Virus record (IMG/VR): IMGVR_UViG_3300032011_000009
Location: 1-59,680 of that record
Direction: 5' to 3' (one strand)
DNA: 59,680 nucleotides
Source: a virus
The translations under genes and the position numbers were made by a program. The notes under the pieces were generated by a model. The model was not told the DNA's origin. It did no database searches and worked only from the letters and a program-made list of their open reading frames with translations. Below, one piece after another: positions 1-59,680 of this stretch; positions within the stretch are counted from its first letter, which is position 1, and each line of letters opens with the position of its first letter.

Positions 1-1920
1 TGCCCCCAATCATCATCATTAACATGTGCGCCGAAGGATGTGTGTATTAACTCGTTGTTGGCTTGGTCGTTCAGATCGTCAATGGCGCTGTTATATTCAT
101 CTGCCATTTGTTCATACTGATCTTCTTCCTCGCCCTCAGAATCGTGGTGTACGCTAGCGCCGAAAGGGAACGGGTCATCCAAGCCCTCGGCTCTGCCCGG
201 TCTAAAGAACATGCTAAGGATCTCGCCATCACGGGTGTCGCCGTAGCTACCACCGTAGCGTGTAAGGTAGTCTAACTGCGGTATGAAATACGTGGTTGCC
301 TCGCCCTTGCCAGTCTCGGCGTCAATGTCTCCCAACTCTTGAGCGAATATGTCCTTCTGCTTCTCCCATACAAACTCTCTGACTGCGCCGACAAAACCGG
401 GTGTGCCTCTGCCGTACGTCCTGCTCTCGGGAGCAGCAAAGGTTAGTTCGTTTGGATCATCAACGTACTTTCTAAGTCTAACGCGAGAGTTTACGCCGAT
501 ACCACTAATGTCACGGTCACGGTCAGCAAAGATCTCCTCGTCATCAAAGTCACCAATGTCTTTCGGGTCTGGCGCTCGGGTAGCTTCTTCACTGTGTTTC
601 TCTAATGCGGCTTTATATTCTTCTTCTGATGTGATCTCTTTCCATGGCTCGAAATCTCCCGCGCCGGGGCGTCTGCTCTCCCAATCTTCATAGTTCTTAA
701 CGTACTGTTTGAACAACAGAGGGTTGATGTTGAGAGCCTTGGCTTGAGCGATGATCATGACTTCCTTAAACTTCTCAGGCTTCGCTGCCATCTCAACCTT
801 CTTCTCCATTCCGTTCCACCACTTTGTGCCGGCGTTGGTCCTAGCCCACACCCACAACAACATCAACGCACCCTCGGGTGTCTCGGTGTCGTAGTCCTGA
901 CGGATAGCTGTGATTCTCTCGGCTTGTCCTAACTCCTGATACATCCTGTCGAGTTTCGCAATCGGTCTTTCTCTTTCCTCCGAAGGTGTCAGAAGTTTAT
1001 TAAGTTCTGCCTCTGTGACTGCGTACGCGATAGGTCCGTGACCCTTCGCCTCTTGGATGGCGCAATGAAAATACTCACTGCCCTCGCTGTGGCATGAGTG
1101 AATGTTACTAATGTCGCTCATGCGTAGTACGTCGATGGGGTGACGTGACAGGATGACGTGCATGTTCTCTGCTTTGTCTTCGCTGGTCAACCCTTGCTGG
1201 AGTTTCTTGTGGTTGTTGTCTTTCGTGTAGTGTGTCTGATTCTTAGCCCACCACTGCGCTGCACCTTCGGGAAGCTTGCCCTTGTTCTCAAGACCGCCAA
1301 TGACTTTATTGATTCCCTGCTTCTGAACCTTAGTAATCTTCTCGCCTGCTCTCGGTCCTTTCGGGATCACTTGCTCGACTCGGCGCTCTAGCCCAAGGTC
1401 GGCTACGTCAATCTCTACTTCGTACTCGCCGCCGCCGTCAGCAGCAAGGCGCTGTCGCTTCTGCTTTACCTTCTTTGTGGGGAACCCCCGCTCGGGTGCA
1501 TCTGAGGCTTCCCATTCTTTCCACTCTTCTTTGGTTGGCTCCCACTCGCCGCCATCGGGGTTGTGGGTGCTCCCGGTTTCTTGGCTCTTTTCGTAGCTGT
1601 AAATGCTCCGCTGGCGTTCGCGGGCGCTGTCAGAGATCGGAGGCAACCAGCCATCTTGTTTGACTGCTCGCAGGATTGCTTTGAGCATGCGAGTGTCGTG
1701 ACTGTCCATAGGGAAAGTGACGCGCATGTTCTCGCCAAAGATTTCATTGAAATCATACTCGAAATCACCATGCGGGTCCATGTCCCGCATCCAAGCATAG
1801 ATCTTGTCAGCGGTATTCTTCGAGACTTCATTCATAATGTCTCGGCGCTCGGTGAGAGTCAGGGGCTTTGTGCTTTGTGCGAACTTCTGCCAGTTCTCTA
1901 GAATAGTTTTATAATCCATG
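1..1920 (-). CDS. Large conserved phage protein, paralogue of the 33991-36366 gene (3' end beyond window)
   Basis: An open frame begins at ATG 1920 and runs without a stop to base 1, so at least 640 residues are present and the C-terminus lies outside. The protein begins MDYKTILENWQKFAQ, a W-x-x-F motif like the T4 capsid-targeting leader. A core near residues 260-300 reads ILSRHPIDVLRMSD then SCHSEG and KGHGPIAYA. Further on come DEEIFADRDRD, APESRTYGRGTPGF and LTRYGGSYGD. Each block has a counterpart in the 791-residue protein at 33991-36366, so the two are paralogues. The rest is acidic and rich in Glu and Asp. I do not know the function. The Cys/His core could be catalytic or metal-binding, and the leader suggests a packaged virion protein. 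It is the last gene of the run 3098-1. Confidence 0.85.
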
Positions 1921-1936
1921 TGCCTACCTGCAGTAA

Positions 1937-2293
1937 TTAGTATGTATTCTGTTCTCCATCCTCAAACGTAATGATTGTTTTGTTTGCAGGATGGGGTTCA
2001 ACATGGACCTTTAAGAAGTCGCCCAAGCTATCGAAAATAGCGATACCGCCTCTGGGTGGTGGGTACAGCCAGTGGATAATGCAGTGTCCAGATGCCAACT
2101 CCACACCTTCGATGACTACGCCTTCGCCAGACACACCGGTTTCGTCGTTCTGCCGGCAGACCGTAAATGTCCTGATCCCTCTCGGGGCTAGCTTTGGTGG
2201 CGGCTTGGGCTTTAGACTCTCATCTATGTCTGCCAGATCATCAACACTAACCATCGCAATAGTATCGTCTGTAACTTCACTCACTCTATGCAT
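1937..2293 (-). CDS. Conserved small phage protein (hypothetical)
   Basis: 118 residues. The central part RTFTVCRQNDETGVSGEG followed by VVIEGVELASGHCIIHWL resembles a small family I recall from phages and actinobacteria (pattern: hydrophobic strand, DETGVSGTGVVAEGVEF, then RWL). No catalytic motif or membrane segment is visible. The N-terminal third is acidic and proline/lysine-rich (ESLKPKPPPKLAPRG), probably disordered. It overlaps the upstream coiled-coil gene by 8 bases, which suggests translational coupling. Function unknown. Confidence 0.75.
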   Translation of the reverse strand: MHRVSEVTDDTIAMVSVDDLADIDESLKPKPPPKLAPRGIRTFTVCRQNDETGVSGEGVVIEGVELASGHCIIHWLYPPPRGGIAIFDSLGDFLKVHVEPHPANKTIITFEDGEQNTY

Positions 2294-2633
2294 CCCCCAC
2301 GGGTCTTAAGCCCCTTAATAGCTGCGCTTCATATTCATCGGTAATAGATTTCATGATTGCTTTTTCTGCCTCTTTCATTTCTTCCATGTGCTGCCACAGT
2401 AAGATATTTTCATCTTTTACCGCCTCAAGCTGTTCAACTAGCTTTTTGTTGTTTACCTTAAGTAGTTCAACGGTGTACCTTAATTCGTGATTCGTCCGAC
2501 GTAGAGAGGATCTTGATGTTCCCCCTCTCAAGGCTTTCCGTAAAATCGCGGACATTGATCGAGTGACGTTTTTTGCCATTTCTGTTCCCCATTGAAAAAA
2601 TCTCATAATAGTATTCCCTTTGCATGTCGTCAT
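2286..2633 (-). CDS. Small coiled-coil protein, start uncertain
   Basis: The C-terminal 60 residues (from about position 2469 down) look like a genuine charged coiled coil (VEQLEAVKDENILLWQHMEEMKEAEKAI). The N-terminal half, upstream of 2467, lies inside the overlapping 2467-2715 frame and looks like out-of-frame translation (SSLRRTNHELR). The real start may therefore be further in, but no good in-frame ATG with a ribosome site is visible between 2469 and the MEEM methionine. Function unknown. Confidence 0.5.
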   Translation of the reverse strand: MTTCKGNTIMRFFQWGTEMAKNVTRSMSAILRKALRGGTSRSSLRRTNHELRYTVELLKVNNKKLVEQLEAVKDENILLWQHMEEMKEAEKAIMKSITDEYEAQLLRGLRPVGDA

Positions 2634-2715
2634 GCTTATGTTCTGTAAAACCTACCCAGAATTTATCCACCACGACATGCATGCTTCTGTTTATTTGTAT
2701 CAGCGAGCCAATCAC
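2467..2715 (-). CDS. Small hypothetical protein, GTG start coupled to the upstream stop
   Basis: 82 residues starting at GTG 2715, which overlaps the TGA of the 2712-3098 gene (GTGA), a typical coupled arrangement. The protein has compact, native-looking composition: DKFWVGFTEHKHDD, EYYYEIFSMGNR, RDFTESLERGNIKIL. It overlaps the N-terminal half of the coiled-coil frame at 2286-2633. Only one of the two frames is likely to be translated over 2467-2633, and this one looks more protein-like. Function unknown. Confidence 0.5.
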   Translation of the reverse strand: MIGSLIQINRSMHVVVDKFWVGFTEHKHDDMQREYYYEIFSMGNRNGKKRHSINVRDFTESLERGNIKILSTSDESRIKVHR

Positions 2716-3098
2716 CCCGTCACCTCAGTTGGGAGTCCCCAACGAACAATATTCAGTCCTTTGATTTTCGCCATATCTTTTACCAAGTATCTTTTAACCC
2801 AGTATGCCGGACGTAGATCGGTGTTAAGCTCAAACTTAATAATATACCGGTTGAACCAGTACTGGTCGGTTGCTCGGGCGCGACTCTGTGCTCCTGCTCG
2901 GGCAGGGTCTGTAACGGTCGTAACACGCTCAATGGCTCGCATGTCATCGATTGTCTGATCTTTATTGCCGCCCTTCTCTTTACTGATACGGACATCCACC
3001 TCTACCTCGTATGTACGTTGGATGTAGGTTGGATCTTTAGTGGTCGCCTCCTTGAGAGTGTCGAACCACTTGTCTATTGCTTTTTGTGTACTCATCAT
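2712..3098 (-). CDS. Conserved phage protein with capsid-targeting-like N-terminus
   Basis: 128 residues. Begins MSTQKAIDKWFDTLKEA, matching the W-x-x-x-L-x-E-A pattern seen in other proteins here and resembling the T4 capsid-targeting leader (MKTYQEFIAEA). The middle, GGNKDQTIDDMRAIERVTTV, resembles a phage family with a GGxxDQTxxDxRxIxGVTTV signature that I remember, likely a small alpha/beta fold. The C-terminus contains YIIKFELNTDLRPAYWVKRYL. There is no clear ribosome site: two ATGs follow an ACTATTTATA element directly. Likely a minor virion or packaged protein. Function unknown. Confidence 0.75.
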   Translation of the reverse strand: MMSTQKAIDKWFDTLKEATTKDPTYIQRTYEVEVDVRISKEKGGNKDQTIDDMRAIERVTTVTDPARAGAQSRARATDQYWFNRYIIKFELNTDLRPAYWVKRYLVKDMAKIKGLNIVRWGLPTEVTG

Positions 3099-3110
3099 TA
3101 TAAATAGTTT
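3097..3110 (-). promoter_or_regulatory. AACTATTTATA element, copy 1
   Basis: On the minus strand this reads AAACTATTTATAAT and runs directly into the ATG ATG of the 2712-3098 gene. It is one of five closely similar elements in the window, each 5' of a minus-strand gene. A promoter -10 here would leave almost no leader, so its role at this copy is unclear. Confidence 0.4.
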
Positions 3111-3119
3111 GTTAAAGGG

Positions 3120-3857
3120 TTAAAGGCTGTTTAGCAGCAAAGCAGTGTCTTTCCAAGAAGCGACACTGTGAACATGCCCATTTGGGCGCTGACCTATCAA
3201 TTCAGCGATTGCATAATCATTGCCGGGAAATTCAATTCTGTCTCCTACAAAATGTATTGTAACATCTTTCGGCAAATCTTTAAAATGTTCCCGAATCACC
3301 TGTGACTTGTCACGCCCTTTGTTAAAAATGTCTATGCTGACAGCGCCACCGATGACAAAATCGCATTTAGGGTGCTTTTTCCGCAGCTTCTTGACGATAT
3401 GTTCTCTTTCGTGCTGCTCCGCATCATATGCAGTGTACTCATCCCTCTGTTCCTGTGTGGCATCTCTGCCGACAATCGAAAAGTTGACCATGCCGGTCCT
3501 ACTCTCATGGTGCCTGCCTGTCTTTGTTGGATACTCAGATTCGGCAACCGCCAAATCTAGGTCCGATAGAAGCTTTTTGGATGGCTCAAATTTGTGCTCA
3601 TATTCATGAAACCATGCCCGCTCCTCGTCCTTCTTTCTCCTGTAATATACGTTGCCCATACACGCAAACACGCCCTCGATACGGTCCATGACCTCGGGAC
3701 TCAGTTGCTCAGCCAGACGCACAAAGCTGCCGCCCGACACAAGATAGACCTCCCTACCCTCCAACCATTCAAAAAATTGGCGGCGAAAAATTTGCACAGC
3801 CTTCTGTTTCGGGGGCGTTAAAGTTCCATCAACATCAAACAAGTATATTGTTCTCAT
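3120..3857 (-). CDS. Phosphomannomutase, eukaryotic-type HAD family (PMM-like)
   Basis: 245 residues, full length for alpha-phosphomannomutases (about 250), which interconvert mannose-6-P and mannose-1-P. HAD motif I is LFDVDGTLTP near residue 6, with the nucleophile Asp and the +2 Asp present. The cap region has RTGMVNFSIVGR, matching the substrate-binding RNGMLNVSPIGR of PMM. Motif GGAVSIDIFNKGRDKSQV matches the PMM SFDVFPDGWDK block, and the C-terminal HFVGDRIEFPGNDYAI matches HFFGDKTxPGGNDxEI (Mg-binding). It overlaps the upstream cupin gene by 4 bases (ATGA). Together they suggest a mannose-phosphate module feeding GDP-mannose or glycan synthesis. A broader HAD sugar phosphatase is possible but the motifs favour PMM. 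Confidence 0.85.
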   Translation of the reverse strand: MRTIYLFDVDGTLTPPKQKAVQIFRRQFFEWLEGREVYLVSGGSFVRLAEQLSPEVMDRIEGVFACMGNVYYRRKKDEERAWFHEYEHKFEPSKKLLSDLDLAVAESEYPTKTGRHHESRTGMVNFSIVGRDATQEQRDEYTAYDAEQHEREHIVKKLRKKHPKCDFVIGGAVSIDIFNKGRDKSQVIREHFKDLPKDVTIHFVGDRIEFPGNDYAIAELIGQRPNGHVHSVASWKDTALLLNSL

Positions 3858-4207
3858 CTGTTGTAGTCATCGTGCAAGCGCACCACATCATCAATCTCCG
3901 GGGTACTAACCTCCAACAGTTCCACATCGCCCTTGTTCGCGCAATATCGATGGATTAAGCCGGGAGTAATGCGTTGGCTTTCACCCTCTCGGAGAAGCTG
4001 GGTGATCCCTTCCAGTTCGCCATGGTGTTCGTAATGAGGACCAAGTTCCAGCAGGAGCGTACCCTTCATCACATAAATCGTCTCATCTTTCTGCTCATGA
4101 TATTGTCTAGACAGGCGGTGCCCGTCGTCAATATGCAAAATCTTGCCCAGATATTTGTCGTTGACTGCCCAACGAATCTCATAGCCCCAAGGCTTATCTA
4201 CTCTCAT
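3854..4207 (-). CDS. Cupin, mannose-6-phosphate isomerase type II-like
   Basis: 117-residue single-domain cupin. It starts with KPWGYEIRWAVNDKYLGKIL, the hallmark of the isomerase part of type II mannose-6-P isomerase/GDP-mannose pyrophosphorylases. Then comes SRQYHEQKDETIYVMKGT, cupin motif 1 with metal-binding His/Glu, and ITPGLIHRYCA, motif 2. STPEIDDVVRLHDDYNR matches the typical C-terminal SPxxDDIVRLxDxYGR block. The stop overlaps the start of the phosphomannomutase gene, so both are likely translated together in mannose-phosphate metabolism. Confidence 0.85.
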   Translation of the reverse strand: MRVDKPWGYEIRWAVNDKYLGKILHIDDGHRLSRQYHEQKDETIYVMKGTLLLELGPHYEHHGELEGITQLLREGESQRITPGLIHRYCANKGDVELLEVSTPEIDDVVRLHDDYNR

Positions 4208-4208
4208 A

Positions 4209-4559
4209 CTATCTCCAAAATAACTGCACGCCCATGATGCAGCATGACAAGGCGATGCAAATCATCGTCTTTGTTGTAAACATACTCTCGCCCAAAAGCA
4301 GGTAGGTTAATATCGGAAACACGAAATACGATGCCGCGAAACCCATAAACCTTCCTGACCATGCCTCTCCAGTTTCTTCAAAGATGTAGCGCGTAGCCAT
4401 CCAGAAACTAAGCCCGACAGGAATAGAGTAGATACCAACAGCTAGCAAAGGCTTGTCCTTCCACCATTCCCATGCGAACTGAGAATTCAACTGAAACCAT
4501 GCACAGATATGCCCCAGAATAAAGAAGCCAATGCCGTAAAGAAAGTTAATGTTAGGCAT
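4209..4559 (-). CDS. Four-helix integral membrane protein
   Basis: 116 residues with four hydrophobic segments at about 5-23, 38-58, 68-88 and 94-113. The C-terminal half (GRFMGFAASYFVFPILTYLL then TKTMICIALSCCIMGVQLFW) resembles a small phage membrane family I recall from marine T4-like genomes. It is about half the length of small multidrug/EamA-type transporters. No catalytic residues seen. It lies between the metallopeptidase-like gene (8-base overlap) and the mannose module; a role in envelope or sugar transport is only a guess. Confidence 0.75.
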   Translation of the reverse strand: MPNINFLYGIGFFILGHICAWFQLNSQFAWEWWKDKPLLAVGIYSIPVGLSFWMATRYIFEETGEAWSGRFMGFAASYFVFPILTYLLLGESMFTTKTMICIALSCCIMGVQLFWR

Positions 4560-5019
4560 TTCTGCTCCATTTTAGGTACTTGTGTAATGCGCTCGTAACC
4601 ATCGAGTGCCACAGTTTATCGTTGATTGGGATCTGAAAGTCTGATGCTATCTCCAGTCCTTTCTCCCATGCCATCACCTCTTCTCGGAGGATGTCAATCT
4701 TGTGAGCACGGGTCGCCCTCTTGTTATTCAGCACTGCAGCCGGGTAACGGCGGGCGTGTTCTACCTCACACTCGCGCAAAAGCACATGCCCTGTCTCATG
4801 CAACAGCATATAAAGCTGCCTTTCGAGAGTTGCACGGTTGTCAACTACAATAAAGTCACCGGGAACGATGGCACGTTTGCTGTGAAACAATGCAGTCTCG
4901 CCGTCTTGCTCAAAGACAACCGGTAATCCGTATTCAACATCTAGAAAGACTATAACCCTATCAATATATTCTTTGACATCACTTCTTTCTTGTTTTGCTG
5001 CATTCGCGACAGTCTTCAT
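4552..5019 (-). CDS. HExxH zinc metallopeptidase-like protein (ImmA/IrrE-type)
   Basis: 155 residues. LYMLLHETGHVLLRE near residues 70-84 is an HExxH zinc-binding helix. A later EEVMAWEKGLEIA helix can supply the third ligand Glu, as in ImmA/IrrE-family peptidases (EExEADxFA-like). The C-terminal third is helical. It overlaps the upstream glutaredoxin-like frame by 41 bases, which is long for this genome, but no better in-frame start is visible. Family members often cleave repressors. The target here is unknown. Confidence 0.7.
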   Translation of the reverse strand: MKTVANAAKQERSDVKEYIDRVIVFLDVEYGLPVVFEQDGETALFHSKRAIVPGDFIVVDNRATLERQLYMLLHETGHVLLRECEVEHARRYPAAVLNNKRATRAHKIDILREEVMAWEKGLEIASDFQIPINDKLWHSMVTSALHKYLKWSRNA

Positions 5020-5269
5020 CTTCCAATCCTAGGTGATCTTTCAAATCGTTGAAGCCGCCAATGACTTCTTCATCCCCGTTTATATCGCATTTTACAACCA
5101 GCGGCAAAGTTGGCCAACGATACTTCTTGCCAACAAAAACCTGCATCTCTGGGCTTTTATCCAGAAAGGTTAATGCATACTCATAGCCAGAACGGTCTAG
5201 CTGCTTTACTGCTTCGATGGCATAGGGATCGTGACCTGTGCCATACACATGATAAAATAATATAGACAC
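4979..5269 (-). CDS. Glutaredoxin-fold protein lacking the active-site cysteines
   Basis: 96 residues with a glutaredoxin-like pattern: an N-terminal beta strand (ILFYHVYGTG), then DPYAIEAVKQLDRSGYEY where CPYC would be expected, then WPTLPLVV in the position of the TVPxVF cis-proline loop, then IGGFNDLKDHL matching IGGxxDL. Both CPYC cysteines are replaced (D-P-Y-A), so thiol redox activity by the usual mechanism is not expected. Cys appears only near the C-terminus (CDINGDE; DCRECSK). It could be a binding protein derived from glutaredoxin. Confidence 0.65.
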   Translation of the reverse strand: MSILFYHVYGTGHDPYAIEAVKQLDRSGYEYALTFLDKSPEMQVFVGKKYRWPTLPLVVKCDINGDEEVIGGFNDLKDHLGLEDEDCRECSKTRKK

Positions 5270-5271
5270 TA

Positions 5272-5565
5272 TTATCCCTTCAACAGAGCTTTGGTCTGAA
5301 TATTTAACTTGTTCTCGATCATGCCAATGCCGCCGACGACAACAATATCTAAGCCGCCGTGTCCACGATTCATCTGAATCTTGGTAAACTCTTGGCGGTC
5401 GTCTAAGCCATCAGGCAAAATGCCCTCTTTGAGCAAAGATGTTGCTCTATGGTCTGGTCTGAGACACACCACATAGTCTGGGTTGACAACCACTTCACGC
5501 AATGTCCATTTTCCGCTCTTCTGAGTGGGCTGCTCATACAACTCCACCAGTTTAATTCCGTTCAT
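5272..5565 (-). CDS. Small hypothetical protein
   Basis: 97 residues. Visible blocks: GKWTLREVVVNPDYVVCLRPD, LLKEGILPDGLDDRQEFTKI and GGLDIVVVGGIGMI. The arrangement (strand, NPDYVV, then FTKIxMNRG) suggests a small beta protein, loosely like FlbD-type or LytTR-like small proteins, but the evidence is too weak to name a family. Starts 4 bases inside the end of the preceding gene. Function unknown. Confidence 0.65.
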   Translation of the reverse strand: MNGIKLVELYEQPTQKSGKWTLREVVVNPDYVVCLRPDHRATSLLKEGILPDGLDDRQEFTKIQMNRGHGGLDIVVVGGIGMIENKLNIQTKALLKG

Positions 5566-5801
5566 TTCTCCTCCGGTTCTCTATAGGGATAGACGTGGGC
5601 TTTCTTCACCAACATCCTGCGCCCTTTAATAAAAAGTTTAAGTCCCGCATCTGCTTCTTCCAAGAAGATTCCTGTTGTCGGTGCCTCAGTCACCAAGACA
5701 TTGCCAGATCCCCAGTGCCACAACTGGACATCTTGCGGAATATAGACCAGATCGCCATGAGCAAATTGTTCGCTAGCCTGTTTCTGGTGTTTCGTCTTCA
5801 T
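5562..5801 (-). CDS. Small SH3-like phage protein (hypothetical)
   Basis: I place the start at ATG 5801 (MKTKHQKQ), preceded by AGGGA seven bases upstream, rather than at the longer in-frame extension to 5900 that would lie wholly inside the 5773-6069 gene. The 79-residue product contains HGDLVYIPQDVQLWHW and LKLFIKGRRMLVKKAHVYPY. This pattern (R/VxIPxDxxL ... LYEGxxWxVxxxxVY) is common in small marine T4-like phage proteins. Probably a small beta-barrel. Function unknown. Confidence 0.65.
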   Translation of the reverse strand: MKTKHQKQASEQFAHGDLVYIPQDVQLWHWGSGNVLVTEAPTTGIFLEEADAGLKLFIKGRRMLVKKAHVYPYREPEEK

Positions 5802-6069
5802 ACGTTTTTCCCTGAATGGCATTGTTGTAGCCTGATAGCAGCGAAGCTGCATCCTCAAGCCTCTGATCGATACGCGCAAGACCTTGACGAGTTTTATCAA
5901 TAAGTTCTAGAATCTCGTCGCCCTTCAACTGGTCCTTTACTGCAACGTCATCAATTCTGCTGACATGATTAGACAGAAACAGCAAGGACTTGCCGCTTTC
6001 TCTCATAAATTCAGTAATCAAGTCGGGAATGTTCTCCAACTCTTCTGAATAAGTAATGTTAACTCTCAT
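5773..6069 (-). CDS. Small helical hypothetical phage protein
   Basis: 98 residues. MRVNITYSEELENIPDLI followed by alternating hydrophobic/charged helices (ELIDKTRQGLARIDQRLEDA). The MRVNITYS start followed by a two-helix hairpin is a pattern I remember from marine T4-like phages. No catalytic motif. It overlaps the next gene's start by 29 bases. Function unknown. Confidence 0.7.
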   Translation of the reverse strand: MRVNITYSEELENIPDLITEFMRESGKSLLFLSNHVSRIDDVAVKDQLKGDEILELIDKTRQGLARIDQRLEDAASLLSGYNNAIQGKTYEDETPETG

Positions 6070-6089
6070 CTATACTCCAATAGATACTG

Positions 6090-6416
6090 TTATGGGGAAG
6101 TGATCATTCCCCAGATGCTGTTCATAACTAGTGCAATGGTCAAACTTACGATTGACCAGATCACCTTAGTGTTGCTCGCCTTCCACGACTCTAGCTGCTG
6201 GACCCGTGCTTCCAACTGGGCATGGCGGGCATATAAGCCCTGATCGGGGTTGTACATGGCTTCCTTGATCATGGAAATGTCATCAGCCGCTTCACTGATG
6301 TCGGTCTTGATTCCATCGATGCCGCTACTAAGCAGATCGATCTTGGAACTCAAAGTCGCCATCGACTGATTCAGTTCAAGCATTGTGATCACATTTTCGG
6401 AAATATCTGGAGCCAT
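6090..6416 (-). CDS. Coiled-coil protein with C-terminal membrane anchor (XhlA-like)
   Basis: 108 residues. Residues about 10-85 form a heptad-rich coiled coil (MATLSSKIDLLSSGIDGIKTD; HAQLEARVQQLESWKASN). They are followed by one hydrophobic segment, VIWSIVSLTIALVMNSIWG, near the C-terminus. This layout matches small phage hemolysin XhlA-like/holin-associated proteins. It is not next to the endolysin (9821-10756), so a lysis role is plausible but unproven. It lies 10 bases downstream of the groEL stop. Confidence 0.6.
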   Translation of the reverse strand: MAPDISENVITMLELNQSMATLSSKIDLLSSGIDGIKTDISEAADDISMIKEAMYNPDQGLYARHAQLEARVQQLESWKASNTKVIWSIVSLTIALVMNSIWGMITSP

Positions 6417-6426
6417 AGTACTTTAA

Positions 6427-8016
6427 TTAGTTCGATGTTTCGATTACCGCGTGACTCGTTGTAAATAAAGTGCCTGCCGCCGAAGCTGCATTCTGCAACG
6501 CACAACGGGTGACCTTCACAGGGTCAATCACGCCAGACTCTACCATTTTTGTCAACTTGCCAGCGTGAAAATCCCAGCCTTCTTCAAGCGAAGCGGCTTG
6601 GATCTTATCACAAATCAAGTCGGGGCTTTCCCCTGCGTTCACAGCCATCTGCCTAAGCGGAGCATGCACTGCCGCCTTTATAATCTCAATTCCGCAGCGC
6701 TGCTCTTCGTTGTCTGCATCGATCTTTAGCGCAGCCGCTGCACGAATGAGAGCCACGCCGCCGCCGGGAACGATACCCTCTTGCTGGGCAGACCTTACTG
6801 CTTCTAGAGCATCCTCAATCCGGTGTCGCTTCTCGGTCATCTCAATCTCAGTGGCAGCACCTACGCGAATCACGGCGACACCGCTTGCCAGTCTGGTAAT
6901 GCGCTCTTGCAACTTCTCGCACTCATGAATGGAGTCAGTCACTGATAGCTCTGCCTTAAGATTTTCAATCTGTTCTTCGATCTTGGTGTAGTCACCTTCA
7001 CCGCCAGCAACAGTAGTGCCAGCCTTAGTAATCTCGATAGTCTTACAAGAACCTAAGTGCTCCAAGGTTACCATTTCCGGAGACAAGCCCTTGGATATGG
7101 TAATAAAAGTTGCGCCCACGGATAGCGCCAAGTCTTGCATAATGTTTAGTCGATCCTCGCCATAGCGGGGAGCCTTAACTGCTGCAACCTTGATACCTGA
7201 GTTCATTTCCTGACGGCGGATGGCGTTCATAACCAGTGCAGCCAGTGCTTGACCCTCTACCTCATCTGCAACAACGATCAACGGACGACTGCTACGGTCA
7301 GCAATCTCAAGCACAGGCAACAACTCATCCACTCGCTCAATCTTGGCATCGGTTACCATGATAAGGGGATTTTCATATCGAACTTGTCTGCGGCGTGGGT
7401 CTGTGATGAAAGCTGTAGCCACATACCCAGAAGCAAATCGAAAACCCTCGATTAGATCTAGGCTAGTCTCTAGGCTTCGTGCTTCTTCAACAGTCACCGC
7501 CCCATCTTTGCCAACACTATCAACCGCAGTTGCCACCAGATCACCCAGCTTACGATCATTGTTCGCAGAAATAGTTGCGACATGAGCAATATCTTCCTTG
7601 CTCTTGATCGGCTGAGCCATGTCCTGAAGGTTAATAACTACTGCCTCTACTGCCTTGTCCATGCCGCGCTTCAACTCAATAGGCGACATGCCCGAAGCAA
7701 GGTACCGCTGAGATTGTTCTAGAATCTCTCGCGCAAGAACAGTTGCTGTCGTGGTTCCGTCACCTGCGATGGAGTTCGTCTGCGACGACGCCTGTTTAAT
7801 GATCTGTGCTCCAACATTCTCAAACGGATCGTCCAGTTCTACGTGTTTCGCTACAGTCACACCGTCCTTGGTGATGATGGGAGTTCCGCCGGCAGTTTGC
7901 AGGATTACGTTCCTGCCTCTCGGTCCCAAAGTTGCTGCTGTATAATCAGCCAGCAGGTTGACGCCATTCATAATCTTCTGGCTTAAGCCTGCACCATTGT
8001 TGTACTCTTTAGACAA
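6427..8016 (-). CDS. groEL: GroEL-type chaperonin
   Basis: 529-residue Hsp60 (E. coli 548). ATLGPRGRNVILQ, KDGVTVAKHVEL and AGDGTTTATVLAREIL (ATP-site Asp) are intact. The apical domain region is SGYVATAFITDP, and EKRHRIEDALEAVRSA carries the catalytic Asp, with EGIVPGGGVALIRAAA after it. The C-terminus lacks the GGM repeat tail. The start is TTG 8016, six bases after an AGAGGTG ribosome site. A perfect-consensus sigma-70 promoter lies just upstream (8042-8070). The partner co-chaperonin is probably the GroES-like gene at 22519-22797, not adjacent. Likely assists folding of phage structural proteins, as gp31/GroEL does in T4 infection. Confidence 0.97.
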   Translation of the reverse strand: MSKEYNNGAGLSQKIMNGVNLLADYTAATLGPRGRNVILQTAGGTPIITKDGVTVAKHVELDDPFENVGAQIIKQASSQTNSIAGDGTTTATVLAREILEQSQRYLASGMSPIELKRGMDKAVEAVVINLQDMAQPIKSKEDIAHVATISANNDRKLGDLVATAVDSVGKDGAVTVEEARSLETSLDLIEGFRFASGYVATAFITDPRRRQVRYENPLIMVTDAKIERVDELLPVLEIADRSSRPLIVVADEVEGQALAALVMNAIRRQEMNSGIKVAAVKAPRYGEDRLNIMQDLALSVGATFITISKGLSPEMVTLEHLGSCKTIEITKAGTTVAGGEGDYTKIEEQIENLKAELSVTDSIHECEKLQERITRLASGVAVIRVGAATEIEMTEKRHRIEDALEAVRSAQQEGIVPGGGVALIRAAAALKIDADNEEQRCGIEIIKAAVHAPLRQMAVNAGESPDLICDKIQAASLEEGWDFHAGKLTKMVESGVIDPVKVTRCALQNAASAAGTLFTTSHAVIETSN

Positions 8017-8041
8017 TATACACCTCTTATTTATATTCTAT

Positions 8042-8070
8042 ATTATAACCCAACTTAGCAGGGTTGTCAA
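8042..8070 (-). promoter_or_regulatory. Consensus sigma-70 promoter for groEL
   Basis: On the minus strand TTGACA (8065-8070), a 17-base spacer, then TATAAT (8042-8047), both boxes perfect. The inferred start of transcription is about 8035, leaving a short leader with the AGAGGTG ribosome site before the TTG start at 8016. Confidence 0.85.
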
Positions 8071-8076
8071 ATGTTA

Positions 8077-9813
8077 TTATTCGCTATCGGAAGAAATATC
8101 TTCTTCAAGCGCTTGCTTAACCACCTCTGCATCGCCCATCGCTTCTTGACCGTGAGTAATCGCGGTACTGCGCTGGCGGGATGAAAAGTATTCACCGATA
8201 TTTGTGGTGAGGTTCTGCACACCATCAAGGAGGCTTGTAACGCGCCCCTCAAGGGTCTTCGCATAGATCTCAGCGATGGCATCAAATCTTGACGCTGTGA
8301 AGTCTAGATTTCCGTGACCTTGCAGGTTAATAGTGCCGCCTAGATTTTGAATCATCTTGAAAGACACTTCCCACTGTGAGGGATCATCCCCTCGTCCCTC
8401 TGCCAACACGCGCTCTTCTTCCATAAGGATTTTTTCACGCTGGTAAAAGGTTAATGATTCAGGCAATTCCAATGGCTCTTCTTTCTCTGCGGGATCGTCC
8501 GGTGGGATGTCGCCATCGCGAGCAGCATCAGCTATCGATTTGTGGAGCATTCCACGCTTAGTGTAGCCGGGAGCCTGTGTGATGATAGCCGCGATTTGTG
8601 CCCTGTCTCCTGACTTGATGGCAGCGTTAAGCTCATCGAGAGAAACGTCGCCCAGCAGCATGCGGGTCTTCTTAGAGCCTCCAGCGATGAATTCTGGCAA
8701 GTTCTCTCTCGTAATGTCGAACTCCCAGATCTCTAGGGCACCAACAGCGCCGGACTCTTCCTTTGTTTTATATGCCACAAGGTATTTGATGGCAGGCTCG
8801 CCGCGTACGAACAAAAAGTCCACAAGGTTAGTAAAGCTTCCTTTAACACCCGTGCTTTTGCCCAGCAGCTTAAGGCTCACTGGGATGTTCTTGCCGCCAT
8901 ACTGACTGAAGGCAACGAAGTCTTCAATGGGCAGTGTGCCCTTGACTCGTCCAGCCTCCTGATGCCCACCGGTTAGTGCAGCCATGAACGCTTCAAACAC
9001 GAAGCCGGCTGATGACTCATTGAAATGATTCATTGCAGCCTTAAGGCTCTCAACAATAATCATTGTGTTGATGATAACTCGGGGGCTGGTCCTGCGCTTC
9101 GCCTTCGCTGGGTCGAGGAATTCGTTAAGGTATTGGATTCGACCTGCGATAGAAGTACCGCCGCGAACAACCTTAAAGATATTGTTTACCTGTTCCCGAT
9201 CCATGTGTTCTGGGTTTCCCCATGCCTCGGTGGGCGTGTATTTGGGAAGTGATAGCACAAACTTTTGACCAGCAGTTTGCTCTTCGTTCATCCGCTCCAT
9301 TCCACGGGCGGTCTGCATTGTCTGTTGGCTAAGTAAAGCCTTTAGTTCATCTCCGTCCATGCCACTGTCTGCCAATAGACGAATAGCCTCCATCATGTCG
9401 GAGTCTACGCCCACAAGCAGAAGCTGACGATAGATCTCGCTCCATTGTTCGGGTGTTAGGCGACCTTCATTCATAGCCATCTGCGGGCTTCCCTTGTCGC
9501 CAAGACCCTGTGGGTTTGAGAAGTGAAGCATCACGGAATCTACCATCGCAACGTCAGGCTCGCCCATGATCTCTGCGACGACGCGCTCGATTGTTGCACG
9601 GTCGCCCTCCATGCCGGCTGGCACATGAGTGGCAATCATCTCAGGGTTAATGTTTGAGTCGAACCCGGCGGGATCTGATCGGGCTGCGATATCGGGGTAA
9701 GAGTCTCCGATGGTTTCTTCGATCATCTCGACCAACATCTCTAAGTTTAATGTTGGTGCCTTGTCTGTGTTGAAATACTGCTCAACTAGCAGGTCTAAAT
9801 CTTTCTTGCTCAT
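8077..9813 (-). CDS. Large conserved phage protein with possible restriction-nuclease-like domain
   Basis: 578 residues, start ATG 9813 with AGGAC just upstream. The middle contains GFVFEAFMAALTGG, then GTLPIEDFVAF and IPVSLKLLGKSTGVKGSF. The order E ... D ... SLK resembles the core of PD-(D/E)xK nucleases and also resembles the 29190-30290 protein (E ... TD ... SVK). The N-terminal third is acidic and helical; the C-terminus is charged and probably coiled. I remember similar proteins from marine T4-like phages without a function. A packaged or structural protein or a nuclease-derived protein are both possible. Confidence 0.7.
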   Translation of the reverse strand: MSKKDLDLLVEQYFNTDKAPTLNLEMLVEMIEETIGDSYPDIAARSDPAGFDSNINPEMIATHVPAGMEGDRATIERVVAEIMGEPDVAMVDSVMLHFSNPQGLGDKGSPQMAMNEGRLTPEQWSEIYRQLLLVGVDSDMMEAIRLLADSGMDGDELKALLSQQTMQTARGMERMNEEQTAGQKFVLSLPKYTPTEAWGNPEHMDREQVNNIFKVVRGGTSIAGRIQYLNEFLDPAKAKRRTSPRVIINTMIIVESLKAAMNHFNESSAGFVFEAFMAALTGGHQEAGRVKGTLPIEDFVAFSQYGGKNIPVSLKLLGKSTGVKGSFTNLVDFLFVRGEPAIKYLVAYKTKEESGAVGALEIWEFDITRENLPEFIAGGSKKTRMLLGDVSLDELNAAIKSGDRAQIAAIITQAPGYTKRGMLHKSIADAARDGDIPPDDPAEKEEPLELPESLTFYQREKILMEEERVLAEGRGDDPSQWEVSFKMIQNLGGTINLQGHGNLDFTASRFDAIAEIYAKTLEGRVTSLLDGVQNLTTNIGEYFSSRQRSTAITHGQEAMGDAEVVKQALEEDISSDSE

Positions 9814-9820
9814 GTCCTAA

Positions 9821-10756
9821 TTAGTCCTCAATCTTTGCTTTTACTTCGTTACTTAGCTGTAATAAATCTAGCCCAGCACAGTCGATTTTCCTAGCCGTCA
9901 GGTTGTAGTGGCTAACGAACCCACTAAACTTTGCACGGGCAGAGTCCTTATGGACTCCCGTACTCGTTTCACCATCCATTGTCGGCACATCCAGCGGGAT
10001 CCCGATACCCTTGTGAACAGCTTCCCACAGGGCTTTCAATGCCTCAATCTGCACTGGATAAAAATCTGTAAATGGCTTGAGTTTTTTGCCGTGGACCCGG
10101 GCATTGTCCTGAATCGGGCGTTCTCCGAATCCTTCCCTCACATACCAGTCTTGATACTTGGGATAATATGCGTTACTAATCTCTACGCCAATGGACGCAT
10201 GGTTAACCTTGCCATTGCCTGCATGCCACGCACCGTGCTGTGTGTCTAATAGTTGATAGATAGTTCCATCGTTGTCGATGCAGAAATGTACTGAGATCCC
10301 TCGGCGTCCCAGCACCATAGCACACGACTCAGAGGACAGACACACATCCCAATGGTTGACAAACATGGTTGGCTTTCTGTCAGGCTTGCCGGCGTAGTCG
10401 TAATAGCTGCCGGCTTCACAGTCCAAGCCTAGATCTTCATCCCACAAGACAACCATATCCCAATCGATCTCTAAGAACTCTCCATTGTGTACAATGAACT
10501 TCTGATCCGAACATGACCGGGTGCCTCGATTGTAGGGAGATGGGTGAGGACTATGTTCCGAAATGCCGGATTCGCGCTCGGTCCAAATCCTCCTGTATGT
10601 CATCGGACCCACCAAACCATCTGCTTCAAGTCCATTATCTTTCTGCCACTTTTTAACAGCAGCGACTAAATCATCATCATTGTGCTCACAGCCAAACCAC
10701 GACGGCTTCCAGCCTAAGGAATCTTGTGAAGACTTGTTGTAGAATACCTTGTCCAT
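9821..10756 (-). CDS. Endolysin: N-acetylmuramoyl-L-alanine amidase with peptidoglycan-binding domain
   Basis: 311 residues. The N-terminal domain (about 15-62) has the PG_binding_1 pattern VAAVKKWQKDNGLEADGLVG then TYRRIW. The amidase_2 domain follows: zinc ligand His in FVNHWD, substrate strand VHFCIDNDGTIYQLLDTQ and WHAGNGKVNHASIGVEISN. A late SHYNLTARKIDCAGLD supplies the second His and the Cys ligand. It hydrolyses the bond between muramic acid and the stem peptide. No signal peptide is seen, so release should need a holin or similar. Confidence 0.9.
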   Translation of the reverse strand: MDKVFYNKSSQDSLGWKPSWFGCEHNDDDLVAAVKKWQKDNGLEADGLVGPMTYRRIWTERESGISEHSPHPSPYNRGTRSCSDQKFIVHNGEFLEIDWDMVVLWDEDLGLDCEAGSYYDYAGKPDRKPTMFVNHWDVCLSSESCAMVLGRRGISVHFCIDNDGTIYQLLDTQHGAWHAGNGKVNHASIGVEISNAYYPKYQDWYVREGFGERPIQDNARVHGKKLKPFTDFYPVQIEALKALWEAVHKGIGIPLDVPTMDGETSTGVHKDSARAKFSGFVSHYNLTARKIDCAGLDLLQLSNEVKAKIED

Positions 10757-10764
10757 TCAAAACC

Positions 10765-11415
10765 TCAAATAATAATGTCTGCGATGCCGTACTCAATTGC
10801 TTCTGAAGCTGAGAGGTATACGTTGACTTTCCTTTCGAGCAGTCTCTTGAGCGTACGCTTGGTTAGATTGGTTTCCCTGACGAGTGCGTTAACATAGTTT
10901 TCTTGAGAGTTTCTGATCTCATCCATTTCATTTTCTAGATTGTGTAGCGAGCCATGGTTCCCGCCGATGACCGAATGAATCATCACCCGGCAGTTGGCAC
11001 CAATCTTACGCTTGCCTTTGGTCCCTGCGGCTAACAGCAGAACACCCGCAGACATAACCTTGCCAAGACCGAAGGTGTGAATCTCACAATCCTTCTGGAT
11101 CATACGCATTACATCGTAGAGAGCAAACATATCGTCGGCACTGCCGCCGTATGTGGAGATGATAAACTCCATTGGCTCCCACACTTCTTTACCTTCTTCC
11201 CCAGTCTTGCCTGAGTTATGAAGGACCAATAGCCCGCTTAGTGTCTCGCGGGACTTGCGCTCATCGATGTCTCCGTAAAGACCTACGACGCGCATCTCTT
11301 CGTCAGGCTCCATGCCCAAGGCTGCAGCCAACTGCTCTGCGGTCAAATCACCGCCTGATTCTTCTTCTGACTCTTCTTCTTTCTTCTCTGCTTCTTTCTT
11401 GGGCGACATCAACAT
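10765..11415 (-). CDS. ClpP-like serine protease homologue, catalytic Asp replaced
   Basis: 216 residues. The N-terminal 30 residues are highly charged (KKEAEKKEEESEEES). The ClpP fold is seen in GLYGDID, EFIISTYGGSADDMFALYD (oxyanion region), GLGKVMSAGVLLLAAG (nucleophile Ser) and CRVMIHSVIGG (His). At the position of the third triad residue, ERDxFLSA of ClpP reads KVNVYLSASEAIEYG, so Asp is replaced by Asn. It may be a weak protease or a non-catalytic ClpR-like subunit that pairs with the 16448-17056 ClpP-like protein, which keeps the Asp. Alternatively it is a prohead-type protease; no head genes are adjacent. Confidence 0.85.
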   Translation of the reverse strand: MLMSPKKEAEKKEEESEEESGGDLTAEQLAAALGMEPDEEMRVVGLYGDIDERKSRETLSGLLVLHNSGKTGEEGKEVWEPMEFIISTYGGSADDMFALYDVMRMIQKDCEIHTFGLGKVMSAGVLLLAAGTKGKRKIGANCRVMIHSVIGGNHGSLHNLENEMDEIRNSQENYVNALVRETNLTKRTLKRLLERKVNVYLSASEAIEYGIADIII

Positions 11416-11783
11416 TATAACTTCCTTCTGTTTTCTTCAAAATGCTTGACCGCTCCCTCCCAATCAGAAAACTTTACGAACTGTTTCCTGTATGTGGTCG
11501 GGAAGCTGGCTAAGTAATTATCTATTGCTGCCTTTTTCCACCGACCAAATTCGTAATCATCCATATTTTTTTGGCGGATAATGGTAGCTTTATCTTCTGC
11601 GTCTTCTAGTTTCTTATATTTCAATGCTCTGAAAAACTCTATGTCTTCGGTCGCCGATATCATCAACTTTAATGATTGTAGTCCGACTCTTTCGACGAAC
11701 ATACCCATTCGACCTACGGTCATTAGGTTCGTTATAGCACAGCCTACCAGATACCCGATAAGTCCGCCTAGTGCATACTCCAT
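11415..11783 (-). CDS. Conserved phage protein with N-terminal membrane segment
   Basis: 122 residues. The N-terminal segment MEYALGGLIGYLVGCAITN is a hydrophobic helix with small-residue motifs, probably membrane-inserted. The rest is helical and ends in FPTTYRKQFVKFSDWEGAVKHF. This matches a small family I recall from marine T4-like phages (N-terminal membrane segment, NMDxYxFxxWK, then SYPxxY ... KYSNWKEAM). Function unknown. Confidence 0.75.
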   Translation of the reverse strand: MEYALGGLIGYLVGCAITNLMTVGRMGMFVERVGLQSLKLMISATEDIEFFRALKYKKLEDAEDKATIIRQKNMDDYEFGRWKKAAIDNYLASFPTTYRKQFVKFSDWEGAVKHFEENRRKL

Positions 11784-11804
11784 TGCAACTCCATTTTTAA
11801 AAAC

Positions 11805-11843
11805 AACACTACCCTATAGCATACACTATAGGGCAGCAGTGTT
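11805..11843 (-). terminator. Intrinsic terminator after the acidic scaffold-like gene
   Basis: Long hairpin: AACACT ... CCCTATAG on one side and CTATAGGG ... AGTGTT on the other, with a 6-base loop. On the minus strand it is followed by GTTTTTAAAAA. It sits 30 bases past the stop of 11876-12370. Confidence 0.75.
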
Positions 11844-11875
11844 AAAGCAAAATAATATTATTAGTGTTTGGCATC

Positions 11876-12370
11876 TCAGCCCTTGCGGGACTTACTTGCT
11901 GCCACAAGCCGCTTCGCAACTCGGCGGGCGACCTCATTAATCATTGCCTCGTCTTCAGTGATGGAGACATCAGCATCTGCAAGTTCTTGCATAAGCTCTT
12001 CCTCTTCTGGGGGAAGTTCTTCATCGCCTGCGACTGGCATCATTTCTTCGCCTTCGGGGGCTTCCTCTTCCTCGCCACCTTCCATGCTGACATCTGCGCC
12101 CTGCTTCTGCAGTGCTGCCACAATGTCGGAAACTAGCTCGTTCGGATCGACCTCAACAGTCTCTCCAACCTCTTCGTCTGGCATCTCTTCTTCTGGTCCC
12201 TCGTCGCCGGGAAGTTCTTCTTCTCCAGCCATTGGATCGGGACCACCTAGTTCCATCTCTTCTTCACCCAACTCAGTCAAGAACTGATCGGTGAACTTTG
12301 ATTCGATTTCAGCTAGCCGCATAAATCTGCGAGTAACTGCTTCTTTTAAAATTAGCTTCTTTTTGCTCAT
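11876..12370 (-). CDS. Highly acidic protein, scaffold/core-like
   Basis: 164 residues, about a third Glu/Asp. The basic N-terminus KLILKEAVTRRFMRLAEIES is followed by a long acidic low-complexity stretch, and a short helical C-terminus ITEDEAMINEVARRVAKRLV carries basic residues. The leader 'K-L-x-L-x-E-A-x-x-RRFMxLA' recurs, in my memory, in marine T4-like phage proteins annotated as prohead core or structural. Acidic middle and helical ends suit a scaffolding or internal head protein, but this is inference. It has its own AACTATTTATTA element upstream and a terminator downstream. Confidence 0.7.
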   Translation of the reverse strand: MSKKKLILKEAVTRRFMRLAEIESKFTDQFLTELGEEEMELGGPDPMAGEEELPGDEGPEEEMPDEEVGETVEVDPNELVSDIVAALQKQGADVSMEGGEEEEAPEGEEMMPVAGDEELPPEEEELMQELADADVSITEDEAMINEVARRVAKRLVAASKSRKG

Positions 12371-12410
12371 CTCGTATAATCTCCTAATAATATATTATAT
12401 GAAGGCTTCG

Positions 12411-12424
12411 ATAATAAATAGTCT
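12411..12424 (-). promoter_or_regulatory. AACTATTTATA element, copy 2
   Basis: Minus strand AGACTATTTATTAT, about 45 bases upstream of ATG 12370, with AGGAG in between. Same element as at 3097, 36381, 47639 and 52740. Confidence 0.5.
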
Positions 12425-12442
12425 ATTCAATAGCAAACGGCG

Positions 12443-12697
12443 TCATCTATTAAATAAAAAGTCTTTCAAGTATGCCGCACGAAGCGAGATTTTCCCAAGT
12501 GCCCGCTTCTCAATCTGTTGTATTCGGGCTGGGGTGTACTTTAATCTTTTTCCGACCTCTTCCAAAGTCATGTTCCCGTGATTATAAACTGCCACTAAAG
12601 TACAGTTCAGGTCGTCTGCAAAATCTATCCATAATCGGCATTCTTTCTGTTTGCATTTTTTATTTTTTTGGAGACACGTTCTTGCGCAACGTCTCAT
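12443..12697 (-). CDS. Sigma-factor region 4-like DNA-binding protein with Cys cluster
   Basis: 84 residues. The C-terminal half MTLEEVGKRLKYTPARIQQ then IEKRALGKI matches the helix-turn-helix of sigma-70 region 4 (MTLEEVGxxxGVTRERIRQIExKAL). The N-terminal half is Cys/Lys-rich (CARTCLQKNKKCKQKECRLW), suggesting a small zinc site, and no other sigma regions are present. The start overlaps the upstream stop (ATGA). It may redirect host RNA polymerase to phage promoters, or act as a regulator. Confidence 0.75.
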   Translation of the reverse strand: MRRCARTCLQKNKKCKQKECRLWIDFADDLNCTLVAVYNHGNMTLEEVGKRLKYTPARIQQIEKRALGKISLRAAYLKDFLFNR

Positions 12698-12981
12698 CCC
12701 GCCTCATCCATTACGTTTGCCGATGCAATCATGGCAGCGTGAATCTTGGATATCTCTTCGTAGCCTTTGATCACAGTTACATGGTCGCACCGATACCAAC
12801 CGCCCTGTAGCTTATCTTGAGATTCCATTTCCGGTGGGAGCGGGGTCGTAAACCTTACCCTGTGCCAGCGCCACGGAGGTAGCGAACCGGCATGGCGCAG
12901 TTCTGAATCCACTATGACTCCGTAATATCCGGGGGCAGCTTTGCGGTTCCATAACACGATGCTTCCTATTTCATAACTCAT
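12694..12981 (-). CDS. Small hypothetical protein
   Basis: 95 residues. Beta-rich pattern GSIVLWNRKAAPGYYGVIV then WRWHRVRFTTPLP and GGWYRCDHVTVIKG, like a small SH3-like barrel, with a helical C-terminus. Overlaps the upstream gene by 11 bases and the sigma-like gene by 4. No family recognised. Confidence 0.7.
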   Translation of the reverse strand: MSYEIGSIVLWNRKAAPGYYGVIVDSELRHAGSLPPWRWHRVRFTTPLPPEMESQDKLQGGWYRCDHVTVIKGYEEISKIHAAMIASANVMDEAG

Positions 12982-13297
12982 TGTGTTCCTCTTCGATCAT
13001 ATCAAATATGTTTTCTATTTCATTTGGGTTGAGAGCAAAATGCTCTTTAAGTTCTTTGCCTTGATCACGCAGCTTCTTAGACTTTGTGTTCTTCAGCTTG
13101 CTGTGTTTACTCTTTGTGGACTTTAATGTTTCCAGAAACTGCATAAACTCTGGCGACTGATTTAGATAAGCATCAATGCAACCACGAAAGAAATCTGACT
13201 GACTGATTCCATCATAATGTAGTCGGATGCGCAAATCTGCATGAACCTTGTCGTTCTCTCTGAAAACCACTCGCTTATTGTAGAGTTCATCTGACAT
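12971..13297 (-). CDS. Small phage protein, possible ribbon-helix-helix type
   Basis: 108 residues. HADLRIRLHYDGISQSDFFRG then CIDAYL has the strand-helix-helix pattern of ribbon-helix-helix or similar small DNA-binding proteins. It is followed by a Lys/Ser-rich linker (KSKHSKLKNTKSKKLRDQGK) and an acidic helix, NEIENIFDMIEEEH. I recall close relatives in marine T4-like phages. It lies between the IMPDH-like gene and the sigma-like gene; a regulatory role is possible. Confidence 0.65.
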   Translation of the reverse strand: MSDELYNKRVVFRENDKVHADLRIRLHYDGISQSDFFRGCIDAYLNQSPEFMQFLETLKSTKSKHSKLKNTKSKKLRDQGKELKEHFALNPNEIENIFDMIEEEHNEL

Positions 13298-14309
13298 TGC
13301 TTAGTCCCAGAATATGGGTGCCCGACTCAGAGATGCCTGCTGCCGTCTGGCGCGTGAACTTGGCGCGGGACTGAAGCTCCGCAAGATTGCGGGCGCCTGA
13401 ATAAGAAAGCCCGCTTCTAATCCCGTTGTCTAAGCCGCGAAGCACATCATCCACTGAGCCTTTCATCGGGATAGTAGCTGACACTCCTTCCAATGACGAC
13501 GCGCTGCCACGCCAATCCTGCTGTGCTTCTTCCGATGCCATGCCTCGATAAGTCTTGTGTGCTACGCCATCGATGTGTACGATCTCGGTACCACATGACT
13601 CTCGGGTGCCAGCCAGCATAGAACCCAGCATCACAGCATCTGCGCCTGCAGCCAGTGCCTTAACAACGTCACCACTGTTGCGGATTCCTCCGTCAGCAAT
13701 GATCGCGGCATCCATGCCAGTCTTGGCGCAGTCCATGATGGTCTGCAGCCCGGGCACACCATGACCAGTTTGAATTCTAGTAGAACAAATCGAGCCACCG
13801 CCAATGTTACATCTGATAGAGTTTGCACCCCATTCGGCTAGCGCGTTAAAGCCCTCAAGTGTAGCCACGTTGCCCGCCATAATATGTACGGTGTCGCCAA
13901 ACGTATCCTTTAGCTGCTTTATAGCTGCCTCCATCAAGGAGTGGTGACCGTGAGCAACATCAATACATAAGATCTCTGCACCCATGGCTACCACTGACTT
14001 TGCTCTGTCATGGAAGTCGCCGGTGACACCGATGGCTGCTGCCTTGGTTCCGTACTTCTGTCGCCTGATAAGTTTAGCTTGTCTGTCAATCGAACAATAG
14101 CGGTGGATAACTCCCAAGCCGCCGGCGATGCCCATGTGAGAAGCCATCAGTGCTTCAGTAACCGTATCCATGGGGGATGAAATGACTGGCAAATCCAGTC
14201 TAAAAGAACCCAGCATGGTGCCAATGTCAATCTCTTTTCTGCTACGAATGTCAGAGTACTGGGGTACCAACAAAACATCGTCATAGCTGAGACTTACCAT
14301 GGTCTTCAT
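13287..14309 (-). CDS. IMP dehydrogenase/GMP reductase family enzyme without CBS domains
   Basis: 340-residue TIM barrel. N-terminus SYDDVLLVPQYSDIRSRKE and SPMDTVTEALMA are family hallmarks. The catalytic loop GGGSICSTRIQTGHGVPGLQ carries the Cys. IIADGGIRNSGDVVKALAAG and AVMLGSMLAGTRES bind phosphate. YRGMASEEAQ and LEGVSATIPMKGSV resemble GMP reductase (YGMSSExA; EGKxVxxPxxG) more than IMPDH, whose flap Arg-Tyr pair is not seen. The CBS pair of typical IMPDH is absent. It adjusts guanine nucleotide pools. Start overlaps the upstream stop (TAATG). Confidence 0.9.
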   Translation of the reverse strand: MKTMVSLSYDDVLLVPQYSDIRSRKEIDIGTMLGSFRLDLPVISSPMDTVTEALMASHMGIAGGLGVIHRYCSIDRQAKLIRRQKYGTKAAAIGVTGDFHDRAKSVVAMGAEILCIDVAHGHHSLMEAAIKQLKDTFGDTVHIMAGNVATLEGFNALAEWGANSIRCNIGGGSICSTRIQTGHGVPGLQTIMDCAKTGMDAAIIADGGIRNSGDVVKALAAGADAVMLGSMLAGTRESCGTEIVHIDGVAHKTYRGMASEEAQQDWRGSASSLEGVSATIPMKGSVDDVLRGLDNGIRSGLSYSGARNLAELQSRAKFTRQTAAGISESGTHILGLSNVR

Positions 14310-14572
14310 TATAGCTCTCCCTTTTCATACTTCTCGACCACTCGCTGTGCTGCCGACCAACAGTCGGGACAGTATAAACGAATGATCTTTTCTTGTTCTC
14401 TAACCACCACGTTCCACGACGACAGCATCTCACGATTCTGCTTGTCGAACTCAGCTTCGCACATCAGGCATGCTTCCGGAAGTTTAGTATAAAACTCCAT
14501 CTTATCCGCAAGATCGGGGCTTCCGTCCTTACGCTCGGCTGCAGCCACCTGTCGGCGTTGCTTGCGGTTCAC
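14309..14572 (-). CDS. Small zinc-ribbon-like phage protein, GTG start
   Basis: 87 residues beginning at GTG 14572, with GGAG five bases upstream; the GTG overlaps the TGA of the methylase gene. A longer in-frame extension to 14608 would lie inside the methylase and lacks support. The N-terminus (M)NRKQRRQVAAAERK is basic; CLMC then CPDC form a four-Cys site typical of small phage zinc proteins. The middle SSWNVVVREQEKIIRLYCPDC is beta-like. Function unknown; possibly nucleic-acid binding. Confidence 0.75.
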   Translation of the reverse strand: MNRKQRRQVAAAERKDGSPDLADKMEFYTKLPEACLMCEAEFDKQNREMLSSWNVVVREQEKIIRLYCPDCWSAAQRVVEKYEKGEL

Positions 14573-15057
14573 GACTTCTCCATAGTGAAGGCGCTTGGAC
14601 TGCCCCAAGCATCACGGTTTGTGTTCTCAAAGACCACGACCGCTGAGGGGAACGGGGCGGAGTTGGTGCTGTCACCAAACTTAAGCCTGCCTTTAACAAA
14701 GTGAATTTCTTTCGCCTTCATCACAAAGTCGTGCCAATACCGTGTATCGGTGCGAGCAGGGATCAGCATGACGACCCGGGTGTGCTGCTTCTGTGATTCG
14801 CTGTATGCCTTTCGGATCCATTGATCGATCCCTCGACCATAAGGAGGGTTAACAAAAACAATATGCCCTCCCCAATCCTTAGTAAGTCCGTCCTCCGCTT
14901 CCGTATAGAAGTTGGCACACTTGGTATTGTGGGTTGTTGCACAGGGGTCAAGATCGAACGGACCAAAGCGCCAGTTCAGTTTGTCAAAGAAGTCCTGTGG
15001 GGTTGCCCACTCGCCTGTCTTGGACGAAAATAGTGTTTGTTGTGTTGCTGCGTTCAT
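14569..15057 (-). CDS. DNA adenine methyltransferase, phage Dam type (PF05869-like)
   Basis: 162 residues. EWATPQDFFDKLNWRFGPFD then LDPCATTHNTKCANFYT and IVFVNPPYGRGIDQWIRKA are the hallmark blocks of phage N6-adenine methylases (NPPY catalytic motif). The SAM site is the FDLDPCA region. RTDTRYWHDFV and KGRLKFGDSTNSAPFPSAVV are also family-typical. A second, D12-class Dam is at 30290-31135. Likely protects phage DNA from restriction. It is in a tightly coupled run with cytochrome c and dUTPase. Confidence 0.9.
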   Translation of the reverse strand: MNAATQQTLFSSKTGEWATPQDFFDKLNWRFGPFDLDPCATTHNTKCANFYTEAEDGLTKDWGGHIVFVNPPYGRGIDQWIRKAYSESQKQHTRVVMLIPARTDTRYWHDFVMKAKEIHFVKGRLKFGDSTNSAPFPSAVVVFENTNRDAWGSPSAFTMEKS

Positions 15058-15386
15058 TTGCTCACCTTAAGAGTTTTTAAATATGCGACCATTGCATCTA
15101 ACTGCGTCCCTGTCCAGCCTGCTCCGATGGGAGGCATCAGGGGCGACTTGCCCACGGCAGTGCCGCCGGCAGCAATCGCTGTCCTTACTTGCTGGTCGGT
15201 TCGCGATGCCCAAAAGCTTGCATCCTGAAAGCTGGCGGGCTTGACAGGGAGAGAAGCAGAGGCAGGTCCGTCGCCTGCTCCGAACTCTCCATGACAGCCG
15301 GCGCACTGAACCTCATAGTCGGAGGCTGAGCCGGCTTGCGCCACTGTAGGCGCGGCGATAAAAAAGATAATGAGCAGCCTATTCAC
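15054..15386 (-). CDS. c-type cytochrome (class I) with signal peptide
   Basis: 110 residues. Residues 1-18 form a Sec signal peptide (MNRLLIIFFIAAPTVAQA, cleavage after AQA). C28-A-G-C31-H32 is the haem attachment motif (CxxCH). Met84 in SPLMPPIG is a good sixth ligand, and DAMVAYLKTL is the usual C-terminal helix. The mature protein of about 92 residues matches small soluble cytochromes c of the c6/cbb3-like group and should reside in the periplasm, where host Ccm machinery would attach haem. Start is GTG 15386 with AGGGAG six bases upstream; it overlaps dUTPase by 8 and the methylase by 4 bases, so it is embedded in the phage operon. Acting as an extra electron carrier is inference. Confidence 0.9.
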   Translation of the reverse strand: MNRLLIIFFIAAPTVAQAGSASDYEVQCAGCHGEFGAGDGPASASLPVKPASFQDASFWASRTDQQVRTAIAAGGTAVGKSPLMPPIGAGWTGTQLDAMVAYLKTLKVSK

Positions 15387-15840
15387 CAGTGCTCCCTAAT
15401 GCGCCATCGCCACGGTCGCTGATTGTGATTGGGTACCAGCCATATAAGTCACTGTCGCCTTGGCGCTCCATAGCGCGGAAGTGTACAACCGGCGTCATAA
15501 CAACTTGGGCAATCTTTGCATGTGAATCAATAACTTGTGCTCTGGTCCCAACGTTGTGAAGGTTAATAAACACTTCTCCGTCATAGCCTGAGTCGATCAC
15601 ACATGCTCCAACAATAAGGCTGCGCTTTGCAGCCATGCCGGAACGGTTCTTCACCTCCAGCATATAGCCATGCGGGATGCCGAACCTGATGCCTGTGGGC
15701 AGGACGGCGCTGGTGCCCGGTTCGATAGTAACAGGCTCGTTGTCAGCGGGGCTGAAATGGACATCCAGCCCCGCATCACTTGGGTTTGCCCGGGAAGGCG
15801 GATGTACGTTAAGATGCGTACGGCACCATTCGATCATCAT
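15379..15840 (-). CDS. dut: dUTP diphosphatase
   Basis: 153 residues with all five dUTPase motifs in order: DAGLDVHF (I), RSGMAAKRSL (II), GACVIDSGYDGEVFINL (III, catalytic Asp), a motif IV-like AKIAQVVMTPV, and the C-terminal RGDGALGSTG (V, the uracil/phosphate clamp). It hydrolyses dUTP to dUMP, preventing uracil incorporation and feeding dTMP synthesis. It overlaps the upstream stop (TAATG) and the downstream cytochrome gene. Confidence 0.95.
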   Translation of the reverse strand: MMIEWCRTHLNVHPPSRANPSDAGLDVHFSPADNEPVTIEPGTSAVLPTGIRFGIPHGYMLEVKNRSGMAAKRSLIVGACVIDSGYDGEVFINLHNVGTRAQVIDSHAKIAQVVMTPVVHFRAMERQGDSDLYGWYPITISDRGDGALGSTGE

Positions 15841-16130
15841 TACTCGCTCTCGATGTCAGGGTTTGCGGCAGTCGAAAGGACGCTGTAAGTTTCATAAAGC
15901 TCGTCCAGATCAACCTCGCCCTTCATCAAACGATACGCCTTAACAGCGACACTCATCTCATCGCGAGTGAGCCAGCCTTGCCGACGATAATCGTTCCGAA
16001 GTTCGCGGCGGTGCTCCTTGTATGGCTCCATCGCATCTTCGATTTCCTTGAGAGAACGGACATACTCTATGATATACCGTTGGCGTCTTGCCTCAGCCTT
16101 AGAAATTACAGGCTTGCTTTCTGTACTCAT
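15840..16130 (-). CDS. Small helical hypothetical protein, first gene after a strong promoter
   Basis: 96 residues, ATG 16130 with AAAGGAG upstream. Helical and charged throughout (RRQRYIIEYVRSLKEIEDAM, EPYKEHRRELRNDYRRQGWL, MSVAVKAYRLMKGEVDLDEL). The pattern EPYKEHRRELxxxYxxxGWL is one I remember from marine phage genomes, unnamed. It heads the unit with dUTPase, cytochrome c and methylase. Function unknown. Confidence 0.75.
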   Translation of the reverse strand: MSTESKPVISKAEARRQRYIIEYVRSLKEIEDAMEPYKEHRRELRNDYRRQGWLTRDEMSVAVKAYRLMKGEVDLDELYETYSVLSTAANPDIESE

Positions 16131-16163
16131 TTTTGCTCCTTTGCATGAGTGGTTAGTGTCTAT

Positions 16164-16192
16164 ATAATACCAGCTTACTGCGCTGATGTCAA
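16164..16192 (-). promoter_or_regulatory. Sigma-70-type promoter for the dUTPase/cytochrome unit
   Basis: Minus strand TTGACA (16187-16192), 17-base spacer, TATTAT (16164-16169). The next gene starts at 16130, giving a leader of about 25 bases with an AAAGGAG ribosome site. Confidence 0.8.
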
Positions 16193-16193
16193 C

Positions 16194-16430
16194 CTATTTT
16201 TCATCATTTTTATCGAGATTTCGCCATCTATAATCCTGAAACTCGATTATGTTGTCCCGCAAGAAGTCGTCCGGACAACGCATGTATGCCTGTTCGTATT
16301 CTTCCATCATTTCCCGCATTAGGCGCTCTGTTCGTTTATTGCGTCGTCGCGCTAGAAACAGAGTCGCCAAGAAAAAGATAGAAAAGACTACAAAAAATGA
16401 ACTTAGTACTATTACGATAGCGGTATCCAT
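16194..16430 (-). CDS. Small single-pass membrane protein
   Basis: 78 residues. Hydrophobic segment about residues 3-27 (TAIVIVLSSFFVVFSIFFLA), then RRRNKR as a cytoplasmic stop-transfer, then an acidic/charged tail (REMMEEYEQAYMRCPDDFL). No family recognised. It lies between the ClpP-like gene and the dUTPase promoter. Confidence 0.65.
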   Translation of the reverse strand: MDTAIVIVLSSFFVVFSIFFLATLFLARRRNKRTERLMREMMEEYEQAYMRCPDDFLRDNIIEFQDYRWRNLDKNDEK

Positions 16431-16447
16431 GCTCTAACTAGTTAGTT

Positions 16448-17056
16448 TTATTCAAATTTAATATCTACGTTGACATCAACACTAAACTTCGGTACGCCGA
16501 TGATGTTAGCCAAGCCATGCTCTAAACACTCGTCTGCATCCAAGTACCAGTCAGCATGACCCTTATCGTGAATCATTTTCAAAAAATAGGTTTTGTTCTT
16601 GCCGCAATTTTCAGCCATCATGTAATAGACCTTCTTCTGCAGCCTCTCACATTCCTTGGCGTCTGCCTTAATCTCTTCGATTTTTCCCCACGCGCCGGAT
16701 GACACATCATGAATCATAACAGTGGCATGCGGGTCCATGTATCGCATGCCCTTCGTACCAAAGCTAAAGAGCAATGCGCCACAGGACATAGCCTTTCCTT
16801 GAACGATGGTAGCTACTGGCAGTTCAGAATTCTGAATGTCTGAGATCATGGAGAGCAGGCTATACACCTGTCCGCCATAAGAATCAATAACGACAGGAAC
16901 CACAGGCTGACCAGTGTTATGTGCCTTTGCCATCTTCTCAGAGAATTCTTTCGCTGTGACCTCGTTGAAATTCCGAACCCGGATGACAACTGGAAAGTCG
17001 TCTCTCAAGTCGTAGTCCTTCAACAAAGGACTTGCATTGATAATATGCTTCATCAT
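16448..17056 (-). CDS. ClpP-like serine protease, full triad
   Basis: 202 residues. PVVPVVIDSYGGQVYSLLSM is the substrate/oxyanion loop, GKAMSCGALLFSFG holds the nucleophile Ser, ATVMIHDVSSG holds the His, and GHADWYLDADECLEHGLAN holds an Asp at the third triad position. The order and spacing match ClpP. The ATG at 17056 follows the dnaE-like stop directly. It may assemble with host ClpX/ClpA or with the 10765-11415 ClpP-like protein that lacks the Asp; SppA-like or prohead protease functions are alternatives. Confidence 0.85.
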   Translation of the reverse strand: MMKHIINASPLLKDYDLRDDFPVVIRVRNFNEVTAKEFSEKMAKAHNTGQPVVPVVIDSYGGQVYSLLSMISDIQNSELPVATIVQGKAMSCGALLFSFGTKGMRYMDPHATVMIHDVSSGAWGKIEEIKADAKECERLQKKVYYMMAENCGKNKTYFLKMIHDKGHADWYLDADECLEHGLANIIGVPKFSVDVNVDIKFE

Positions 17057-20000
17057 TTACCCCAATAGTTTAAAGTTGTGGTGGATTGAGCGGGTGCTAA
17101 AGCCCCACTTAGGATCGTATTCAAGACGTGCCATGTAAGGACGATTGATTTGTACGTTGTCTCCGCGCTCAGGCTTCACGCCCCAGCACTTAATCTTCGT
17201 AGTCTTACTGGTAGAGTCGATGACTTCGACAATCCAGTAGATCTTGCCGTGCTTTGTCTTGCGCGGAACAATCTTACGCGGAACGAACCATGCCACTTGA
17301 AGGGCTGGGTCAAACTCGCCGAGTGGTGGCACAAACCTCTCCTCCAGACGACGGCGCACCTTGTCATCCAGAACCAAGTCGAATGGGAACACACCAGTCA
17401 AGTCAACCTTGTACTGGATCAACTCCTCCTCGCTGAAGTCTCCCTCGGGAGCGTATGTCTCGATGTTCTCCATGAACCGCTTCTTATTCTTGGGACGGTC
17501 TACCGCCACACAAGACCAGAAGTGTTTGAGTCCAGAGAACCGGTCGTCCATCAGACCGTTCAGAGCCTGACAGCGAATAAGAACATCGAGTGCCTTCTTG
17601 TTCAGCTTTGAATACGTGATGTTTTCATTAAACAGGAAGTCCTCAATCTCATTGAACGGTCGGTTCGCAATCACCTGCGCGATGGCTGCGTCACCCAATC
17701 CCTTAACCGAAGTCAGAGGCTGAATAAGTGTCTTGCCATCATCGCTGATCTCCCAGACGTTGCCAGACTTGTTGATGTCCAGCGGAGCAATCTCAAACCC
17801 AAAGTTCTTGGCGATGTTGATTGCCTTTTCCTTACGAGACTCAGGCTCCTTGTCCAAGAAAGACGCCATCCACTCAGAAGGATAATAATTCATCAGCCAC
17901 GCGCATTGGAACGAGAGGACCGAGTACGATATTGCATGTGACTTATTGAAGCCATAACCAGAAAAGTACTCAAAAGTATCCCACAGTCCTTCAGCGTCTG
18001 CGAGCTTGATGCCCTTCTCTTGGCAACCTTCAACAAACTTTTTATGAATGCTCGCTTTCTTATCATGTTTACCTGTTCCCTTCTTAGTAAGTAGCTTGCG
18101 AAGCAAGTTACCTTCGTCAAGGGTCAAGTCCTTGCCCAGCCTATGAGCCAGTAGTGCGATCTGCTCTTGGAAGATCAAGAAGCCATAAGTCTCCTGAGTA
18201 ACCTCCTCCACGATTGGGTGCAGATACTTAACATACTGTGGTGCCTGCTTAGCCTCCACATAATCCTTATCGACGCCGGCACTCAAAGGACCGGGGCGGA
18301 AGATCGAAGTGATAGCTGAGATATCGATGATGCTCGATGGCTTAGCGCGGACACAGAAATCTTGTGCGCCGTTCTCGGTAAACTGGAACACTCCACCCCA
18401 CTTGCCGGCGTGAAAGATGTTTGTGTAAACATTCTGATCATCAAAGTTCATCTTATCCGGGTGAAGGTTAGTGTTGTAGAAGTTCCGAATCTCATCGAAG
18501 GTCGGGTGTTCCGTGTCATGGTGACGCTGCAGGATGTGGCGAATAGCACCCTCAATCATTCGGAGGGTAGACAGACCAAGAATATCGAACTTAATGAAGC
18601 CCATAGGTTCAAGGTGTCGAACGTTCTGCCCCTCTGCCCATGGCGTCTGTCGCACACCACCTGAGTTGATAAGCGGCATATACTGGTCAAGGTTCTCAGC
18701 AACCACCACGCCACCAGCATGCCGTGAGCAGGAACGAACCTGACCATACAGAGCCTCAACGTGAGTCTTGACGTGCGGGTATTGGTTTAGAAACTTTTGT
18801 AGCGTGCCACTGAACTCCATGACCTCCTCAAAGGTGGGAGTATACACACCAGCCTTGATTCCATGGCGCTGCTTTGCTGGTCCAGTTGCTTCGTAAAGCA
18901 TAGCGCCAGTAACTGCGTTGACCTCTGTGAACTCAATCCCATAGAACTTTGAAATATCCTTGATGAGTGAGCGTAGCTGCAGCGTGTTCCAGTTGGAGAT
19001 GGGAGCAACAGTATCTTCGCCCCACTCTGCGATCAGTTCTTCTTTAAGAGCCATCGGATCCGACACATCGTAATCGATATCCGGGTAGTCAGTAGCGTCA
19101 GAGCGCAAGAAGCGAGAGAACAGAAGCCCATACTTGATGGGGTCAATCTGAGTGATGCCCAAGGCATATGCCACAAGCGAACCAGCAGCAGAGCCGCGAC
19201 CGGGACCGGTCAGCATCTTCTCGGACGCTTTGTCGGCGATAGCCTTCATGGTCAAAAAGTATTTGCTGAAACCTCTGTCATCAATGACCGCTAGCTCGCG
19301 CCTCAAACGCTCTCGGTATTCCTCATTATCAATGAAGCCCAAGCCCTTGAGCCCTTCCAAGGAATATTGGATTAGCGCTTCGGAAGCCGTGGAGCCTGCA
19401 GGTACCACAAAGTCCGGTAGGCGAACGGTGTTGTCTGGAAAGAACGAATCGATGCGCTCATGAGCGATCTTGTGACCGTTCTTAATCGAAGCGAGCACCA
19501 AGTCATCATCATACTCAGTCCCAGCATCGGCAGAATACTTCCGATATGACTCCCACATCTGGTCGCCGTTCTTGGGATATAGTTCGTAGCCGATCTCCTC
19601 TACATCAATAGGCAGTTCGTTGCTCTCATACGCCGGCTTGCTCTTTCCAAGCCAGCCTAGACGCTTGTATAGTTCACGATCCTTCCAAGCTGTGGGATTA
19701 GGATAGTGACTGTCTGCGGTCGAAACCAAGTCAACACCAAACTCATTGTGCATTTCAATGATGCACTGGTTCAGCGTGTGCTGCTCAGGAACATTGTTCC
19801 ACTGCAGTTCTCCGTACCACCGGTCGCCAAAGACTGACTGCATACGCCTAGTCGTCGTACGCATGCGCTCTAGGCACTGCTCTCTGTCAAAGGAGCGGTT
19901 GCCATCCTCATCAGTCTCCCAGCTATGCCAGAAGTCTTGAGCATAAACGCCACCCAAGCATGCCGAAGATGCGATGATGCCCTCCGAATACTTTTCAAGT

Positions 20001-20509
20001 AGAGCATAATCCATGCGCGGATAACGATAGAAGTTCTCAGTCTTATAGCTTTCAGAAATCAGCTTGAAAAGGTTATTAAGTCCAGTCTGGTTCTGTGCCA
20101 CCAAGACAAGGTGAGCGCGGCGGCGAAGGACATCCTTCACCGTCTTCTTGCTCGCATCCTCATCTTCGATGGTTGTGCCAGACTGAGATTCTTCCTTCTT
20201 GTTCTTGACCTTGGCTCGCGCTTCGTCATATTCAGCCCTCCATTCCGAGATAGACGGAATGAAATAAGCCTCGACGCCGAACACAGGCTTGAAGTTCTTG
20301 CCTTCCGCCTGCATCTTCTTGGCGTGCAGTACCTGATGAGCTAGCCCATTCATATTACCATGATCCGTGAGAGCCAGAGCATCACAACCATTCTGGTATG
20401 CAAAGTCCATGTGCTCCTGCGGATATCCGATAGCATCAAAAATAGAGCCAGCCACGCTATGAGCGTGCAGGTTCACAAACGGGATCTTAGATGAAACGCG
20501 AGTGGTCAT
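17057..20509 (-). CDS. dnaE: Family C DNA polymerase (DNA polymerase III alpha subunit, DnaE-type)
   Basis: 1150 residues, full length for DnaE (E. coli 1160). N-terminal PHP domain: FVNLHAHSVAGSIFDAIG, LALTDHGNMNGL and FKPVFGVEAY. The palm/catalytic region has GPGRGSAAGSLVAYALGIT, then PDIDYDVSD (two catalytic Asp) and FIKFDILGLSTLRM (third Asp). Fingers follow: GVFQFTENGAQDF, FRPGPL, EQIALLAHRLGKDL, and SGYGFNKSHAISYSVLSF. A short OB-like C-terminus ends with KTTKIKCWGVKPERGD. It would replicate phage DNA. T4-like phages usually use family B gp43, so a DnaE here is notable. Proofreading exonuclease (DnaQ) is not seen in the window. Confidence 0.97.
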   Translation of the reverse strand: MTTRVSSKIPFVNLHAHSVAGSIFDAIGYPQEHMDFAYQNGCDALALTDHGNMNGLAHQVLHAKKMQAEGKNFKPVFGVEAYFIPSISEWRAEYDEARAKVKNKKEESQSGTTIEDEDASKKTVKDVLRRRAHLVLVAQNQTGLNNLFKLISESYKTENFYRYPRMDYALLEKYSEGIIASSACLGGVYAQDFWHSWETDEDGNRSFDREQCLERMRTTTRRMQSVFGDRWYGELQWNNVPEQHTLNQCIIEMHNEFGVDLVSTADSHYPNPTAWKDRELYKRLGWLGKSKPAYESNELPIDVEEIGYELYPKNGDQMWESYRKYSADAGTEYDDDLVLASIKNGHKIAHERIDSFFPDNTVRLPDFVVPAGSTASEALIQYSLEGLKGLGFIDNEEYRERLRRELAVIDDRGFSKYFLTMKAIADKASEKMLTGPGRGSAAGSLVAYALGITQIDPIKYGLLFSRFLRSDATDYPDIDYDVSDPMALKEELIAEWGEDTVAPISNWNTLQLRSLIKDISKFYGIEFTEVNAVTGAMLYEATGPAKQRHGIKAGVYTPTFEEVMEFSGTLQKFLNQYPHVKTHVEALYGQVRSCSRHAGGVVVAENLDQYMPLINSGGVRQTPWAEGQNVRHLEPMGFIKFDILGLSTLRMIEGAIRHILQRHHDTEHPTFDEIRNFYNTNLHPDKMNFDDQNVYTNIFHAGKWGGVFQFTENGAQDFCVRAKPSSIIDISAITSIFRPGPLSAGVDKDYVEAKQAPQYVKYLHPIVEEVTQETYGFLIFQEQIALLAHRLGKDLTLDEGNLLRKLLTKKGTGKHDKKASIHKKFVEGCQEKGIKLADAEGLWDTFEYFSGYGFNKSHAISYSVLSFQCAWLMNYYPSEWMASFLDKEPESRKEKAINIAKNFGFEIAPLDINKSGNVWEISDDGKTLIQPLTSVKGLGDAAIAQVIANRPFNEIEDFLFNENITYSKLNKKALDVLIRCQALNGLMDDRFSGLKHFWSCVAVDRPKNKKRFMENIETYAPEGDFSEEELIQYKVDLTGVFPFDLVLDDKVRRRLEERFVPPLGEFDPALQVAWFVPRKIVPRKTKHGKIYWIVEVIDSTSKTTKIKCWGVKPERGDNVQINRPYMARLEYDPKWGFSTRSIHHNFKLLG

Positions 20510-20515
20510 TTATGC

Positions 20516-20728
20516 TTACGCCTCGTCGATGATGTTGTCAACGAGACGAACGAAATCAGTAGGTCCAAGATCGTTGCCATTGGCACTCTCCTGAATAACG
20601 TGATAACGAAGACCGCCTAGGCGACGATAGACAAGATTGATCTTCTGGCTAAGCGCTGAGACCTCTTCTTCTAGTGTGGCATTCTTCGCAGAGAGCGAAG
20701 GCTTTGTTGATGTTTTAGTTGAGGGCAT
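20516..20728 (-). CDS. Small coiled-coil protein upstream of dnaE
   Basis: 70 residues from ATG 20728 (MPSTKTSTKP), with the AAGGAG ribosome site inside the last codons of the preceding gene. A 10-residue longer frame would overlap that gene and is less likely. Residues about 18-45 form a coiled coil (LEEEVSALSQKINLVYRRLG), followed by GPTDFVRLVDNIID. No family recognised; perhaps a polymerase accessory. Confidence 0.75.
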   Translation of the reverse strand: MPSTKTSTKPSLSAKNATLEEEVSALSQKINLVYRRLGGLRYHVIQESANGNDLGPTDFVRLVDNIIDEA

Positions 20729-20729
20729 T

Positions 20730-21641
20730 TTATTCTCCTTGTTTGATGTCCATGCCAATTGGTTTGAGTGTCGAAGCCGGCAAAAGATTGTCCGGACGCT
20801 CGACGTTCGCAGCCTCTGACGAGGCTAAAAACTTACGGTAGTGTTCCCAGTCCTTTATAGAGTGAAACCACGGTGCTTCGACTTTATTAGCTCCCTCTAT
20901 TATAGCAGATCCAAACACAATGTCAAGCGAAAAGTGACGCGCAGAGTATCTTTTTTCAAGTGGTAGCTTCTTGCTGGGGTATTTCTCGTTTTCCTTGGGT
21001 GCATACCAGCCGCCGGTGCCCTTACGCCTGACCTCTCGGCGGAAGCGCTTGAAGTCTTCCGCATCAAAGGTGAAGCTGAGTGGGTGACCCTCGCGGATCG
21101 TTTCGCCATTAGCGGACAAATAGAACCCCTTGCTTGATGAAATCTCTTTACGATATGATCTTAACACAGTCGGGTCATAAATGCCAGTAGAAAATGCAAC
21201 AAAATATCGATCAGGAATAATCCACTTGCTCATCTGGTTTGAGATATGGTACGCGGAGAGCGCTCCGTGGAGTACGCTCCAACCCTGACAGTCTCTCTTG
21301 TCTCTATCGTTTGGGTGGATGGGCACATAAAAAATTGGGATTGGCTGCTTGCTTTCGCTCGGAAACGGATCTTGTGTTCTGTTGACCCACACAGGATCCT
21401 CAACATAATCTCCCAGTCGATGTTTAATAATGGGTGCCACGTCATCGTTGCACACGATCCAAATCGTTTCGCAGCCTGCGTATGCACACTGCACCACAGC
21501 AAGCTCCAATGCAGTGTAGTTTTCTCCCACCGGGACCATACAATTTGGAAGTCCAAGGTTAATGTTCGCTGCCTGCCCTGCAATCGGAATGATGCCGGCA
21601 AGGTGGAACGACTGGGTGTTGCCGGTACCAGATTCGATCAT
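20730..21641 (-). CDS. Sugar-nucleotidyltransferase-like protein
   Basis: 303 residues. The N-terminus HLAGIIPIAGQAANINLGLP then CMVPVGENYTALELAVVQCA and YAGCETIWIVCNDD resembles nucleotidyltransferases (signature hydrophobic-P-x-AGxGxR, here divergent, with the Lys/Arg of GxGTR missing). PIFYVPIHPNDRDKRDCQGW then SVLHGAL and IPDRYFVAFSTGIYDP follow. I recall this family from marine phages as nucleotidyltransferases of unknown substrate. It contains an internal promoter at 20899. It may act with the mannose genes at 3120-4207, which is inference. Confidence 0.75.
   Translation of the reverse strand: MIESGTGNTQSFHLAGIIPIAGQAANINLGLPNCMVPVGENYTALELAVVQCAYAGCETIWIVCNDDVAPIIKHRLGDYVEDPVWVNRTQDPFPSESKQPIPIFYVPIHPNDRDKRDCQGWSVLHGALSAYHISNQMSKWIIPDRYFVAFSTGIYDPTVLRSYRKEISSSKGFYLSANGETIREGHPLSFTFDAEDFKRFRREVRRKGTGGWYAPKENEKYPSKKLPLEKRYSARHFSLDIVFGSAIIEGANKVEAPWFHSIKDWEHYRKFLASSEAANVERPDNLLPASTLKPIGMDIKQGE
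20899..20926 (-). promoter_or_regulatory. Sigma-70-type promoter inside the nucleotidyltransferase gene
   Basis: Minus strand TTGACA (20921-20926), 16-base spacer, TATAAT (20899-20904): both boxes perfect. It lies in the 3' part of 20730-21641 and would drive the small coiled-coil gene and dnaE. Confidence 0.7.
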
Positions 21642-22522
21642 GAATTCAGTAAAACTTTAGGGATGTATGGGTTAGCCGGCTTGTCATAGCCTTCATGCAG
21701 CAGTTCAGCCAGCATTTCAGGCGGGCTGACATCGTGATAGGTGATTGTTGGTTCAGGTCCATATCCGTGCATAGCAATCCTGTCCTTCTCGCGACGGTCG
21801 AATTCAATCTTCAAAGCATAATGCTTTTGATTACCTGTCTTTGGACAGATACCATTCTTGGTTCCGCGAATACCCATCTCTTTCATAGCAGCCATTGTCG
21901 CAAACCTAGCATAAGTGGGGGAATGCTCAAACATGTCTAACTGCTCCTTGTCTAAATATGAAATAGCACACAGGTCTTTCATGTCGGGGTGATCGCCATC
22001 TAAACGCTCAGAGGGATAAAAAACAATTTCGCGAACAAAGTCCTGAGAAGGCGTAATGATGTGTGTCTCTTTATGCTTCATACCCGAGCGAACATTGAAC
22101 CAGTCTACGACTCTATAAATCTCGCATGCTTTCGTTATAGGAGGCATGCCCTCCACTCCAGTGTCATTGAATATCCACAAGTTGTCATAATTAACTTTCG
22201 TTATTCTGGAGCGATTGGTGCTTGTGATTGTTAATACCTTCTCGCTGTTTAATCGGATAGCTCGTACGTTGTCTGCGAAAGGAACCTGACCGCCCATGGA
22301 AAGCAGCATGTATAAATGATTCCACAGTTCTATCTGCTTCTTGGTCTTGCTTTTTCCGAAGCCGTACACTGAGTAGTCTATCTCTTTATCGAAGTTGTCG
22401 ATTATCTTAGGCGCAGAAGTGCCATACCCAATGATAGGGTGTCCCGTATAGAAAGCGTAAACCAAGGCGCTCAAGCCATAGCCTATGATTACGTCATCCC
22501 ATTGGTAAGTGTGCTCCTTCAT
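21638..22522 (-). CDS. Rossmann-like hypothetical protein
   Basis: 294 residues. The N-terminus YQWDDVIIGYGLSALVYAFY resembles the start of an FAD/NAD-binding oxidoreductase (DDVIIGxGxxG) but the glycines are only partly kept. Other blocks: GFGKSKTKKQIELWNHLYML, GKACEIYRVVDWFNVRSGMK-like region, HYALKIEFDRREKDRIAMHG. It overlaps the nucleotidyltransferase gene by 4 bases (ATGA), so the two products are probably made together. I cannot assign a reaction; a sugar-mutase-like role is a guess. Confidence 0.7.
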   Translation of the reverse strand: MKEHTYQWDDVIIGYGLSALVYAFYTGHPIIGYGTSAPKIIDNFDKEIDYSVYGFGKSKTKKQIELWNHLYMLLSMGGQVPFADNVRAIRLNSEKVLTITSTNRSRITKVNYDNLWIFNDTGVEGMPPITKACEIYRVVDWFNVRSGMKHKETHIITPSQDFVREIVFYPSERLDGDHPDMKDLCAISYLDKEQLDMFEHSPTYARFATMAAMKEMGIRGTKNGICPKTGNQKHYALKIEFDRREKDRIAMHGYGPEPTITYHDVSPPEMLAELLHEGYDKPANPYIPKVLLNS

Positions 22523-22797
22523 CCATCCATGAGCGAGGCAAGAACATAGTTTTCCAAGACCAGAAGGTATTTCTGCTCATGGAATTCTAGGCTCTTAACC
22601 ATATGTCTTTCGACCGCAATCGTATCGCCTGTCCTGAGTGTCAAGCTACAGTCTGCTGCTTGCGCTAGCACACGATAATAATCGTACTCTTTCGCTGGTG
22701 CCTTGTAAGCATCGGGCAGCACAAAGCCTTTGTCTTCTTCTTTCACAGCGTTTAGTTCTTCAATCTGAATATAACGGTTCTTTGGTGTGAGTTTCAC
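22519..22797 (-). CDS. GroES/gp31-like co-chaperonin
   Basis: 92 residues from GTG 22797, with AGGAGG five bases upstream; the earlier in-frame ATG 22818 would overlap the reductase stop and lacks a ribosome site. The pattern fits GroES strand by strand: KLTPKNRYIQIEELN (like IRPLHDRVIVKRxE), KGFVLPDAY (mobile-loop exit, like GIVL), YRVLAQAADCSLTLRTGDTI (like VLAVGxG...VGDIV), KSLEFHEQKYLLVLENYVLA (like EVLIMxESDILA). The sequence is divergent from bacterial GroES, as with T4 gp31. The GroEL partner is at 6427-8016. Confidence 0.8.
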   Translation of the reverse strand: MKLTPKNRYIQIEELNAVKEEDKGFVLPDAYKAPAKEYDYYRVLAQAADCSLTLRTGDTIAVERHMVKSLEFHEQKYLLVLENYVLASLMDG

Positions 22798-22805
22798 GCT
22801 TCCTC

Positions 22806-24785
22806 CTAAATGGTGCATGAGTCGTTGGTGCAGAATTTAGTTCCTGCGCCGGCGGTTTCAGTTTTGATCCGAACAATCGGTGTAATCTTCTTGTTCATTT
22901 CTCTATATTGTTTCTCGGTGATCGCTTCATATGGAGCCTGCTTGTATCCGGTTTCCTTATAAGCAAGAAATGACACAGCCTTTAGCCTAGTCTCATACAT
23001 TTCAAGCGCACTCTTTAAACTCTCAGCTTCGTGAGGCTGAAAGGTTACTGTTACGGAAACGGAGTTGTCTGCCCAGAAGTGCTGATATTGTGCTGCAATC
23101 TCAAGCTGCTCCCACATCGACACGTCCTTCTTACTCTTCTCAAAGTATGGCTCTTGCACCGGGAACTCCACAACTGTAGTGTTAGGTGAATAGGCGTCAG
23201 GTTCCATCTTATAGCCTGCCTTCTTCAAAGGTCCAAGCAAGTCTGAAGTGTTGGAGAAGCGAATCCTGCGAATGTAATACTCCGACTCGGGGAAGTGAAT
23301 GCCCGGGGTGCTGCCATTAAGAAGAGAAACCGTGCCGCTTGGCTTGATACTCGTCATGCGTACAGAGCGCGGAATACAAAGCCAGTTTGAATATTCCTCA
23401 TCCAGATCCTGCACACGATCATAAGCCTTGTCACACCATTCATAAATCTCGCGACGACCGTGCTTGGCGAATGCCTGCACAACGCCAGACTGCGACAGTC
23501 CAATGCGGCGATTCTTAAGCATGATTGCGTTCGTCTCTGGCCAATGAGTGTTCACCAGCGTAACTGTCTTGCCGTAGAGATATGCGATCTTTAATGTTTT
23601 TAGATAATCGTCATAGTTCTCATGCTTGGCTGGATAAGTCTCGACCAAGCAACAAAGCTCGGCGTCTTCTAACTGTTGTTCGACACAAGGATTGAATCCC
23701 ATGACATGACGATCATCGTCGCGTGGCTCATCCTTGAAGCGTCCACGGGTACGAGCATTGTTCAGCCAGATGTATCCGGGTTCTCCGTTTTGCTGGCTCT
23801 GTGCTGCATGCCAAGAGTAGTCCATGCCGACCAGAGCTTCAAAAGAGTTGTTGGAGCCCCAGCGATGAGAATAAAGCTTGTCCTGATCATTCTTCATAGA
23901 CAAGTATTCCTTGTCGTCGTGCGCACCCAAAGCGAGAGCGGCTGAGCGGCGAACGTTGCCAGCGACAACACACTTACCAATAAGATTCTCGGTGTCTACG
24001 ATGTCTACAGAAGATACAGTTTCGCCGATGCGAGTATCGTACAGTTCCTTAAGGTTATTATGTAGAAGTAACAGAGGCTCATGCCCTGCAGAGGTTCCAC
24101 CAAAGCCCTTGATCTGTGCGCCCATGGGTCGGATCGCACTATAATCAAATCGTGGAACATCATTGCCAAAGTAGTAGCCATCAAGCAGCATGCGAACAGA
24201 GCGAACCCAGCCTTCACGACTGTCATCAATAACGTGGACATCATCAACCCAGTTTGGTTCTCGGATGACTGCGGTGCCAGCGCCCTTCGTGTCAAAGCCG
24301 ACGCCGATGCCCACCATCAATGCATCCATAATCCAAGCAAAAAGGTAGCCGCCCTTGCTGCTCAAATCCTTTGTAGAGCGGAAAGCACAATTGAACAAGC
24401 CAGCGCCAGTGCGCTCTTGCACGAACTTAGTGCCCATCATCCACAGTCCTCGACCGGGGGGCGACCATTTCAGAGTAAAGAGGCGGTCATAGGCATCCTT
24501 TGCGGTGCGCTGTGCCTTTGCATCATTCCACTCAAGCCCTAGACGAGCAACGTGTTGCTTTTGAATGTCAAACATTCCTTCAATGACACGACGGCAGGTC
24601 TGATGCCATTCCTCCGTGCCCACTGCAGCAGGGTCATGCTCCTCTAGCCTTCGCGAGTACGTCCGCTTGAAGGTCACATATCCTAGTGGACCCCATGGTA
24701 CCTGCCGATCACGATAGTTATCAAGAAATGACTCTGATAATCTAAACCGGCGAACCGAAGGGTCGCGTTCCTGTTGTTCATACAT
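22806..24785 (-). CDS. nrdJ: Class II (B12-dependent) ribonucleoside-triphosphate reductase
   Basis: 659 residues. KWSPPGRGLWMMGTKFVQER, FNCAFRST (redox Cys), GYLFAWIMDALMVGIGVGFD, GFGGTSAG, VVAGNVRRSAALALG, FNPCVEQQLEDAELCCLVET (thiyl-radical Cys and second redox Cys), SIKPSGTVSLLNGSTPGIHF and the C-terminal CTNDSC redox pair match the monomeric adenosylcobalamin-dependent reductases (Lactobacillus RTPR type). It makes dNTPs from NTPs independently of oxygen, but needs host cobalamin. It overlaps the helicase gene by 8 bases. Confidence 0.93.
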   Translation of the reverse strand: MYEQQERDPSVRRFRLSESFLDNYRDRQVPWGPLGYVTFKRTYSRRLEEHDPAAVGTEEWHQTCRRVIEGMFDIQKQHVARLGLEWNDAKAQRTAKDAYDRLFTLKWSPPGRGLWMMGTKFVQERTGAGLFNCAFRSTKDLSSKGGYLFAWIMDALMVGIGVGFDTKGAGTAVIREPNWVDDVHVIDDSREGWVRSVRMLLDGYYFGNDVPRFDYSAIRPMGAQIKGFGGTSAGHEPLLLLHNNLKELYDTRIGETVSSVDIVDTENLIGKCVVAGNVRRSAALALGAHDDKEYLSMKNDQDKLYSHRWGSNNSFEALVGMDYSWHAAQSQQNGEPGYIWLNNARTRGRFKDEPRDDDRHVMGFNPCVEQQLEDAELCCLVETYPAKHENYDDYLKTLKIAYLYGKTVTLVNTHWPETNAIMLKNRRIGLSQSGVVQAFAKHGRREIYEWCDKAYDRVQDLDEEYSNWLCIPRSVRMTSIKPSGTVSLLNGSTPGIHFPESEYYIRRIRFSNTSDLLGPLKKAGYKMEPDAYSPNTTVVEFPVQEPYFEKSKKDVSMWEQLEIAAQYQHFWADNSVSVTVTFQPHEAESLKSALEMYETRLKAVSFLAYKETGYKQAPYEAITEKQYREMNKKITPIVRIKTETAGAGTKFCTNDSCTI

Positions 24786-26154
24786 TGTTACTTTTACTCC
24801 TGTTTTCTTTATAATTCTTGTATTTTTCTTTCAAGTTCTCTGCTTGTTTCTTGGCAGAGTTCTCTATAATTTCTCCCGGCGTTTCGCCAGTTGGCTGTAG
24901 AACCTTAATCTTTACAGAACCCGGGTCCATAAATATTGGATAGACGAGTCCATCTGGTCCATTTCGATTTTTAGCGACGAAGATTCGTCCTGTATTGTTG
25001 TTTTTGTCGTCAACGGTTCGGGATACAGAGAAAATAAAGTCTGCCACAAAGCACTTATTGAAAGCTTCACTGATTGACTCCATTGTAATAACTTCTGCAT
25101 TCAGCCCCGACCTGTTTGTTTGAGAAGCAGTCCACACGGGGCACTTGTTCTCTTGTGCAATCGCTCGCAACTCTTCGTATATAGATTCGAGTTCTGTTCT
25201 CTTCTCTTTCTGGTACGCAATTGGTCGCAATAGATCGCCGTAATCAACAATAATAATATCCGGCTTAATGTCTCGCTTCCGCAGCTTCTCCAAGTGAGTT
25301 GATAGCGTGCGTGAGCTAGCAGATTTTGTCGGATACTCTTTAATAATTAGTCTACCTTCGATCTCTTGGACCGCTTCATACACTAATTCTTTCAATTGGA
25401 ACAAATCATTTAGCGGCACACCAGTCAGGCAAGAATCATAGCGGTTTCCGATGGAGGCTTCGGACAGTTCTAGCGTGTAATGAACAACCGTTTTACCGTC
25501 CTTAATCGCCTGAGCGCCCAAGTGTGTGAGGACCATCGACTTGCCAGCGCCAGTCGGGGCAATGACAACTCCCAATTCGCCAGAACCTAGACCACCTTTG
25601 CAGAGGCTATCCATTTCGCTCCAGCCCATCGAAATCGCATTGCGAGCCTTGAGTTGGAAACGAGCCTCAAAGTCCTTAACATAGTCGTGACCAAAGTTGT
25701 TGTCGCTGCCCAGCTTCAGAGCAGTGTTAATCACCGAACTGATCTCATCAAAGGAAGAACTCTGAAGCAACTTTACAGACTCCATCATCGCTTCCTTAAG
25801 CTTCTGCTTTCGGCAGAAGTCCAGCGACACTTCTTTAATGTACCCTCGCCCTTCAACCTCAGAATTACAAATGCGAGCAAAGTAGCTACGCACCTGCTGC
25901 TTATCAGTTTCTGTCTCGTTCTCCAATTCGGAACGCAGGACAGTCATCATAATCTTTTGTGTTGGGTGTACGCTGTACTTCTCGCGATACCCAAACACCT
26001 GCTTGACGAAAGCCCGAAGATACGACAGTTCCAAAAAGTTAATGTCCAGCACCTCAGCAATCTGATCCGCGAACGGACGATCCTCTAAGATAAGCTGGCA
26101 CAATCCTTCTTGAAAGCCTTTTCCGAATTTGCTGAAACTTGGTTGATCTGACAT
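24778..26154 (-). CDS. DnaB/gp41-type replicative DNA helicase
   Basis: 458 residues from ATG 26154 (MSDQPSF), after GGGAAAAG; an ATG at 26178 is possible but would sit on the inferred start of transcription. The N-terminal domain (1-150) is helical. The C-terminal RecA-like domain has LGVVIAPTGAGKSMVLTHLG (Walker A), HYTLELSEASIGNRYDSCLT, IIIVDYGDLLRPI (Walker B), WTASQTNRSG (motif III-like Gln) and an FVAKNRNG arginine finger region. It unwinds DNA ahead of DnaE. Confidence 0.92.
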   Translation of the reverse strand: MSDQPSFSKFGKGFQEGLCQLILEDRPFADQIAEVLDINFLELSYLRAFVKQVFGYREKYSVHPTQKIMMTVLRSELENETETDKQQVRSYFARICNSEVEGRGYIKEVSLDFCRKQKLKEAMMESVKLLQSSSFDEISSVINTALKLGSDNNFGHDYVKDFEARFQLKARNAISMGWSEMDSLCKGGLGSGELGVVIAPTGAGKSMVLTHLGAQAIKDGKTVVHYTLELSEASIGNRYDSCLTGVPLNDLFQLKELVYEAVQEIEGRLIIKEYPTKSASSRTLSTHLEKLRKRDIKPDIIIVDYGDLLRPIAYQKEKRTELESIYEELRAIAQENKCPVWTASQTNRSGLNAEVITMESISEAFNKCFVADFIFSVSRTVDDKNNNTGRIFVAKNRNGPDGLVYPIFMDPGSVKIKVLQPTGETPGEIIENSAKKQAENLKEKYKNYKENRSKSNNV

Positions 26155-26173
26155 TTCTTTTCCCGTTGTAGAG

Positions 26174-26202
26174 ATCATAACCTATTTGTCACTTATTGTC
26201 AA
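26174..26202 (-). promoter_or_regulatory. Sigma-70-type promoter for the helicase gene
   Basis: Minus strand TTGACA (26197-26202), 17-base spacer, TATGAT (26174-26179), overlapping the 3' end of the exonuclease gene. Confidence 0.7.
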
Positions 26203-27163
26203 CCACTATTCGTCTCATACATTGAAATAATGACGACCAATCAAATGTGCCGAAACCATCTTCGATCATCATGCCTTGAACGCCAGTTTTATTAAAAAGC
26301 TGCTCCGCGTCTTCGATTGCAAACCGGACCTTCGACTTGCCCTGTGGGGATAGCGACGGAGCATATAGCTGCATCAGCTTGTAGTTCTGCGCGATCCTAT
26401 CCTCATTCTCAAGAATCGAAGTGTAAACTTTTAATTTCGAGTCGGCTGTAATCTGCATCCGGCAGTGGTTCAAAAGGTTATTAATCGTACAGAACTCTTC
26501 ATCCTTAAAGAATTCAAAGCGCTTCTTGATAGTACCCAAACCTATACCAGCCACACCGGGCAAGTTGTCGGATTTGTCTCCTGCGATGGCGCGGGCTAGT
26601 GCCATGTTATTCGGGTGAATATTATACTCCTCGACCAATCGCTTCGTGTTCATAACCTGCTTCTGGATTGGTCGGAACACCACAGTGCTATCATCACACA
26701 GTTGAAAGAAGTCCTTGTCACTGGAGACAATCACCTTCTGCCAGTCAGCAAAGTGCGAAAGCTTAGAAACATAGGCAATAACGTCATCAGCTTCCACTGC
26801 CGGAAGCATGGTCTGAGAGATTGGCATCTCGTTCAAATACTCAATCAGGCGAGTCTGTTGCCAGACCTTGTTCTCCATTTCTTCATTCTCGGACAGGTTT
26901 CGGATATCACGATTAAGACGGATAGGCTTGCGACCCTCTTTGTAGCCCTTGTTGACAGCCTTGCGCTTCTGTGATCCTCCTGCTCCGTCCCATGCAATCA
27001 CAATATGATCTGGCTTGGTTTCTCGTACAAGCTTCTGGAGGATCTTAAGGAAACCCTTTACGCCTCCAATGGGCTGACCGTTAGTGGAAAGGCTAGGATC
27101 CACGATGTATGCACGAAAATACATATTCAGTGCGTCAATAATTAATACTCTTGGCTGGCTCAT
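26189..27163 (-). CDS. 5'-3' exonuclease / FEN-type nuclease (T4 RNase H, Pol I N-domain family)
   Basis: 324 residues. VLIIDALNMYFRAYI (first metal Asp), HIVIAWDGAGGSQKRK (Asp), AVEADDVIAYVSKL (Glu/Asp cluster), VIVSSDKDFFQL (Asp pair), and AIAGDKSDNLPGVAGIGLGT (Asp plus helix-hairpin-helix) are the complete active site of the FEN/5' nuclease family. It would remove RNA primers and flaps. Together with the exonuclease-less Pol I-type protein at 36451 it may do the work of a split DNA polymerase I. Confidence 0.93.
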   Translation of the reverse strand: MSQPRVLIIDALNMYFRAYIVDPSLSTNGQPIGGVKGFLKILQKLVRETKPDHIVIAWDGAGGSQKRKAVNKGYKEGRKPIRLNRDIRNLSENEEMENKVWQQTRLIEYLNEMPISQTMLPAVEADDVIAYVSKLSHFADWQKVIVSSDKDFFQLCDDSTVVFRPIQKQVMNTKRLVEEYNIHPNNMALARAIAGDKSDNLPGVAGIGLGTIKKRFEFFKDEEFCTINNLLNHCRMQITADSKLKVYTSILENEDRIAQNYKLMQLYAPSLSPQGKSKVRFAIEDAEQLFNKTGVQGMMIEDGFGTFDWSSLFQCMRRIVVDNK

Positions 27164-27555
27164 GGTTTATAGACTCCCATCGTCTTGTTGTCAATACTGT
27201 AAAATACGCGCTTGACGCCTACATGTCTGAGGACTGCAGCGCACATGTCGCAAGGTTTGGAAAGCCTAAGCTCTCCGCCCTTACCGATGCGGCAGACGTA
27301 CATTGTAGCGCCCATTGTTTTCTTGCGGTCTAGACCCAAGACGCACCCGAGTTCTGCATGGTGCGTGGCATGACCGCAGTTTCGCTGGCGAAAGCGATTC
27401 CCGAAAGAAGCATGTCTGTTCTTGTTTGTGGAAAGTCCAATAATGTTGGAGCCTCGCAGCAAGAGTGCGCCGTGGCGATAATCTTCGTTACTGGAACTAT
27501 TTGCCATGCGAGCAGCTAGCACCATATATCTCTTGTGTCGTCCGGACAGCTTCAT
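27160..27555 (-). CDS. Cytidine/deoxycytidylate deaminase family protein
   Basis: 131 residues. HHAELGCVLGL (HAE: zinc His and proton-shuttle Glu) and SKPCDMCAAVLRHVG (PCxxC zinc cysteines) are the deaminase signature. Probably a dCMP deaminase for dUMP supply (with dUTPase nearby), but its short length also allows a tadA- or CDA-like enzyme, and no dCTP/dTTP allosteric insertion is seen. It overlaps the exonuclease gene by 4 bases (ATGA). Confidence 0.85.
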   Translation of the reverse strand: MKLSGRHKRYMVLAARMANSSSNEDYRHGALLLRGSNIIGLSTNKNRHASFGNRFRQRNCGHATHHAELGCVLGLDRKKTMGATMYVCRIGKGGELRLSKPCDMCAAVLRHVGVKRVFYSIDNKTMGVYKP

Positions 27556-27572
27556 ACTTTAATAAAAGGGAT

Positions 27573-27604
27573 GCCTTCAGGAAGAGATTACCCTTCCTGA
27601 AGGC
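27573..27604 (-). terminator. Intrinsic terminator after the secreted protein gene
   Basis: A perfect 12-bp stem (GCCTTCAGGAAG with its complement) and an 8-base loop, followed on the minus strand by ATCCCTTTTATT. It lies 14 bases after the stop of 27618-27968 and before the deaminase start. Confidence 0.85.
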
Positions 27605-27617
27605 TTAGTTTTGTCAC

Positions 27618-27968
27618 CTATCGGCGACGTTGGTTTTGTGCTCGGGCACGACGGGGTGTCGTACGCTGCCAGTGACCGGGTACCCATCGGCGATGCCGAC
27701 GTTGACCAACCCAGTGACCGGGAACCCAATTTGCATTTGCATGCGGGCGGGCAACAGGACGGTCGGGACCGAAATCTCGACCATGAGTTGGGTGTGACCA
27801 GTGAGCACGGTAGACGCGAGTGGCGGGAACCCACACCCAAGTAACAGACACAGCAGGCGAACCTACGGTGACAGTTGCGCGGGTGTTTGGACGATGCCGA
27901 TTGTGCGCGTCTGCGGTTTGTGGTACTGCAAGAGCAGCAGCCACGACGATTGTGATAAGGAATTTCAT
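27618..27968 (-). CDS. Secreted basic protein with repeated W-V-P-G-H-W motifs
   Basis: 116 residues. Signal peptide MKFLITIVVAAALAVPQTADA (first 21 residues). The mature part has VTWVWVPATRVYRAHW, then ANWVPGHWVG and RRWVPGHWQR, a Trp-rich repeat like the YXWGXW/WxxGHW repeats of bacterial exported proteins, and an Arg-rich tail. RBS AGGAGAAAT precedes ATG 27968. It is bounded by its own terminator, unlike its neighbours. It may act in the periplasm or at the envelope. Confidence 0.7.
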   Translation of the reverse strand: MKFLITIVVAAALAVPQTADAHNRHRPNTRATVTVGSPAVSVTWVWVPATRVYRAHWSHPTHGRDFGPDRPVARPHANANWVPGHWVGQRRHRRWVPGHWQRTTPRRARAQNQRRR

Positions 27969-28025
27969 ATTATTTCTCCTTTCCTTCTTTGTTGTTCACT
28001 ATGTTAGACGTATGAGGGCTAAGTT

Positions 28026-29162
28026 TTATTCATTCTTTTCCTCACTTTCTTCATAAAAATCTGCAGCCTCTCCGATCCGCTTGTCGAACTTCATGATGAC
28101 TTCATCATCCATGACCTCCATAACGGTCTTGCGGAACACTGGATCCTGCAGGCGCTCTGTCCACTTAGAGGCTTGGAACTTGGTCCCAACAGGCTCACCA
28201 TCCTTGTCAAGCAGCGAGAACCATGCCCCGGAACGAGCGAGTCGCGTCGAGGCGTGGATGGCGTCAAACCAACTCTCCTCATCTTGGACACCAATGGCGT
28301 CACCCCAGAGGATCTTAAAGTTGCACTGGCGACCTTGGGTACCAAAGCGGGACTTCTCCAGCTTGACCTTGACCTCGGAACCAATGCGGAAGCCCTTATC
28401 ATCTGTGATGAAGCTTGCCTTAGCCTTGCGACCGGTGAGCCAGATACGCAACGAGTACGCATAGATCATAGCCTTGCCGCCGGGAGTCATGTACGGAGTC
28501 GTCATAGCCTCGGACGGTGAGCGCGTGATGTTGGTCTTAAGCTGGTTAAGAACAAGGAACGTGCATTGCGAGTTGGCGATAGGCACAGTCAGCTTGGACA
28601 TACCCTTTGCCAGAATGCGAGCCTTCACTGCCATAGACGACAGCGGATTGAAATCTCCCTCAACATCTGAAACAGATGGAGTGAGAGCAAGCGAATCCCA
28701 CACGAACAGCATGCGGTTGTCATTTGATCCCAACAGTTCTTCGATAGTCTCCAGCACAAACTCAACTGAGGTTGCCTGAACATACAAAAGGTTATTAAGA
28801 TCGCAGCCTGCACGCTCAAGGAATGTTGGGTCAATAGCAGACTCGCTATCAAAATAGATAACGTCCATGCCCATCTTCTGAGCATTGGCTGCTACCTGTG
28901 CTGCCATGTAACTCTTACCGGTGGCTTCAAGACCAGCGATCTCGACCACCTTACCGACAGGGATACCAGCCAGTCGCCCACGGCATGTAATAGAATCAAG
29001 CCAGCGGGAGCCAGTAGGAATCCAGTCCTTCACCTCCGTTGGATTATCTTCCTTAAGATCGTGTGCTACGTTCTGACCAGCCTTCTTGTTGATTAGATCG
29101 CGCATCTCTGTGACAGAGAGCTTGCCAGCCCCATTGGATTTCTTAGTTCGTGCCATTCTCAA
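28026..29162 (-). CDS. RecA/UvsX-type recombinase
   Basis: 378 residues, TTG 29162 with AGGAG six bases upstream; an ATG two codons later is the alternative start. WIPTGSRWLDSITCRGRLAG, IPVGKVVEIAGLEATGKSYM (Walker A GLEATGKS), IYFDSESAIDPTFLERAG, LFVWDSLALTPS (Walker B) and VLNQLKTNITRSPSEAM (L2-like loop) match RecA-family recombinases. It ends with an acidic tail (EESEEKNE). Acts in recombination-dependent replication and repair. A promoter lies upstream at 29227. Confidence 0.93.
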   Translation of the reverse strand: MRMARTKKSNGAGKLSVTEMRDLINKKAGQNVAHDLKEDNPTEVKDWIPTGSRWLDSITCRGRLAGIPVGKVVEIAGLEATGKSYMAAQVAANAQKMGMDVIYFDSESAIDPTFLERAGCDLNNLLYVQATSVEFVLETIEELLGSNDNRMLFVWDSLALTPSVSDVEGDFNPLSSMAVKARILAKGMSKLTVPIANSQCTFLVLNQLKTNITRSPSEAMTTPYMTPGGKAMIYAYSLRIWLTGRKAKASFITDDKGFRIGSEVKVKLEKSRFGTQGRQCNFKILWGDAIGVQDEESWFDAIHASTRLARSGAWFSLLDKDGEPVGTKFQASKWTERLQDPVFRKTVMEVMDDEVIMKFDKRIGEAADFYEESEEKNE

Positions 29163-29189
29163 TTTATTCTCCTGAGTGAAATGTTGGGT

Positions 29190-30290
29190 TTATTCAAAAG
29201 AGATTTCGATCTCTGATAGTGTCTTCATTATAACACTTCTGATGTTGTTTGTAAACCAGTTTTTTGTATAGTTTTTGAAGTTGATCCACCATTTAGAGAT
29301 AAGACCACTCAACTTGTCTCTTGCACCGGCAAGGAAGTCAGATAGCATGCCCTCCTCTAGAGGGTCTGTGTCTTCTTCGTCTGCGAGTTGGATAGCAGCA
29401 GTTTTTGAAGCAGACGCAACATCAAAGCGAAAAGCTGCTGATGTGATGCCTGACCGAGACTTAGCACGGACTTGAATCTTTGTGACTTGCATGGTCTTCA
29501 TGATATAAGCCTGATCAAGAGGACCATAATAAGTGGGGGTCATGATATAATCTGCGGTTGCCAAATCGTCGGCACCAAATGCACGCTTGCCAGTCATCGC
29601 TTCTTCAATAAGCCGATATTTAAACTCCTGACTGCCATCAAGATATGAAACCATATCACTAATGATTGATTGCTTATTCTGGGCTTCCCAGACCTTCCAA
29701 TTGTTTTCGTCAAGCAGCTTTCCATCCGCCATCATTTGAAGCGCTTGGCGGGGTCGCCTTGCCATGGCTTTCCCCAGATTCTTAGGATCAATCATCTTAG
29801 TTGGCGTATTCTCAATCCGGTCGATAATGTCAAGCAAAACGTCTTGCTTCAAATCTTCTCTAAACTCAGGATCTGCCAGCAGTTCGTCCATCACTGTCCT
29901 AAACATTAAGGCTGTATTTCTGCCCTCCGCAGAAGATAGTTGAATGCCGCCTTCCATCTTCACGGACACGCGATGGGAGCCGAACATCAAATCAGTCTTG
30001 GGCTCAGGATTTCCAGCAATACCCTGTTCGTCTGAATGGTATGCTTCGCCGATTGGGGCACCTGCAGCCATAGCAGCCTCAACAGCAGAAATCGCCGCGT
30101 CCCTCATTTCGCCCTCGCCGTAGTTTCTAAGCTCTGGGCGTCTTTCAACTCTCATCTGGAGTTCGTCTTCTCTTCCGGACATTTTAAGCGCCCAATATAC
30201 AATAGCCCACTCTAACTGCACACCCCTACCAGAGCCGGCACCTTCGCGCAAGTGACTGCGCCATCCTTCCATAATCGGTTTCATTGTCAT
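29190..30290 (-). CDS. Phage protein with capsid-targeting-like leader and PD-(D/E)xK-like core
   Basis: 366 residues from ATG 30290, which overlaps the TAA of the Dam gene (TAATG); a longer in-frame extension lies inside Dam and is rejected. It begins MTMKPIMEGWRSHLREG, similar to the W-x-x-x-L-x-E leaders here. E27 in VQLEWAIVYW, D100 in PEPKTDLMFGSHRVSVKM (K111) and the following GGIQLSSAEG match the pattern of the PD-(D/E)xK fold, with S109 at the D/E position. The C-terminal half is helical. I recall similar marine-phage proteins of unknown function; a packaged nuclease-derived protein is a possibility. Confidence 0.7.
   Translation of the reverse strand: MTMKPIMEGWRSHLREGAGSGRGVQLEWAIVYWALKMSGREDELQMRVERRPELRNYGEGEMRDAAISAVEAAMAAGAPIGEAYHSDEQGIAGNPEPKTDLMFGSHRVSVKMEGGIQLSSAEGRNTALMFRTVMDELLADPEFREDLKQDVLLDIIDRIENTPTKMIDPKNLGKAMARRPRQALQMMADGKLLDENNWKVWEAQNKQSIISDMVSYLDGSQEFKYRLIEEAMTGKRAFGADDLATADYIMTPTYYGPLDQAYIMKTMQVTKIQVRAKSRSGITSAAFRFDVASASKTAAIQLADEEDTDPLEEGMLSDFLAGARDKLSGLISKWWINFKNYTKNWFTNNIRSVIMKTLSEIEISFE
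29227..29255 (-). promoter_or_regulatory. Sigma-70-type promoter for the recombinase gene
   Basis: Minus strand TTTACA (29250-29255), 17-base spacer, TATAAT (29227-29232), inside the 3' end of the upstream gene. Confidence 0.75.
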
Positions 30291-31135
30291 TACCCTATAA
30301 TTAGTAGTTCGGATGAGGAACCCATTGTTTTTTTGCCGACGCATTTGCCATCGACCCACTCAACATTCTTCATGCCGTATGCCCACTCAGCAGTAACGAT
30401 CTTGCGATTAGAATACAGGTCACGGACCTCTGGGCAATCATTGTATGACATGACCCAATCGGATCTGTCGGAAATCAAGTTATAAAGCGCCATATGGTCA
30501 AATCCCGCGTGAAGCCCCCCAGCTTGCCCGTAGAGCATCGCTGCGTCATCGGGCAGGAGGTAGGGCGGGTCAAGGTACAGGAAGGCTCTGGGGTGCCATG
30601 GGAGGCTCGTCTGGAAGTCTGCGTAGTCTACCCTGAAATTCTCGGCGTTAAACCTACGCAATCGGTCGATAGACGACTGAGTGAATCGAGCGTATGATGC
30701 TCGCTTGGACCAGCCACCAGAAAAGGTAGCGCCTGAGAAGCTAGAGCGATTGATCACGTAGAACTTTGCTGCCTTCTCGTATGAAAACTTGAATGATGGA
30801 TCTCGTAGATCTTCGCGAAGTTTAATAAAGTCTTCTTTGGAACATCCTTCTACAAGTTTAGTAATGCCCTTCTCTTCGATCTCATACTCCGTGCGCAGAG
30901 CGGCGACCTCATCAGCCAGCCTCTTATTGTCTGCACACAACGCTTGCCAAAACCAAACAAGAGGCACCAGCTTATCATAGCCAATAACCTCTGTACCTCT
31001 CGACGCTACCGCCAACTCAACCGAACCGCCACCAAAGAATGGTGAACACAGACGCGGAACGTCTTCGGGAATGTACGGCAAGATGTGCTTCACTGCACGC
31101 GATTTGCCGCCGGGATAACGAAGAGGCGTTTTCAT
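30290..31135 (-). CDS. dam: DNA adenine methyltransferase (D12/Dam class)
   Basis: 281 residues, E. coli Dam length. LRYPGGKSRAVKHILPYIPE (motif X), CSPFFGGGSVELAVAS (motif I, SAM), SYEKAAKFYVINRSSFSGAT and LYLDPPYLLP (catalytic DPPY) give a confident D12-class N6-adenine methylase, probably GATC-specific. The C-terminus holds YNDCPEVRDLYS. It would guard against restriction or alter host regulation. It overlaps the next gene by one base. Confidence 0.95.
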   Translation of the reverse strand: MKTPLRYPGGKSRAVKHILPYIPEDVPRLCSPFFGGGSVELAVASRGTEVIGYDKLVPLVWFWQALCADNKRLADEVAALRTEYEIEEKGITKLVEGCSKEDFIKLREDLRDPSFKFSYEKAAKFYVINRSSFSGATFSGGWSKRASYARFTQSSIDRLRRFNAENFRVDYADFQTSLPWHPRAFLYLDPPYLLPDDAAMLYGQAGGLHAGFDHMALYNLISDRSDWVMSYNDCPEVRDLYSNRKIVTAEWAYGMKNVEWVDGKCVGKKTMGSSSELLIIG

Positions 31136-31158
31136 TTAAACTCTGGAAGGAGGAAGAC

Positions 31159-31186
31159 GGCAGACTTTTAACCGGTCTGCCAGCGG
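31159..31186 (-). repeat. 28-bp hairpin repeat, copy 1
   Basis: GGCAGAC ... GTCTGCC stem with loop TTTTAACCG, then AGCGG. Copies 2 and 3 lie at 31624 and 31661. This copy lies between the stop of the 31193-31477 gene and the Dam start, and lacks a T-tract. Confidence 0.8.
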
Positions 31187-31192
31187 CTTTGA

Positions 31193-31477
31193 CTACTCCG
31201 TGGTAGTCCCGGTGGTGGATGCATCCGTAGCCGCACCGACCTCGCCCCCTTCAGTCGCTGTCGTTCCCTCAGTTGTCGTAGTGGGGGTAACAGCCGTAGA
31301 AGGCGTGTTTGTTACATTAGTGGTTGTGTCACTAACAGTGATGGTCGCCGCCGTTGTTTCGGTAGCGTCGGTATCATCGCCGCTCATGACTTGCCAGCCA
31401 CCAATGGCAGCACCAACAACGATAGCCGCAATCACACCTTGAATTCTCCTGTCGGAGAAAGAAAAAAGATTAGCCAT
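31193..31477 (-). CDS. Small Thr-rich membrane-anchored protein
   Basis: 94 residues from ATG 31477 (MANLFSF), one base after the lipoprotein stop (TAATATG). A longer frame to 31558 lies inside the lipoprotein gene and is rejected. Residues about 12-30 are a hydrophobic helix (RIQGVIAAIVVGAAIGGWQV), then a Thr/Ala/Glu/Asp-rich, Cys-free tail (TETTAATITVSDTTTNVTNT). The order (inner membrane anchor, periplasmic tail) next to a lipoprotein gene resembles a spanin pair, but no coiled coil is seen. Confidence 0.65.
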   Translation of the reverse strand: MANLFSFSDRRIQGVIAAIVVGAAIGGWQVMSGDDTDATETTAATITVSDTTTNVTNTPSTAVTPTTTTEGTTATEGGEVGAATDASTTGTTTE

Positions 31478-31478
31478 A

Positions 31479-31598
31479 TTACTCTGCTGCCTCGCTGCCT
31501 GTGTCTTCAACCGCTGTGTCTTCAGCGGCTGTGTCTTCGTCCTTATCCCCGCACGCAAACATTAGCGCGAGAGGGAGAACGCAAATAAAATTCTTCAT
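31479..31598 (-). CDS. Very short lipoprotein (39 aa)
   Basis: ATG 31598 with GAGGAG five bases upstream. The product MKNFICVLPLALMFAC has a signal peptide ending in a lipobox-like LMFAC; Cys16 would be acylated. The mature part is a 24-residue acidic tail with repeated E-D-T-A units (DEDTAAEDTAVEDTGSEAAE). It is followed one base later by the membrane-anchored gene. Possible role: outer-membrane o-spanin or superinfection lipoprotein. Too short for many gene callers. Confidence 0.7.
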   Translation of the reverse strand: MKNFICVLPLALMFACGDKDEDTAAEDTAVEDTGSEAAE

Positions 31599-31623
31599 TT
31601 TGTCTCCTCTATAATGAAAAAAT

Positions 31624-31651
31624 GGCAGACTTTTGACCGGTCTGCCAGCGG
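31624..31651 (-). terminator. 28-bp hairpin repeat, copy 2 (terminator-like)
   Basis: Same stem as copy 1 (loop TTTTGACCG). On the minus strand it is followed by ATTTTTTC, so it works as an intrinsic terminator after the 31695-31907 gene, in tandem with copy 3. Confidence 0.7.
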
Positions 31652-31660
31652 AAAAATGGT

Positions 31661-31687
31661 GGCAGACTTTAACCGGTCTGCCAGCGG
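31661..31687 (-). terminator. 28-bp hairpin repeat, copy 3 (terminator-like)
   Basis: Same stem (loop TTTAACCG, one base shorter); minus strand continues ACCATTTTTCC. It lies 8 bases past the stop of the 31695-31907 gene, in tandem with copy 2. Confidence 0.7.
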
Positions 31688-31694
31688 ATACTAT

Positions 31695-31907
31695 CTACTT
31701 CTTCTGAACAAACGCATAAAGCTTTTCAGCCTCTGTGATCACTTCTTCTGCAGTGTAAGGTGCAATCGGCTTGCGCTGATATGCCTTATCATTGTCTGCT
31801 TGAAAATGCTCATTTTGTTCTTGGCGAGCAATTCTGTCGGACACAATGCCCGATGCCATTCCCAACATATCTGCGCGGAGTTGGTAGCCGCTTTTATTTT
31901 CACTCAT
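31695..31907 (-). CDS. Small conserved phage protein (hypothetical)
   Basis: 70 residues, ATG 31907 with AGGAG upstream. SGYQLRADMLGMASGIVSDRI and PYTAEEVITEAEKLYAFVQKK match a very common small T4-like marine phage protein (SGYQLRADLLxxAxxI ... IxxTAEKLxxFV) of unknown function. Separated from SSB by two hairpins. Confidence 0.75.
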   Translation of the reverse strand: MSENKSGYQLRADMLGMASGIVSDRIARQEQNEHFQADNDKAYQRKPIAPYTAEEVITEAEKLYAFVQKK

Positions 31908-31931
31908 GTTTTCTCCTGTGTGTGTGAGTGT

Positions 31932-31992
31932 GAGATACTAAATCCGGTATCTCGTCGGAAAATGGGTGAGGCACCTGATAACCCTGTGCCTC
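31932..31992 (-). other. Two stem-loops between SSB and the 31695-31907 gene
   Basis: GAGATAC/GTATCTC (31932-31953) and GAGGCAC/GTGCCTC (31968-31992), each a 7-bp perfect stem. Neither has a strong T-tract on the minus strand, so attenuation, processing or mRNA 3'-end stabilisation are more likely than simple termination. The 105-base gap holds no ORF that I can support. Confidence 0.5.
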
Positions 31993-32012
31993 CCTGTGGG
32001 ATGGTTACATTA

Positions 32013-32786
32013 CTATGCGCCCATCAACTCATCAAAGGCGGCGTCAACCGGATCAGTCGTGGTGGTTGTCGGCGTGTACTTCTCAGTTTCACTGGATGAA
32101 GTCTCAGCACTTTGATCTCCCGACAGATACTCATCGAGCATGGCTTCCACTTGCGCGGTAGTCGTGCGCTCAAAGAGCGTGTCGAAATCGGGAATGTTGT
32201 CCAGAAGCTCTGCACAGCGCTCATCGCCTCCTACAGCCTCATCGCATAGGGGCGAGGAACGACGACGGGGTGTCAGCTTCGTCTGGGGAAACGTGGCTCC
32301 GGGTGGCTTACCATAGGTAAGTACCAAATCGGTGCCCGCTTCCGGGTCAGTAATGTCCCCATATTCTGGGTTCAGTACAAGGCTAAGCAAGGACTCGTAA
32401 GCCATCTTGCCGTAACCCCATGCACGAACACCTGAATCTTCTTCGCCACGTACGAGTACGGGACTAAAGAACCGCTGACGAGCGAAGAGACCCTTTGCCA
32501 TCTTCTTAGCCTCTGCGTCATCGTTTGCCGATCCTTCCTTCCAGAGTTGGGAGGCAAACTCACACACAGGGCACCCGTCACCGTAGTTGCGCTTGGGGCA
32601 CAAAAACCCACGGTTATTCCCCACATTATAGTGGAAGAAGAACTCGCGGAAGGGGTCGCCATCTTCGGTCGGAACAATGCGAATTGCTTGCTCGCCGTCG
32701 CTGGGACGCCAGAACTTGTTATCGCCGGAATCTTTATTTTGGAGAGCATCCAGCTTCGCTCTCATTTTGCTAAGGTCAATAGCCAT
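32013..32786 (-). CDS. Single-stranded DNA-binding protein (T4 gp32-like)
   Basis: 257 residues. N-terminus basic (DLSKMRAKLDALQNK). KFWRPSDGEQAIRIVPTEDG, FREFFFHYNVGNNRGFLC, CPKRNYGDGCPVCEFASQLW (zinc Cys cluster) match gp32-family SSBs of marine T4-like phages. The core is followed by an acidic, Thr/Ser-rich tail (SSSETEKYTPTTTTTDPVDA then AAFDELMGA), as in gp32 and bacterial SSB for partner recruitment. Own promoter (32848) and leader hairpin (32816). Confidence 0.9.
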   Translation of the reverse strand: MAIDLSKMRAKLDALQNKDSGDNKFWRPSDGEQAIRIVPTEDGDPFREFFFHYNVGNNRGFLCPKRNYGDGCPVCEFASQLWKEGSANDDAEAKKMAKGLFARQRFFSPVLVRGEEDSGVRAWGYGKMAYESLLSLVLNPEYGDITDPEAGTDLVLTYGKPPGATFPQTKLTPRRRSSPLCDEAVGGDERCAELLDNIPDFDTLFERTTTAQVEAMLDEYLSGDQSAETSSSETEKYTPTTTTTDPVDAAFDELMGA

Positions 32787-32815
32787 TTTGATTTTTTCCT
32801 TTTGTTGGTTATAGT

Positions 32816-32839
32816 CAAGATGATAAATCTCTCATCTTG
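32816..32839 (-). promoter_or_regulatory. Stem-loop in the SSB mRNA leader
   Basis: Perfect 8-bp stem CAAGATGA/TCATCTTG with an 8-base loop, just after the inferred transcription start (about 32841) and 30 bases before the SSB ATG (32786). T4 gene 32 is autoregulated at its leader by a pseudoknot, so a similar binding site is plausible here. Confidence 0.45.
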
Positions 32840-32847
32840 CTGTATAC

Positions 32848-32876
32848 AGTATAGCTTATTCTGAAGTCAAAGTCAA
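32848..32876 (-). promoter_or_regulatory. Sigma-70-type promoter for SSB
   Basis: Minus strand TTGACT (32871-32876), 17-base spacer, TATACT (32848-32853). A palindromic CTGTATACAG overlaps the -10 downstream edge and may be an operator. Confidence 0.65.
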
Positions 32877-32879
32877 GTA

Positions 32880-33143
32880 CTATTTTGAACTTTCTTCAAA
32901 GGGGCTATCCACTTCGATCTCTGTCACGTCGCCGTCTGCTGTTTTCCAATTAAACATGCGGAAGGCATTCGTGTCCAAATCCCATACCAGTTCCATTCCC
33001 TCTGCGAGAGTGGACTTGCGACCGGTTCCCTTGATCTGAGAAGTGATAAACTTCTCGGGAATCTCAGTCATACGGACAAATCGCATGGTGCGCGAGTCTC
33101 CGTTCTTCTTAGTAAATGTGCCGTTATATGCTTTCATCAGCAT
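32880..33143 (-). CDS. Small conserved phage protein (hypothetical)
   Basis: 87 residues. KAYNGTFTKKNGDSRTMRFV, RMTEIPEKFITSQIKGTGRK and EGMELVWDLDTNAFRMFNWK fit a small beta-rich family I recall from marine phages (xYNGTxxKKxGxxRxMxFV ... ELVWDxxxxxFRxFNW), unnamed. The start overlaps the stop of the tubulin-like gene by one base. Function unknown. Confidence 0.75.
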   Translation of the reverse strand: MLMKAYNGTFTKKNGDSRTMRFVRMTEIPEKFITSQIKGTGRKSTLAEGMELVWDLDTNAFRMFNWKTADGDVTEIEVDSPFEESSK

Positions 33144-33982
33144 TAGATCTCCTGTTGTATCTCTGATGTATTGGCTATTAGATAGCCAAAGTTGTTGGTG
33201 TAGTCAGTAGAGTGAATCCGTACCGAAACGATAGTTTCATCACCTACCATTTTTGCGCTACGTTCGCGCAAAGATGTAAATAGCTTGCCGTCTGTTTCAA
33301 GCTGTTTTTTATTGATAGCATAAATATAACACCTTTCGTTGATGGTGTCAAGGGGAAAAAACAACTTTTCTTCATTTTCTTCAATATCGACCACGCCGAA
33401 GGTTGAAACTCGGGCTGTCGCTAGCGAAGTTGCTGGTGTGTTGTAGACGGTCTTTGTGTTCAGGAAAACGTTTGTCATGTGGATCGTGTTGACGATTAAC
33501 TCATTCAAGCGTTCATAATACCCTATAACGGGCACATTGTCAAGTACTTCTTCTATCTTTTTGTTATCGACCAGATAAATCTTCTCAAAGATGCCAGACC
33601 TTGCGTATTCCTGCAACACATAATAAGCTGTGCGCTCATGCAGAAGCGCTTCCTTGCTCAGAAGGGTGCGATCTGGCTTGACATAAAGAATATTAATCTT
33701 GCATCTCTGGATTTGTTCTAGGATCTTTAATGTTGCCGCTGAAACCTTGCCTGCACCGCAGACGATGAACAGCACTTCCTCATCTTTCTTTAGCGCCTTG
33801 AAGAACGTCTTAAGATTTAGCGGATCGCTCTCATAGCCCTCTACATTGACAGACTCAGGAATAGGATAGCAGCCTTTGCCCTTTGCCAGTCCAACATCAA
33901 GCTTATAAATATTGTATTGTGGATACTGCGCAAACCCGTCTGCGATGTTGCATCCGGCAGCGCCCAAACCGATGATATTCAT
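33143..33982 (-). CDS. FtsZ/tubulin-like GTPase-fold protein
   Basis: 279 residues. MNIIGLGAAGCNIADGFAQY at the N-terminus resembles the nucleotide-binding start of FtsZ/tubulin (IGVGGxGxNAV). EEVLFIVCGAGKVSAATLKI lies where the tubulin signature GGGTGxG is expected but is degenerate (G-A-G-K-V-S), so GTPase activity is uncertain. The rest (IYLVDNKKIEEVL, VIGYYERLNELIVNTIH) is conserved in related marine phages I recall, sometimes labelled tubulin-like. Possible phage cytoskeletal protein or a Rossmann-like relative. Confidence 0.6.
   Translation of the reverse strand: MNIIGLGAAGCNIADGFAQYPQYNIYKLDVGLAKGKGCYPIPESVNVEGYESDPLNLKTFFKALKKDEEVLFIVCGAGKVSAATLKILEQIQRCKINILYVKPDRTLLSKEALLHERTAYYVLQEYARSGIFEKIYLVDNKKIEEVLDNVPVIGYYERLNELIVNTIHMTNVFLNTKTVYNTPATSLATARVSTFGVVDIEENEEKLFFPLDTINERCYIYAINKKQLETDGKLFTSLRERSAKMVGDETIVSVRIHSTDYTNNFGYLIANTSEIQQEI
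33323..33351 (-). promoter_or_regulatory. Sigma-70-type promoter inside the tubulin-like gene
   Basis: Minus strand TTGACA (33346-33351), 17-base spacer, TATATT (33323-33328). Would drive the downstream 32880-33143 gene. Confidence 0.55.
33515..33543 (-). promoter_or_regulatory. Second sigma-70-type promoter inside the tubulin-like gene
   Basis: Minus strand TTGACA (33538-33543), 17-base spacer, TATTAT (33515-33520). In the middle of 33143-33982; same spacing and -35 as the other promoters. Confidence 0.5.
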
Positions 33983-33990
33983 TTTTCACC

Positions 33991-36366
33991 TCAACTATAT
34001 AAAAAGTTTTTCCAGTTCTTAACGATAGACTCGTTAGTAGTTTGCACAGGAGGGGTATCCTCAACCCTGTCATCGGTTGCTGGGATGTTCTCACCAACTA
34101 CCTGATTGAACACTGCCTGAATCGCGGCATCGAGCACTTCTTCATCTTCCCACTCCTCGATTGTCCACCGCATAGACTTGACTTGGGCTTCGCTGCTGTT
34201 GTCATTACAGTAGAATGTCAGAACAAGTCTAATGTTCTCCTCGGTTGTCGTGCGAATCTCTTCAGTGTACACTCTGAAGTTTGGATATTGACGGTCATCG
34301 CCTGATACCTGTGTGCCTGCCCATGCTTTCTCCACCAGCGCTTTGCGCAGTGGAATAGTAAAATCCCTGCTCTCTAAGACCGTGCGTGCGTCTTGGATGC
34401 TCATACCTTCTGGAATAGCAGGATATGCTGTGTGCGAGCCTTCGATGCCAGAATACGTCATGTGGTCTTCTTCGTCAGCGGTCATGTCCCACTCGTAGTA
34501 ATCAACAGATCCGTTATCGATATCGCTGCCCCACTCATTGATAGCGCCGCCTTCCATAAAGCCGTCACGCTTAGCCATGCGCTCGATCTCGCCTTTGACG
34601 CCATCGTACATATCATCGATGCGGTTCACCTCAACGCAGTAGTCTTCAAATGTATCAGGATCATAAACTATTCCATCGTCTGTGATGCCTTCGTTTTCCA
34701 TCAAGATAGTTAGCCTGATGGTGTCGTTAGAATATCGCATCAAGCGAGTACCCCAGCCATCGCCTGCCCAGTTCCACTCAAAGTCTTGCAACTCTGATAT
34801 CCAGTACCCGACAGCTTTACCGTCCTGTGGCAACGAATCCCATTCTTCTGTCTCCCAATCGATATTCATTTCGGCGGTGGCGCCAACATAGAAGCCGGCG
34901 TCATAATCTTCTGTGATTTCGGCAGTGACATGGCACGCTTGATAGCGGTTGTTCCACTCGTCGGAGATGCGGTCGCACTCTGCTTGCGCGGTTCTCATCT
35001 GAGCTTCAAGGAACTCCATATCTGGTAGCGACCTTTCGGTGTCCGTGTTCTGTCCGATAAAGGGAAAATCGATGCCGGTCAAATCTTGCACAAGACTTTT
35101 GATATTATTATCCTCGTAGGAGCCGCCGTACTTGACCAAATAGCCATCTTCAGGAATCGCTGCGATAGCTTCCGACTGCCCTTCTTTAGCCCAATTGAAA
35201 ACCCTGTCCCGAAAGCCGGGAATCTTCACCCCATAAACGCGGGATTCGGGAACGGCGATTTCAGGACCATTCTCATACTTGGCTGCAGATTGGTCAGCAT
35301 ATACACGGACCTGACGCAGACGGACGCGGGATACGGGAAGCATCTCCATAGATAGCCCGATGTGACTGCCACGGTTTTCATCAGCGAAGATTTCATCGTC
35401 GTTATTAATCTCATCTTCGGCGATTTCAAGACTATCTGTTTCTGTGGCTTTCATCAGTTCTTCTGTTTCAACCACATATGCAATAGCGCCATGACCGTGA
35501 GCCTCGGCTGCCGCACATTTATAATAAGACGTATCTCCTTGGCGGGAAGGTGGCGAATGGCATGACGTAATCCGATTGAAGTCCGACATACGGAGAATGT
35601 CAATAGGATCCCGTGAAATGATGATGCTGTATTTGTTTTCGGTTAGATTGCCGATGTTCTTCTTAATGTAATCAGCATTCTGCTGCCAGTATACTTGATT
35701 CTTCTTGGCGTCTTCCGAACTGTTAAGCTTTCGGATGCCGTCGCCAAGATACATTTCAAGCTGATCCGCTAGCTGTTGGTATCTCTCCACTTCCTGCTCA
35801 TCAAGGGCTGCAGCAATCATCTTTCCTGTAAGCATACCGGGCTTATCAATTCTTCCGTAACCGCCTAGAGTATAGCCAATACTATCTAAATGATCGAACA
35901 CCTTTTGAGAGAGCGCTTCTCTCTTTGAAGCCAGTTCGTAAATCTTTGCCCAAAGCTTGCCGATCTTCATCTGGACTTTGCGCTTTTTGGGCTCTGGTGG
36001 CTGACCGCCGGCGAGTTGAGCAGCCATCGCTTCGATGCTGCCGTCTTTCAGCGTTCTTTCGCTCGAAACCAAGCCTTTTTCCCAATTTACATCATATCCC
36101 ATCTCACGGAACATATCGACAAACTTTCCTAGATCGCTGGCGGTGTCCATTGTTGGGAAATCGAGAACAAGGCGCATTTTGCCTTTAAATAGGCTATTGA
36201 ACGCCAGATCCTCCGGTCCAAGGTCGTGTACCGCATCGACGATGTATTGGTGCTCGTCTTCGTCCAGTTCTCGGAGCAACTTTCGCTCTGTATACATTTT
36301 TGGCTTTTTAGCCGGATCGCGGGCTTCAGTCAAAAAGCTGCGCCACGCATATTCGTCATATTTCAT
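33991..36366 (-). CDS. Large conserved protein, paralogue of the 1-1920 gene
   Basis: 791 residues, ATG 36366 with AGAGG upstream. The leader MKYDEYAWRSFLTEA closely resembles the T4 capsid-targeting sequence (MKTYQEFIAEA). The core IIISRDPIDILRMSDFNRIT then SCHSPPSRQGDTSYYKCAAAEA and HGHGAIAYVV aligns with the same block in the 1-1920 protein. Later DDEIFADENRG, PESRVYGVKIPGFRDR and LVKYGGSYEDN also match. The C-terminal third is acidic and Tyr/Trp-rich. No catalytic family recognised; the Cys/His core may be catalytic or metal-binding. A packaged virion protein is the best guess. Confidence 0.85.
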   Translation of the reverse strand: MKYDEYAWRSFLTEARDPAKKPKMYTERKLLRELDEDEHQYIVDAVHDLGPEDLAFNSLFKGKMRLVLDFPTMDTASDLGKFVDMFREMGYDVNWEKGLVSSERTLKDGSIEAMAAQLAGGQPPEPKKRKVQMKIGKLWAKIYELASKREALSQKVFDHLDSIGYTLGGYGRIDKPGMLTGKMIAAALDEQEVERYQQLADQLEMYLGDGIRKLNSSEDAKKNQVYWQQNADYIKKNIGNLTENKYSIIISRDPIDILRMSDFNRITSCHSPPSRQGDTSYYKCAAAEAHGHGAIAYVVETEELMKATETDSLEIAEDEINNDDEIFADENRGSHIGLSMEMLPVSRVRLRQVRVYADQSAAKYENGPEIAVPESRVYGVKIPGFRDRVFNWAKEGQSEAIAAIPEDGYLVKYGGSYEDNNIKSLVQDLTGIDFPFIGQNTDTERSLPDMEFLEAQMRTAQAECDRISDEWNNRYQACHVTAEITEDYDAGFYVGATAEMNIDWETEEWDSLPQDGKAVGYWISELQDFEWNWAGDGWGTRLMRYSNDTIRLTILMENEGITDDGIVYDPDTFEDYCVEVNRIDDMYDGVKGEIERMAKRDGFMEGGAINEWGSDIDNGSVDYYEWDMTADEEDHMTYSGIEGSHTAYPAIPEGMSIQDARTVLESRDFTIPLRKALVEKAWAGTQVSGDDRQYPNFRVYTEEIRTTTEENIRLVLTFYCNDNSSEAQVKSMRWTIEEWEDEEVLDAAIQAVFNQVVGENIPATDDRVEDTPPVQTTNESIVKNWKNFLYS

Positions 36367-36380
36367 GAATTTGCCTCTGC

Positions 36381-36392
36381 CTATAAATAGTT
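36381..36392 (-). promoter_or_regulatory. AACTATTTATA element, copy 3
   Basis: Minus strand TTAACTATTTATAGG, about 15 bases before ATG 36366. The 84-base gap 36367-36450 holds this and no supportable gene. Confidence 0.5.
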
Positions 36393-36450
36393 AACTAAAC
36401 CGCAAATCTGAAAATTATAGCGGCGAAAAAAATTTGGAATAACGACCTTT

Positions 36451-37683
36451 TCAAGCGCATTTAGTTTTGAGCACTAAGTCTACCATGTTCCCGAAGTCGC
36501 GACCAACTTTAGTGTTAACCTTGAAGTGGCCAAGCTCGGTCTGGCCAAAAAGGTTAATAAGTTCTGGAATCATTCCTCGTTCGGAGGCGGCGAGGTCGAT
36601 AATGATTGAGTCGTGAAGTGTGAAAGCGATCTGGCTTCTGCAGTCTCTAAGGCGCTCATTGATTTCAATAAGCCTTCGGAGGGTAACGTCCACACAACTA
36701 CTTTGAATAATATAAGAAAGAGAATGATGGTGATCGCTAGGTATGGTCCGTCCGAATCGTGTCCGGACATGTGTGCCGGTCCAATGCGAGCCAATAATTC
36801 TCTCTCTTTGGTACGTTTCTTCCAGTAGTTTTTCCACAGTCCCATCATTATTAGTTAGTGTGCCAGAAACGTTTTTCCTACCGTATAGCCATGCAAAGAT
36901 TCTGCGCTTGGCTTCCTGACGGTCTACGTCGCCAAAGATATTCTTAATATTCCACTCATGAATGTCCTCTGTCGGCTGGTCCTGTCCAGCAAGCGACAGA
37001 GCCACACGAAGTTCAGCAGCATTGTAATCTAGCTCTAAAAACCAGTCATTATTCGGCTTCAACACAGAACGATACTGCCTATCAAGTGTCAGGATAGGGA
37101 AACTGCCCGGGCTGTTGGTCAGGCGACCGGTCTTTGTACCCCATATGTTATAGCGACAATACGGCGTATACTTCTGGAGGTTCTTCACAAACTTTCTCGT
37201 AGCAGTCTTGTGATAGATTGGGCGGATACCCTCTGTGCTGATGCTCAACTCGTTATACCGAATGTCGTCGAGTGCAATGTTCAACTGCTTTATAAAGTCA
37301 TAGTTGTCCGGTTTCTCATATGTGTCGAACACATGCTGCGTAATCCTGTTCTTAACCTCGCAGTAATCCAGCAAGAACTGGCGAGGCACCAGATCGAAAA
37401 AGCAGTTCTCGTCCAGCGACACTTTGGCAAAGCCGAACGAACGAAAATACGCACGAAGCTTGTCCCTCACAGCCTCCCACTGTGTTCGCAGGTTGTCCGG
37501 ACACACTTGGTCCAAGGACATGCCGGCACAATAAAACTTAGCGTACTCCACCTCAGTGTCTCGCAAAAACGTACTATAGTCCCATGTATGCGTCAGTCCT
37601 GCGGGAATCGTATCATGGATCAGTTCTCCGTCAAGGTACACGCCTACGCAGTCCTTCTTGTCGTCTAATGTTTGGAATAGCAA
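36451..37683 (-). CDS. Family A (Pol I-type) DNA polymerase domain without exonucleases
   Basis: 410 residues, TTG 37683 (weak ribosome site, start uncertain). IWGTKTGRLTNSPGSFPI and LELDYNAAELRVALSLAG (motif A, catalytic Asp) are followed by motif B EAKRRIFAWLYGRKNVSGT (Arg/Lys/Tyr O-helix) and motif C AFTLHDSIIIDLA (HDE of Pol I/T7 is HDS here). The 3'-5' exonuclease and 5' nuclease domains are absent; T7 polymerase is 704 and Pol I 928 residues. With a separate 5'-3' exonuclease and a DnaE in the same phage, it may fill gaps as half of a split Pol I. It could also be a diverged, specialised polymerase. Confidence 0.88.
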   Translation of the reverse strand: MLFQTLDDKKDCVGVYLDGELIHDTIPAGLTHTWDYSTFLRDTEVEYAKFYCAGMSLDQVCPDNLRTQWEAVRDKLRAYFRSFGFAKVSLDENCFFDLVPRQFLLDYCEVKNRITQHVFDTYEKPDNYDFIKQLNIALDDIRYNELSISTEGIRPIYHKTATRKFVKNLQKYTPYCRYNIWGTKTGRLTNSPGSFPILTLDRQYRSVLKPNNDWFLELDYNAAELRVALSLAGQDQPTEDIHEWNIKNIFGDVDRQEAKRRIFAWLYGRKNVSGTLTNNDGTVEKLLEETYQRERIIGSHWTGTHVRTRFGRTIPSDHHHSLSYIIQSSCVDVTLRRLIEINERLRDCRSQIAFTLHDSIIIDLAASERGMIPELINLFGQTELGHFKVNTKVGRDFGNMVDLVLKTKCA

Positions 37684-37697
37684 GTGCTTGCCTGTGT

Positions 37698-39539
37698 TTA
37701 GATGTATAGCATGAATTGTCCGCGACCAGCATTGGTTTGTTCGCGGTTTACATATCGGTTAAACGTCTTTGCTTTGTTTTGCACTGTTCTGTACGGCGGG
37801 TTACCGCCCGGTGCGGGGAGCCTGTCTGTCTTATCATTAATATAATCTAATGCCTTGCTGCCGTCAAGGTTTTTTTGAATATCGCTCAAATCTTTGACAT
37901 TCTGCTCAAAGATTCTCTGCGTCCAGTCAACCGACGCCTCTCTTGCGCGTACAAACATGTAGAGTTTGGCTGGGAAGTCTGTACCGAAGATGTTAGAGAA
38001 AACGTCGTAAGAAGAAGGCTTCTTGTTGGCGTTGGCGTTCTTGCGGTTGATCGTTTTACCCGCTAGCATAGAATGGTTTTCTCTTTTGATGGTCGCGTAG
38101 TAGCTGGTGTCTGCTGAGGCTGCTCCATCGAATGCGATGGTTCTACGATAGCTCATGGTTGTCACCACCTCTGAGTTTGCGCCGGCTGTGGCGGAGGAGG
38201 GGCGGTGGATAGCAACGGCTTGCGAAGGGAATGACCCAGCAAACGAGTTCCACATGCTAAGAAAGTAGTTCATCAAGACCTTTAAATCCGTAGAGTCTGC
38301 TCTATAATAGCATGTCCGGAACATGATGTCAAGGTTTTTAGTTTGATATTTTTTGACCAGTGCATCGTATGCTTGCGCTAACTTATATGCCTTGTCTCTC
38401 TGTCCGCGTCTAGTCTGGGTGCCCGTTGCTTTCTTCTGCCACTCATCGCGGCGGCGGACTAGCTCCGGAATGTTTGTGCCCTTGCCATTGACATCTTTGC
38501 CTTCCACAGCCCAATCGCGGATGTACCGGCGCATGGGAGTTGACATCACATCAGCAACCAGTCTCCAAGGACAGTTGAAATCAACCATGAAGCCAAACTT
38601 CTGAGCCATGGCAACGAACACCTCAAAGTTCGGGTCGTTAAGATAGTCTTCCTTCTTCTTCACGTCATCATTTGGATCTTCTTTATACAGATCAATCTGC
38701 CAACCGCTGATTGCTCGATTACACTCGCCGCTCATGATATAGCCAGAGCGCGTAAACTGCACCATGGGAGCAGCAATATCTATGAAGTATAACATATACT
38801 GCATAAAGTCCTTAAAGGTTAATATCTTCTGTTGGCGACCCTCCGCGAGTGTCCACTGCTGGAAGCCCTCGAAGATCCTCTCCATGTTGGCTTGATACTG
38901 TGGGTGTATGCTGGTCCAGCAAGAGGATACATTTAGGAGCCCTTGTTGTGGGCGATACTTGCCGACATCAGCAACCATCGGTCCTGCACCCTGACCTCTT
39001 TGGTTGGTAGCCCTAACATTCATGGCAAAGAATCGTGCCCATTCCTTTTGAAAATCTCTATATGCATGCGCCACAAAAACCGGTGCCATAATAGAGGCAT
39101 CCCCTTTGTTGAGTGACGTAAGAAATGCCTCTGAGATGTAAATCGAGTTTTGATTGATGTCTACCTTCCCATACATCCCCTTGTCATACCAGAAGTCGAT
39201 CATTCCCAGCGACCAGCCGCCAACAGAAGCGTATCTAGGGGCATGCGCTTCCCAGTGTATGCGACGAGCAAACAAAGTAGACGGCTTGTCCTTGGCTGAA
39301 GCGCCCCACCATTTCGCATTTTCGCCTCGGGCGCGTGCCATCTCTATTGAAATGGCGGGAACATGAATGAAGTTTTGTAGCGAAGGTTCACGACCGCTGC
39401 GGTATGGGATCCGCTTGATGCCCTTCCGCTTGCGCGGGTCTTTCGCCTCATAAAGACCCGGAGGATCAACAATAAACTTTACGGCACCAGTGTTTAGGCG
39501 GTTCTTAAGTGCTTGTGTTTTTTCATCTGAGTCTGACAT
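37698..39539 (-). CDS. Virion structural protein, unassigned (613 aa)
   Basis: 613 residues. Aromatic-rich, no signal peptide or membrane helix. Blocks: VGGWSLGMIDFWYDKGMYGK, PVFVAHAYRDFQKEWARFF, MQYMLYFIDIAAPMVQFTRS and NIFGTDFPAKLYMFVRA. It sits at the end of the tail/baseplate cluster (39569 upstream), so a baseplate or tail protein is likely. I recall homologues in marine T4-like phages as unnamed structural proteins. It contains an internal promoter at 38304 reading into the Pol I-type gene. Confidence 0.75.
   Translation of the reverse strand: MSDSDEKTQALKNRLNTGAVKFIVDPPGLYEAKDPRKRKGIKRIPYRSGREPSLQNFIHVPAISIEMARARGENAKWWGASAKDKPSTLFARRIHWEAHAPRYASVGGWSLGMIDFWYDKGMYGKVDINQNSIYISEAFLTSLNKGDASIMAPVFVAHAYRDFQKEWARFFAMNVRATNQRGQGAGPMVADVGKYRPQQGLLNVSSCWTSIHPQYQANMERIFEGFQQWTLAEGRQQKILTFKDFMQYMLYFIDIAAPMVQFTRSGYIMSGECNRAISGWQIDLYKEDPNDDVKKKEDYLNDPNFEVFVAMAQKFGFMVDFNCPWRLVADVMSTPMRRYIRDWAVEGKDVNGKGTNIPELVRRRDEWQKKATGTQTRRGQRDKAYKLAQAYDALVKKYQTKNLDIMFRTCYYRADSTDLKVLMNYFLSMWNSFAGSFPSQAVAIHRPSSATAGANSEVVTTMSYRRTIAFDGAASADTSYYATIKRENHSMLAGKTINRKNANANKKPSSYDVFSNIFGTDFPAKLYMFVRAREASVDWTQRIFEQNVKDLSDIQKNLDGSKALDYINDKTDRLPAPGGNPPYRTVQNKAKTFNRYVNREQTNAGRGQFMLYI
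38304..38332 (-). promoter_or_regulatory. Sigma-70-type promoter with palindromic spacer, upstream of the Pol I-type gene
   Basis: Minus strand TTGACA (38327-38332), 17-base spacer, TATTAT (38304-38309). The spacer holds a near-palindrome (CATGT-CCGGA-ACATG type) that could bind a regulator. It lies within the 613-residue gene. Confidence 0.6.
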
Positions 39540-39568
39540 GTCTACTACCCCCCTTTATAAGTACTGGT

Positions 39569-42190
39569 TTACCAGATTTTCCACCATGGATCTCCGGCAC
39601 CATTATCGTCACCTTGGCACGGATCTTCGGCGTCCATATCTTCAACGCCACTGATATCGCTCAGTTCCTCGTCCAGTCCCAAGGCACCCTCGATGGCATC
39701 GCCCACATCTTCCCAGAAACTATCCTGAGAGTCCTCAACCACTTGTCCCACGTCCACTTCGGCGCAGTTCGGCTCTTCGGTAGGTGCCGCTCCTGCTCCG
39801 CTGCTAACCCAAGTGCATTCCACCGTAGTATCATACGCTCCACCGCGTTTTATTGCTGAATTTACTTTAATAACTTGAAAATACCCACCCAAGCCTAAGC
39901 GGAACGCGATAGAGTTTCGCGTAGAAGGGTTGCCCACGCCGTACGGAGGATTCACATAGACGTATTGTCCCGGGAAATGAATGTTGTTCCCAACCATCTT
40001 TAGTTTGGCATTGTAGAGTTCTCGTAAGTTGGAAAGTGCGCCTTCTTCTGTTTGTCGTGCTTCTTTGAGTCCCTGAATGTCTGATTTATTAAAGTTGATG
40101 GTCTTGATTATTCCGCTGTCTTGACCGATAGTATAATGATTGATTCCTCGTTTTGCATCGGCGGCTTCATCGCCTGTCAATCCTCCCGGGTCACCTGACT
40201 GCATATAGTAAAGCGCATATGTGAACCCCGGATCTTCCGGGTTAACATCTTCCCCGATTTTCCCCATCATCCCTTCCGGCGTTGGTCGTCTGCCGTGAGG
40301 AGAGCATATATCTTCGTCTGCTTTAACCGTAAAGACAGACTGTGAGACATCACCTGTCTGGTTTGGGGCGTTGGGGAAACACTTGGGCTGCAAAGCCGGC
40401 TTGATAAGACACTGCATAACATCCATGAGGAACCTTCTAACTGGATAGTTATCCTTTTCCGGCTCGATAACCTTTTCATTCCAGAACTTTAGGAACAGCG
40501 TGTAAGAAATGGGGATATCGCACAACGCGATCCGCCTAATCTCCTTAGTTCTAGGATCTGTGTACTGCGCTGGACCTAAAATGATAGCCATCTTTTCAAG
40601 TTCGGCAGCTTTGCTATCCGGATCGAAAGCCACACATGCTTGCTCAACAATGTCGCCTAGGAAGCAAAAATAAACATCGTCATCGTCTACATCTGATGCG
40701 TCTGCATCTTCAGCTTCTTTCTCCGGGTTGCTAAACCAGCCTTGATCACCAATTGTGATCGTTGCAACACCGCCCCACTGATCATCGTTAGAAAGTGTGG
40801 GGCGTTTGCCTCCCTCGTTCGCTTGCCACTCTTCAAGGAAGCCGTTGTCCAAATCCAAGTGTCGGATCTTGCCACTAAGAGCATCTGTAAAACTAGCATA
40901 TGCGTCAGACCTGTTGGTGTCATTTAGTTCTGCCAATATTTCCCTTAACTCTTCGGCTTCTTCGGCGGCATCCTCAGCCTCTTCGTCAAGGTCTTCAATA
41001 TCACCCTCTGATGCCTCTTGTTCGCTGGCGCATGCTTGAGCATCTTCAACATCTTCTATGTGCTCCTCCAGTGCCTCTAGTTCCGCTTCGACATCCTCTA
41101 CATTACGATCATCAACGCCGAATCCCAAGAATCCGCCGCTGACCGTAGCATCTCCGCTGCCGCCGCCGGGGAAAAGAATGTCTGCCGCCTTTGACTCCAA
41201 AGCGGCTTCCATTGCGCCGACGTATTCCACTGTTACATCACACGATCCGTCTTCTTTGATCTTAACCTCATGTTGAATAAGGTTAAGGTACATATCCAGA
41301 TTCATGTTCTTCAATATCTTAACTAGTGCGGCATCCTGCAGGTGGGTGCGGACGCCTTCATCAATTGCCCAGCCAACGCTAGCTAAAACCCTATAGTATC
41401 TTGGATCATATTCTTCGGCGCCGGTCTTACCCCTGTTTCCGCCTTCTGGGTGTAAGATTAGCTCTAAAAAGCTAGGGTTATCGCCCGGTGTATAATTATT
41501 TCCTGCTGCTGCTATCGAATCGAAGTCTCCCACCAAATCTTTTACGGACTGAAAGTGCATTGTCATCTTTACACCAATAACTTTTTCGCCCTCTGCCGGG
41601 TTGGTGCCGGCAAACTCCCACTTGAACTCTTTAATACCAGCGCCGCCAGAGCGACCGCCGGCGTCAGTTGTTAGGTCTGAAAGTCGTGACTCATCCATGA
41701 AGCCTTTGAATTTGAACTCTCTGCGGACTGACTCGCCGCCATCAGCCGCTGGAGTGACCCTCCAAAGCCTCACTCGCGGCTGCAATACAGCTTTTTGCCA
41801 TGGCTTAATCCGGGTGAAGGGTGCCATTGAGTCCCGCTTTAAGACCGCTGACAGCACGTCATGAACTGTCGCGCCTCCCGTGCCGGAACTCGCAGCAAGA
41901 GCATGGAAGTTCTTATAATGACATTGTTCATTTAGTGGCGAGAGGATGTCTGCGTAATCCATCAGGAAGCACTGGTGGTCAAAGGTTAATTTATCTTGTT
42001 CAGACTCTTCGCCTTCAGATGTAGCGGCGTCAGGATCTGTTGAGGCGGCAGGATCTTCGCCCGCAGTAGTACCATCGGTAGCCGCAGTGTCATCTGCAGC
42101 ACCGGCATCAGAGGGATCTTCCCCATCAGCCCCGCCAGATTCAGTGGCAGCTTCAGTGGGGTCTGTTTCTGGGACTTCGGGATCTGCCAT
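39569..42190 (-). CDS. Large acidic tail/baseplate structural protein
   Basis: 873 residues. N-terminal 80 residues are acidic low complexity (DPEVPETDPTEAATESGGAD). Folded blocks: NYTPGDNPSFLELILHPEGG, YDPRYYRVLASVGWAIDEGV, LVKILKNMNLDMYLNLIQHE then VKIKEDGSCDVTVEYVGAME, and a C-terminal GLGGYFQVIKVNSAIKRGGA. A long coiled acidic insertion (residues about 350-430) is present. Position between LysM/gp53-like and structural genes suggests baseplate hub or wedge. Not assigned to a T4 gene. Confidence 0.7.
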   Translation of the reverse strand: MADPEVPETDPTEAATESGGADGEDPSDAGAADDTAATDGTTAGEDPAASTDPDAATSEGEESEQDKLTFDHQCFLMDYADILSPLNEQCHYKNFHALAASSGTGGATVHDVLSAVLKRDSMAPFTRIKPWQKAVLQPRVRLWRVTPAADGGESVRREFKFKGFMDESRLSDLTTDAGGRSGGAGIKEFKWEFAGTNPAEGEKVIGVKMTMHFQSVKDLVGDFDSIAAAGNNYTPGDNPSFLELILHPEGGNRGKTGAEEYDPRYYRVLASVGWAIDEGVRTHLQDAALVKILKNMNLDMYLNLIQHEVKIKEDGSCDVTVEYVGAMEAALESKAADILFPGGGSGDATVSGGFLGFGVDDRNVEDVEAELEALEEHIEDVEDAQACASEQEASEGDIEDLDEEAEDAAEEAEELREILAELNDTNRSDAYASFTDALSGKIRHLDLDNGFLEEWQANEGGKRPTLSNDDQWGGVATITIGDQGWFSNPEKEAEDADASDVDDDDVYFCFLGDIVEQACVAFDPDSKAAELEKMAIILGPAQYTDPRTKEIRRIALCDIPISYTLFLKFWNEKVIEPEKDNYPVRRFLMDVMQCLIKPALQPKCFPNAPNQTGDVSQSVFTVKADEDICSPHGRRPTPEGMMGKIGEDVNPEDPGFTYALYYMQSGDPGGLTGDEAADAKRGINHYTIGQDSGIIKTINFNKSDIQGLKEARQTEEGALSNLRELYNAKLKMVGNNIHFPGQYVYVNPPYGVGNPSTRNSIAFRLGLGGYFQVIKVNSAIKRGGAYDTTVECTWVSSGAGAAPTEEPNCAEVDVGQVVEDSQDSFWEDVGDAIEGALGLDEELSDISGVEDMDAEDPCQGDDNGAGDPWWKIW

Positions 42191-42196
42191 ACAACA

Positions 42197-42535
42197 TTAA
42201 CCTTTCAAGTATTTTAGCACAGAAGTCAAAGGAAGTGGAATATAAATTGTGTCTCCCATTTTGATGTGAGACTCTGTTGGCTTTTTGTTGAACCACGCAA
42301 TCACCCACCACAATTCTGACTCTCCGTAATATTTGTGGGCAAGCTTCCAATACTGATCTCCTGTTTTCCACAAATGAGACACGCGATCAATCGTCGCCGA
42401 GATTTGTTCCGGAGAAGGATACGACATGTAAGGCGTGTTGTATTGGCGGATGCGGCGGAGCCCACGCCTCTCCAATATCTCTTGGTAGAAGCGACTAGAA
42501 TTTGTAATCACGCGCCGGCTGTCATATCTTGCCAT
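42197..42535 (-). CDS. LysM-domain baseplate wedge protein (gp53-like)
   Basis: 112 residues. N-terminus MARYDSRRVITNSSRFYQEI then LERRGLRRIRQYNT is typical of short baseplate proteins. LWKTGDQYWKLAHKYYGESE then LWWVIAWFNKKPTE and MGDTIYIPLPLTSVLKYL is a LysM-like domain, as in T4 gp53 and relatives. Probable baseplate assembly component. Confidence 0.75.
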   Translation of the reverse strand: MARYDSRRVITNSSRFYQEILERRGLRRIRQYNTPYMSYPSPEQISATIDRVSHLWKTGDQYWKLAHKYYGESELWWVIAWFNKKPTESHIKMGDTIYIPLPLTSVLKYLKG

Positions 42536-42555
42536 ATCTTATTGAACTCCTTTTG

Positions 42556-43326
42556 TCATCCGCCGACTGGCTCTAACGGCAAGTCGATGCCGGGGGTGCC
42601 AGTGGTGCCCGTATCGTCGGTGGGAGCCTCTGTCGCTCCACGGGCGGTACCTTTCGCATTGTAGGGGAAACTGTTCGATGAGCCGGCATCGCCAAAACCC
42701 ATTTGAGCGTCATCAGTGGCACCCGCTGTAGACCAACCCATCATGTGGGTGTGTAGCACTGTGAACTCAGCCGACAAAGTAAGCCTTAAGGGATAAAATA
42801 CTCCCGGGGTTTCGTCAACAATGCCCGACTCAAAATCAGGCTCAAAAGTAAAGCCACCAATGTAACCAATCAAGCCGGAAGTCTTTGCGTTAGAGCCCGC
42901 CGAATCTGGTCCAGCCTCAACGTTATGAGCAAAGTTTCCGAACTTAAACTTAAACACGGGAGATGAAGCGATAGTCTGGGAGTCTCCTCCTCCGCCTTTC
43001 GAGTATGACGGGTATAGCATAGACATCAGCGTTTCACATTTCTTCATGTTTAGTTCTGCCTCTTCAATGCTTGCTGAAACAACATCCCACTCGACACTAA
43101 TCTGTCGGGCGGTTCCTTGAAACGCAGAAATGGGATCCATACGACCATACACAGATTCACTGTTCCATTCTGACGTATATTGATCAGAGAAGGAGTTAAT
43201 CATAGCCTTAAACACGACTGACTTCTGGCTAGGAACGTGAAAAAATTCCAGCACCATAAGCTTGTCTATAGCAAGCTTACCTGTGCCATCTATGTCGCGT
43301 CCAAAGCGTCCACTATATATTGACAT
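42556..43326 (-). CDS. Baseplate or tail tube-end protein (unassigned)
   Basis: 256 residues, GGAGG upstream of ATG 43326. VVFKAMINSFSDQYTSEWNS then ESVYGRMDPISAFQGTARQI and SVEWDVVSASIEEAELNMKK then CETLMSMLYPSY is a block that recurs in T4-like tail/baseplate genes I remember. The N-terminal YSGRFGRDIDGTGKLAIDKL is also typical. Gly/Thr-rich C-terminus. Likely a tube-capping or baseplate protein adjoining the tape measure. Confidence 0.7.
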   Translation of the reverse strand: MSIYSGRFGRDIDGTGKLAIDKLMVLEFFHVPSQKSVVFKAMINSFSDQYTSEWNSESVYGRMDPISAFQGTARQISVEWDVVSASIEEAELNMKKCETLMSMLYPSYSKGGGGDSQTIASSPVFKFKFGNFAHNVEAGPDSAGSNAKTSGLIGYIGGFTFEPDFESGIVDETPGVFYPLRLTLSAEFTVLHTHMMGWSTAGATDDAQMGFGDAGSSNSFPYNAKGTARGATEAPTDDTGTTGTPGIDLPLEPVGG

Positions 43327-43390
43327 ATTTAGAAACCTCCTCGTTCTTTATCTTCTCTATAACTAGTCCATTCTGTAAGAAGTTTCGCTA

Positions 43391-46300
43391 TTAGAAGCCC
43401 TTCAAACCATGCTTACTATCGATTGCAGCATTAACGGCTCTTGCGAATTCGTCACCATCAAGTTCCAAAACAATATCTTGTCCCTTCTTCTCTTTTGAGC
43501 CGGCTGAACTCTTCTCGCCCAGCACCTGTCGAAGCGCCTCAACAAAGGCGTCCTTAGACGGTTCCTTCATTTCTCTTTGAGCAGATGCGTACTCTCTCGC
43601 TGCCTTTGCCATGCCCTCAACGTTTTCTACGACCTCTGGAGTCAACTGTACTGAGGAATCAATAAGGCTTGCCAAGCTATCCGCAGTCACGCTGAAAGCC
43701 AAGGCTTTTTCTTCCGGAATGGTAGCGAGTGCGCGTCCAATAGCCCAGATGCCCCATGCCAAGTCCCATAAGGTGTCTGCAGTTTCATCCAGATCTGTGA
43801 AGCCTGCCAATCCTTGGAAAATTTGCCCTAAAGCAACTGCTTTTTCTGCGGAGATGGTGCTCATCGCCCCTGCAAATGCATACAATGCTTTTGTAAGGGT
43901 GTCCAGTCCTTTGTCGAAGAACGGTAGGCTCGCATAAACGCCGAGTTTAAACAAGCCCCAGCCGAGCGCAGGAAGCGCCCATGCTAAGGCTCTTAGCCCG
44001 TCTGCCATGGGTGCCATCTTATCTGTGTAGGGTGCCATGACAGCTAGAGCGTTCGCAAACATCATGAGAGGTACCGCAAGCATCATCATCGCCCACGCAG
44101 TCATAACCGCAGCCACCAGTAGCAATGGACCGGCAACAATAAGTGCGATAGCAGCGAAGAATAGCCCGGTAGCAAACTCTGCCAGCGACCAACCCAAGCC
44201 CGATACCAGATCAAGGTCCATAGCCATCCACGGTGCTACGCCCATTGCCAGCCAAAGCAAGCCAATACCAGCGGTCAAGCCACCGATCATAAGCATCGGA
44301 CCTGAGAACATTAGGAAGAAGCCTGTTCTCATGAAGCCGTCTGTCATCGCATCTAGAGTCTTTCCAAGTGTTGCCAGCTTCGCAAAGTCCATAGACATCC
44401 ATGGCTTAACTCCTAATAGAAGTATGAGCAAGCCTGCCGTTGCGGGAATCGCACCCCACATCAAAAAGTATCCGCCGATGAGTAGAGCGATACCGGCAGG
44501 AATGAGCAGCCAGCCAAATGCTATCAAAGAGAAGCCAAGCTCAATCATATTCTCAAAGCCTATTTTCTTAAACGCGCTGATGCCTTTGGCTAGAACTATC
44601 AATCCTGCGCCTAAGATTAGCGAGGCGATGCCGACCAAGGTGCCGCCGATAAGGAAAGGAACAGCAGCATATATCAAGCCGATACCAAACACAAACAGCA
44701 TATAAGTAAGCTCCCACATCGCCTCAAACATCCCGCGCTTGGTAAAGCCTTCGATACCTTTAGCCAGCATTTGCAGACCAAAGCCCAAGAGCAGTGCCGG
44801 GATGCCGATTAGCGTAGCGCCGATGAGGAACGGAACAGCAGCATACATTAATCCATAGCCGAAAAGAACCAACATGAAAGTCAGCCCAAGCATTGCCTCA
44901 AACATTCCTCGTTTAGTGAAGCCTTCAATACCTTTAGCCAACGCTTGCAATCCGAAGCCCAACAGCAGGGCACCTATGCCCACTAGCCCGCCACCAATGA
45001 TGAATGGTATAGCAGCATACATCAAAGCGTAGCCAAAGGGAATGAGAGCAAGACCAAGACCAATCATCTGCATAATCGGGAAGTCGTCGATACCCTCTTT
45101 AAGAGCCTTGAATCCTTGTCCCAAGAACCAAGCTGCGATACCAAAGACAAGAGCAGCGCCAGACAACTGCAGCAAGCCAAGAGCGACTGGAGCCATCATC
45201 GGCGCAACTGGTGCTAAGATGGCGACGAACATAGCGATACCCATTGCCAACATCGGAAGCGCAATCATAGATGCAGCACCAAAGCCGATCAAGCCAAGCA
45301 GTGCCGGCGCAATGGCATCAGTCATCTCCATCATTGCGATAACCAAGTCTTTAAGCGCCCAAACCAGCGCAACAACAGCGATGATGGGAGCAGCAATAGC
45401 TATTGCTAAGCCAAAAATAGCCAAAGCAATAGCAGTAATCATGGGAATCAGCGGCGCCATGGCAATTGATAGCGCAGTCATCGAGGCAGCTAGTCCAACG
45501 GTGGCACCGCCGGCGCCAGTGGCGGCAGTGGCTTCTGCTGTTTCTGCAGCGGCGGCACCAAAGAAGGCGGCTATTGAGCCAGTCTTCGCAAGGTTCACTA
45601 ATGCAGTCTTTGCTGCCAGAATCCCTTGCCAGAACGCCATGATTTTGATGCGGTAGTGGGCTATAGCCATAACCCCCAGCAGAGCAATCAATGTAGGGAC
45701 CAGAAAGCCGCCCATCATATCGTTCAACTGTAAGAAGCCGTCAAGCATCCAGTGGATAGCACTAACAATCGGAGCAACTGCTACAGCAAACTGCTCCATG
45801 ATGCGAGTGAGTTTTTCTTTCATGCTGGCTGCAGCAGCGGCACGTTCTTCTAGCTTCTTCTGTGCCTCAGCGTTGTTCTCAATTTTCGCTTGTGCTTTGT
45901 CGTATTCTGAGAGGCTTTGTCCGAAAAGTTTACTAGCCTCTGTCATGTCTTGAATGCCTGCTGCGTTTGCAACGGCGATTTTCTCAAACTTGTTCATCGA
46001 ATCCCAACTCTTGCCGGAAAGCTGAATAGACTGAATCAGTAGGCGTACTCTCTCCTCTTCAGAGGCGTTCAGGAGTTCCATTGAGTCGAGCACACCGCCG
46101 CCGAGAATAGCATTAAGCTTTCCGGCTGATTGCGCTGCGCCCTCAAATGTGTCAAACTGAGTAGTGATACCAAGAAGCGTCTGCATCTCGATACCAGTAG
46201 CCTTGGCTGCTGCTGCGACTTCCTTGAACACTTGGGTTGCTTCATCGCCGTATGCGGTGAAGACATCTGCGTTCGCTGCAAAGTCTTTAGAGATCTTGCC

Positions 46301-47239
46301 AGCACTCACACCCAAATCAGCAGCCATGGCAGCGAAATCTTTCTGTACTGCAATAGCCTGTTGTGCGCTCATGCCAAGAGACTTATTAAGGATCTCGAAG
46401 TTTGCCGCCGTAGTCGCCGAGTCAATACCCAGCCCTTTTAGTTGCGCCGTTGCTTCAACTAGCTGTCCTTGCGCCTCTTCTGTCATCTCAGTGAACTGGC
46501 TCATGCCGGTATAGAGTTCTTTGACAGCTTCGCCGGCATCTTCCATGCTGACATTCCATTCAGCGTTGTGCTGCATGGTGTCCATAATCATGTCGTTGTA
46601 TTCGCCAGTACCATTAGTAAGCTTGTTGACCGACGAGAACTGAGCGTCTGCGGAAATCACCATAGCCGCAGTTGCCTCTTGAACCTTCATCAAAGATGAG
46701 CCTAACATGTTGGCGACACTAAACTGCTCAGCAAGAGCGCTCGCTACCGCTTCCATGGACTCTTCAATGCCACCGTCTAAGAATGCACCGAAGAGCCCTG
46801 ACCGCCAGTCAGCGGATACGCCAGTGAGCGTCTTTGCATACGACTGTGCGAGTCCAGCAGCCTTGGCTTGCGCCTTGATCATCTTCTGCATGGCTGTGAG
46901 TTCGTCTAGACGAGCTTGGAGCGCTGCTTTAATCGCCGGATCTGTCGCAGCCTTAATCTTCGCTTCAAGAATCGACTGTTCTTTTTCATTTTCAAGTTCT
47001 TTGAGGCGCAGATTAGCCTTGGTCAACTGACCTTGCTTCTTAGCTTGATCTAAGTTCTTCTTGATCGTTTGCGAATACTTGTCAAGCTGTTCCCATTGGG
47101 CGTTTGCAGCCGCCATGTCCGCAACAAACTGCGGACCCATCTCCAACAATGAATCCTTGATGTCAGCGGCGTCCACCTTCATGCGAGATAGCATGTCGGC
47201 GGCTTGTTTTAGTATTTTTGGATCTGGGGTATCAGCCAT
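43391..47239 (-). CDS. Tape measure protein
   Basis: 1282 residues. N-terminal 150 residues are a coiled coil (KYSQTIKKNLDQAKKQGQLT then KANLRLKELENEKEQSIL). The middle is largely hydrophobic with many membrane-like helices. It includes three tandem copies of a 58-residue hairpin unit (MYAAVPFLIGxTLxGI, GFGLQxLAKGIEGFTKRGMF), spaced 174 bp apart around 44650, 44830 and 45005. Such helical, hydrophobic length-determining proteins are typical tape measures. A tail of roughly 190 nm would follow from the usual about 0.15 nm per residue (inference). A gp26/gp51-like pair lies upstream, as in T4-like tails. Confidence 0.85.
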   Translation of the reverse strand: MADTPDPKILKQAADMLSRMKVDAADIKDSLLEMGPQFVADMAAANAQWEQLDKYSQTIKKNLDQAKKQGQLTKANLRLKELENEKEQSILEAKIKAATDPAIKAALQARLDELTAMQKMIKAQAKAAGLAQSYAKTLTGVSADWRSGLFGAFLDGGIEESMEAVASALAEQFSVANMLGSSLMKVQEATAAMVISADAQFSSVNKLTNGTGEYNDMIMDTMQHNAEWNVSMEDAGEAVKELYTGMSQFTEMTEEAQGQLVEATAQLKGLGIDSATTAANFEILNKSLGMSAQQAIAVQKDFAAMAADLGVSAGKISKDFAANADVFTAYGDEATQVFKEVAAAAKATGIEMQTLLGITTQFDTFEGAAQSAGKLNAILGGGVLDSMELLNASEEERVRLLIQSIQLSGKSWDSMNKFEKIAVANAAGIQDMTEASKLFGQSLSEYDKAQAKIENNAEAQKKLEERAAAAASMKEKLTRIMEQFAVAVAPIVSAIHWMLDGFLQLNDMMGGFLVPTLIALLGVMAIAHYRIKIMAFWQGILAAKTALVNLAKTGSIAAFFGAAAAETAEATAATGAGGATVGLAASMTALSIAMAPLIPMITAIALAIFGLAIAIAAPIIAVVALVWALKDLVIAMMEMTDAIAPALLGLIGFGAASMIALPMLAMGIAMFVAILAPVAPMMAPVALGLLQLSGAALVFGIAAWFLGQGFKALKEGIDDFPIMQMIGLGLALIPFGYALMYAAIPFIIGGGLVGIGALLLGFGLQALAKGIEGFTKRGMFEAMLGLTFMLVLFGYGLMYAAVPFLIGATLIGIPALLLGFGLQMLAKGIEGFTKRGMFEAMWELTYMLFVFGIGLIYAAVPFLIGGTLVGIASLILGAGLIVLAKGISAFKKIGFENMIELGFSLIAFGWLLIPAGIALLIGGYFLMWGAIPATAGLLILLLGVKPWMSMDFAKLATLGKTLDAMTDGFMRTGFFLMFSGPMLMIGGLTAGIGLLWLAMGVAPWMAMDLDLVSGLGWSLAEFATGLFFAAIALIVAGPLLLVAAVMTAWAMMMLAVPLMMFANALAVMAPYTDKMAPMADGLRALAWALPALGWGLFKLGVYASLPFFDKGLDTLTKALYAFAGAMSTISAEKAVALGQIFQGLAGFTDLDETADTLWDLAWGIWAIGRALATIPEEKALAFSVTADSLASLIDSSVQLTPEVVENVEGMAKAAREYASAQREMKEPSKDAFVEALRQVLGEKSSAGSKEKKGQDIVLELDGDEFARAVNAAIDSKHGLKGF
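44640..45020 (-). repeat. Tandem 174-bp repeats in the tape measure gene
   Basis: Three copies of a 58-codon hydrophobic hairpin (LMYAAxPFLIGGxLxGI then LLGFGLQxLAKGIEGFTKRG) at a spacing of 174 bases, with a fourth weaker copy. Length variation by unit gain or loss could alter tail length. Confidence 0.75.
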
Positions 47240-47270
47240 TCGCTAGCGATCTCCTTGGGGGATTCTCGGC

Positions 47271-47603
47271 TTACTTAAATGGCCAATCGATGCCCGTACT
47301 GCGCTCAAACTTTTTCACTGCGCCACGGAGCGCGTACTTGCTACGATACGTGCGCGGATCATCCAAGCCGTATTTCGCATAATCTTTGTAATATCTTTTT
47401 TCACCTGCTAGGGTGCGAGCAAAATCTTTTACTTGTCTCTTATTGCCTCGCACAATCAAGGGCACTTTTGCGCCACCGAACATGCGTTGCATGATCATTT
47501 TGATGCCGCCACCAAACATCGACAAAAAACTTTCGTTCATTTCGCCATTCTCGGCTGCGCCCAAGTCAATAATAATAGGAGCCAAGTCGCCGCTGTCTTC
47601 CAT
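47271..47603 (-). CDS. Small conserved tail-region protein
   Basis: 110 residues from ATG 47603 with TGGAGG seven bases upstream; an in-frame extension to 47636 is less likely. GEMNESFLSMFGGGIKMIMQ then RMFGGAKVPLIVRGNKRQVK and DFARTLAGEKRYYKDYAKYG then LDDPRTYRSKYALRGAVKKF ERSTGIDWPFK-like ending is a very common T4-like marine phage protein, unnamed. It sits between the tape measure and the tail-chaperone pair; a structural or assembly role is likely. Confidence 0.75.
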   Translation of the reverse strand: MEDSGDLAPIIIDLGAAENGEMNESFLSMFGGGIKMIMQRMFGGAKVPLIVRGNKRQVKDFARTLAGEKRYYKDYAKYGLDDPRTYRSKYALRGAVKKFERSTGIDWPFK

Positions 47604-47638
47604 GGATAGTCCTCCAGATGATTCTAATAGTATCATCA

Positions 47639-47648
47639 GTAAATAGTT
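47639..47648 (-). promoter_or_regulatory. AACTATTTATA element, copy 4
   Basis: Minus strand TTAACTATTTACTG, 35 bases before ATG 47603 and directly after two terminators. Differs at one position from the others. Confidence 0.4.
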
Positions 47649-47661
47649 AAGTAAAAAAGAA

Positions 47662-47690
47662 AAAGGACCGGGTTTTAATTCCGGTCCTTT
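47662..47690 (-). terminator. Intrinsic terminator, second of a tandem pair
   Basis: 10-bp stem AAAGGACCGG/CCGGTCCTTT with a 9-base loop, followed on the minus strand by TTTTTCTTTTTT. Confidence 0.9.
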
Positions 47691-47696
47691 AAAAAA

Positions 47697-47722
47697 GCAG
47701 CCCAGTTATCTGCTGGGCTTGC
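47697..47722 (-). terminator. Intrinsic terminator, first of a tandem pair
   Basis: Stem AGCCCAG/CTGGGCT (extended by GC pairs) then TTTTTT on the minus strand. It overlaps the stop codon of the 47706-47999 gene. Confidence 0.85.
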
Positions 47723-47999
47723 TTACACTTGGCATGCTTGGTCTGCTCATAGACGGCATACTGGATGATCCCTTGGTTTGGGATTTTTTCATCTGTTCTG
47801 CTTCATCTTTAAACTGCTTCTGCAATCGCTCCATGAACCAGCGGCGTAGTTTTACTGGGAGGTTATATGCCTCGATGAAACTCCAGCCTCCGTGATATTT
47901 GAGCAAGAAAAATTGTTCATATACCTGTGCTATGTACTCATGACTTAGGCCAAAAAAAGTCCGCAGTGAACGGCACCTCCATGTCCTGTTCATATCCAC
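47706..47999 (-). CDS. Tail-assembly chaperone second frame (gp51-like), possible frameshift extension
   Basis: 97 codons (GTG 47999 or ATG 47993). The first 16 residues overlap the C-terminus of the 47938-48855 gene; real sequence starts at about GLSHEYIAQVYEQFFLLKYH then GGWSFIEAYNLPVKLRRWFM. This resembles short gp51/T-like tail proteins (HGxFxxxDxxxMPVxxRxxF). The tail MPSMSRPSMPSVSKPSR is Ser/Pro/Met-rich. Two options: independent start (weak GAGG upstream), or +1/-2 frameshift at the T7 run 47952-47958 producing a fusion of about 382 residues. Confidence 0.65.
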   Translation of the reverse strand: MDMNRTWRCRSLRTFFGLSHEYIAQVYEQFFLLKYHGGWSFIEAYNLPVKLRRWFMERLQKQFKDEAEQMKKSQTKGSSSMPSMSRPSMPSVSKPSR

Positions 48000-48855
48000 A
48001 AGCCTCGCATGCGAAGTGTTGTCTCAAATCATAATTCGGCATTAGTGCAGCATAAGCGCTTCTCAAAAATCGAGAATCCGATGCTGGCATTGCATTCACA
48101 AATCCATAAATGTGCTGCATTAGGGTACTTCCATTGACTGCTGTAATGTACGTTCTCATTTGATCCGTCATTTGAGTGTCATGTCCTAAAAGTTCTTTTC
48201 TGGTGTTCTTGGCGCTCTTTTGCGCTTTCTGCATGCTCTTAGCCATTTGTGCCTCGTCGTGCCCGTTTAGCATACGGACTGTGACCACCACCTCAGACTT
48301 AGGCAAGGTGATATTAAATGTAAGATCCTCGTTTTTTGACACTAGGTTCTTATGCTCCTCGGAATCGAAGTATTCTGTATCAAATCCAGTTGCTACACCG
48401 TTCTCCAAAGTAAATTCATACTCTTGAGTGGTGGAACACGCTGGGCACTGAGTCTTGGTCTTGTACTCTGAGCCATAACCAGAGATTCGTGCTGCCACAA
48501 GGATAGCGTTCTTGTCTCCTGTTAGTAAGCCCTCTACTTTGACGCGCTTATCAACAATAATGTTCTGCAAGAACCGGTTGATTGCTACGCCCTTCTTAAG
48601 CAAAGCCCTAGACGTAAGAATATCCTCGTCCTTTGCGGTCATGTACTTAATCTCCAAGGTGTCAACGCCGCAAAGCGGATGATCCTCGGCATAGTACGCG
48701 CCGGCGGATGGAAGTTCTACGAACTCGGTTGGGACTACAAAGTTTAGTTGTCCCGCTGGTGTTGGGGTGGGCTGCGCAGCAGCCTCTTGAACGGCTGCAG
48801 TCGCATCGGGATGTTCCCGGGCGGCTGTCCGTTCGTCGTTGTTACGACCTGACAT
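47938..48855 (-). CDS. Baseplate hub/tail-assembly protein, T4 gp26-like (PF12322-like)
   Basis: 305 residues. FVELPSAGAYYAEDHPLCGV then DTLEIKYMTAKDEDILTSRA and LLKKGVAINRFLQNIIVDKR are typical of the T4 baseplate hub family. Zinc ribbon-like CPACS (about residue 138) and C-terminal CEACGYEQ. The N-terminal 35 residues are disordered (Ala/Pro/Gln). The gene ends over a T7 run; frame-shifted continuation gives the gp51-like module. As with gpG-gpGT pairs, such products are tail-assembly chaperones for the tape measure (inference). Confidence 0.8.
   Translation of the reverse strand: MSGRNNDERTAAREHPDATAAVQEAAAQPTPTPAGQLNFVVPTEFVELPSAGAYYAEDHPLCGVDTLEIKYMTAKDEDILTSRALLKKGVAINRFLQNIIVDKRVKVEGLLTGDKNAILVAARISGYGSEYKTKTQCPACSTTQEYEFTLENGVATGFDTEYFDSEEHKNLVSKNEDLTFNITLPKSEVVVTVRMLNGHDEAQMAKSMQKAQKSAKNTRKELLGHDTQMTDQMRTYITAVNGSTLMQHIYGFVNAMPASDSRFLRSAYAALMPNYDLRQHFACEACGYEQDMEVPFTADFFWPKS
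47952..47958 (-). other. Candidate slippery site (T7 run)
   Basis: On the minus strand GAC TTT TTT TGG: seven consecutive T inside the last codons of the 47938-48855 gene. A +1 or -2 shift here enters the 47706-47999 frame after the FF pair. Confidence 0.45.
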
Positions 48856-48922
48856 TAATCCTCCAATATGGTTTTAGTATATAATACTTAGTCAGTTTAT
48901 TAAAATGTTTTTTTAAAAATGA

Positions 48923-49546
48923 TCAGCTTGGTCCCGGGAAGACACTGCGTCCGGATGATCTCCAGCCTGCGCCGGCACCTGCGCCGTCGCCGCCGTTGTC
49001 GCCACCAAGTTCTGCCCAATCGTAGCGAACCTTAACGGTGATTTCTGCGATGTCATCAGACTCATAATCAAGATCGCCAAAGGAAACTTCTTTGATCCAT
49101 GCGTTCTTAAGATACCATGATTCGATAGTAGTAACCCCTTCGCCGTCAGAAGACTCGCCAGAGATCATCTCAATGGTAAGACCGCCCAAAGCGGCAACTG
49201 CAGACTCTTTCGTGATAGTCTGTGCCGCATGCGCCTCGGTATCGGGAAGCTTGTAGCCTGCCATGTCGATGATCTTCAAAATGTTCTTTGCCGCATCCGG
49301 GTTAACAGGATCGACAAGAGTAAACTCTACTTCGTTGTATTCCATTCGTCCCGGGTAATAGAAAGAATGGTTAATATAACTATGCTTTACCTCTGAAACT
49401 GTAAAGGTGGGCTTAGTCACCTTCTTGATAATCCAAGCTGGGATGGTTACATCCGAATGGGGACCGCTATCGTCTGGGCTGATGCTCAGTATCCACCTAA
49501 ATTTTCTCTTGGGTTCAGTTGTAGTGCTGCTCCAAAAATCTGACAT
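48923..49546 (-). CDS. Tail tube protein (T4 gp19-like)
   Basis: 207 residues (T4 gp19 163). FRWILSISPDDSGPHSDVTI then PAWIIKKVTKPTFTVSEVKH and SYINHSFYYPGRMEYNEVEF then TLVDPVNPDAAKNILKIIDM are typical of tail tube proteins. Late SWYLKNAWIKEVSFGDLDYE then SDDIAEITVKVRYDWA is the tube inner-sheet. A Gly-rich C-terminal extension (GGDNGGDGAGAGAGWRSSGR) may line or cap the tube. It directly follows the sheath gene. Confidence 0.9.
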   Translation of the reverse strand: MSDFWSSTTTEPKRKFRWILSISPDDSGPHSDVTIPAWIIKKVTKPTFTVSEVKHSYINHSFYYPGRMEYNEVEFTLVDPVNPDAAKNILKIIDMAGYKLPDTEAHAAQTITKESAVAALGGLTIEMISGESSDGEGVTTIESWYLKNAWIKEVSFGDLDYESDDIAEITVKVRYDWAELGGDNGGDGAGAGAGWRSSGRSVFPGPS

Positions 49547-49648
49547 TTGTTAAATCCTCCGAATGATTCTTCGTGAACCTCTTGTGGGTTCTATTTTCTT
49601 CTATAATAAGTAGTGAAACGATTGGGAAAACCCCGACCGTTTTCTGGT

Positions 49649-52648
49649 TTAGTCATCAAATGCTGCGCCGGAATCCGTGATAACGAAGTCGATGGCGATG
49701 AACTCGATTGCCTTCGCAGGCTTCAAGTAGATCTTAGCATACATGATATTTCTATCAATAAGATCTGGAGTGGTTGTGTTTTCATCCAAGATGATCTTGA
49801 AGTCCATGAGTCCGAGTCGCGACTTGACGCTTCCCAAGAAAGGAGAGACCTTAGAGGTGAACTTCTTCCATGTGGACTTAACGTTCTGGTCGAAGAGCAA
49901 CGTTGCCGCCATTCTTGAGACCTCGCGCTTGACGAAAATCATCAAGCGACGTACGTTAATACGGTCAAGTGCTGACTGGGTAACCTGAAGCGTCTTCTGA
50001 CCGAAGATTACGATGCCCTCTGCAGGGAACTGCGCAATCGGGTTGATGTTCGCATCGTAGAGGGAATCTCTTTCCTTGGAAGTCAAGCGTTCGCTGACTG
50101 CAAGGACGGGAAGACCGCCGCGACCCTCTGACAAACCGCCTCGGGTGAAGCCAGCAGGAGCAAACCAAAGCTCCTGAGTCTTCTGACCATATGACATGGC
50201 ACCGAGAGCAACAACGGAGGGCGGAACCCAAACGCGCTGCGCAGTTTGCGGATCTGAAATCTGGACCCATGGGAAGTAGCAGGCTCCATAACTGGAGTTA
50301 AGACCGCGTGTTCTCATGTTGCTGACAGCGGTGGTGATGTTTGCACCACGGTTCTCAGCAGACTTAGTAGATTCAGTCTTGGGAGTATATGCGTTAGCAA
50401 TATCAATAATCGCCAAGCAGTCTCCACGATCCTCTGCCGTGTTAATAGCATGGTTAGTCAAGCCGGTGTGAGTAACGCCCGGGATAGCCAACAGGTCCAT
50501 ATCAATAACCTCAGGATCGGCGACCATATCAATAGCCTTCTTGATTGAGTAATATGCATAGTTGGTAGTCTCGGCAGCATTGCTGGCAAGAGTAACGTTG
50601 TTGAACGGCTCTGACTGTTTAACATCTACGCCCTCGAATCCACCGTACATTGGAAGAACGAAGCGGTTTGCGCCGGCGTCCAGTGGTCCCTTGTAGGAAG
50701 AACTAGCAGCGGTCAGCGAGGTACCTGCAAGGCGTGAGCCGGAGAGGTAAGTGCTGTGCATCGCTTGTCCTGAGTTTGTTGACTTGATGTCATCAAGTGT
50801 GAAGTAGAAAGACACTTCGGTGTCCGCTGAAGCGGCAGCGTCATATGAGTTTACGCCGTAAGGAAGTGCGCGGACGGTATCGCCCCAACTGGTTTCAAAC
50901 AGAATGTCTGAGTCTTCACGGGTTGAGTCAACACCCCAGTATGCGTTTCTCGCGTCGGACAAACCACCGTTAGAGGATGATTGTCTGAGATACAACTGCG
51001 GGTAGACGTAAGAACCACTGAAACCAACTTCTCCCAAGTTGCCGGAGACGTGTACTAGGACCGAGCCAGAGTGAACGCCACCCGCCCAGCCACCAGCGCT
51101 GTCGGGGTCACCGTTGCCCACCTCAGAACCGGGTTCGCCTGAACCTCCGTCCTTGCCGAATACGTTCTGGTAAGCGTTACCGAAATCGTTACCCGGGTTG
51201 GCTACCATTGTTGTTCCGCCGTCAGTTGCTACGGCTGCAGCGACTGAACCAGAGTTAATGGAGAACCCAATGAACCGGGGAGGTCCGTAGAAGCCGAATG
51301 GAAGCAGAAGCTGATCTGCTGTTCCAATCTCGACCGCGTTGTTGAGTTCTACACGAATAAACCTAGACATGTTGGGGTGCTCACCGTATTCTCTATAACG
51401 CTTTTCGGTGTCGCTCCACTTCTGTCGTCTGTCGCCAATCTTACGACCAATAAAGTTCGTAGAGAATGGGTTCAGGTTACATCCTGAGAATCTTTCAACG
51501 ATCTGGACGGAGTTATCAAGGTCATCTGATTTGCGGAGAACAACATCAAACGAGCCGTACTTATCATAGTCGTTCGCAGAAACCTTAATAGATTGAATAG
51601 CAATCTTAAGGTTCTTCTGTTCCCACTCACCGGGTGAGAGAGTAACAAAGCGGAACAACTTCTGCATGTTAGTAGGATCGTAGGAGCCGTAGTTGGTGGT
51701 CAAGTCCTGACCGAATACCCAACCAGACTTGGCTTCCTTTGCCGCCATCGTCTGTACACCGGGGGTGTAGCTGCCAAGCTTCATCGGGGCAACGAAACCA
51801 TAGTACTGACCGCTAGCGCCATCGCTGATATCTGCGGTGCCAGCCTCGCCGGTATAACCGGAAGCCTGCTGTCCACACTGCTCGACCAAGTGGCGGTCGA
51901 AAGTCTCGCCAAGCCAGTAGTGATGGTCGCCAGAGTTAGTGCCCTGATCGGTGATCTGATCGTTGACCGTCATGGGGTTCGTGTTGAACACGTTTCTAAT
52001 GTATTTTGCAGAAGTTCTGTTAAAGTTGAATGCTGTCTCATGACGCACAGTTGAGCCGGTCATAACTTGAGCGGTGAATCCTGCATATGCTGCATTAGAC
52101 TCAACCAACACGTTAGAACCAGAAACGGTAACGTCGTCCTCGGTGGAGCCAGCGCATGTACCCTTGAGGGCAAGCTCGCCGTTCTTCAAGTAGAAGATGG
52201 CTGCTAGACAACCCTTGTTAGCAGTAGTGCCTGAGCCGGAGTTGGCAATAAAGAGCCCATAAGCACCGCCGTCAGTACCAACAGTGCCATTTGACCAGCC
52301 TGCGTATCCAGACGAGGTAGCATCCTCATGCTGCTCGCCAACCAGACGAACGATAGTACAGGCGTTGGTGTTTCGCAACCATGCTTGTGCGGCATATGCA
52401 GCATAGGTCGGACCTACATTGTTGCCGTCGCGCCATACGTCGTCTCCTTGTCGTCCACCGACTGGTGAACCGAATACTTCAATGAAGTCTGAAAATGATG
52501 TGATTCGAGTGGGACGCATTGATGGTCCTCTCGCTGTGCGTCCAATAATAACTGGACCGATAGGATCAGCCGGTCGGGGAAGTTGTGAGTTATCGATCTC
52601 ATTAACAAACACACCGGGTGAAACAAACTTAAACTTGGTTACTGACAT
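49649..52648 (-). CDS. Tail sheath protein (T4 gp18-like), enlarged
   Basis: 999 residues, longer than T4 gp18 (659). FVSPGVFVNEIDNSQLPRPA then DPIGPVIIGRTARGPSMRPT and FSDFIEVFGSPVGGRQGDD match the contractile sheath N-terminus. The C-terminal third (SYGQKTQELWFAPAGFTRGG, INPIAQFPAEGIVIFGQKTL then QVTQSALDRINVRRLMIFVK) matches the conserved contraction/handshake region. The middle 350-650 is an inserted, Ser/Gly-rich domain, probably surface-exposed. Confidence 0.92.
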   Translation of the reverse strand: MSVTKFKFVSPGVFVNEIDNSQLPRPADPIGPVIIGRTARGPSMRPTRITSFSDFIEVFGSPVGGRQGDDVWRDGNNVGPTYAAYAAQAWLRNTNACTIVRLVGEQHEDATSSGYAGWSNGTVGTDGGAYGLFIANSGSGTTANKGCLAAIFYLKNGELALKGTCAGSTEDDVTVSGSNVLVESNAAYAGFTAQVMTGSTVRHETAFNFNRTSAKYIRNVFNTNPMTVNDQITDQGTNSGDHHYWLGETFDRHLVEQCGQQASGYTGEAGTADISDGASGQYYGFVAPMKLGSYTPGVQTMAAKEAKSGWVFGQDLTTNYGSYDPTNMQKLFRFVTLSPGEWEQKNLKIAIQSIKVSANDYDKYGSFDVVLRKSDDLDNSVQIVERFSGCNLNPFSTNFIGRKIGDRRQKWSDTEKRYREYGEHPNMSRFIRVELNNAVEIGTADQLLLPFGFYGPPRFIGFSINSGSVAAAVATDGGTTMVANPGNDFGNAYQNVFGKDGGSGEPGSEVGNGDPDSAGGWAGGVHSGSVLVHVSGNLGEVGFSGSYVYPQLYLRQSSSNGGLSDARNAYWGVDSTREDSDILFETSWGDTVRALPYGVNSYDAAASADTEVSFYFTLDDIKSTNSGQAMHSTYLSGSRLAGTSLTAASSSYKGPLDAGANRFVLPMYGGFEGVDVKQSEPFNNVTLASNAAETTNYAYYSIKKAIDMVADPEVIDMDLLAIPGVTHTGLTNHAINTAEDRGDCLAIIDIANAYTPKTESTKSAENRGANITTAVSNMRTRGLNSSYGACYFPWVQISDPQTAQRVWVPPSVVALGAMSYGQKTQELWFAPAGFTRGGLSEGRGGLPVLAVSERLTSKERDSLYDANINPIAQFPAEGIVIFGQKTLQVTQSALDRINVRRLMIFVKREVSRMAATLLFDQNVKSTWKKFTSKVSPFLGSVKSRLGLMDFKIILDENTTTPDLIDRNIMYAKIYLKPAKAIEFIAIDFVITDSGAAFDD

Positions 52649-52739
52649 TACGCTTAATCTCCTGCATTAATACTTTAGTCCCTTTTTAGAACAGGGGCTT
52701 TTATGTTCTTCATACAGCTTCTTTGTCGCCATATTTCAC

Positions 52740-52751
52740 TAATAAATAGTT
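52740..52751 (-). promoter_or_regulatory. AACTATTTATA element, copy 5
   Basis: Minus strand GGAACTATTTATTA, about 95 bases upstream of the sheath ATG 52648. The 203-base gap 52649-52851 holds this element and the fibre-gene terminator; no further gene is supported. Confidence 0.5.
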
Positions 52752-52806
52752 CCCGATATCGCCAACGGACATGAAAGAATAGAAATCTTATACGCAACGA
52801 AAGAAG

Positions 52807-52827
52807 GGGTCCGACAAGCGGACCCCC
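52807..52827 (-). terminator. Intrinsic terminator after the fibre-like gene
   Basis: 8-bp stem GGGGTCCG/CGGACCCC with a 5-base loop. On the minus strand it is followed by TTCTTTC. It is 25 bases past the stop of 52852-55686. Confidence 0.85.
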
Positions 52828-52851
52828 TCAGGAACAAATCCCTACTTAATC

Positions 52852-55686
52852 TTAGAGTAAGAAGTAGACTTGAAGTACATCGTCAGCATCAAGCTTAAGG
52901 TCAGCGTGAAGTTCGACTGAGCCAGTAGCTGTGGTGTAGTCACCAGAGCCAGCGGCAGAGTCGGTGGAATCACCGCGATAAAGCATTTGACCGTTCAAGA
53001 ACACCATTTCGCTACCAGAAACTGGAGTAGCGGGAAGGGTGTAAACACCCGAAGCGGTGGTGTAGCTATGACCGCTGGAACCAATGCATCGTTCCATGGC
53101 AAAGTCAACAGTCAATGCGTTACTAACAACTGCGATACCGTTTCCGCCACAGTTAGAGTTCAGCATAGTACCCTCGACTGCGTTGGCAGCGATTGTCAAA
53201 GCACCAGCATCAGAAGCAGTGGCATCACCACTCATAGCACTGTAGACGTACTTCTTCATACGTGTCAACGTGGACTTGCGGTTAGTACCGCCAGCACCAT
53301 CATCAACGATGAAGAGGTCTGCATCAACAAGGTCAGCACCGATATCGGTAGAACCGTCAATGTCAAGCTTGTCAGCATTGAGTGAGCCGTCAACAACAGA
53401 AGCGTTAACAACTGCGTTTGCAGCCAACTCGTCAGCACCAACAGCGTCATCAGCAAGCATGCTGTTTTCGACAGCGCCTGCAGCGATGGTAAGAGCACCA
53501 CCGTCAGCAACAGTGGCATCGCCAGAAACAACACCAAAGAAGTGATCACGAAGACTGTCAACACCAACTCTCTTGATGGTTCCGTTATCGGAAATCATCA
53601 TTTCATCAGCGTCAGCGATGTCAGCGTGAGCCAACTCTGCTTGACCAGAGATAATATCTTCAGCAAGCATGCCATGCTCAACAGAGGCAGCAGCGATGGT
53701 CACAACACCAGCATTAGTACAAGTTACATCACCGCTAAGAGCGAAAGAACTGTAGTCAGTTCCATCAGCAATCAAGAAGTGAGTAGTGGTAGCAGCCAGA
53801 GAGTCATCAAAGAGAGCAATTTTAGCACCCGTGATAGCATCGGCAGCGATGGTGACAGCACCACCAGCAGCGATAGTAGCATCACCACTTACGTCAGCGA
53901 AAACAGCATCTTGAAGGTTACTAAAAGTAATCTTCTTCTCAGTACCATTATCAGAGAAGATAAAGTGATCCTGAGTTTGGTGAACGCCGGCACTACCGAG
54001 AGCAGCATAGGTATCAATGTCAACACCACCAGCATAAGTCTTAACGTCAGAGAACGGAATGGTTTTCATTACGCCATCGTCGTGAACGACAAGACCATCA
54101 GCATCAGCAATAGTAATACTAGAGCCAACTGCGGTACTGCCATCGAGCAAGTTAAGCTCAGCAGGGATTGAAGTGATTGCTACGGTTGAAGCTGCAGCAA
54201 ATGGCTGCAAGAAACCACTAACGTTTGCAAGCTGAATTGTCTTATCAGCGCCAGTTGGGTCAACCGCTTTAAGGGTTGTCTCGTAGGCATCATCGGTAGC
54301 ACCTTCAAAGATGACACCGTTTGCGGTGTTAACAACTTCAACGTCAACTGTCGTTGTGGTACCGGTAACAATCAAGTTACCCGGAATGGTAACAGTCGAA
54401 GCGGCGCCATTACCTAGGATAACGTCAATTTCATCCTCAACGTCACCATCAGAGATAATAATACCGTTGTTCATTTCGCCATCGTGAGAAGCGACACGCA
54501 ACACCAGCTTACCACCTTCAGTACCGTTAGATGCATCTGCAATCTGACACATCATCTCAGCGTATGTAGTTTGCTCTTGAGCATCGTTATCTCCGCTCCA
54601 AGCAATTATACCAACGATATCATCATCAGCGGCTGCAGCACCCTTGTCTTTCAAAAAGTGAAGACGAGCGCCAAGTCCGTCATTTGTGGTGTTTTTAAGT
54701 TCCAACATTGGATCAAGGGAGTTCGCTGACTCCACCTGTACCGTATCACTGGAAAGGAGCAGTGCTCCGTCAGCGGCGAGCTTCAAGTTACCATCAGAAG
54801 CCTGATGAATATAAGTAGCAGAGTCGCCGAACTGAAGTTGACGTGACGAGTTCAGAAGCAGTGCCGTGTCAGCAACGTGAGTTAGCGTCACATCACTACC
54901 GTCACCGAATGCAAGAACTGCAGCGTCTGACTTGAGTTTGACATCATTGCCAAAGATACCGTCTTTTGCAACACTCAAACCACCATCGGTCTGTAAAGAA
55001 CCGTCAGTAGTAGAAGTGGCATCGGTAGCATCATCAACGATTACGCGACCAGAGGTCGTGAGTTGAGCCATGGCTGAGTTACCGGTTGAGGTGATTGCAC
55101 CGCAACCAACAGTGCCAATAGTGGCAATGTTCTTAGAACCATCCAAGACAACAGCCTTAGAAGCAGCCGCAGTGCCTGCGGTTACACTATCAAGAACACC
55201 CAATTCCGCCGTAGAAATAGTAACAGCGTCAAGTGTCAACGACGTGTCGCCGGTGATGGTGCCGCCGACATTAATTGAGCCGAAAGTTGAAGCACCAGTT
55301 GAGGTGATAGCACCACAACCAACTGTACCGATAGTAGCAATGTTCTTGCTTGCGTCCAAGACAACTGCCTTGGAAGCTGCAGCGGTACCTGCAGTTACAC
55401 TATCCAGTACTCCGATCTCCGCAGTGGTGATCGTCGTGCTGTCGAGGGTTAGGCTAGTGTTTGCCGTTAAAGTACCCTCTACGTTTGTATTGGAATATAG
55501 ATTAATTTTTGAGTTTGCATATGCAAGCGATCCACCATCATAAAATGTTAGTGTACCTGCGCTGTGGATGCTGCCCGATTCCATGCTCATTCCGTCTGTA
55601 TAAACACCCTGTGCGAATTTTGCCAGAGTAGCGGTTGAGCCGGACATAAGTTCCAGTTGCTTTGCATTTACTAATGTTCGTGCCAT
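52852..55686 (-). CDS. Repetitive tail-fibre-like adhesin
   Basis: 944 residues, Ala/Thr/Ser/Gly/Asp-rich, almost no Cys. Two near-identical 71-residue units near residues 80-220 (SLTLDSTTITTAEIGVLDSV ... GCGAITSTG). Later TDGSLQTDGGLSVAKDGIFG then GNDVKLKSDAAVLAFGDGSD (fibre-like motif). Four GDAT-x4-GALTIAA-x-AVExxML repeats occur in the C-terminal half. The C-terminal MVFLNGQMLYRGDSTDSAAG then SGDYTTATGSVEL is a module shared with 56249. Probably a host-recognition fibre or appendage. Confidence 0.75.
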   Translation of the reverse strand: MARTLVNAKQLELMSGSTATLAKFAQGVYTDGMSMESGSIHSAGTLTFYDGGSLAYANSKINLYSNTNVEGTLTANTSLTLDSTTITTAEIGVLDSVTAGTAAASKAVVLDASKNIATIGTVGCGAITSTGASTFGSINVGGTITGDTSLTLDAVTISTAELGVLDSVTAGTAAASKAVVLDGSKNIATIGTVGCGAITSTGNSAMAQLTTSGRVIVDDATDATSTTDGSLQTDGGLSVAKDGIFGNDVKLKSDAAVLAFGDGSDVTLTHVADTALLLNSSRQLQFGDSATYIHQASDGNLKLAADGALLLSSDTVQVESANSLDPMLELKNTTNDGLGARLHFLKDKGAAAADDDIVGIIAWSGDNDAQEQTTYAEMMCQIADASNGTEGGKLVLRVASHDGEMNNGIIISDGDVEDEIDVILGNGAASTVTIPGNLIVTGTTTTVDVEVVNTANGVIFEGATDDAYETTLKAVDPTGADKTIQLANVSGFLQPFAAASTVAITSIPAELNLLDGSTAVGSSITIADADGLVVHDDGVMKTIPFSDVKTYAGGVDIDTYAALGSAGVHQTQDHFIFSDNGTEKKITFSNLQDAVFADVSGDATIAAGGAVTIAADAITGAKIALFDDSLAATTTHFLIADGTDYSSFALSGDVTCTNAGVVTIAAASVEHGMLAEDIISGQAELAHADIADADEMMISDNGTIKRVGVDSLRDHFFGVVSGDATVADGGALTIAAGAVENSMLADDAVGADELAANAVVNASVVDGSLNADKLDIDGSTDIGADLVDADLFIVDDGAGGTNRKSTLTRMKKYVYSAMSGDATASDAGALTIAANAVEGTMLNSNCGGNGIAVVSNALTVDFAMERCIGSSGHSYTTASGVYTLPATPVSGSEMVFLNGQMLYRGDSTDSAAGSGDYTTATGSVELHADLKLDADDVLQVYFLL
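55070..55465 (-). repeat. Tandem 213-bp repeats in the fibre-like gene
   Basis: Two copies of a 71-codon unit containing TAExGVLDSVTAGTAAASKA and the following VVLDxSKNIATIGTVGCGAI. High nucleotide similarity suggests recent duplication or recombination. Confidence 0.75.
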
Positions 55687-55715
55687 TCATTTTACCTCCA
55701 TAGTTAATAAAAAAG

Positions 55716-55741
55716 CACCATAAAAACTTGTTTTATGGGTG
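55716..55741 (-). terminator. Intrinsic terminator after the 55782-56216 gene
   Basis: Stem CACCATAAAA/TTTTATGGGTG with a small bulge. T6 follows on the minus strand (55709-55714). Confidence 0.8.
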
Positions 55742-55781
55742 TCTTACCGTCTATCGAAGACGCTTATATGCAGCAACACGA

Positions 55782-56216
55782 TTACGAGTCGGAGCTAGGC
55801 TCTTCCTCGCGGACGAAACTACCCTGCTCCTCCTCCCCAGTGGGGAAGTTGAGAGCGTAATCGACAGTGGGTTCGACATTATAAGTAGTCCGAAGGTCTG
55901 CGATTTGTCGCTGCACTTGCTCATTTAATGCATTATTTACTTTAAAGAATTCCACCTTCTCTTTTTCGTGCCGGATGAGCATTTCTCCGCCAAATCCCTT
56001 AAGCAGCTTAATTGATTCCATTGTTTCATTCAAAGGCAGAAGGTCTTCCTTATTAATGGGAATTACCGAATCAGTACAAAATTCAGGTTCTGAAGGTTCC
56101 TCCTCTTGTACCTCAACCGAGGTAGGCTCCGGAGCCTCTGCTTCTTTCTCTGGCTCGATGTATTCCTCTGGGGTTTCCAAAGCGGTTTTAATTTTATTCC
56201 ATGATTTTTTCCACAT
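55782..56216 (-). CDS. Acidic helical protein of the neck/tail region (hypothetical)
   Basis: 144 residues. N-terminus MWKKSWNKIKTALETPEEYI basic, then Glu/Pro-rich (EPEKEAEAPEPTSVEVQEEE), then a coiled segment LNETMESIKLLKGFGGEMLI then RHEKEKVEFFKVNNALNEQV, and a C-terminal YALNFPTGEEEQGSFVREEE. I recall a similar marine phage protein (ETMxxxKxxLGxLxxxxExxK) of unknown function. It lies between gp15-like and fibre genes and ends with a terminator. Confidence 0.7.
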   Translation of the reverse strand: MWKKSWNKIKTALETPEEYIEPEKEAEAPEPTSVEVQEEEPSEPEFCTDSVIPINKEDLLPLNETMESIKLLKGFGGEMLIRHEKEKVEFFKVNNALNEQVQRQIADLRTTYNVEPTVDYALNFPTGEEEQGSFVREEEPSSDS

Positions 56217-56248
56217 AATATACTCCTGTTGTAAGTGGTGTGTTGTGA

Positions 56249-57517
56249 TTACGAGTTCTTAACATAGCTAGCAACCAGTCTATCGTTCTCTTCTGGAGCG
56301 GTATCTAGCGTAATCGTGTTGCTGCTAATTGTATAGTCGGCACTTTCGCCGGCAGTAAGAACTAGTCCGTTATGAATCAAAGTGACCGTGCCGGCACGGG
56401 GATTGCTTGTTAACGTGAAAGTTTTGTTTGTTCCGTTTAACGTACCGTTGACTTCTTGCTGAGTTATAAAGTCTTCATGCTTAATGACATCATCTCCAGA
56501 AACTCCGCCGCCACCGCCGCCGCCGCTGGTAGTGTGTACCTTGCCGAAATGAACCTGCCCTGCCATCATTTGCCTCACAGAGCGCAACGAATCGGCGCTA
56601 GAAAATCTCATCCACTGATCCGGTACCGTGCCAGCGCCTTCGAGCATAACGCTTTCTCTTGGCATAACGATTGATACTGCATTTTCGCGTATTGTCAGTT
56701 TGGGTCTGGCATCGTTTGCTCCGCCGCCAATAAGATAGCCTTCAAGTTTAATCGTTACATCTGTTCTCAGTACCCGATCTTCTTCCTCAAGCGTTGCCAA
56801 GTTATTGTTGAACGAGAAGTCCTCAACCTTTGCATCAAAAGTATGTGTTTCATGCCGACAACGGAACCAGCTATGGTTACCAACGTTGCTGTGTATGCCT
56901 TGCAGAATCTCATTCATTTGCGTATGGAAGTCGGTCTGAATTGAAAGTTTATATTCTGCCACCACACGTATCGGCATCGGCATCGAAATAGTCTCATACA
57001 CAATTCTACCATCCTGTTTGCTAGTGTATTGTACGAGAGCACCCCTATTTGGTTTAGTGTCGCCATCGTAATCGCCACCGGACCACTTCATTTTTTGGGC
57101 TGCAGTTCTAAATGCTGAAGTCTTGTCCTGCTTGATGCGGCGAGCGACAACAATAGAGCCGCCCTGAGGATCAAACTTGCTATGTGAAGACTGTAGGTTT
57201 GCCGGCATTGTGCCCATTCGTGCCGGGTCTTTCGTAATCGAAACTCTGTCAAGCGCCATCATTGGCAGGATCAGCATGCCGCCGCTATCGCGCAAGTCTT
57301 TGTTCGCCTTGATCTGGTGAGCCCTTTCTCCGCCAACCCAGATTAAAGGCACCTTTTTCCAGCCCTTGCTGGTGTTGGTGTGCAAATCGCATATGTCGTT
57401 AAGCCAGTTGAAAATAGCATAGTCAAGCGTCTCCGGAGAAGACGCAGCAAACTCCAACTCTTTCAACTTTCCTAGTTTTTCAAAGGTTAATTTATCTGAG
57501 TAATGATCACTCGCCAT
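56249..57517 (-). CDS. Tail completion/sheath stabiliser-like protein (gp15-like) with adhesin-like C-terminus
   Basis: 422 residues. KVPLIWVGGERAHQIKANKD, SGGMLILPMMALDRVSITKD, YETISMPMPIRVVAEYKLSI then QTDFHTQMNEILQGI and FSFNNNLATLEEEDRVLRTD then VTIKLEGYLI fit the gp15-like tail completion proteins. A Gly-rich linker (SGGGGGGGVSG) leads to FTLTSNPRAGTVTLIHNGLV then LTAGESADYTISSNTITLD and NDRLVASYVKNS, a surface module also found at the C-terminus of the fibre-like protein. Assignment as gp15 is moderate. Confidence 0.6.
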   Translation of the reverse strand: MASDHYSDKLTFEKLGKLKELEFAASSPETLDYAIFNWLNDICDLHTNTSKGWKKVPLIWVGGERAHQIKANKDLRDSGGMLILPMMALDRVSITKDPARMGTMPANLQSSHSKFDPQGGSIVVARRIKQDKTSAFRTAAQKMKWSGGDYDGDTKPNRGALVQYTSKQDGRIVYETISMPMPIRVVAEYKLSIQTDFHTQMNEILQGIHSNVGNHSWFRCRHETHTFDAKVEDFSFNNNLATLEEEDRVLRTDVTIKLEGYLIGGGANDARPKLTIRENAVSIVMPRESVMLEGAGTVPDQWMRFSSADSLRSVRQMMAGQVHFGKVHTTSGGGGGGGVSGDDVIKHEDFITQQEVNGTLNGTNKTFTLTSNPRAGTVTLIHNGLVLTAGESADYTISSNTITLDTAPEENDRLVASYVKNS

Positions 57518-58004
57518 CGAACACGTCCCTCCTTACCTTCACGCACTTAGCGCTGATTTCCATCATATGCTCAATCTGTCCAAAGACCCGGGTAGGCTCA
57601 GACACCTTGACTAGCTGATAAAACTGTGAACCATACCGCAACATGTCGCCTTCGCGAACAAACAAGTCCTGATCTTCGGTCAGACGCCTCTTGTGAAAGT
57701 GTACCGTCATTGTGGTGATCTTATCGATACCCAAGGCATCAGTATAAATAGTCTCCAACCCTTCCCATTCGACCAACGCCTTTACACGAACCGGTGGTAA
57801 ATAGGTTTTGTCTATTGCCTCACCATACAGTGGATGATAGTTGGTATGTTCAATGTCAAGGGGAAAGTATAAAACTTCCTGCCCAATGACCCTCTCAATA
57901 AGTTCATCATTAACCTGTTTGACCAGATCGCGCTCTTTCTGCCCGGTAAATAGTGGGCTTGGCGGTTGTTCTGGCTGCTTCCATTTATCTTTAGGATCCG
58001 ACAT
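57507..58004 (-). CDS. Neck protein (T4 gp14-like)
   Basis: 165 residues. ERVIGQEVLYFPLDIEHTNY then HPLYGEAIDKTYLPPVRVKA and LVEWEGLETIYTDALGIDKI then TTMTVHFHKRRLTEDQDLFV REGDMLRYGSQFYQLVKVSE-like segment match gp14-type neck proteins (YxPxxxxHxxxxxGE ... REGDxxxF). Overlaps the gp15-like gene by 11 bases. Likely joins head to tail. Confidence 0.7.
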   Translation of the reverse strand: MSDPKDKWKQPEQPPSPLFTGQKERDLVKQVNDELIERVIGQEVLYFPLDIEHTNYHPLYGEAIDKTYLPPVRVKALVEWEGLETIYTDALGIDKITTMTVHFHKRRLTEDQDLFVREGDMLRYGSQFYQLVKVSEPTRVFGQIEHMMEISAKCVKVRRDVFDGE

Positions 58005-58013
58005 AGCTTACTC

Positions 58014-59303
58014 CTAAAATACGAAGATCGACAATGGGATCTTCGCCTGAATCTTATTAACTTGATCCACCTTGTCGGCATCGCCTTCCATCAACTTGTT
58101 GTAAGTCAACTCATCGAGCAGTTCTTTGAGTTCTGTCCTCAGTGCTTCCTGTTCTTCCTTACCTTGCGACAACAAAGCTTCGCCATTAAGCGTAACTGAC
58201 TCTCCCGGGATAGGAATCTGAGCGAACTTGCTTCTTACTTGCCCCAGAGTCTCTTTGCAGAGCGCCAAGGCGAATCTGCGAATCCACTGCTTACCAATTG
58301 AGTTGATACTCTTGTAGGGTACGTTCTGAAACGGCACATTATTAAGGTTATTCACACCATCAATGCCAATATCGGCAGAGCCGCTAGTTTCCCATGGCTC
58401 GGTCGGGATGGTGAACTGGATCCAAAAGTATTTTGGGCTTGAACTGACTGGCTTCGGGAAAAGCCTAAGCTGATTGTTCTTGAGTTCAAATGAGTAGTGT
58501 GAGTTTCTGGTATAAATGGAGTCTTCAAATGCCATTGACTGCGCTTTGTTCTGCCATGCCGGAATAACCTCAAAAGTCGAGTCGTCTGAGTACTGTCCGT
58601 AGTTCGACAAGTTGCCGACCGTGTTCAAGCCACCGTAGTAGCCATAGAATCGCCACATTGCGTGCGGTGTTCTGTAAAAAACCTTTCTAACTGTCAGATG
58701 CTTCTGTCCGACCAAGCCGGCGAAGTTAACCGTGTTACCGGCAGCGTCCTCGCCTGAGTCTGAAGCATCCTGAATGATAGAATCTAAGTCATAATCTTGC
58801 TGATTCGTCACTGTCCTGAATGAGCAGGAATATTCGGTGGTGTTACCGCCTACGCCTGCATCGCCAGCCATACCTTCGGCAACGCGACGGGCATATGCGA
58901 ACTCGAATCGAGGATACTTCATTGAAATGCCGCCGGCACCGCTCAGGCTGGAGGAAAGCTCTCCTGCTTTGAGTTCACCGTCGTGATCAAACGTCCCAGT
59001 CATAGAGCCAAGGTAGTCAGAAAGAGTATTCTTGGCTTGATGAGAATTAATAATGTATGAATATTCTAATACCGACTCTTCATACGCGGCATACACATTT
59101 CCCGTTGTCAATTCGATGTCTAATACATCACCACCTAACTTTTTGTAGACGTACGCAACCTGATCAGAGGCTCCGGACACAAAATCAGTGGAATCTGAAT
59201 AGATGCCATATGGTAAAGCGGAAGTTACGTCACCGGTTGATCCTGTAGACGTTAATATTACTTTGCTTAAATTGCTTTTGGGTGTTAATTCTGGGTGGCT
59301 CAT
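58014..59303 (-). CDS. Neck protein (T4 gp13-like)
   Basis: 429 residues (T4 gp13 309). C-terminal half IGKQWIRRFALALCKETLGQ then VRSKFAQIPIPGESVTLNGE and ALLSQGKEEQEALRTELKEL is the family's C-terminal signature. The N-terminal 200 residues are Ser/Gly/Thr-rich, with KYPRFEFAYARRVAEGMAGD and DSGEDAAGNTVNF. Position directly upstream of gp14-like matches the T4 neck gene order. It is preceded by a terminator. Confidence 0.75.
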   Translation of the reverse strand: MSHPELTPKSNLSKVILTSTGSTGDVTSALPYGIYSDSTDFVSGASDQVAYVYKKLGGDVLDIELTTGNVYAAYEESVLEYSYIINSHQAKNTLSDYLGSMTGTFDHDGELKAGELSSSLSGAGGISMKYPRFEFAYARRVAEGMAGDAGVGGNTTEYSCSFRTVTNQQDYDLDSIIQDASDSGEDAAGNTVNFAGLVGQKHLTVRKVFYRTPHAMWRFYGYYGGLNTVGNLSNYGQYSDDSTFEVIPAWQNKAQSMAFEDSIYTRNSHYSFELKNNQLRLFPKPVSSSPKYFWIQFTIPTEPWETSGSADIGIDGVNNLNNVPFQNVPYKSINSIGKQWIRRFALALCKETLGQVRSKFAQIPIPGESVTLNGEALLSQGKEEQEALRTELKELLDELTYNKLMEGDADKVDQVNKIQAKIPLSIFVF

Positions 59304-59347
59304 TCATTATATCCTCCGTAACGTAATTAGTTTCTCAAAAAGGAAAA

Positions 59348-59370
59348 CCCCGCCCCATAAAGGGACGGGG
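59348..59370 (-). terminator. Intrinsic terminator after the partial 59406 gene
   Basis: Stem CCCCGCCCC/GGGACGGGG with loop ATAAA. On the minus strand it is followed by TTTTCCTTTTT. Confidence 0.85.
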
Positions 59371-59405
59371 AAAGATTTAAATCTTATTGTGGGTCTAGAC
59401 TCCTA

Positions 59406-59680
59406 TTAGGAAGTTGTAACAGATCCGTCAATCTGGGCATTTCCGAAGAAATACCAAGAAGTGCCGTCACTGTACAATTCAATCCACATGCCTTTCTTAG
59501 CAGTAGTTCCAATGATAACATTGGCAACTCCAGTGGCGCCAGAAGAGCCGGGAGCATCGTCGCCTGTGTCAACTTCAGACTCGCTGACGTTACCGAACAT
59601 AATCGCCGAACCAGCAGCAATCGTAATTGCACCAGTAGGCGTGTCCTCGGTTACCATACAACGGTAGTGAAGTCCAGCAG
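59406..59680 (-). CDS. C-terminus of a structural/surface protein (5' end beyond window)
   Basis: The frame runs open to the right edge: residues upstream of the first in-frame ATG (59657) continue as AGLHYRC, so the start lies outside. The visible 91 residues (AITIAAGSAIMFGNVSESEV, VANVIIGTTAKKGMWIELYS then DGTSWYFFGNAQIDGSVTTS) form a small beta domain like head-decoration or fibre C-termini (IELYSDGTSWYxxG). The head genes may continue upstream. Confidence 0.7.
   Translation of the reverse strand, partial: AGLHYRCMVTEDTPTGAITIAAGSAIMFGNVSESEVDTGDDAPGSSGATGVANVIIGTTAKKGMWIELYSDGTSWYFFGNAQIDGSVTTS

Follow-up and report, generated by a model that had tools for sequence, protein, structure and literature searches.

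Bacteria pass electrons in respiration with small haem proteins of the class I cytochrome c kind, and the auxiliary genes known so far from viruses of non-photosynthetic bacteria mostly encode enzymes. Among described systems, a small electron carrier encoded by phages is represented by the plastocyanin (petE) of cyanophages (PMC3037559). Auxiliary genes for SoxD, SoxC and SoxYZ have been reported on viral contigs, where SoxD is a sulfane dehydrogenase subunit of which two viral copies are without one or both haem motifs (PMC8190135). Denitrification genes (nirK and norB) have been found on a marine myovirus, and the authors of that survey of oxygen-poor water observed no electron carriers such as cytochromes in their phages (PMC8115048). 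In addition, reads of cbb3 oxidase were found in a virome (PMC3474794).

The entire stretch of DNA analysed here, hereafter the window, is a 59.7-kb virus contig (59,680 nucleotides) that carries a gene for a predicted cytochrome c of 110 residues (MNRLLIIFFIAAPTVAQAGSASDYEVQCAGCHGEFGAGDGPASASLPVKPASFQDASFWASRTDQQVRTAIAAGGTAVGKSPLMPPIGAGWTGTQLDAMVAYLKTLKVSK, with the GTG start read as M). Like petE (PMC3037559), this gene would encode a small soluble carrier, is borne by phages, is sporadic in its distribution and resides in a mobile gene region. However, plastocyanin is a copper protein used in photosynthesis by cyanobacteria, whereas the window protein is predicted to carry haem, and no signs of a photosynthetic host were seen among the genes examined in the window's phage group. 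Viral SoxD (PMC8190135) is likewise a cytochrome c family protein with a viral gene and a periplasmic redox role, but the window cytochrome appears to be a free-standing carrier, retains an intact haem motif and is present in several phages. Viral nirK and norB (PMC8115048) are also respiratory auxiliary genes, although they encode terminal enzymes. No free-standing phage cytochrome c was found in the open-access literature. The statement in the preliminary description that very few c-type cytochromes are known from phages agrees with a tblastn search of 50,697 phage records, which returned no such cytochrome, and with a search of PHROGs, which gave no match.

A class I cytochrome c gene in a phage genome

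The window encodes a contractile tail sheath, a tail tube, a baseplate hub, a DnaB-like helicase and an endolysin, together with a UvsX-like recombinase, DNA polymerase III alpha, a class II ribonucleotide reductase and GroEL. By this gene content, the contig is the genome of an uncultured myovirus-like phage, and the cytochrome gene is therefore phage-borne. In IMG/VR, the window polymerase is matched by at least 592 relatives, and related contigs reach 185-195 kb; its relatives in deposited phages are all distant (best approximately 31% identity). Among 754 bacterial genomes (369 from Gammaproteobacteria and 385 from Alphaproteobacteria), the phage polymerase gave a single distant match (43%, in a 1.5-Mb alphaproteobacterial assembly), which was rejected as too weak to name a host.

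Several other features of the genome deserve mention. The GroEL (Cpn60, 529 amino acids; 6427-8016, minus strand) is encoded near the endolysin and is conserved in the group. The ribonucleotide reductase (22806-24785, minus strand) is of the B12-dependent class II, a type that works without oxygen. Several large proteins of up to 1282 amino acids encoded within 33991-47239 are without a PHROG match, and those at 33991-36366, 37698-39539 and 39569-42190 are without a Pfam match as well. No tRNAs are present in the window, and a few occur in relatives of this phage.

The cytochrome gene and its surroundings include the following features, all located on the minus strand:

13287-14309, minus strand: IMP dehydrogenase/GMP reductase-like gene (Pfam IMPDH, 6e-98)
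14569..15057, minus strand: Dam-type DNA adenine methylase, downstream flank of the slot (Pfam Dam, 4.1e-35)
15054..15057, minus strand: ATGA, 4 nt shared by the two genes, with the stop of the cytochrome gene lying within the Dam start
15054..15386, minus strand: cytochrome c gene, GTG start, TGA stop, 110 amino acids
15135..15137, minus strand: Met84, candidate sixth haem-iron ligand
15291..15305, minus strand: CAGCH haem-attachment motif in the sequence, codons 28-32
15333..15386, minus strand: putative Sec-type signal peptide MNRLLIIFFIAAPTVAQA, codons 1-18, read from the translation
15379..15386, minus strand: GTGAATAG, 8 nt shared by dut and the cytochrome gene, with the stop of dut lying within the cytochrome start
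15379..15840, minus strand: dUTPase (dut), upstream flank of the slot (Pfam dUTPase, 2.6e-17)
15392..15396, minus strand: GGGAG ribosome-binding site, 5 nt before the cytochrome GTG
15840..16130, minus strand: orf15840, first gene of the operon, no function assigned; precedes dut in most relatives
16164..16192, minus strand: putative sigma-70-like promoter TTGACA-N17-TATTAT (consensus scan, 11/12 matches)

The preliminary description had placed the gene correctly at 15054-15386 and left its strand unstated; the plus-strand frame across this interval is closed by stops, and the cytochrome frame is open on the minus strand. Every sequence detail given there (the signal, CAGCH, Met84, the GTG start, the ribosome-binding site and the overlaps of 8 and 4 nt) was recovered. 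The signal-like N-terminus comprises 18 residues with AxA at its end, and this putative cleavage site is kept in all phage copies. The CxxCH motif, whose conservation in relatives had been raised as a test, is invariant in the bacterial relatives aligned and in the phage cytochromes (4/4 copies), and Met84 is invariant among phage copies and nearly so once bacterial relatives are included. In loci L001 and L003, GGGAG occurs at the same place before the cytochrome start.

Profile searches yielded matches to Pfam Cytochrom_C (PF00034; E=2.2e-8, 35.7 bits against a cut-off of 21.3) and Cytochrome_CBB3 (PF13442; 31.3 bits against a cut-off of 27). A chance occurrence of the haem motif was rejected given these matches above cut-off and the fact that only 2 of the 191 stop-to-stop frames of at least 80 codons in the window contain CxxCH; in the second such frame, no other cytochrome features were seen by eye. 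Because the NCBIfam matches (cytochrome 579 and CcoP, both c-type cytochromes) were all below threshold, the protein is best described as a class I cytochrome c without a named subtype. SoxD was among the subtypes rejected on this basis, as there was no NCBIfam match to its model, and soxC or other sox genes were not found among the neighbours scanned with Pfam.

An AlphaFold2 model built from a 13-row alignment has a pLDDT of 87.1 overall and approximately 94 across residues 21-100, with a low-confidence N-terminus and a first helix that begins at residue 20. When this model was compared with the PDB by using Foldseek, the best 50 matches listed were without exception cytochromes c or proteins that include such a domain. 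Small soluble cytochromes c-552 of anammox bacteria and the alternative complex III monohaem subunit headed this set. TM values reach 0.68 (query) and 0.82 (target), and the match set is consistent, with a best E value that is modest (7e-3) and a probability of 1.00. A PDB profile search returned the same families, including cbb3 CcoP and c552, and the predicted viral structures of BFVD held no meaningful match to the model. Thus, the structure prediction and family search proposed in the preliminary description both point to cytochrome c, and its class I assignment agrees with profile and predicted fold. As judged from sequence and model, the encoded protein of 110 residues is a true class I cytochrome c with a single predicted haem. 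It resembles c-552-type carriers of this class (PF00034/PF13442) in its single N-terminal CxxCH, distal Met, putative export signal and predicted all-helical mature domain of approximately 90 residues, and differs from them in being phage-encoded, in sharing at most approximately 46% identity with the cellular copies found and in matching no named NCBIfam equivalog above cut-off.

The dUTPase-Dam junction as a cargo slot

The gene order that recurs among relatives is polymerase, in some cases a protease, orf15840, dut, a variable position, Dam, orf14309 and the IMPDH/GMP reductase-like gene, the last of which is conserved across the phage group. Among the 45 distinct loci that include both flanks, the position between dut and Dam is closed in 18, holds other sequence in 23 and holds the cytochrome in four. 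These counts establish the dUTPase-Dam junction as a cargo slot. Because the contigs are partial, absences provide only lower bounds on presence. Moreover, viral contigs were searched by short peptide patterns that divergent copies escape, as evident by the L246 cytochrome, which was overlooked by two such searches and recovered by profile.

The cytochrome directly follows dut in four distinct phages, namely that of the window and three others: L067/L068 (91% polymerase identity), L064 (86%) and L236/L246 (75%), the last of which has one more small gene between cytochrome and methylase. Its residence in a phage operon, as previously described, is thus borne out by synteny with dut and Dam, and its presence in related genomes, on which the earlier account had been staked, extends to these three further phages. 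The proposed order dut-cytochrome-Dam holds insofar as the gene follows dut in all four, but it is not fixed, since the slot is empty or filled by other genes elsewhere. The nearest relatives (L065 and L093, 95% polymerase identity) carry an XhoI-like gene in the slot and no cytochrome, and in L069 (90%) the slot is closed. This sporadic distribution, with absence even from L065 and L093, indicates that the cytochrome is dispensable or niche-specific.

The other recognised cargo consists mostly of DNA methylases and nucleases: an XhoI-like endonuclease, N6/N4 and D12 methylases and GIY-YIG proteins, in addition to a GHKL ATPase and an Asp/Arg hydroxylase-like protein. The frequency of DNA-modification genes in the slot would also allow a role for the cytochrome outside metabolism. 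At the dUTPase end, a junction of the RTGARTAR type is found in 4/4 cytochrome phages, 13/18 closed loci and 5/23 loci with other cargo. This sequence comprises the last dUTPase codons and stop, and the start codon of the following gene (Dam, cytochrome or other) lies inside it. From this arrangement, we infer that new cargo enters the slot through exchange at the RTGARTAR junction, and the 8-base start/stop overlap would translationally couple an incoming gene to dUTPase.

Selection and origin of the phage cytochromes

Comparisons between phage cytochrome copies yield dN/dS values of 0.11-0.14 overall and 0.07-0.12 for the mature part, which are values of a gene under strong purifying selection. 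The four phage sequences form one clade in the tree (support 98/96), as would be expected from one common origin. In the pairs formed by the window with L067 and with L064, four-fold silent sites differ by 28-33% in the cytochrome gene and by 48-67% in dut and dam (Fisher p 0.0004-0.04). Given this lower silent-site divergence relative to its flanks, the cytochrome gene seems to have moved between related phages after the flanks diverged, with codon constraint as an alternative cause of the low divergence.

Cellular relatives, drawn from samples of Gammaproteobacteria, Alphaproteobacteria and Acidobacteriota, are approximately 31-46% identical. Genes in their neighbourhood were assigned by reading the ORFs rather than by family search. 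On this reading, several of the relatives in Gammaproteobacteria have a multicopper-oxidase-like gene close by, along with a di-haem cytochrome and another enzyme of cupredoxin type, and the surroundings of several in Alphaproteobacteria include a di-haem cytochrome as well as membrane oxidase-like or haem-binding subunits.

Two further small cytochromes c were encountered on phage contigs. A distantly related protein of 95 amino acids with a putative signal (MKFLMVFMVLSQPAYA), CASCH and MPAW is encoded in the same phage group (L147:1480-1767, minus strand; also L149, L150 and L151). Its gene occupies another part of the genome, where a secreted trypsin-like protease is encoded on one side and a LamG-domain protein on the other. 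The other (L252:4992-5297, plus strand; 101 amino acids, CAGCH, MMPA) is carried by an IMG/VR contig of 223 kb on which the polymerase of the window's phage group is absent. A lipoprotein-like ORF with a thioredoxin-type CGVC, noted by eye on the opposite strand approximately 1.2 kb away, is a possible redox partner of the L252 cytochrome. A weak PF00034 match in L148 was rejected, as it runs through stops. The L147/L150 and L252 genes suggest that phage cytochromes c are rare and not unique.

Proposed role of the phage cytochrome

The best reading of the profile, fold, synteny, selection and tree data is that the cytochrome is a phage auxiliary gene, as had been proposed at the outset. As far as sequence comparison can tell, the gene lies in a viral genome, has a cellular metabolic homologue and is maintained by selection. 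We consider it reasonably probable that the product is an exported periplasmic electron carrier that supports host respiration and is expressed in early to middle infection together with dUTPase. The putative sigma-70-like promoter precedes the operon of orf15840, dut, cytochrome and Dam, and a promoter-like site is found at the same place in 7/8 close relatives inspected, the window included. Given a nucleotide-metabolism operon and a conserved promoter of this type, the cytochrome is probably made early or midway rather than late, and the initial assignment of its action to late infection is not upheld.

In the mechanism that we favour, host RNA polymerase would transcribe the operon in early to mid-infection, while host export and haem attachment still work. 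The Sec machinery of the host would export the protein, and its Ccm machinery, if a Ccm-positive host is assumed, would attach haem. The periplasmic cytochrome could then add carrier capacity between an assumed host donor, for which a bc1-type complex and a periplasmic dehydrogenase are candidates, and an assumed acceptor in the host, which could be an oxidase or else a reductase for nitrogen or sulfur, such that respiration and ATP supply may keep pace with phage DNA synthesis. By analogy, this role would be akin to that of cyanophage plastocyanin, in a respiring host instead.

An exported cytochrome might alternatively divert electrons or shift redox balance, for example towards an alternative acceptor or for relief of oxidative stress. 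Since bacterial relatives lie beside periplasmic multicopper enzymes, the partner could be a specific reductase, and cyanophage petE and PTOX were proposed to prevent electron back-up (PMC3037559). However, no partner enzyme gene was recognised among the window proteins scanned and a lone carrier cannot set the direction of electron flow, which makes this explanation rather unlikely. A role in host interference, by a superinfection block or by competition for Ccm, haem or an envelope electron-transfer complex, would suit the company that the gene keeps, because the recognised slot genes (XhoI-like nuclease, methylases, GIY-YIG, GHKL ATPase) are mostly of a phage-host conflict type. We hold this to be quite improbable, as complete haem ligation and conservation of the whole fold, both predicted from sequence, argue for a working carrier.

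It is also conceivable that the gene is a passenger, captured by a hypervariable slot and kept mainly through frequent exchange, with little benefit to the phage. Slot content does differ even between phages whose polymerases are 95% identical, and the low silent-site divergence of the cytochrome (0.28-0.33 versus 0.48-0.67 in the flanks) suggests recent spread. Nevertheless, the mature protein evolves at a dN/dS of 0.07-0.12, the haem ligands and signal are intact in all copies, and two further phage lineages have unrelated cytochromes with predicted export. The evidence at hand thus already weighs against a passenger, which we consider improbable. Finally, the record is an uncultured contig, which raises the matter of misassembly or host contamination of the metagenome. 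The same cytochrome and dUTPase junction recurs on four distinct phage contigs with several sample numbers, and there is no close cellular homologue (best approximately 46%). Artefacts of this kind were rejected because the cytochrome recurs in the same slot, and their likelihood is vanishingly small.

Returning to the respiratory carrier, we judge the chances to be about even that an uncultured myovirus lineage carries an exchangeable respiratory-carrier cassette and that this is the first well-supported phage cytochrome c of the soluble-carrier kind. The dut-Dam slot provides a defined site for finding further cargo. The dependence of the cytochrome on the haem-attachment machinery of the host would tie infection to envelope biogenesis. 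If the proposal is true, viruses can themselves provide the mobile link in the respiratory chain of bacteria other than cyanobacteria. Should the protein acquire its haem and carry electrons, phages would alter this link of respiration and hence the turnover of oxygen, nitrogen or sulfur during infection.
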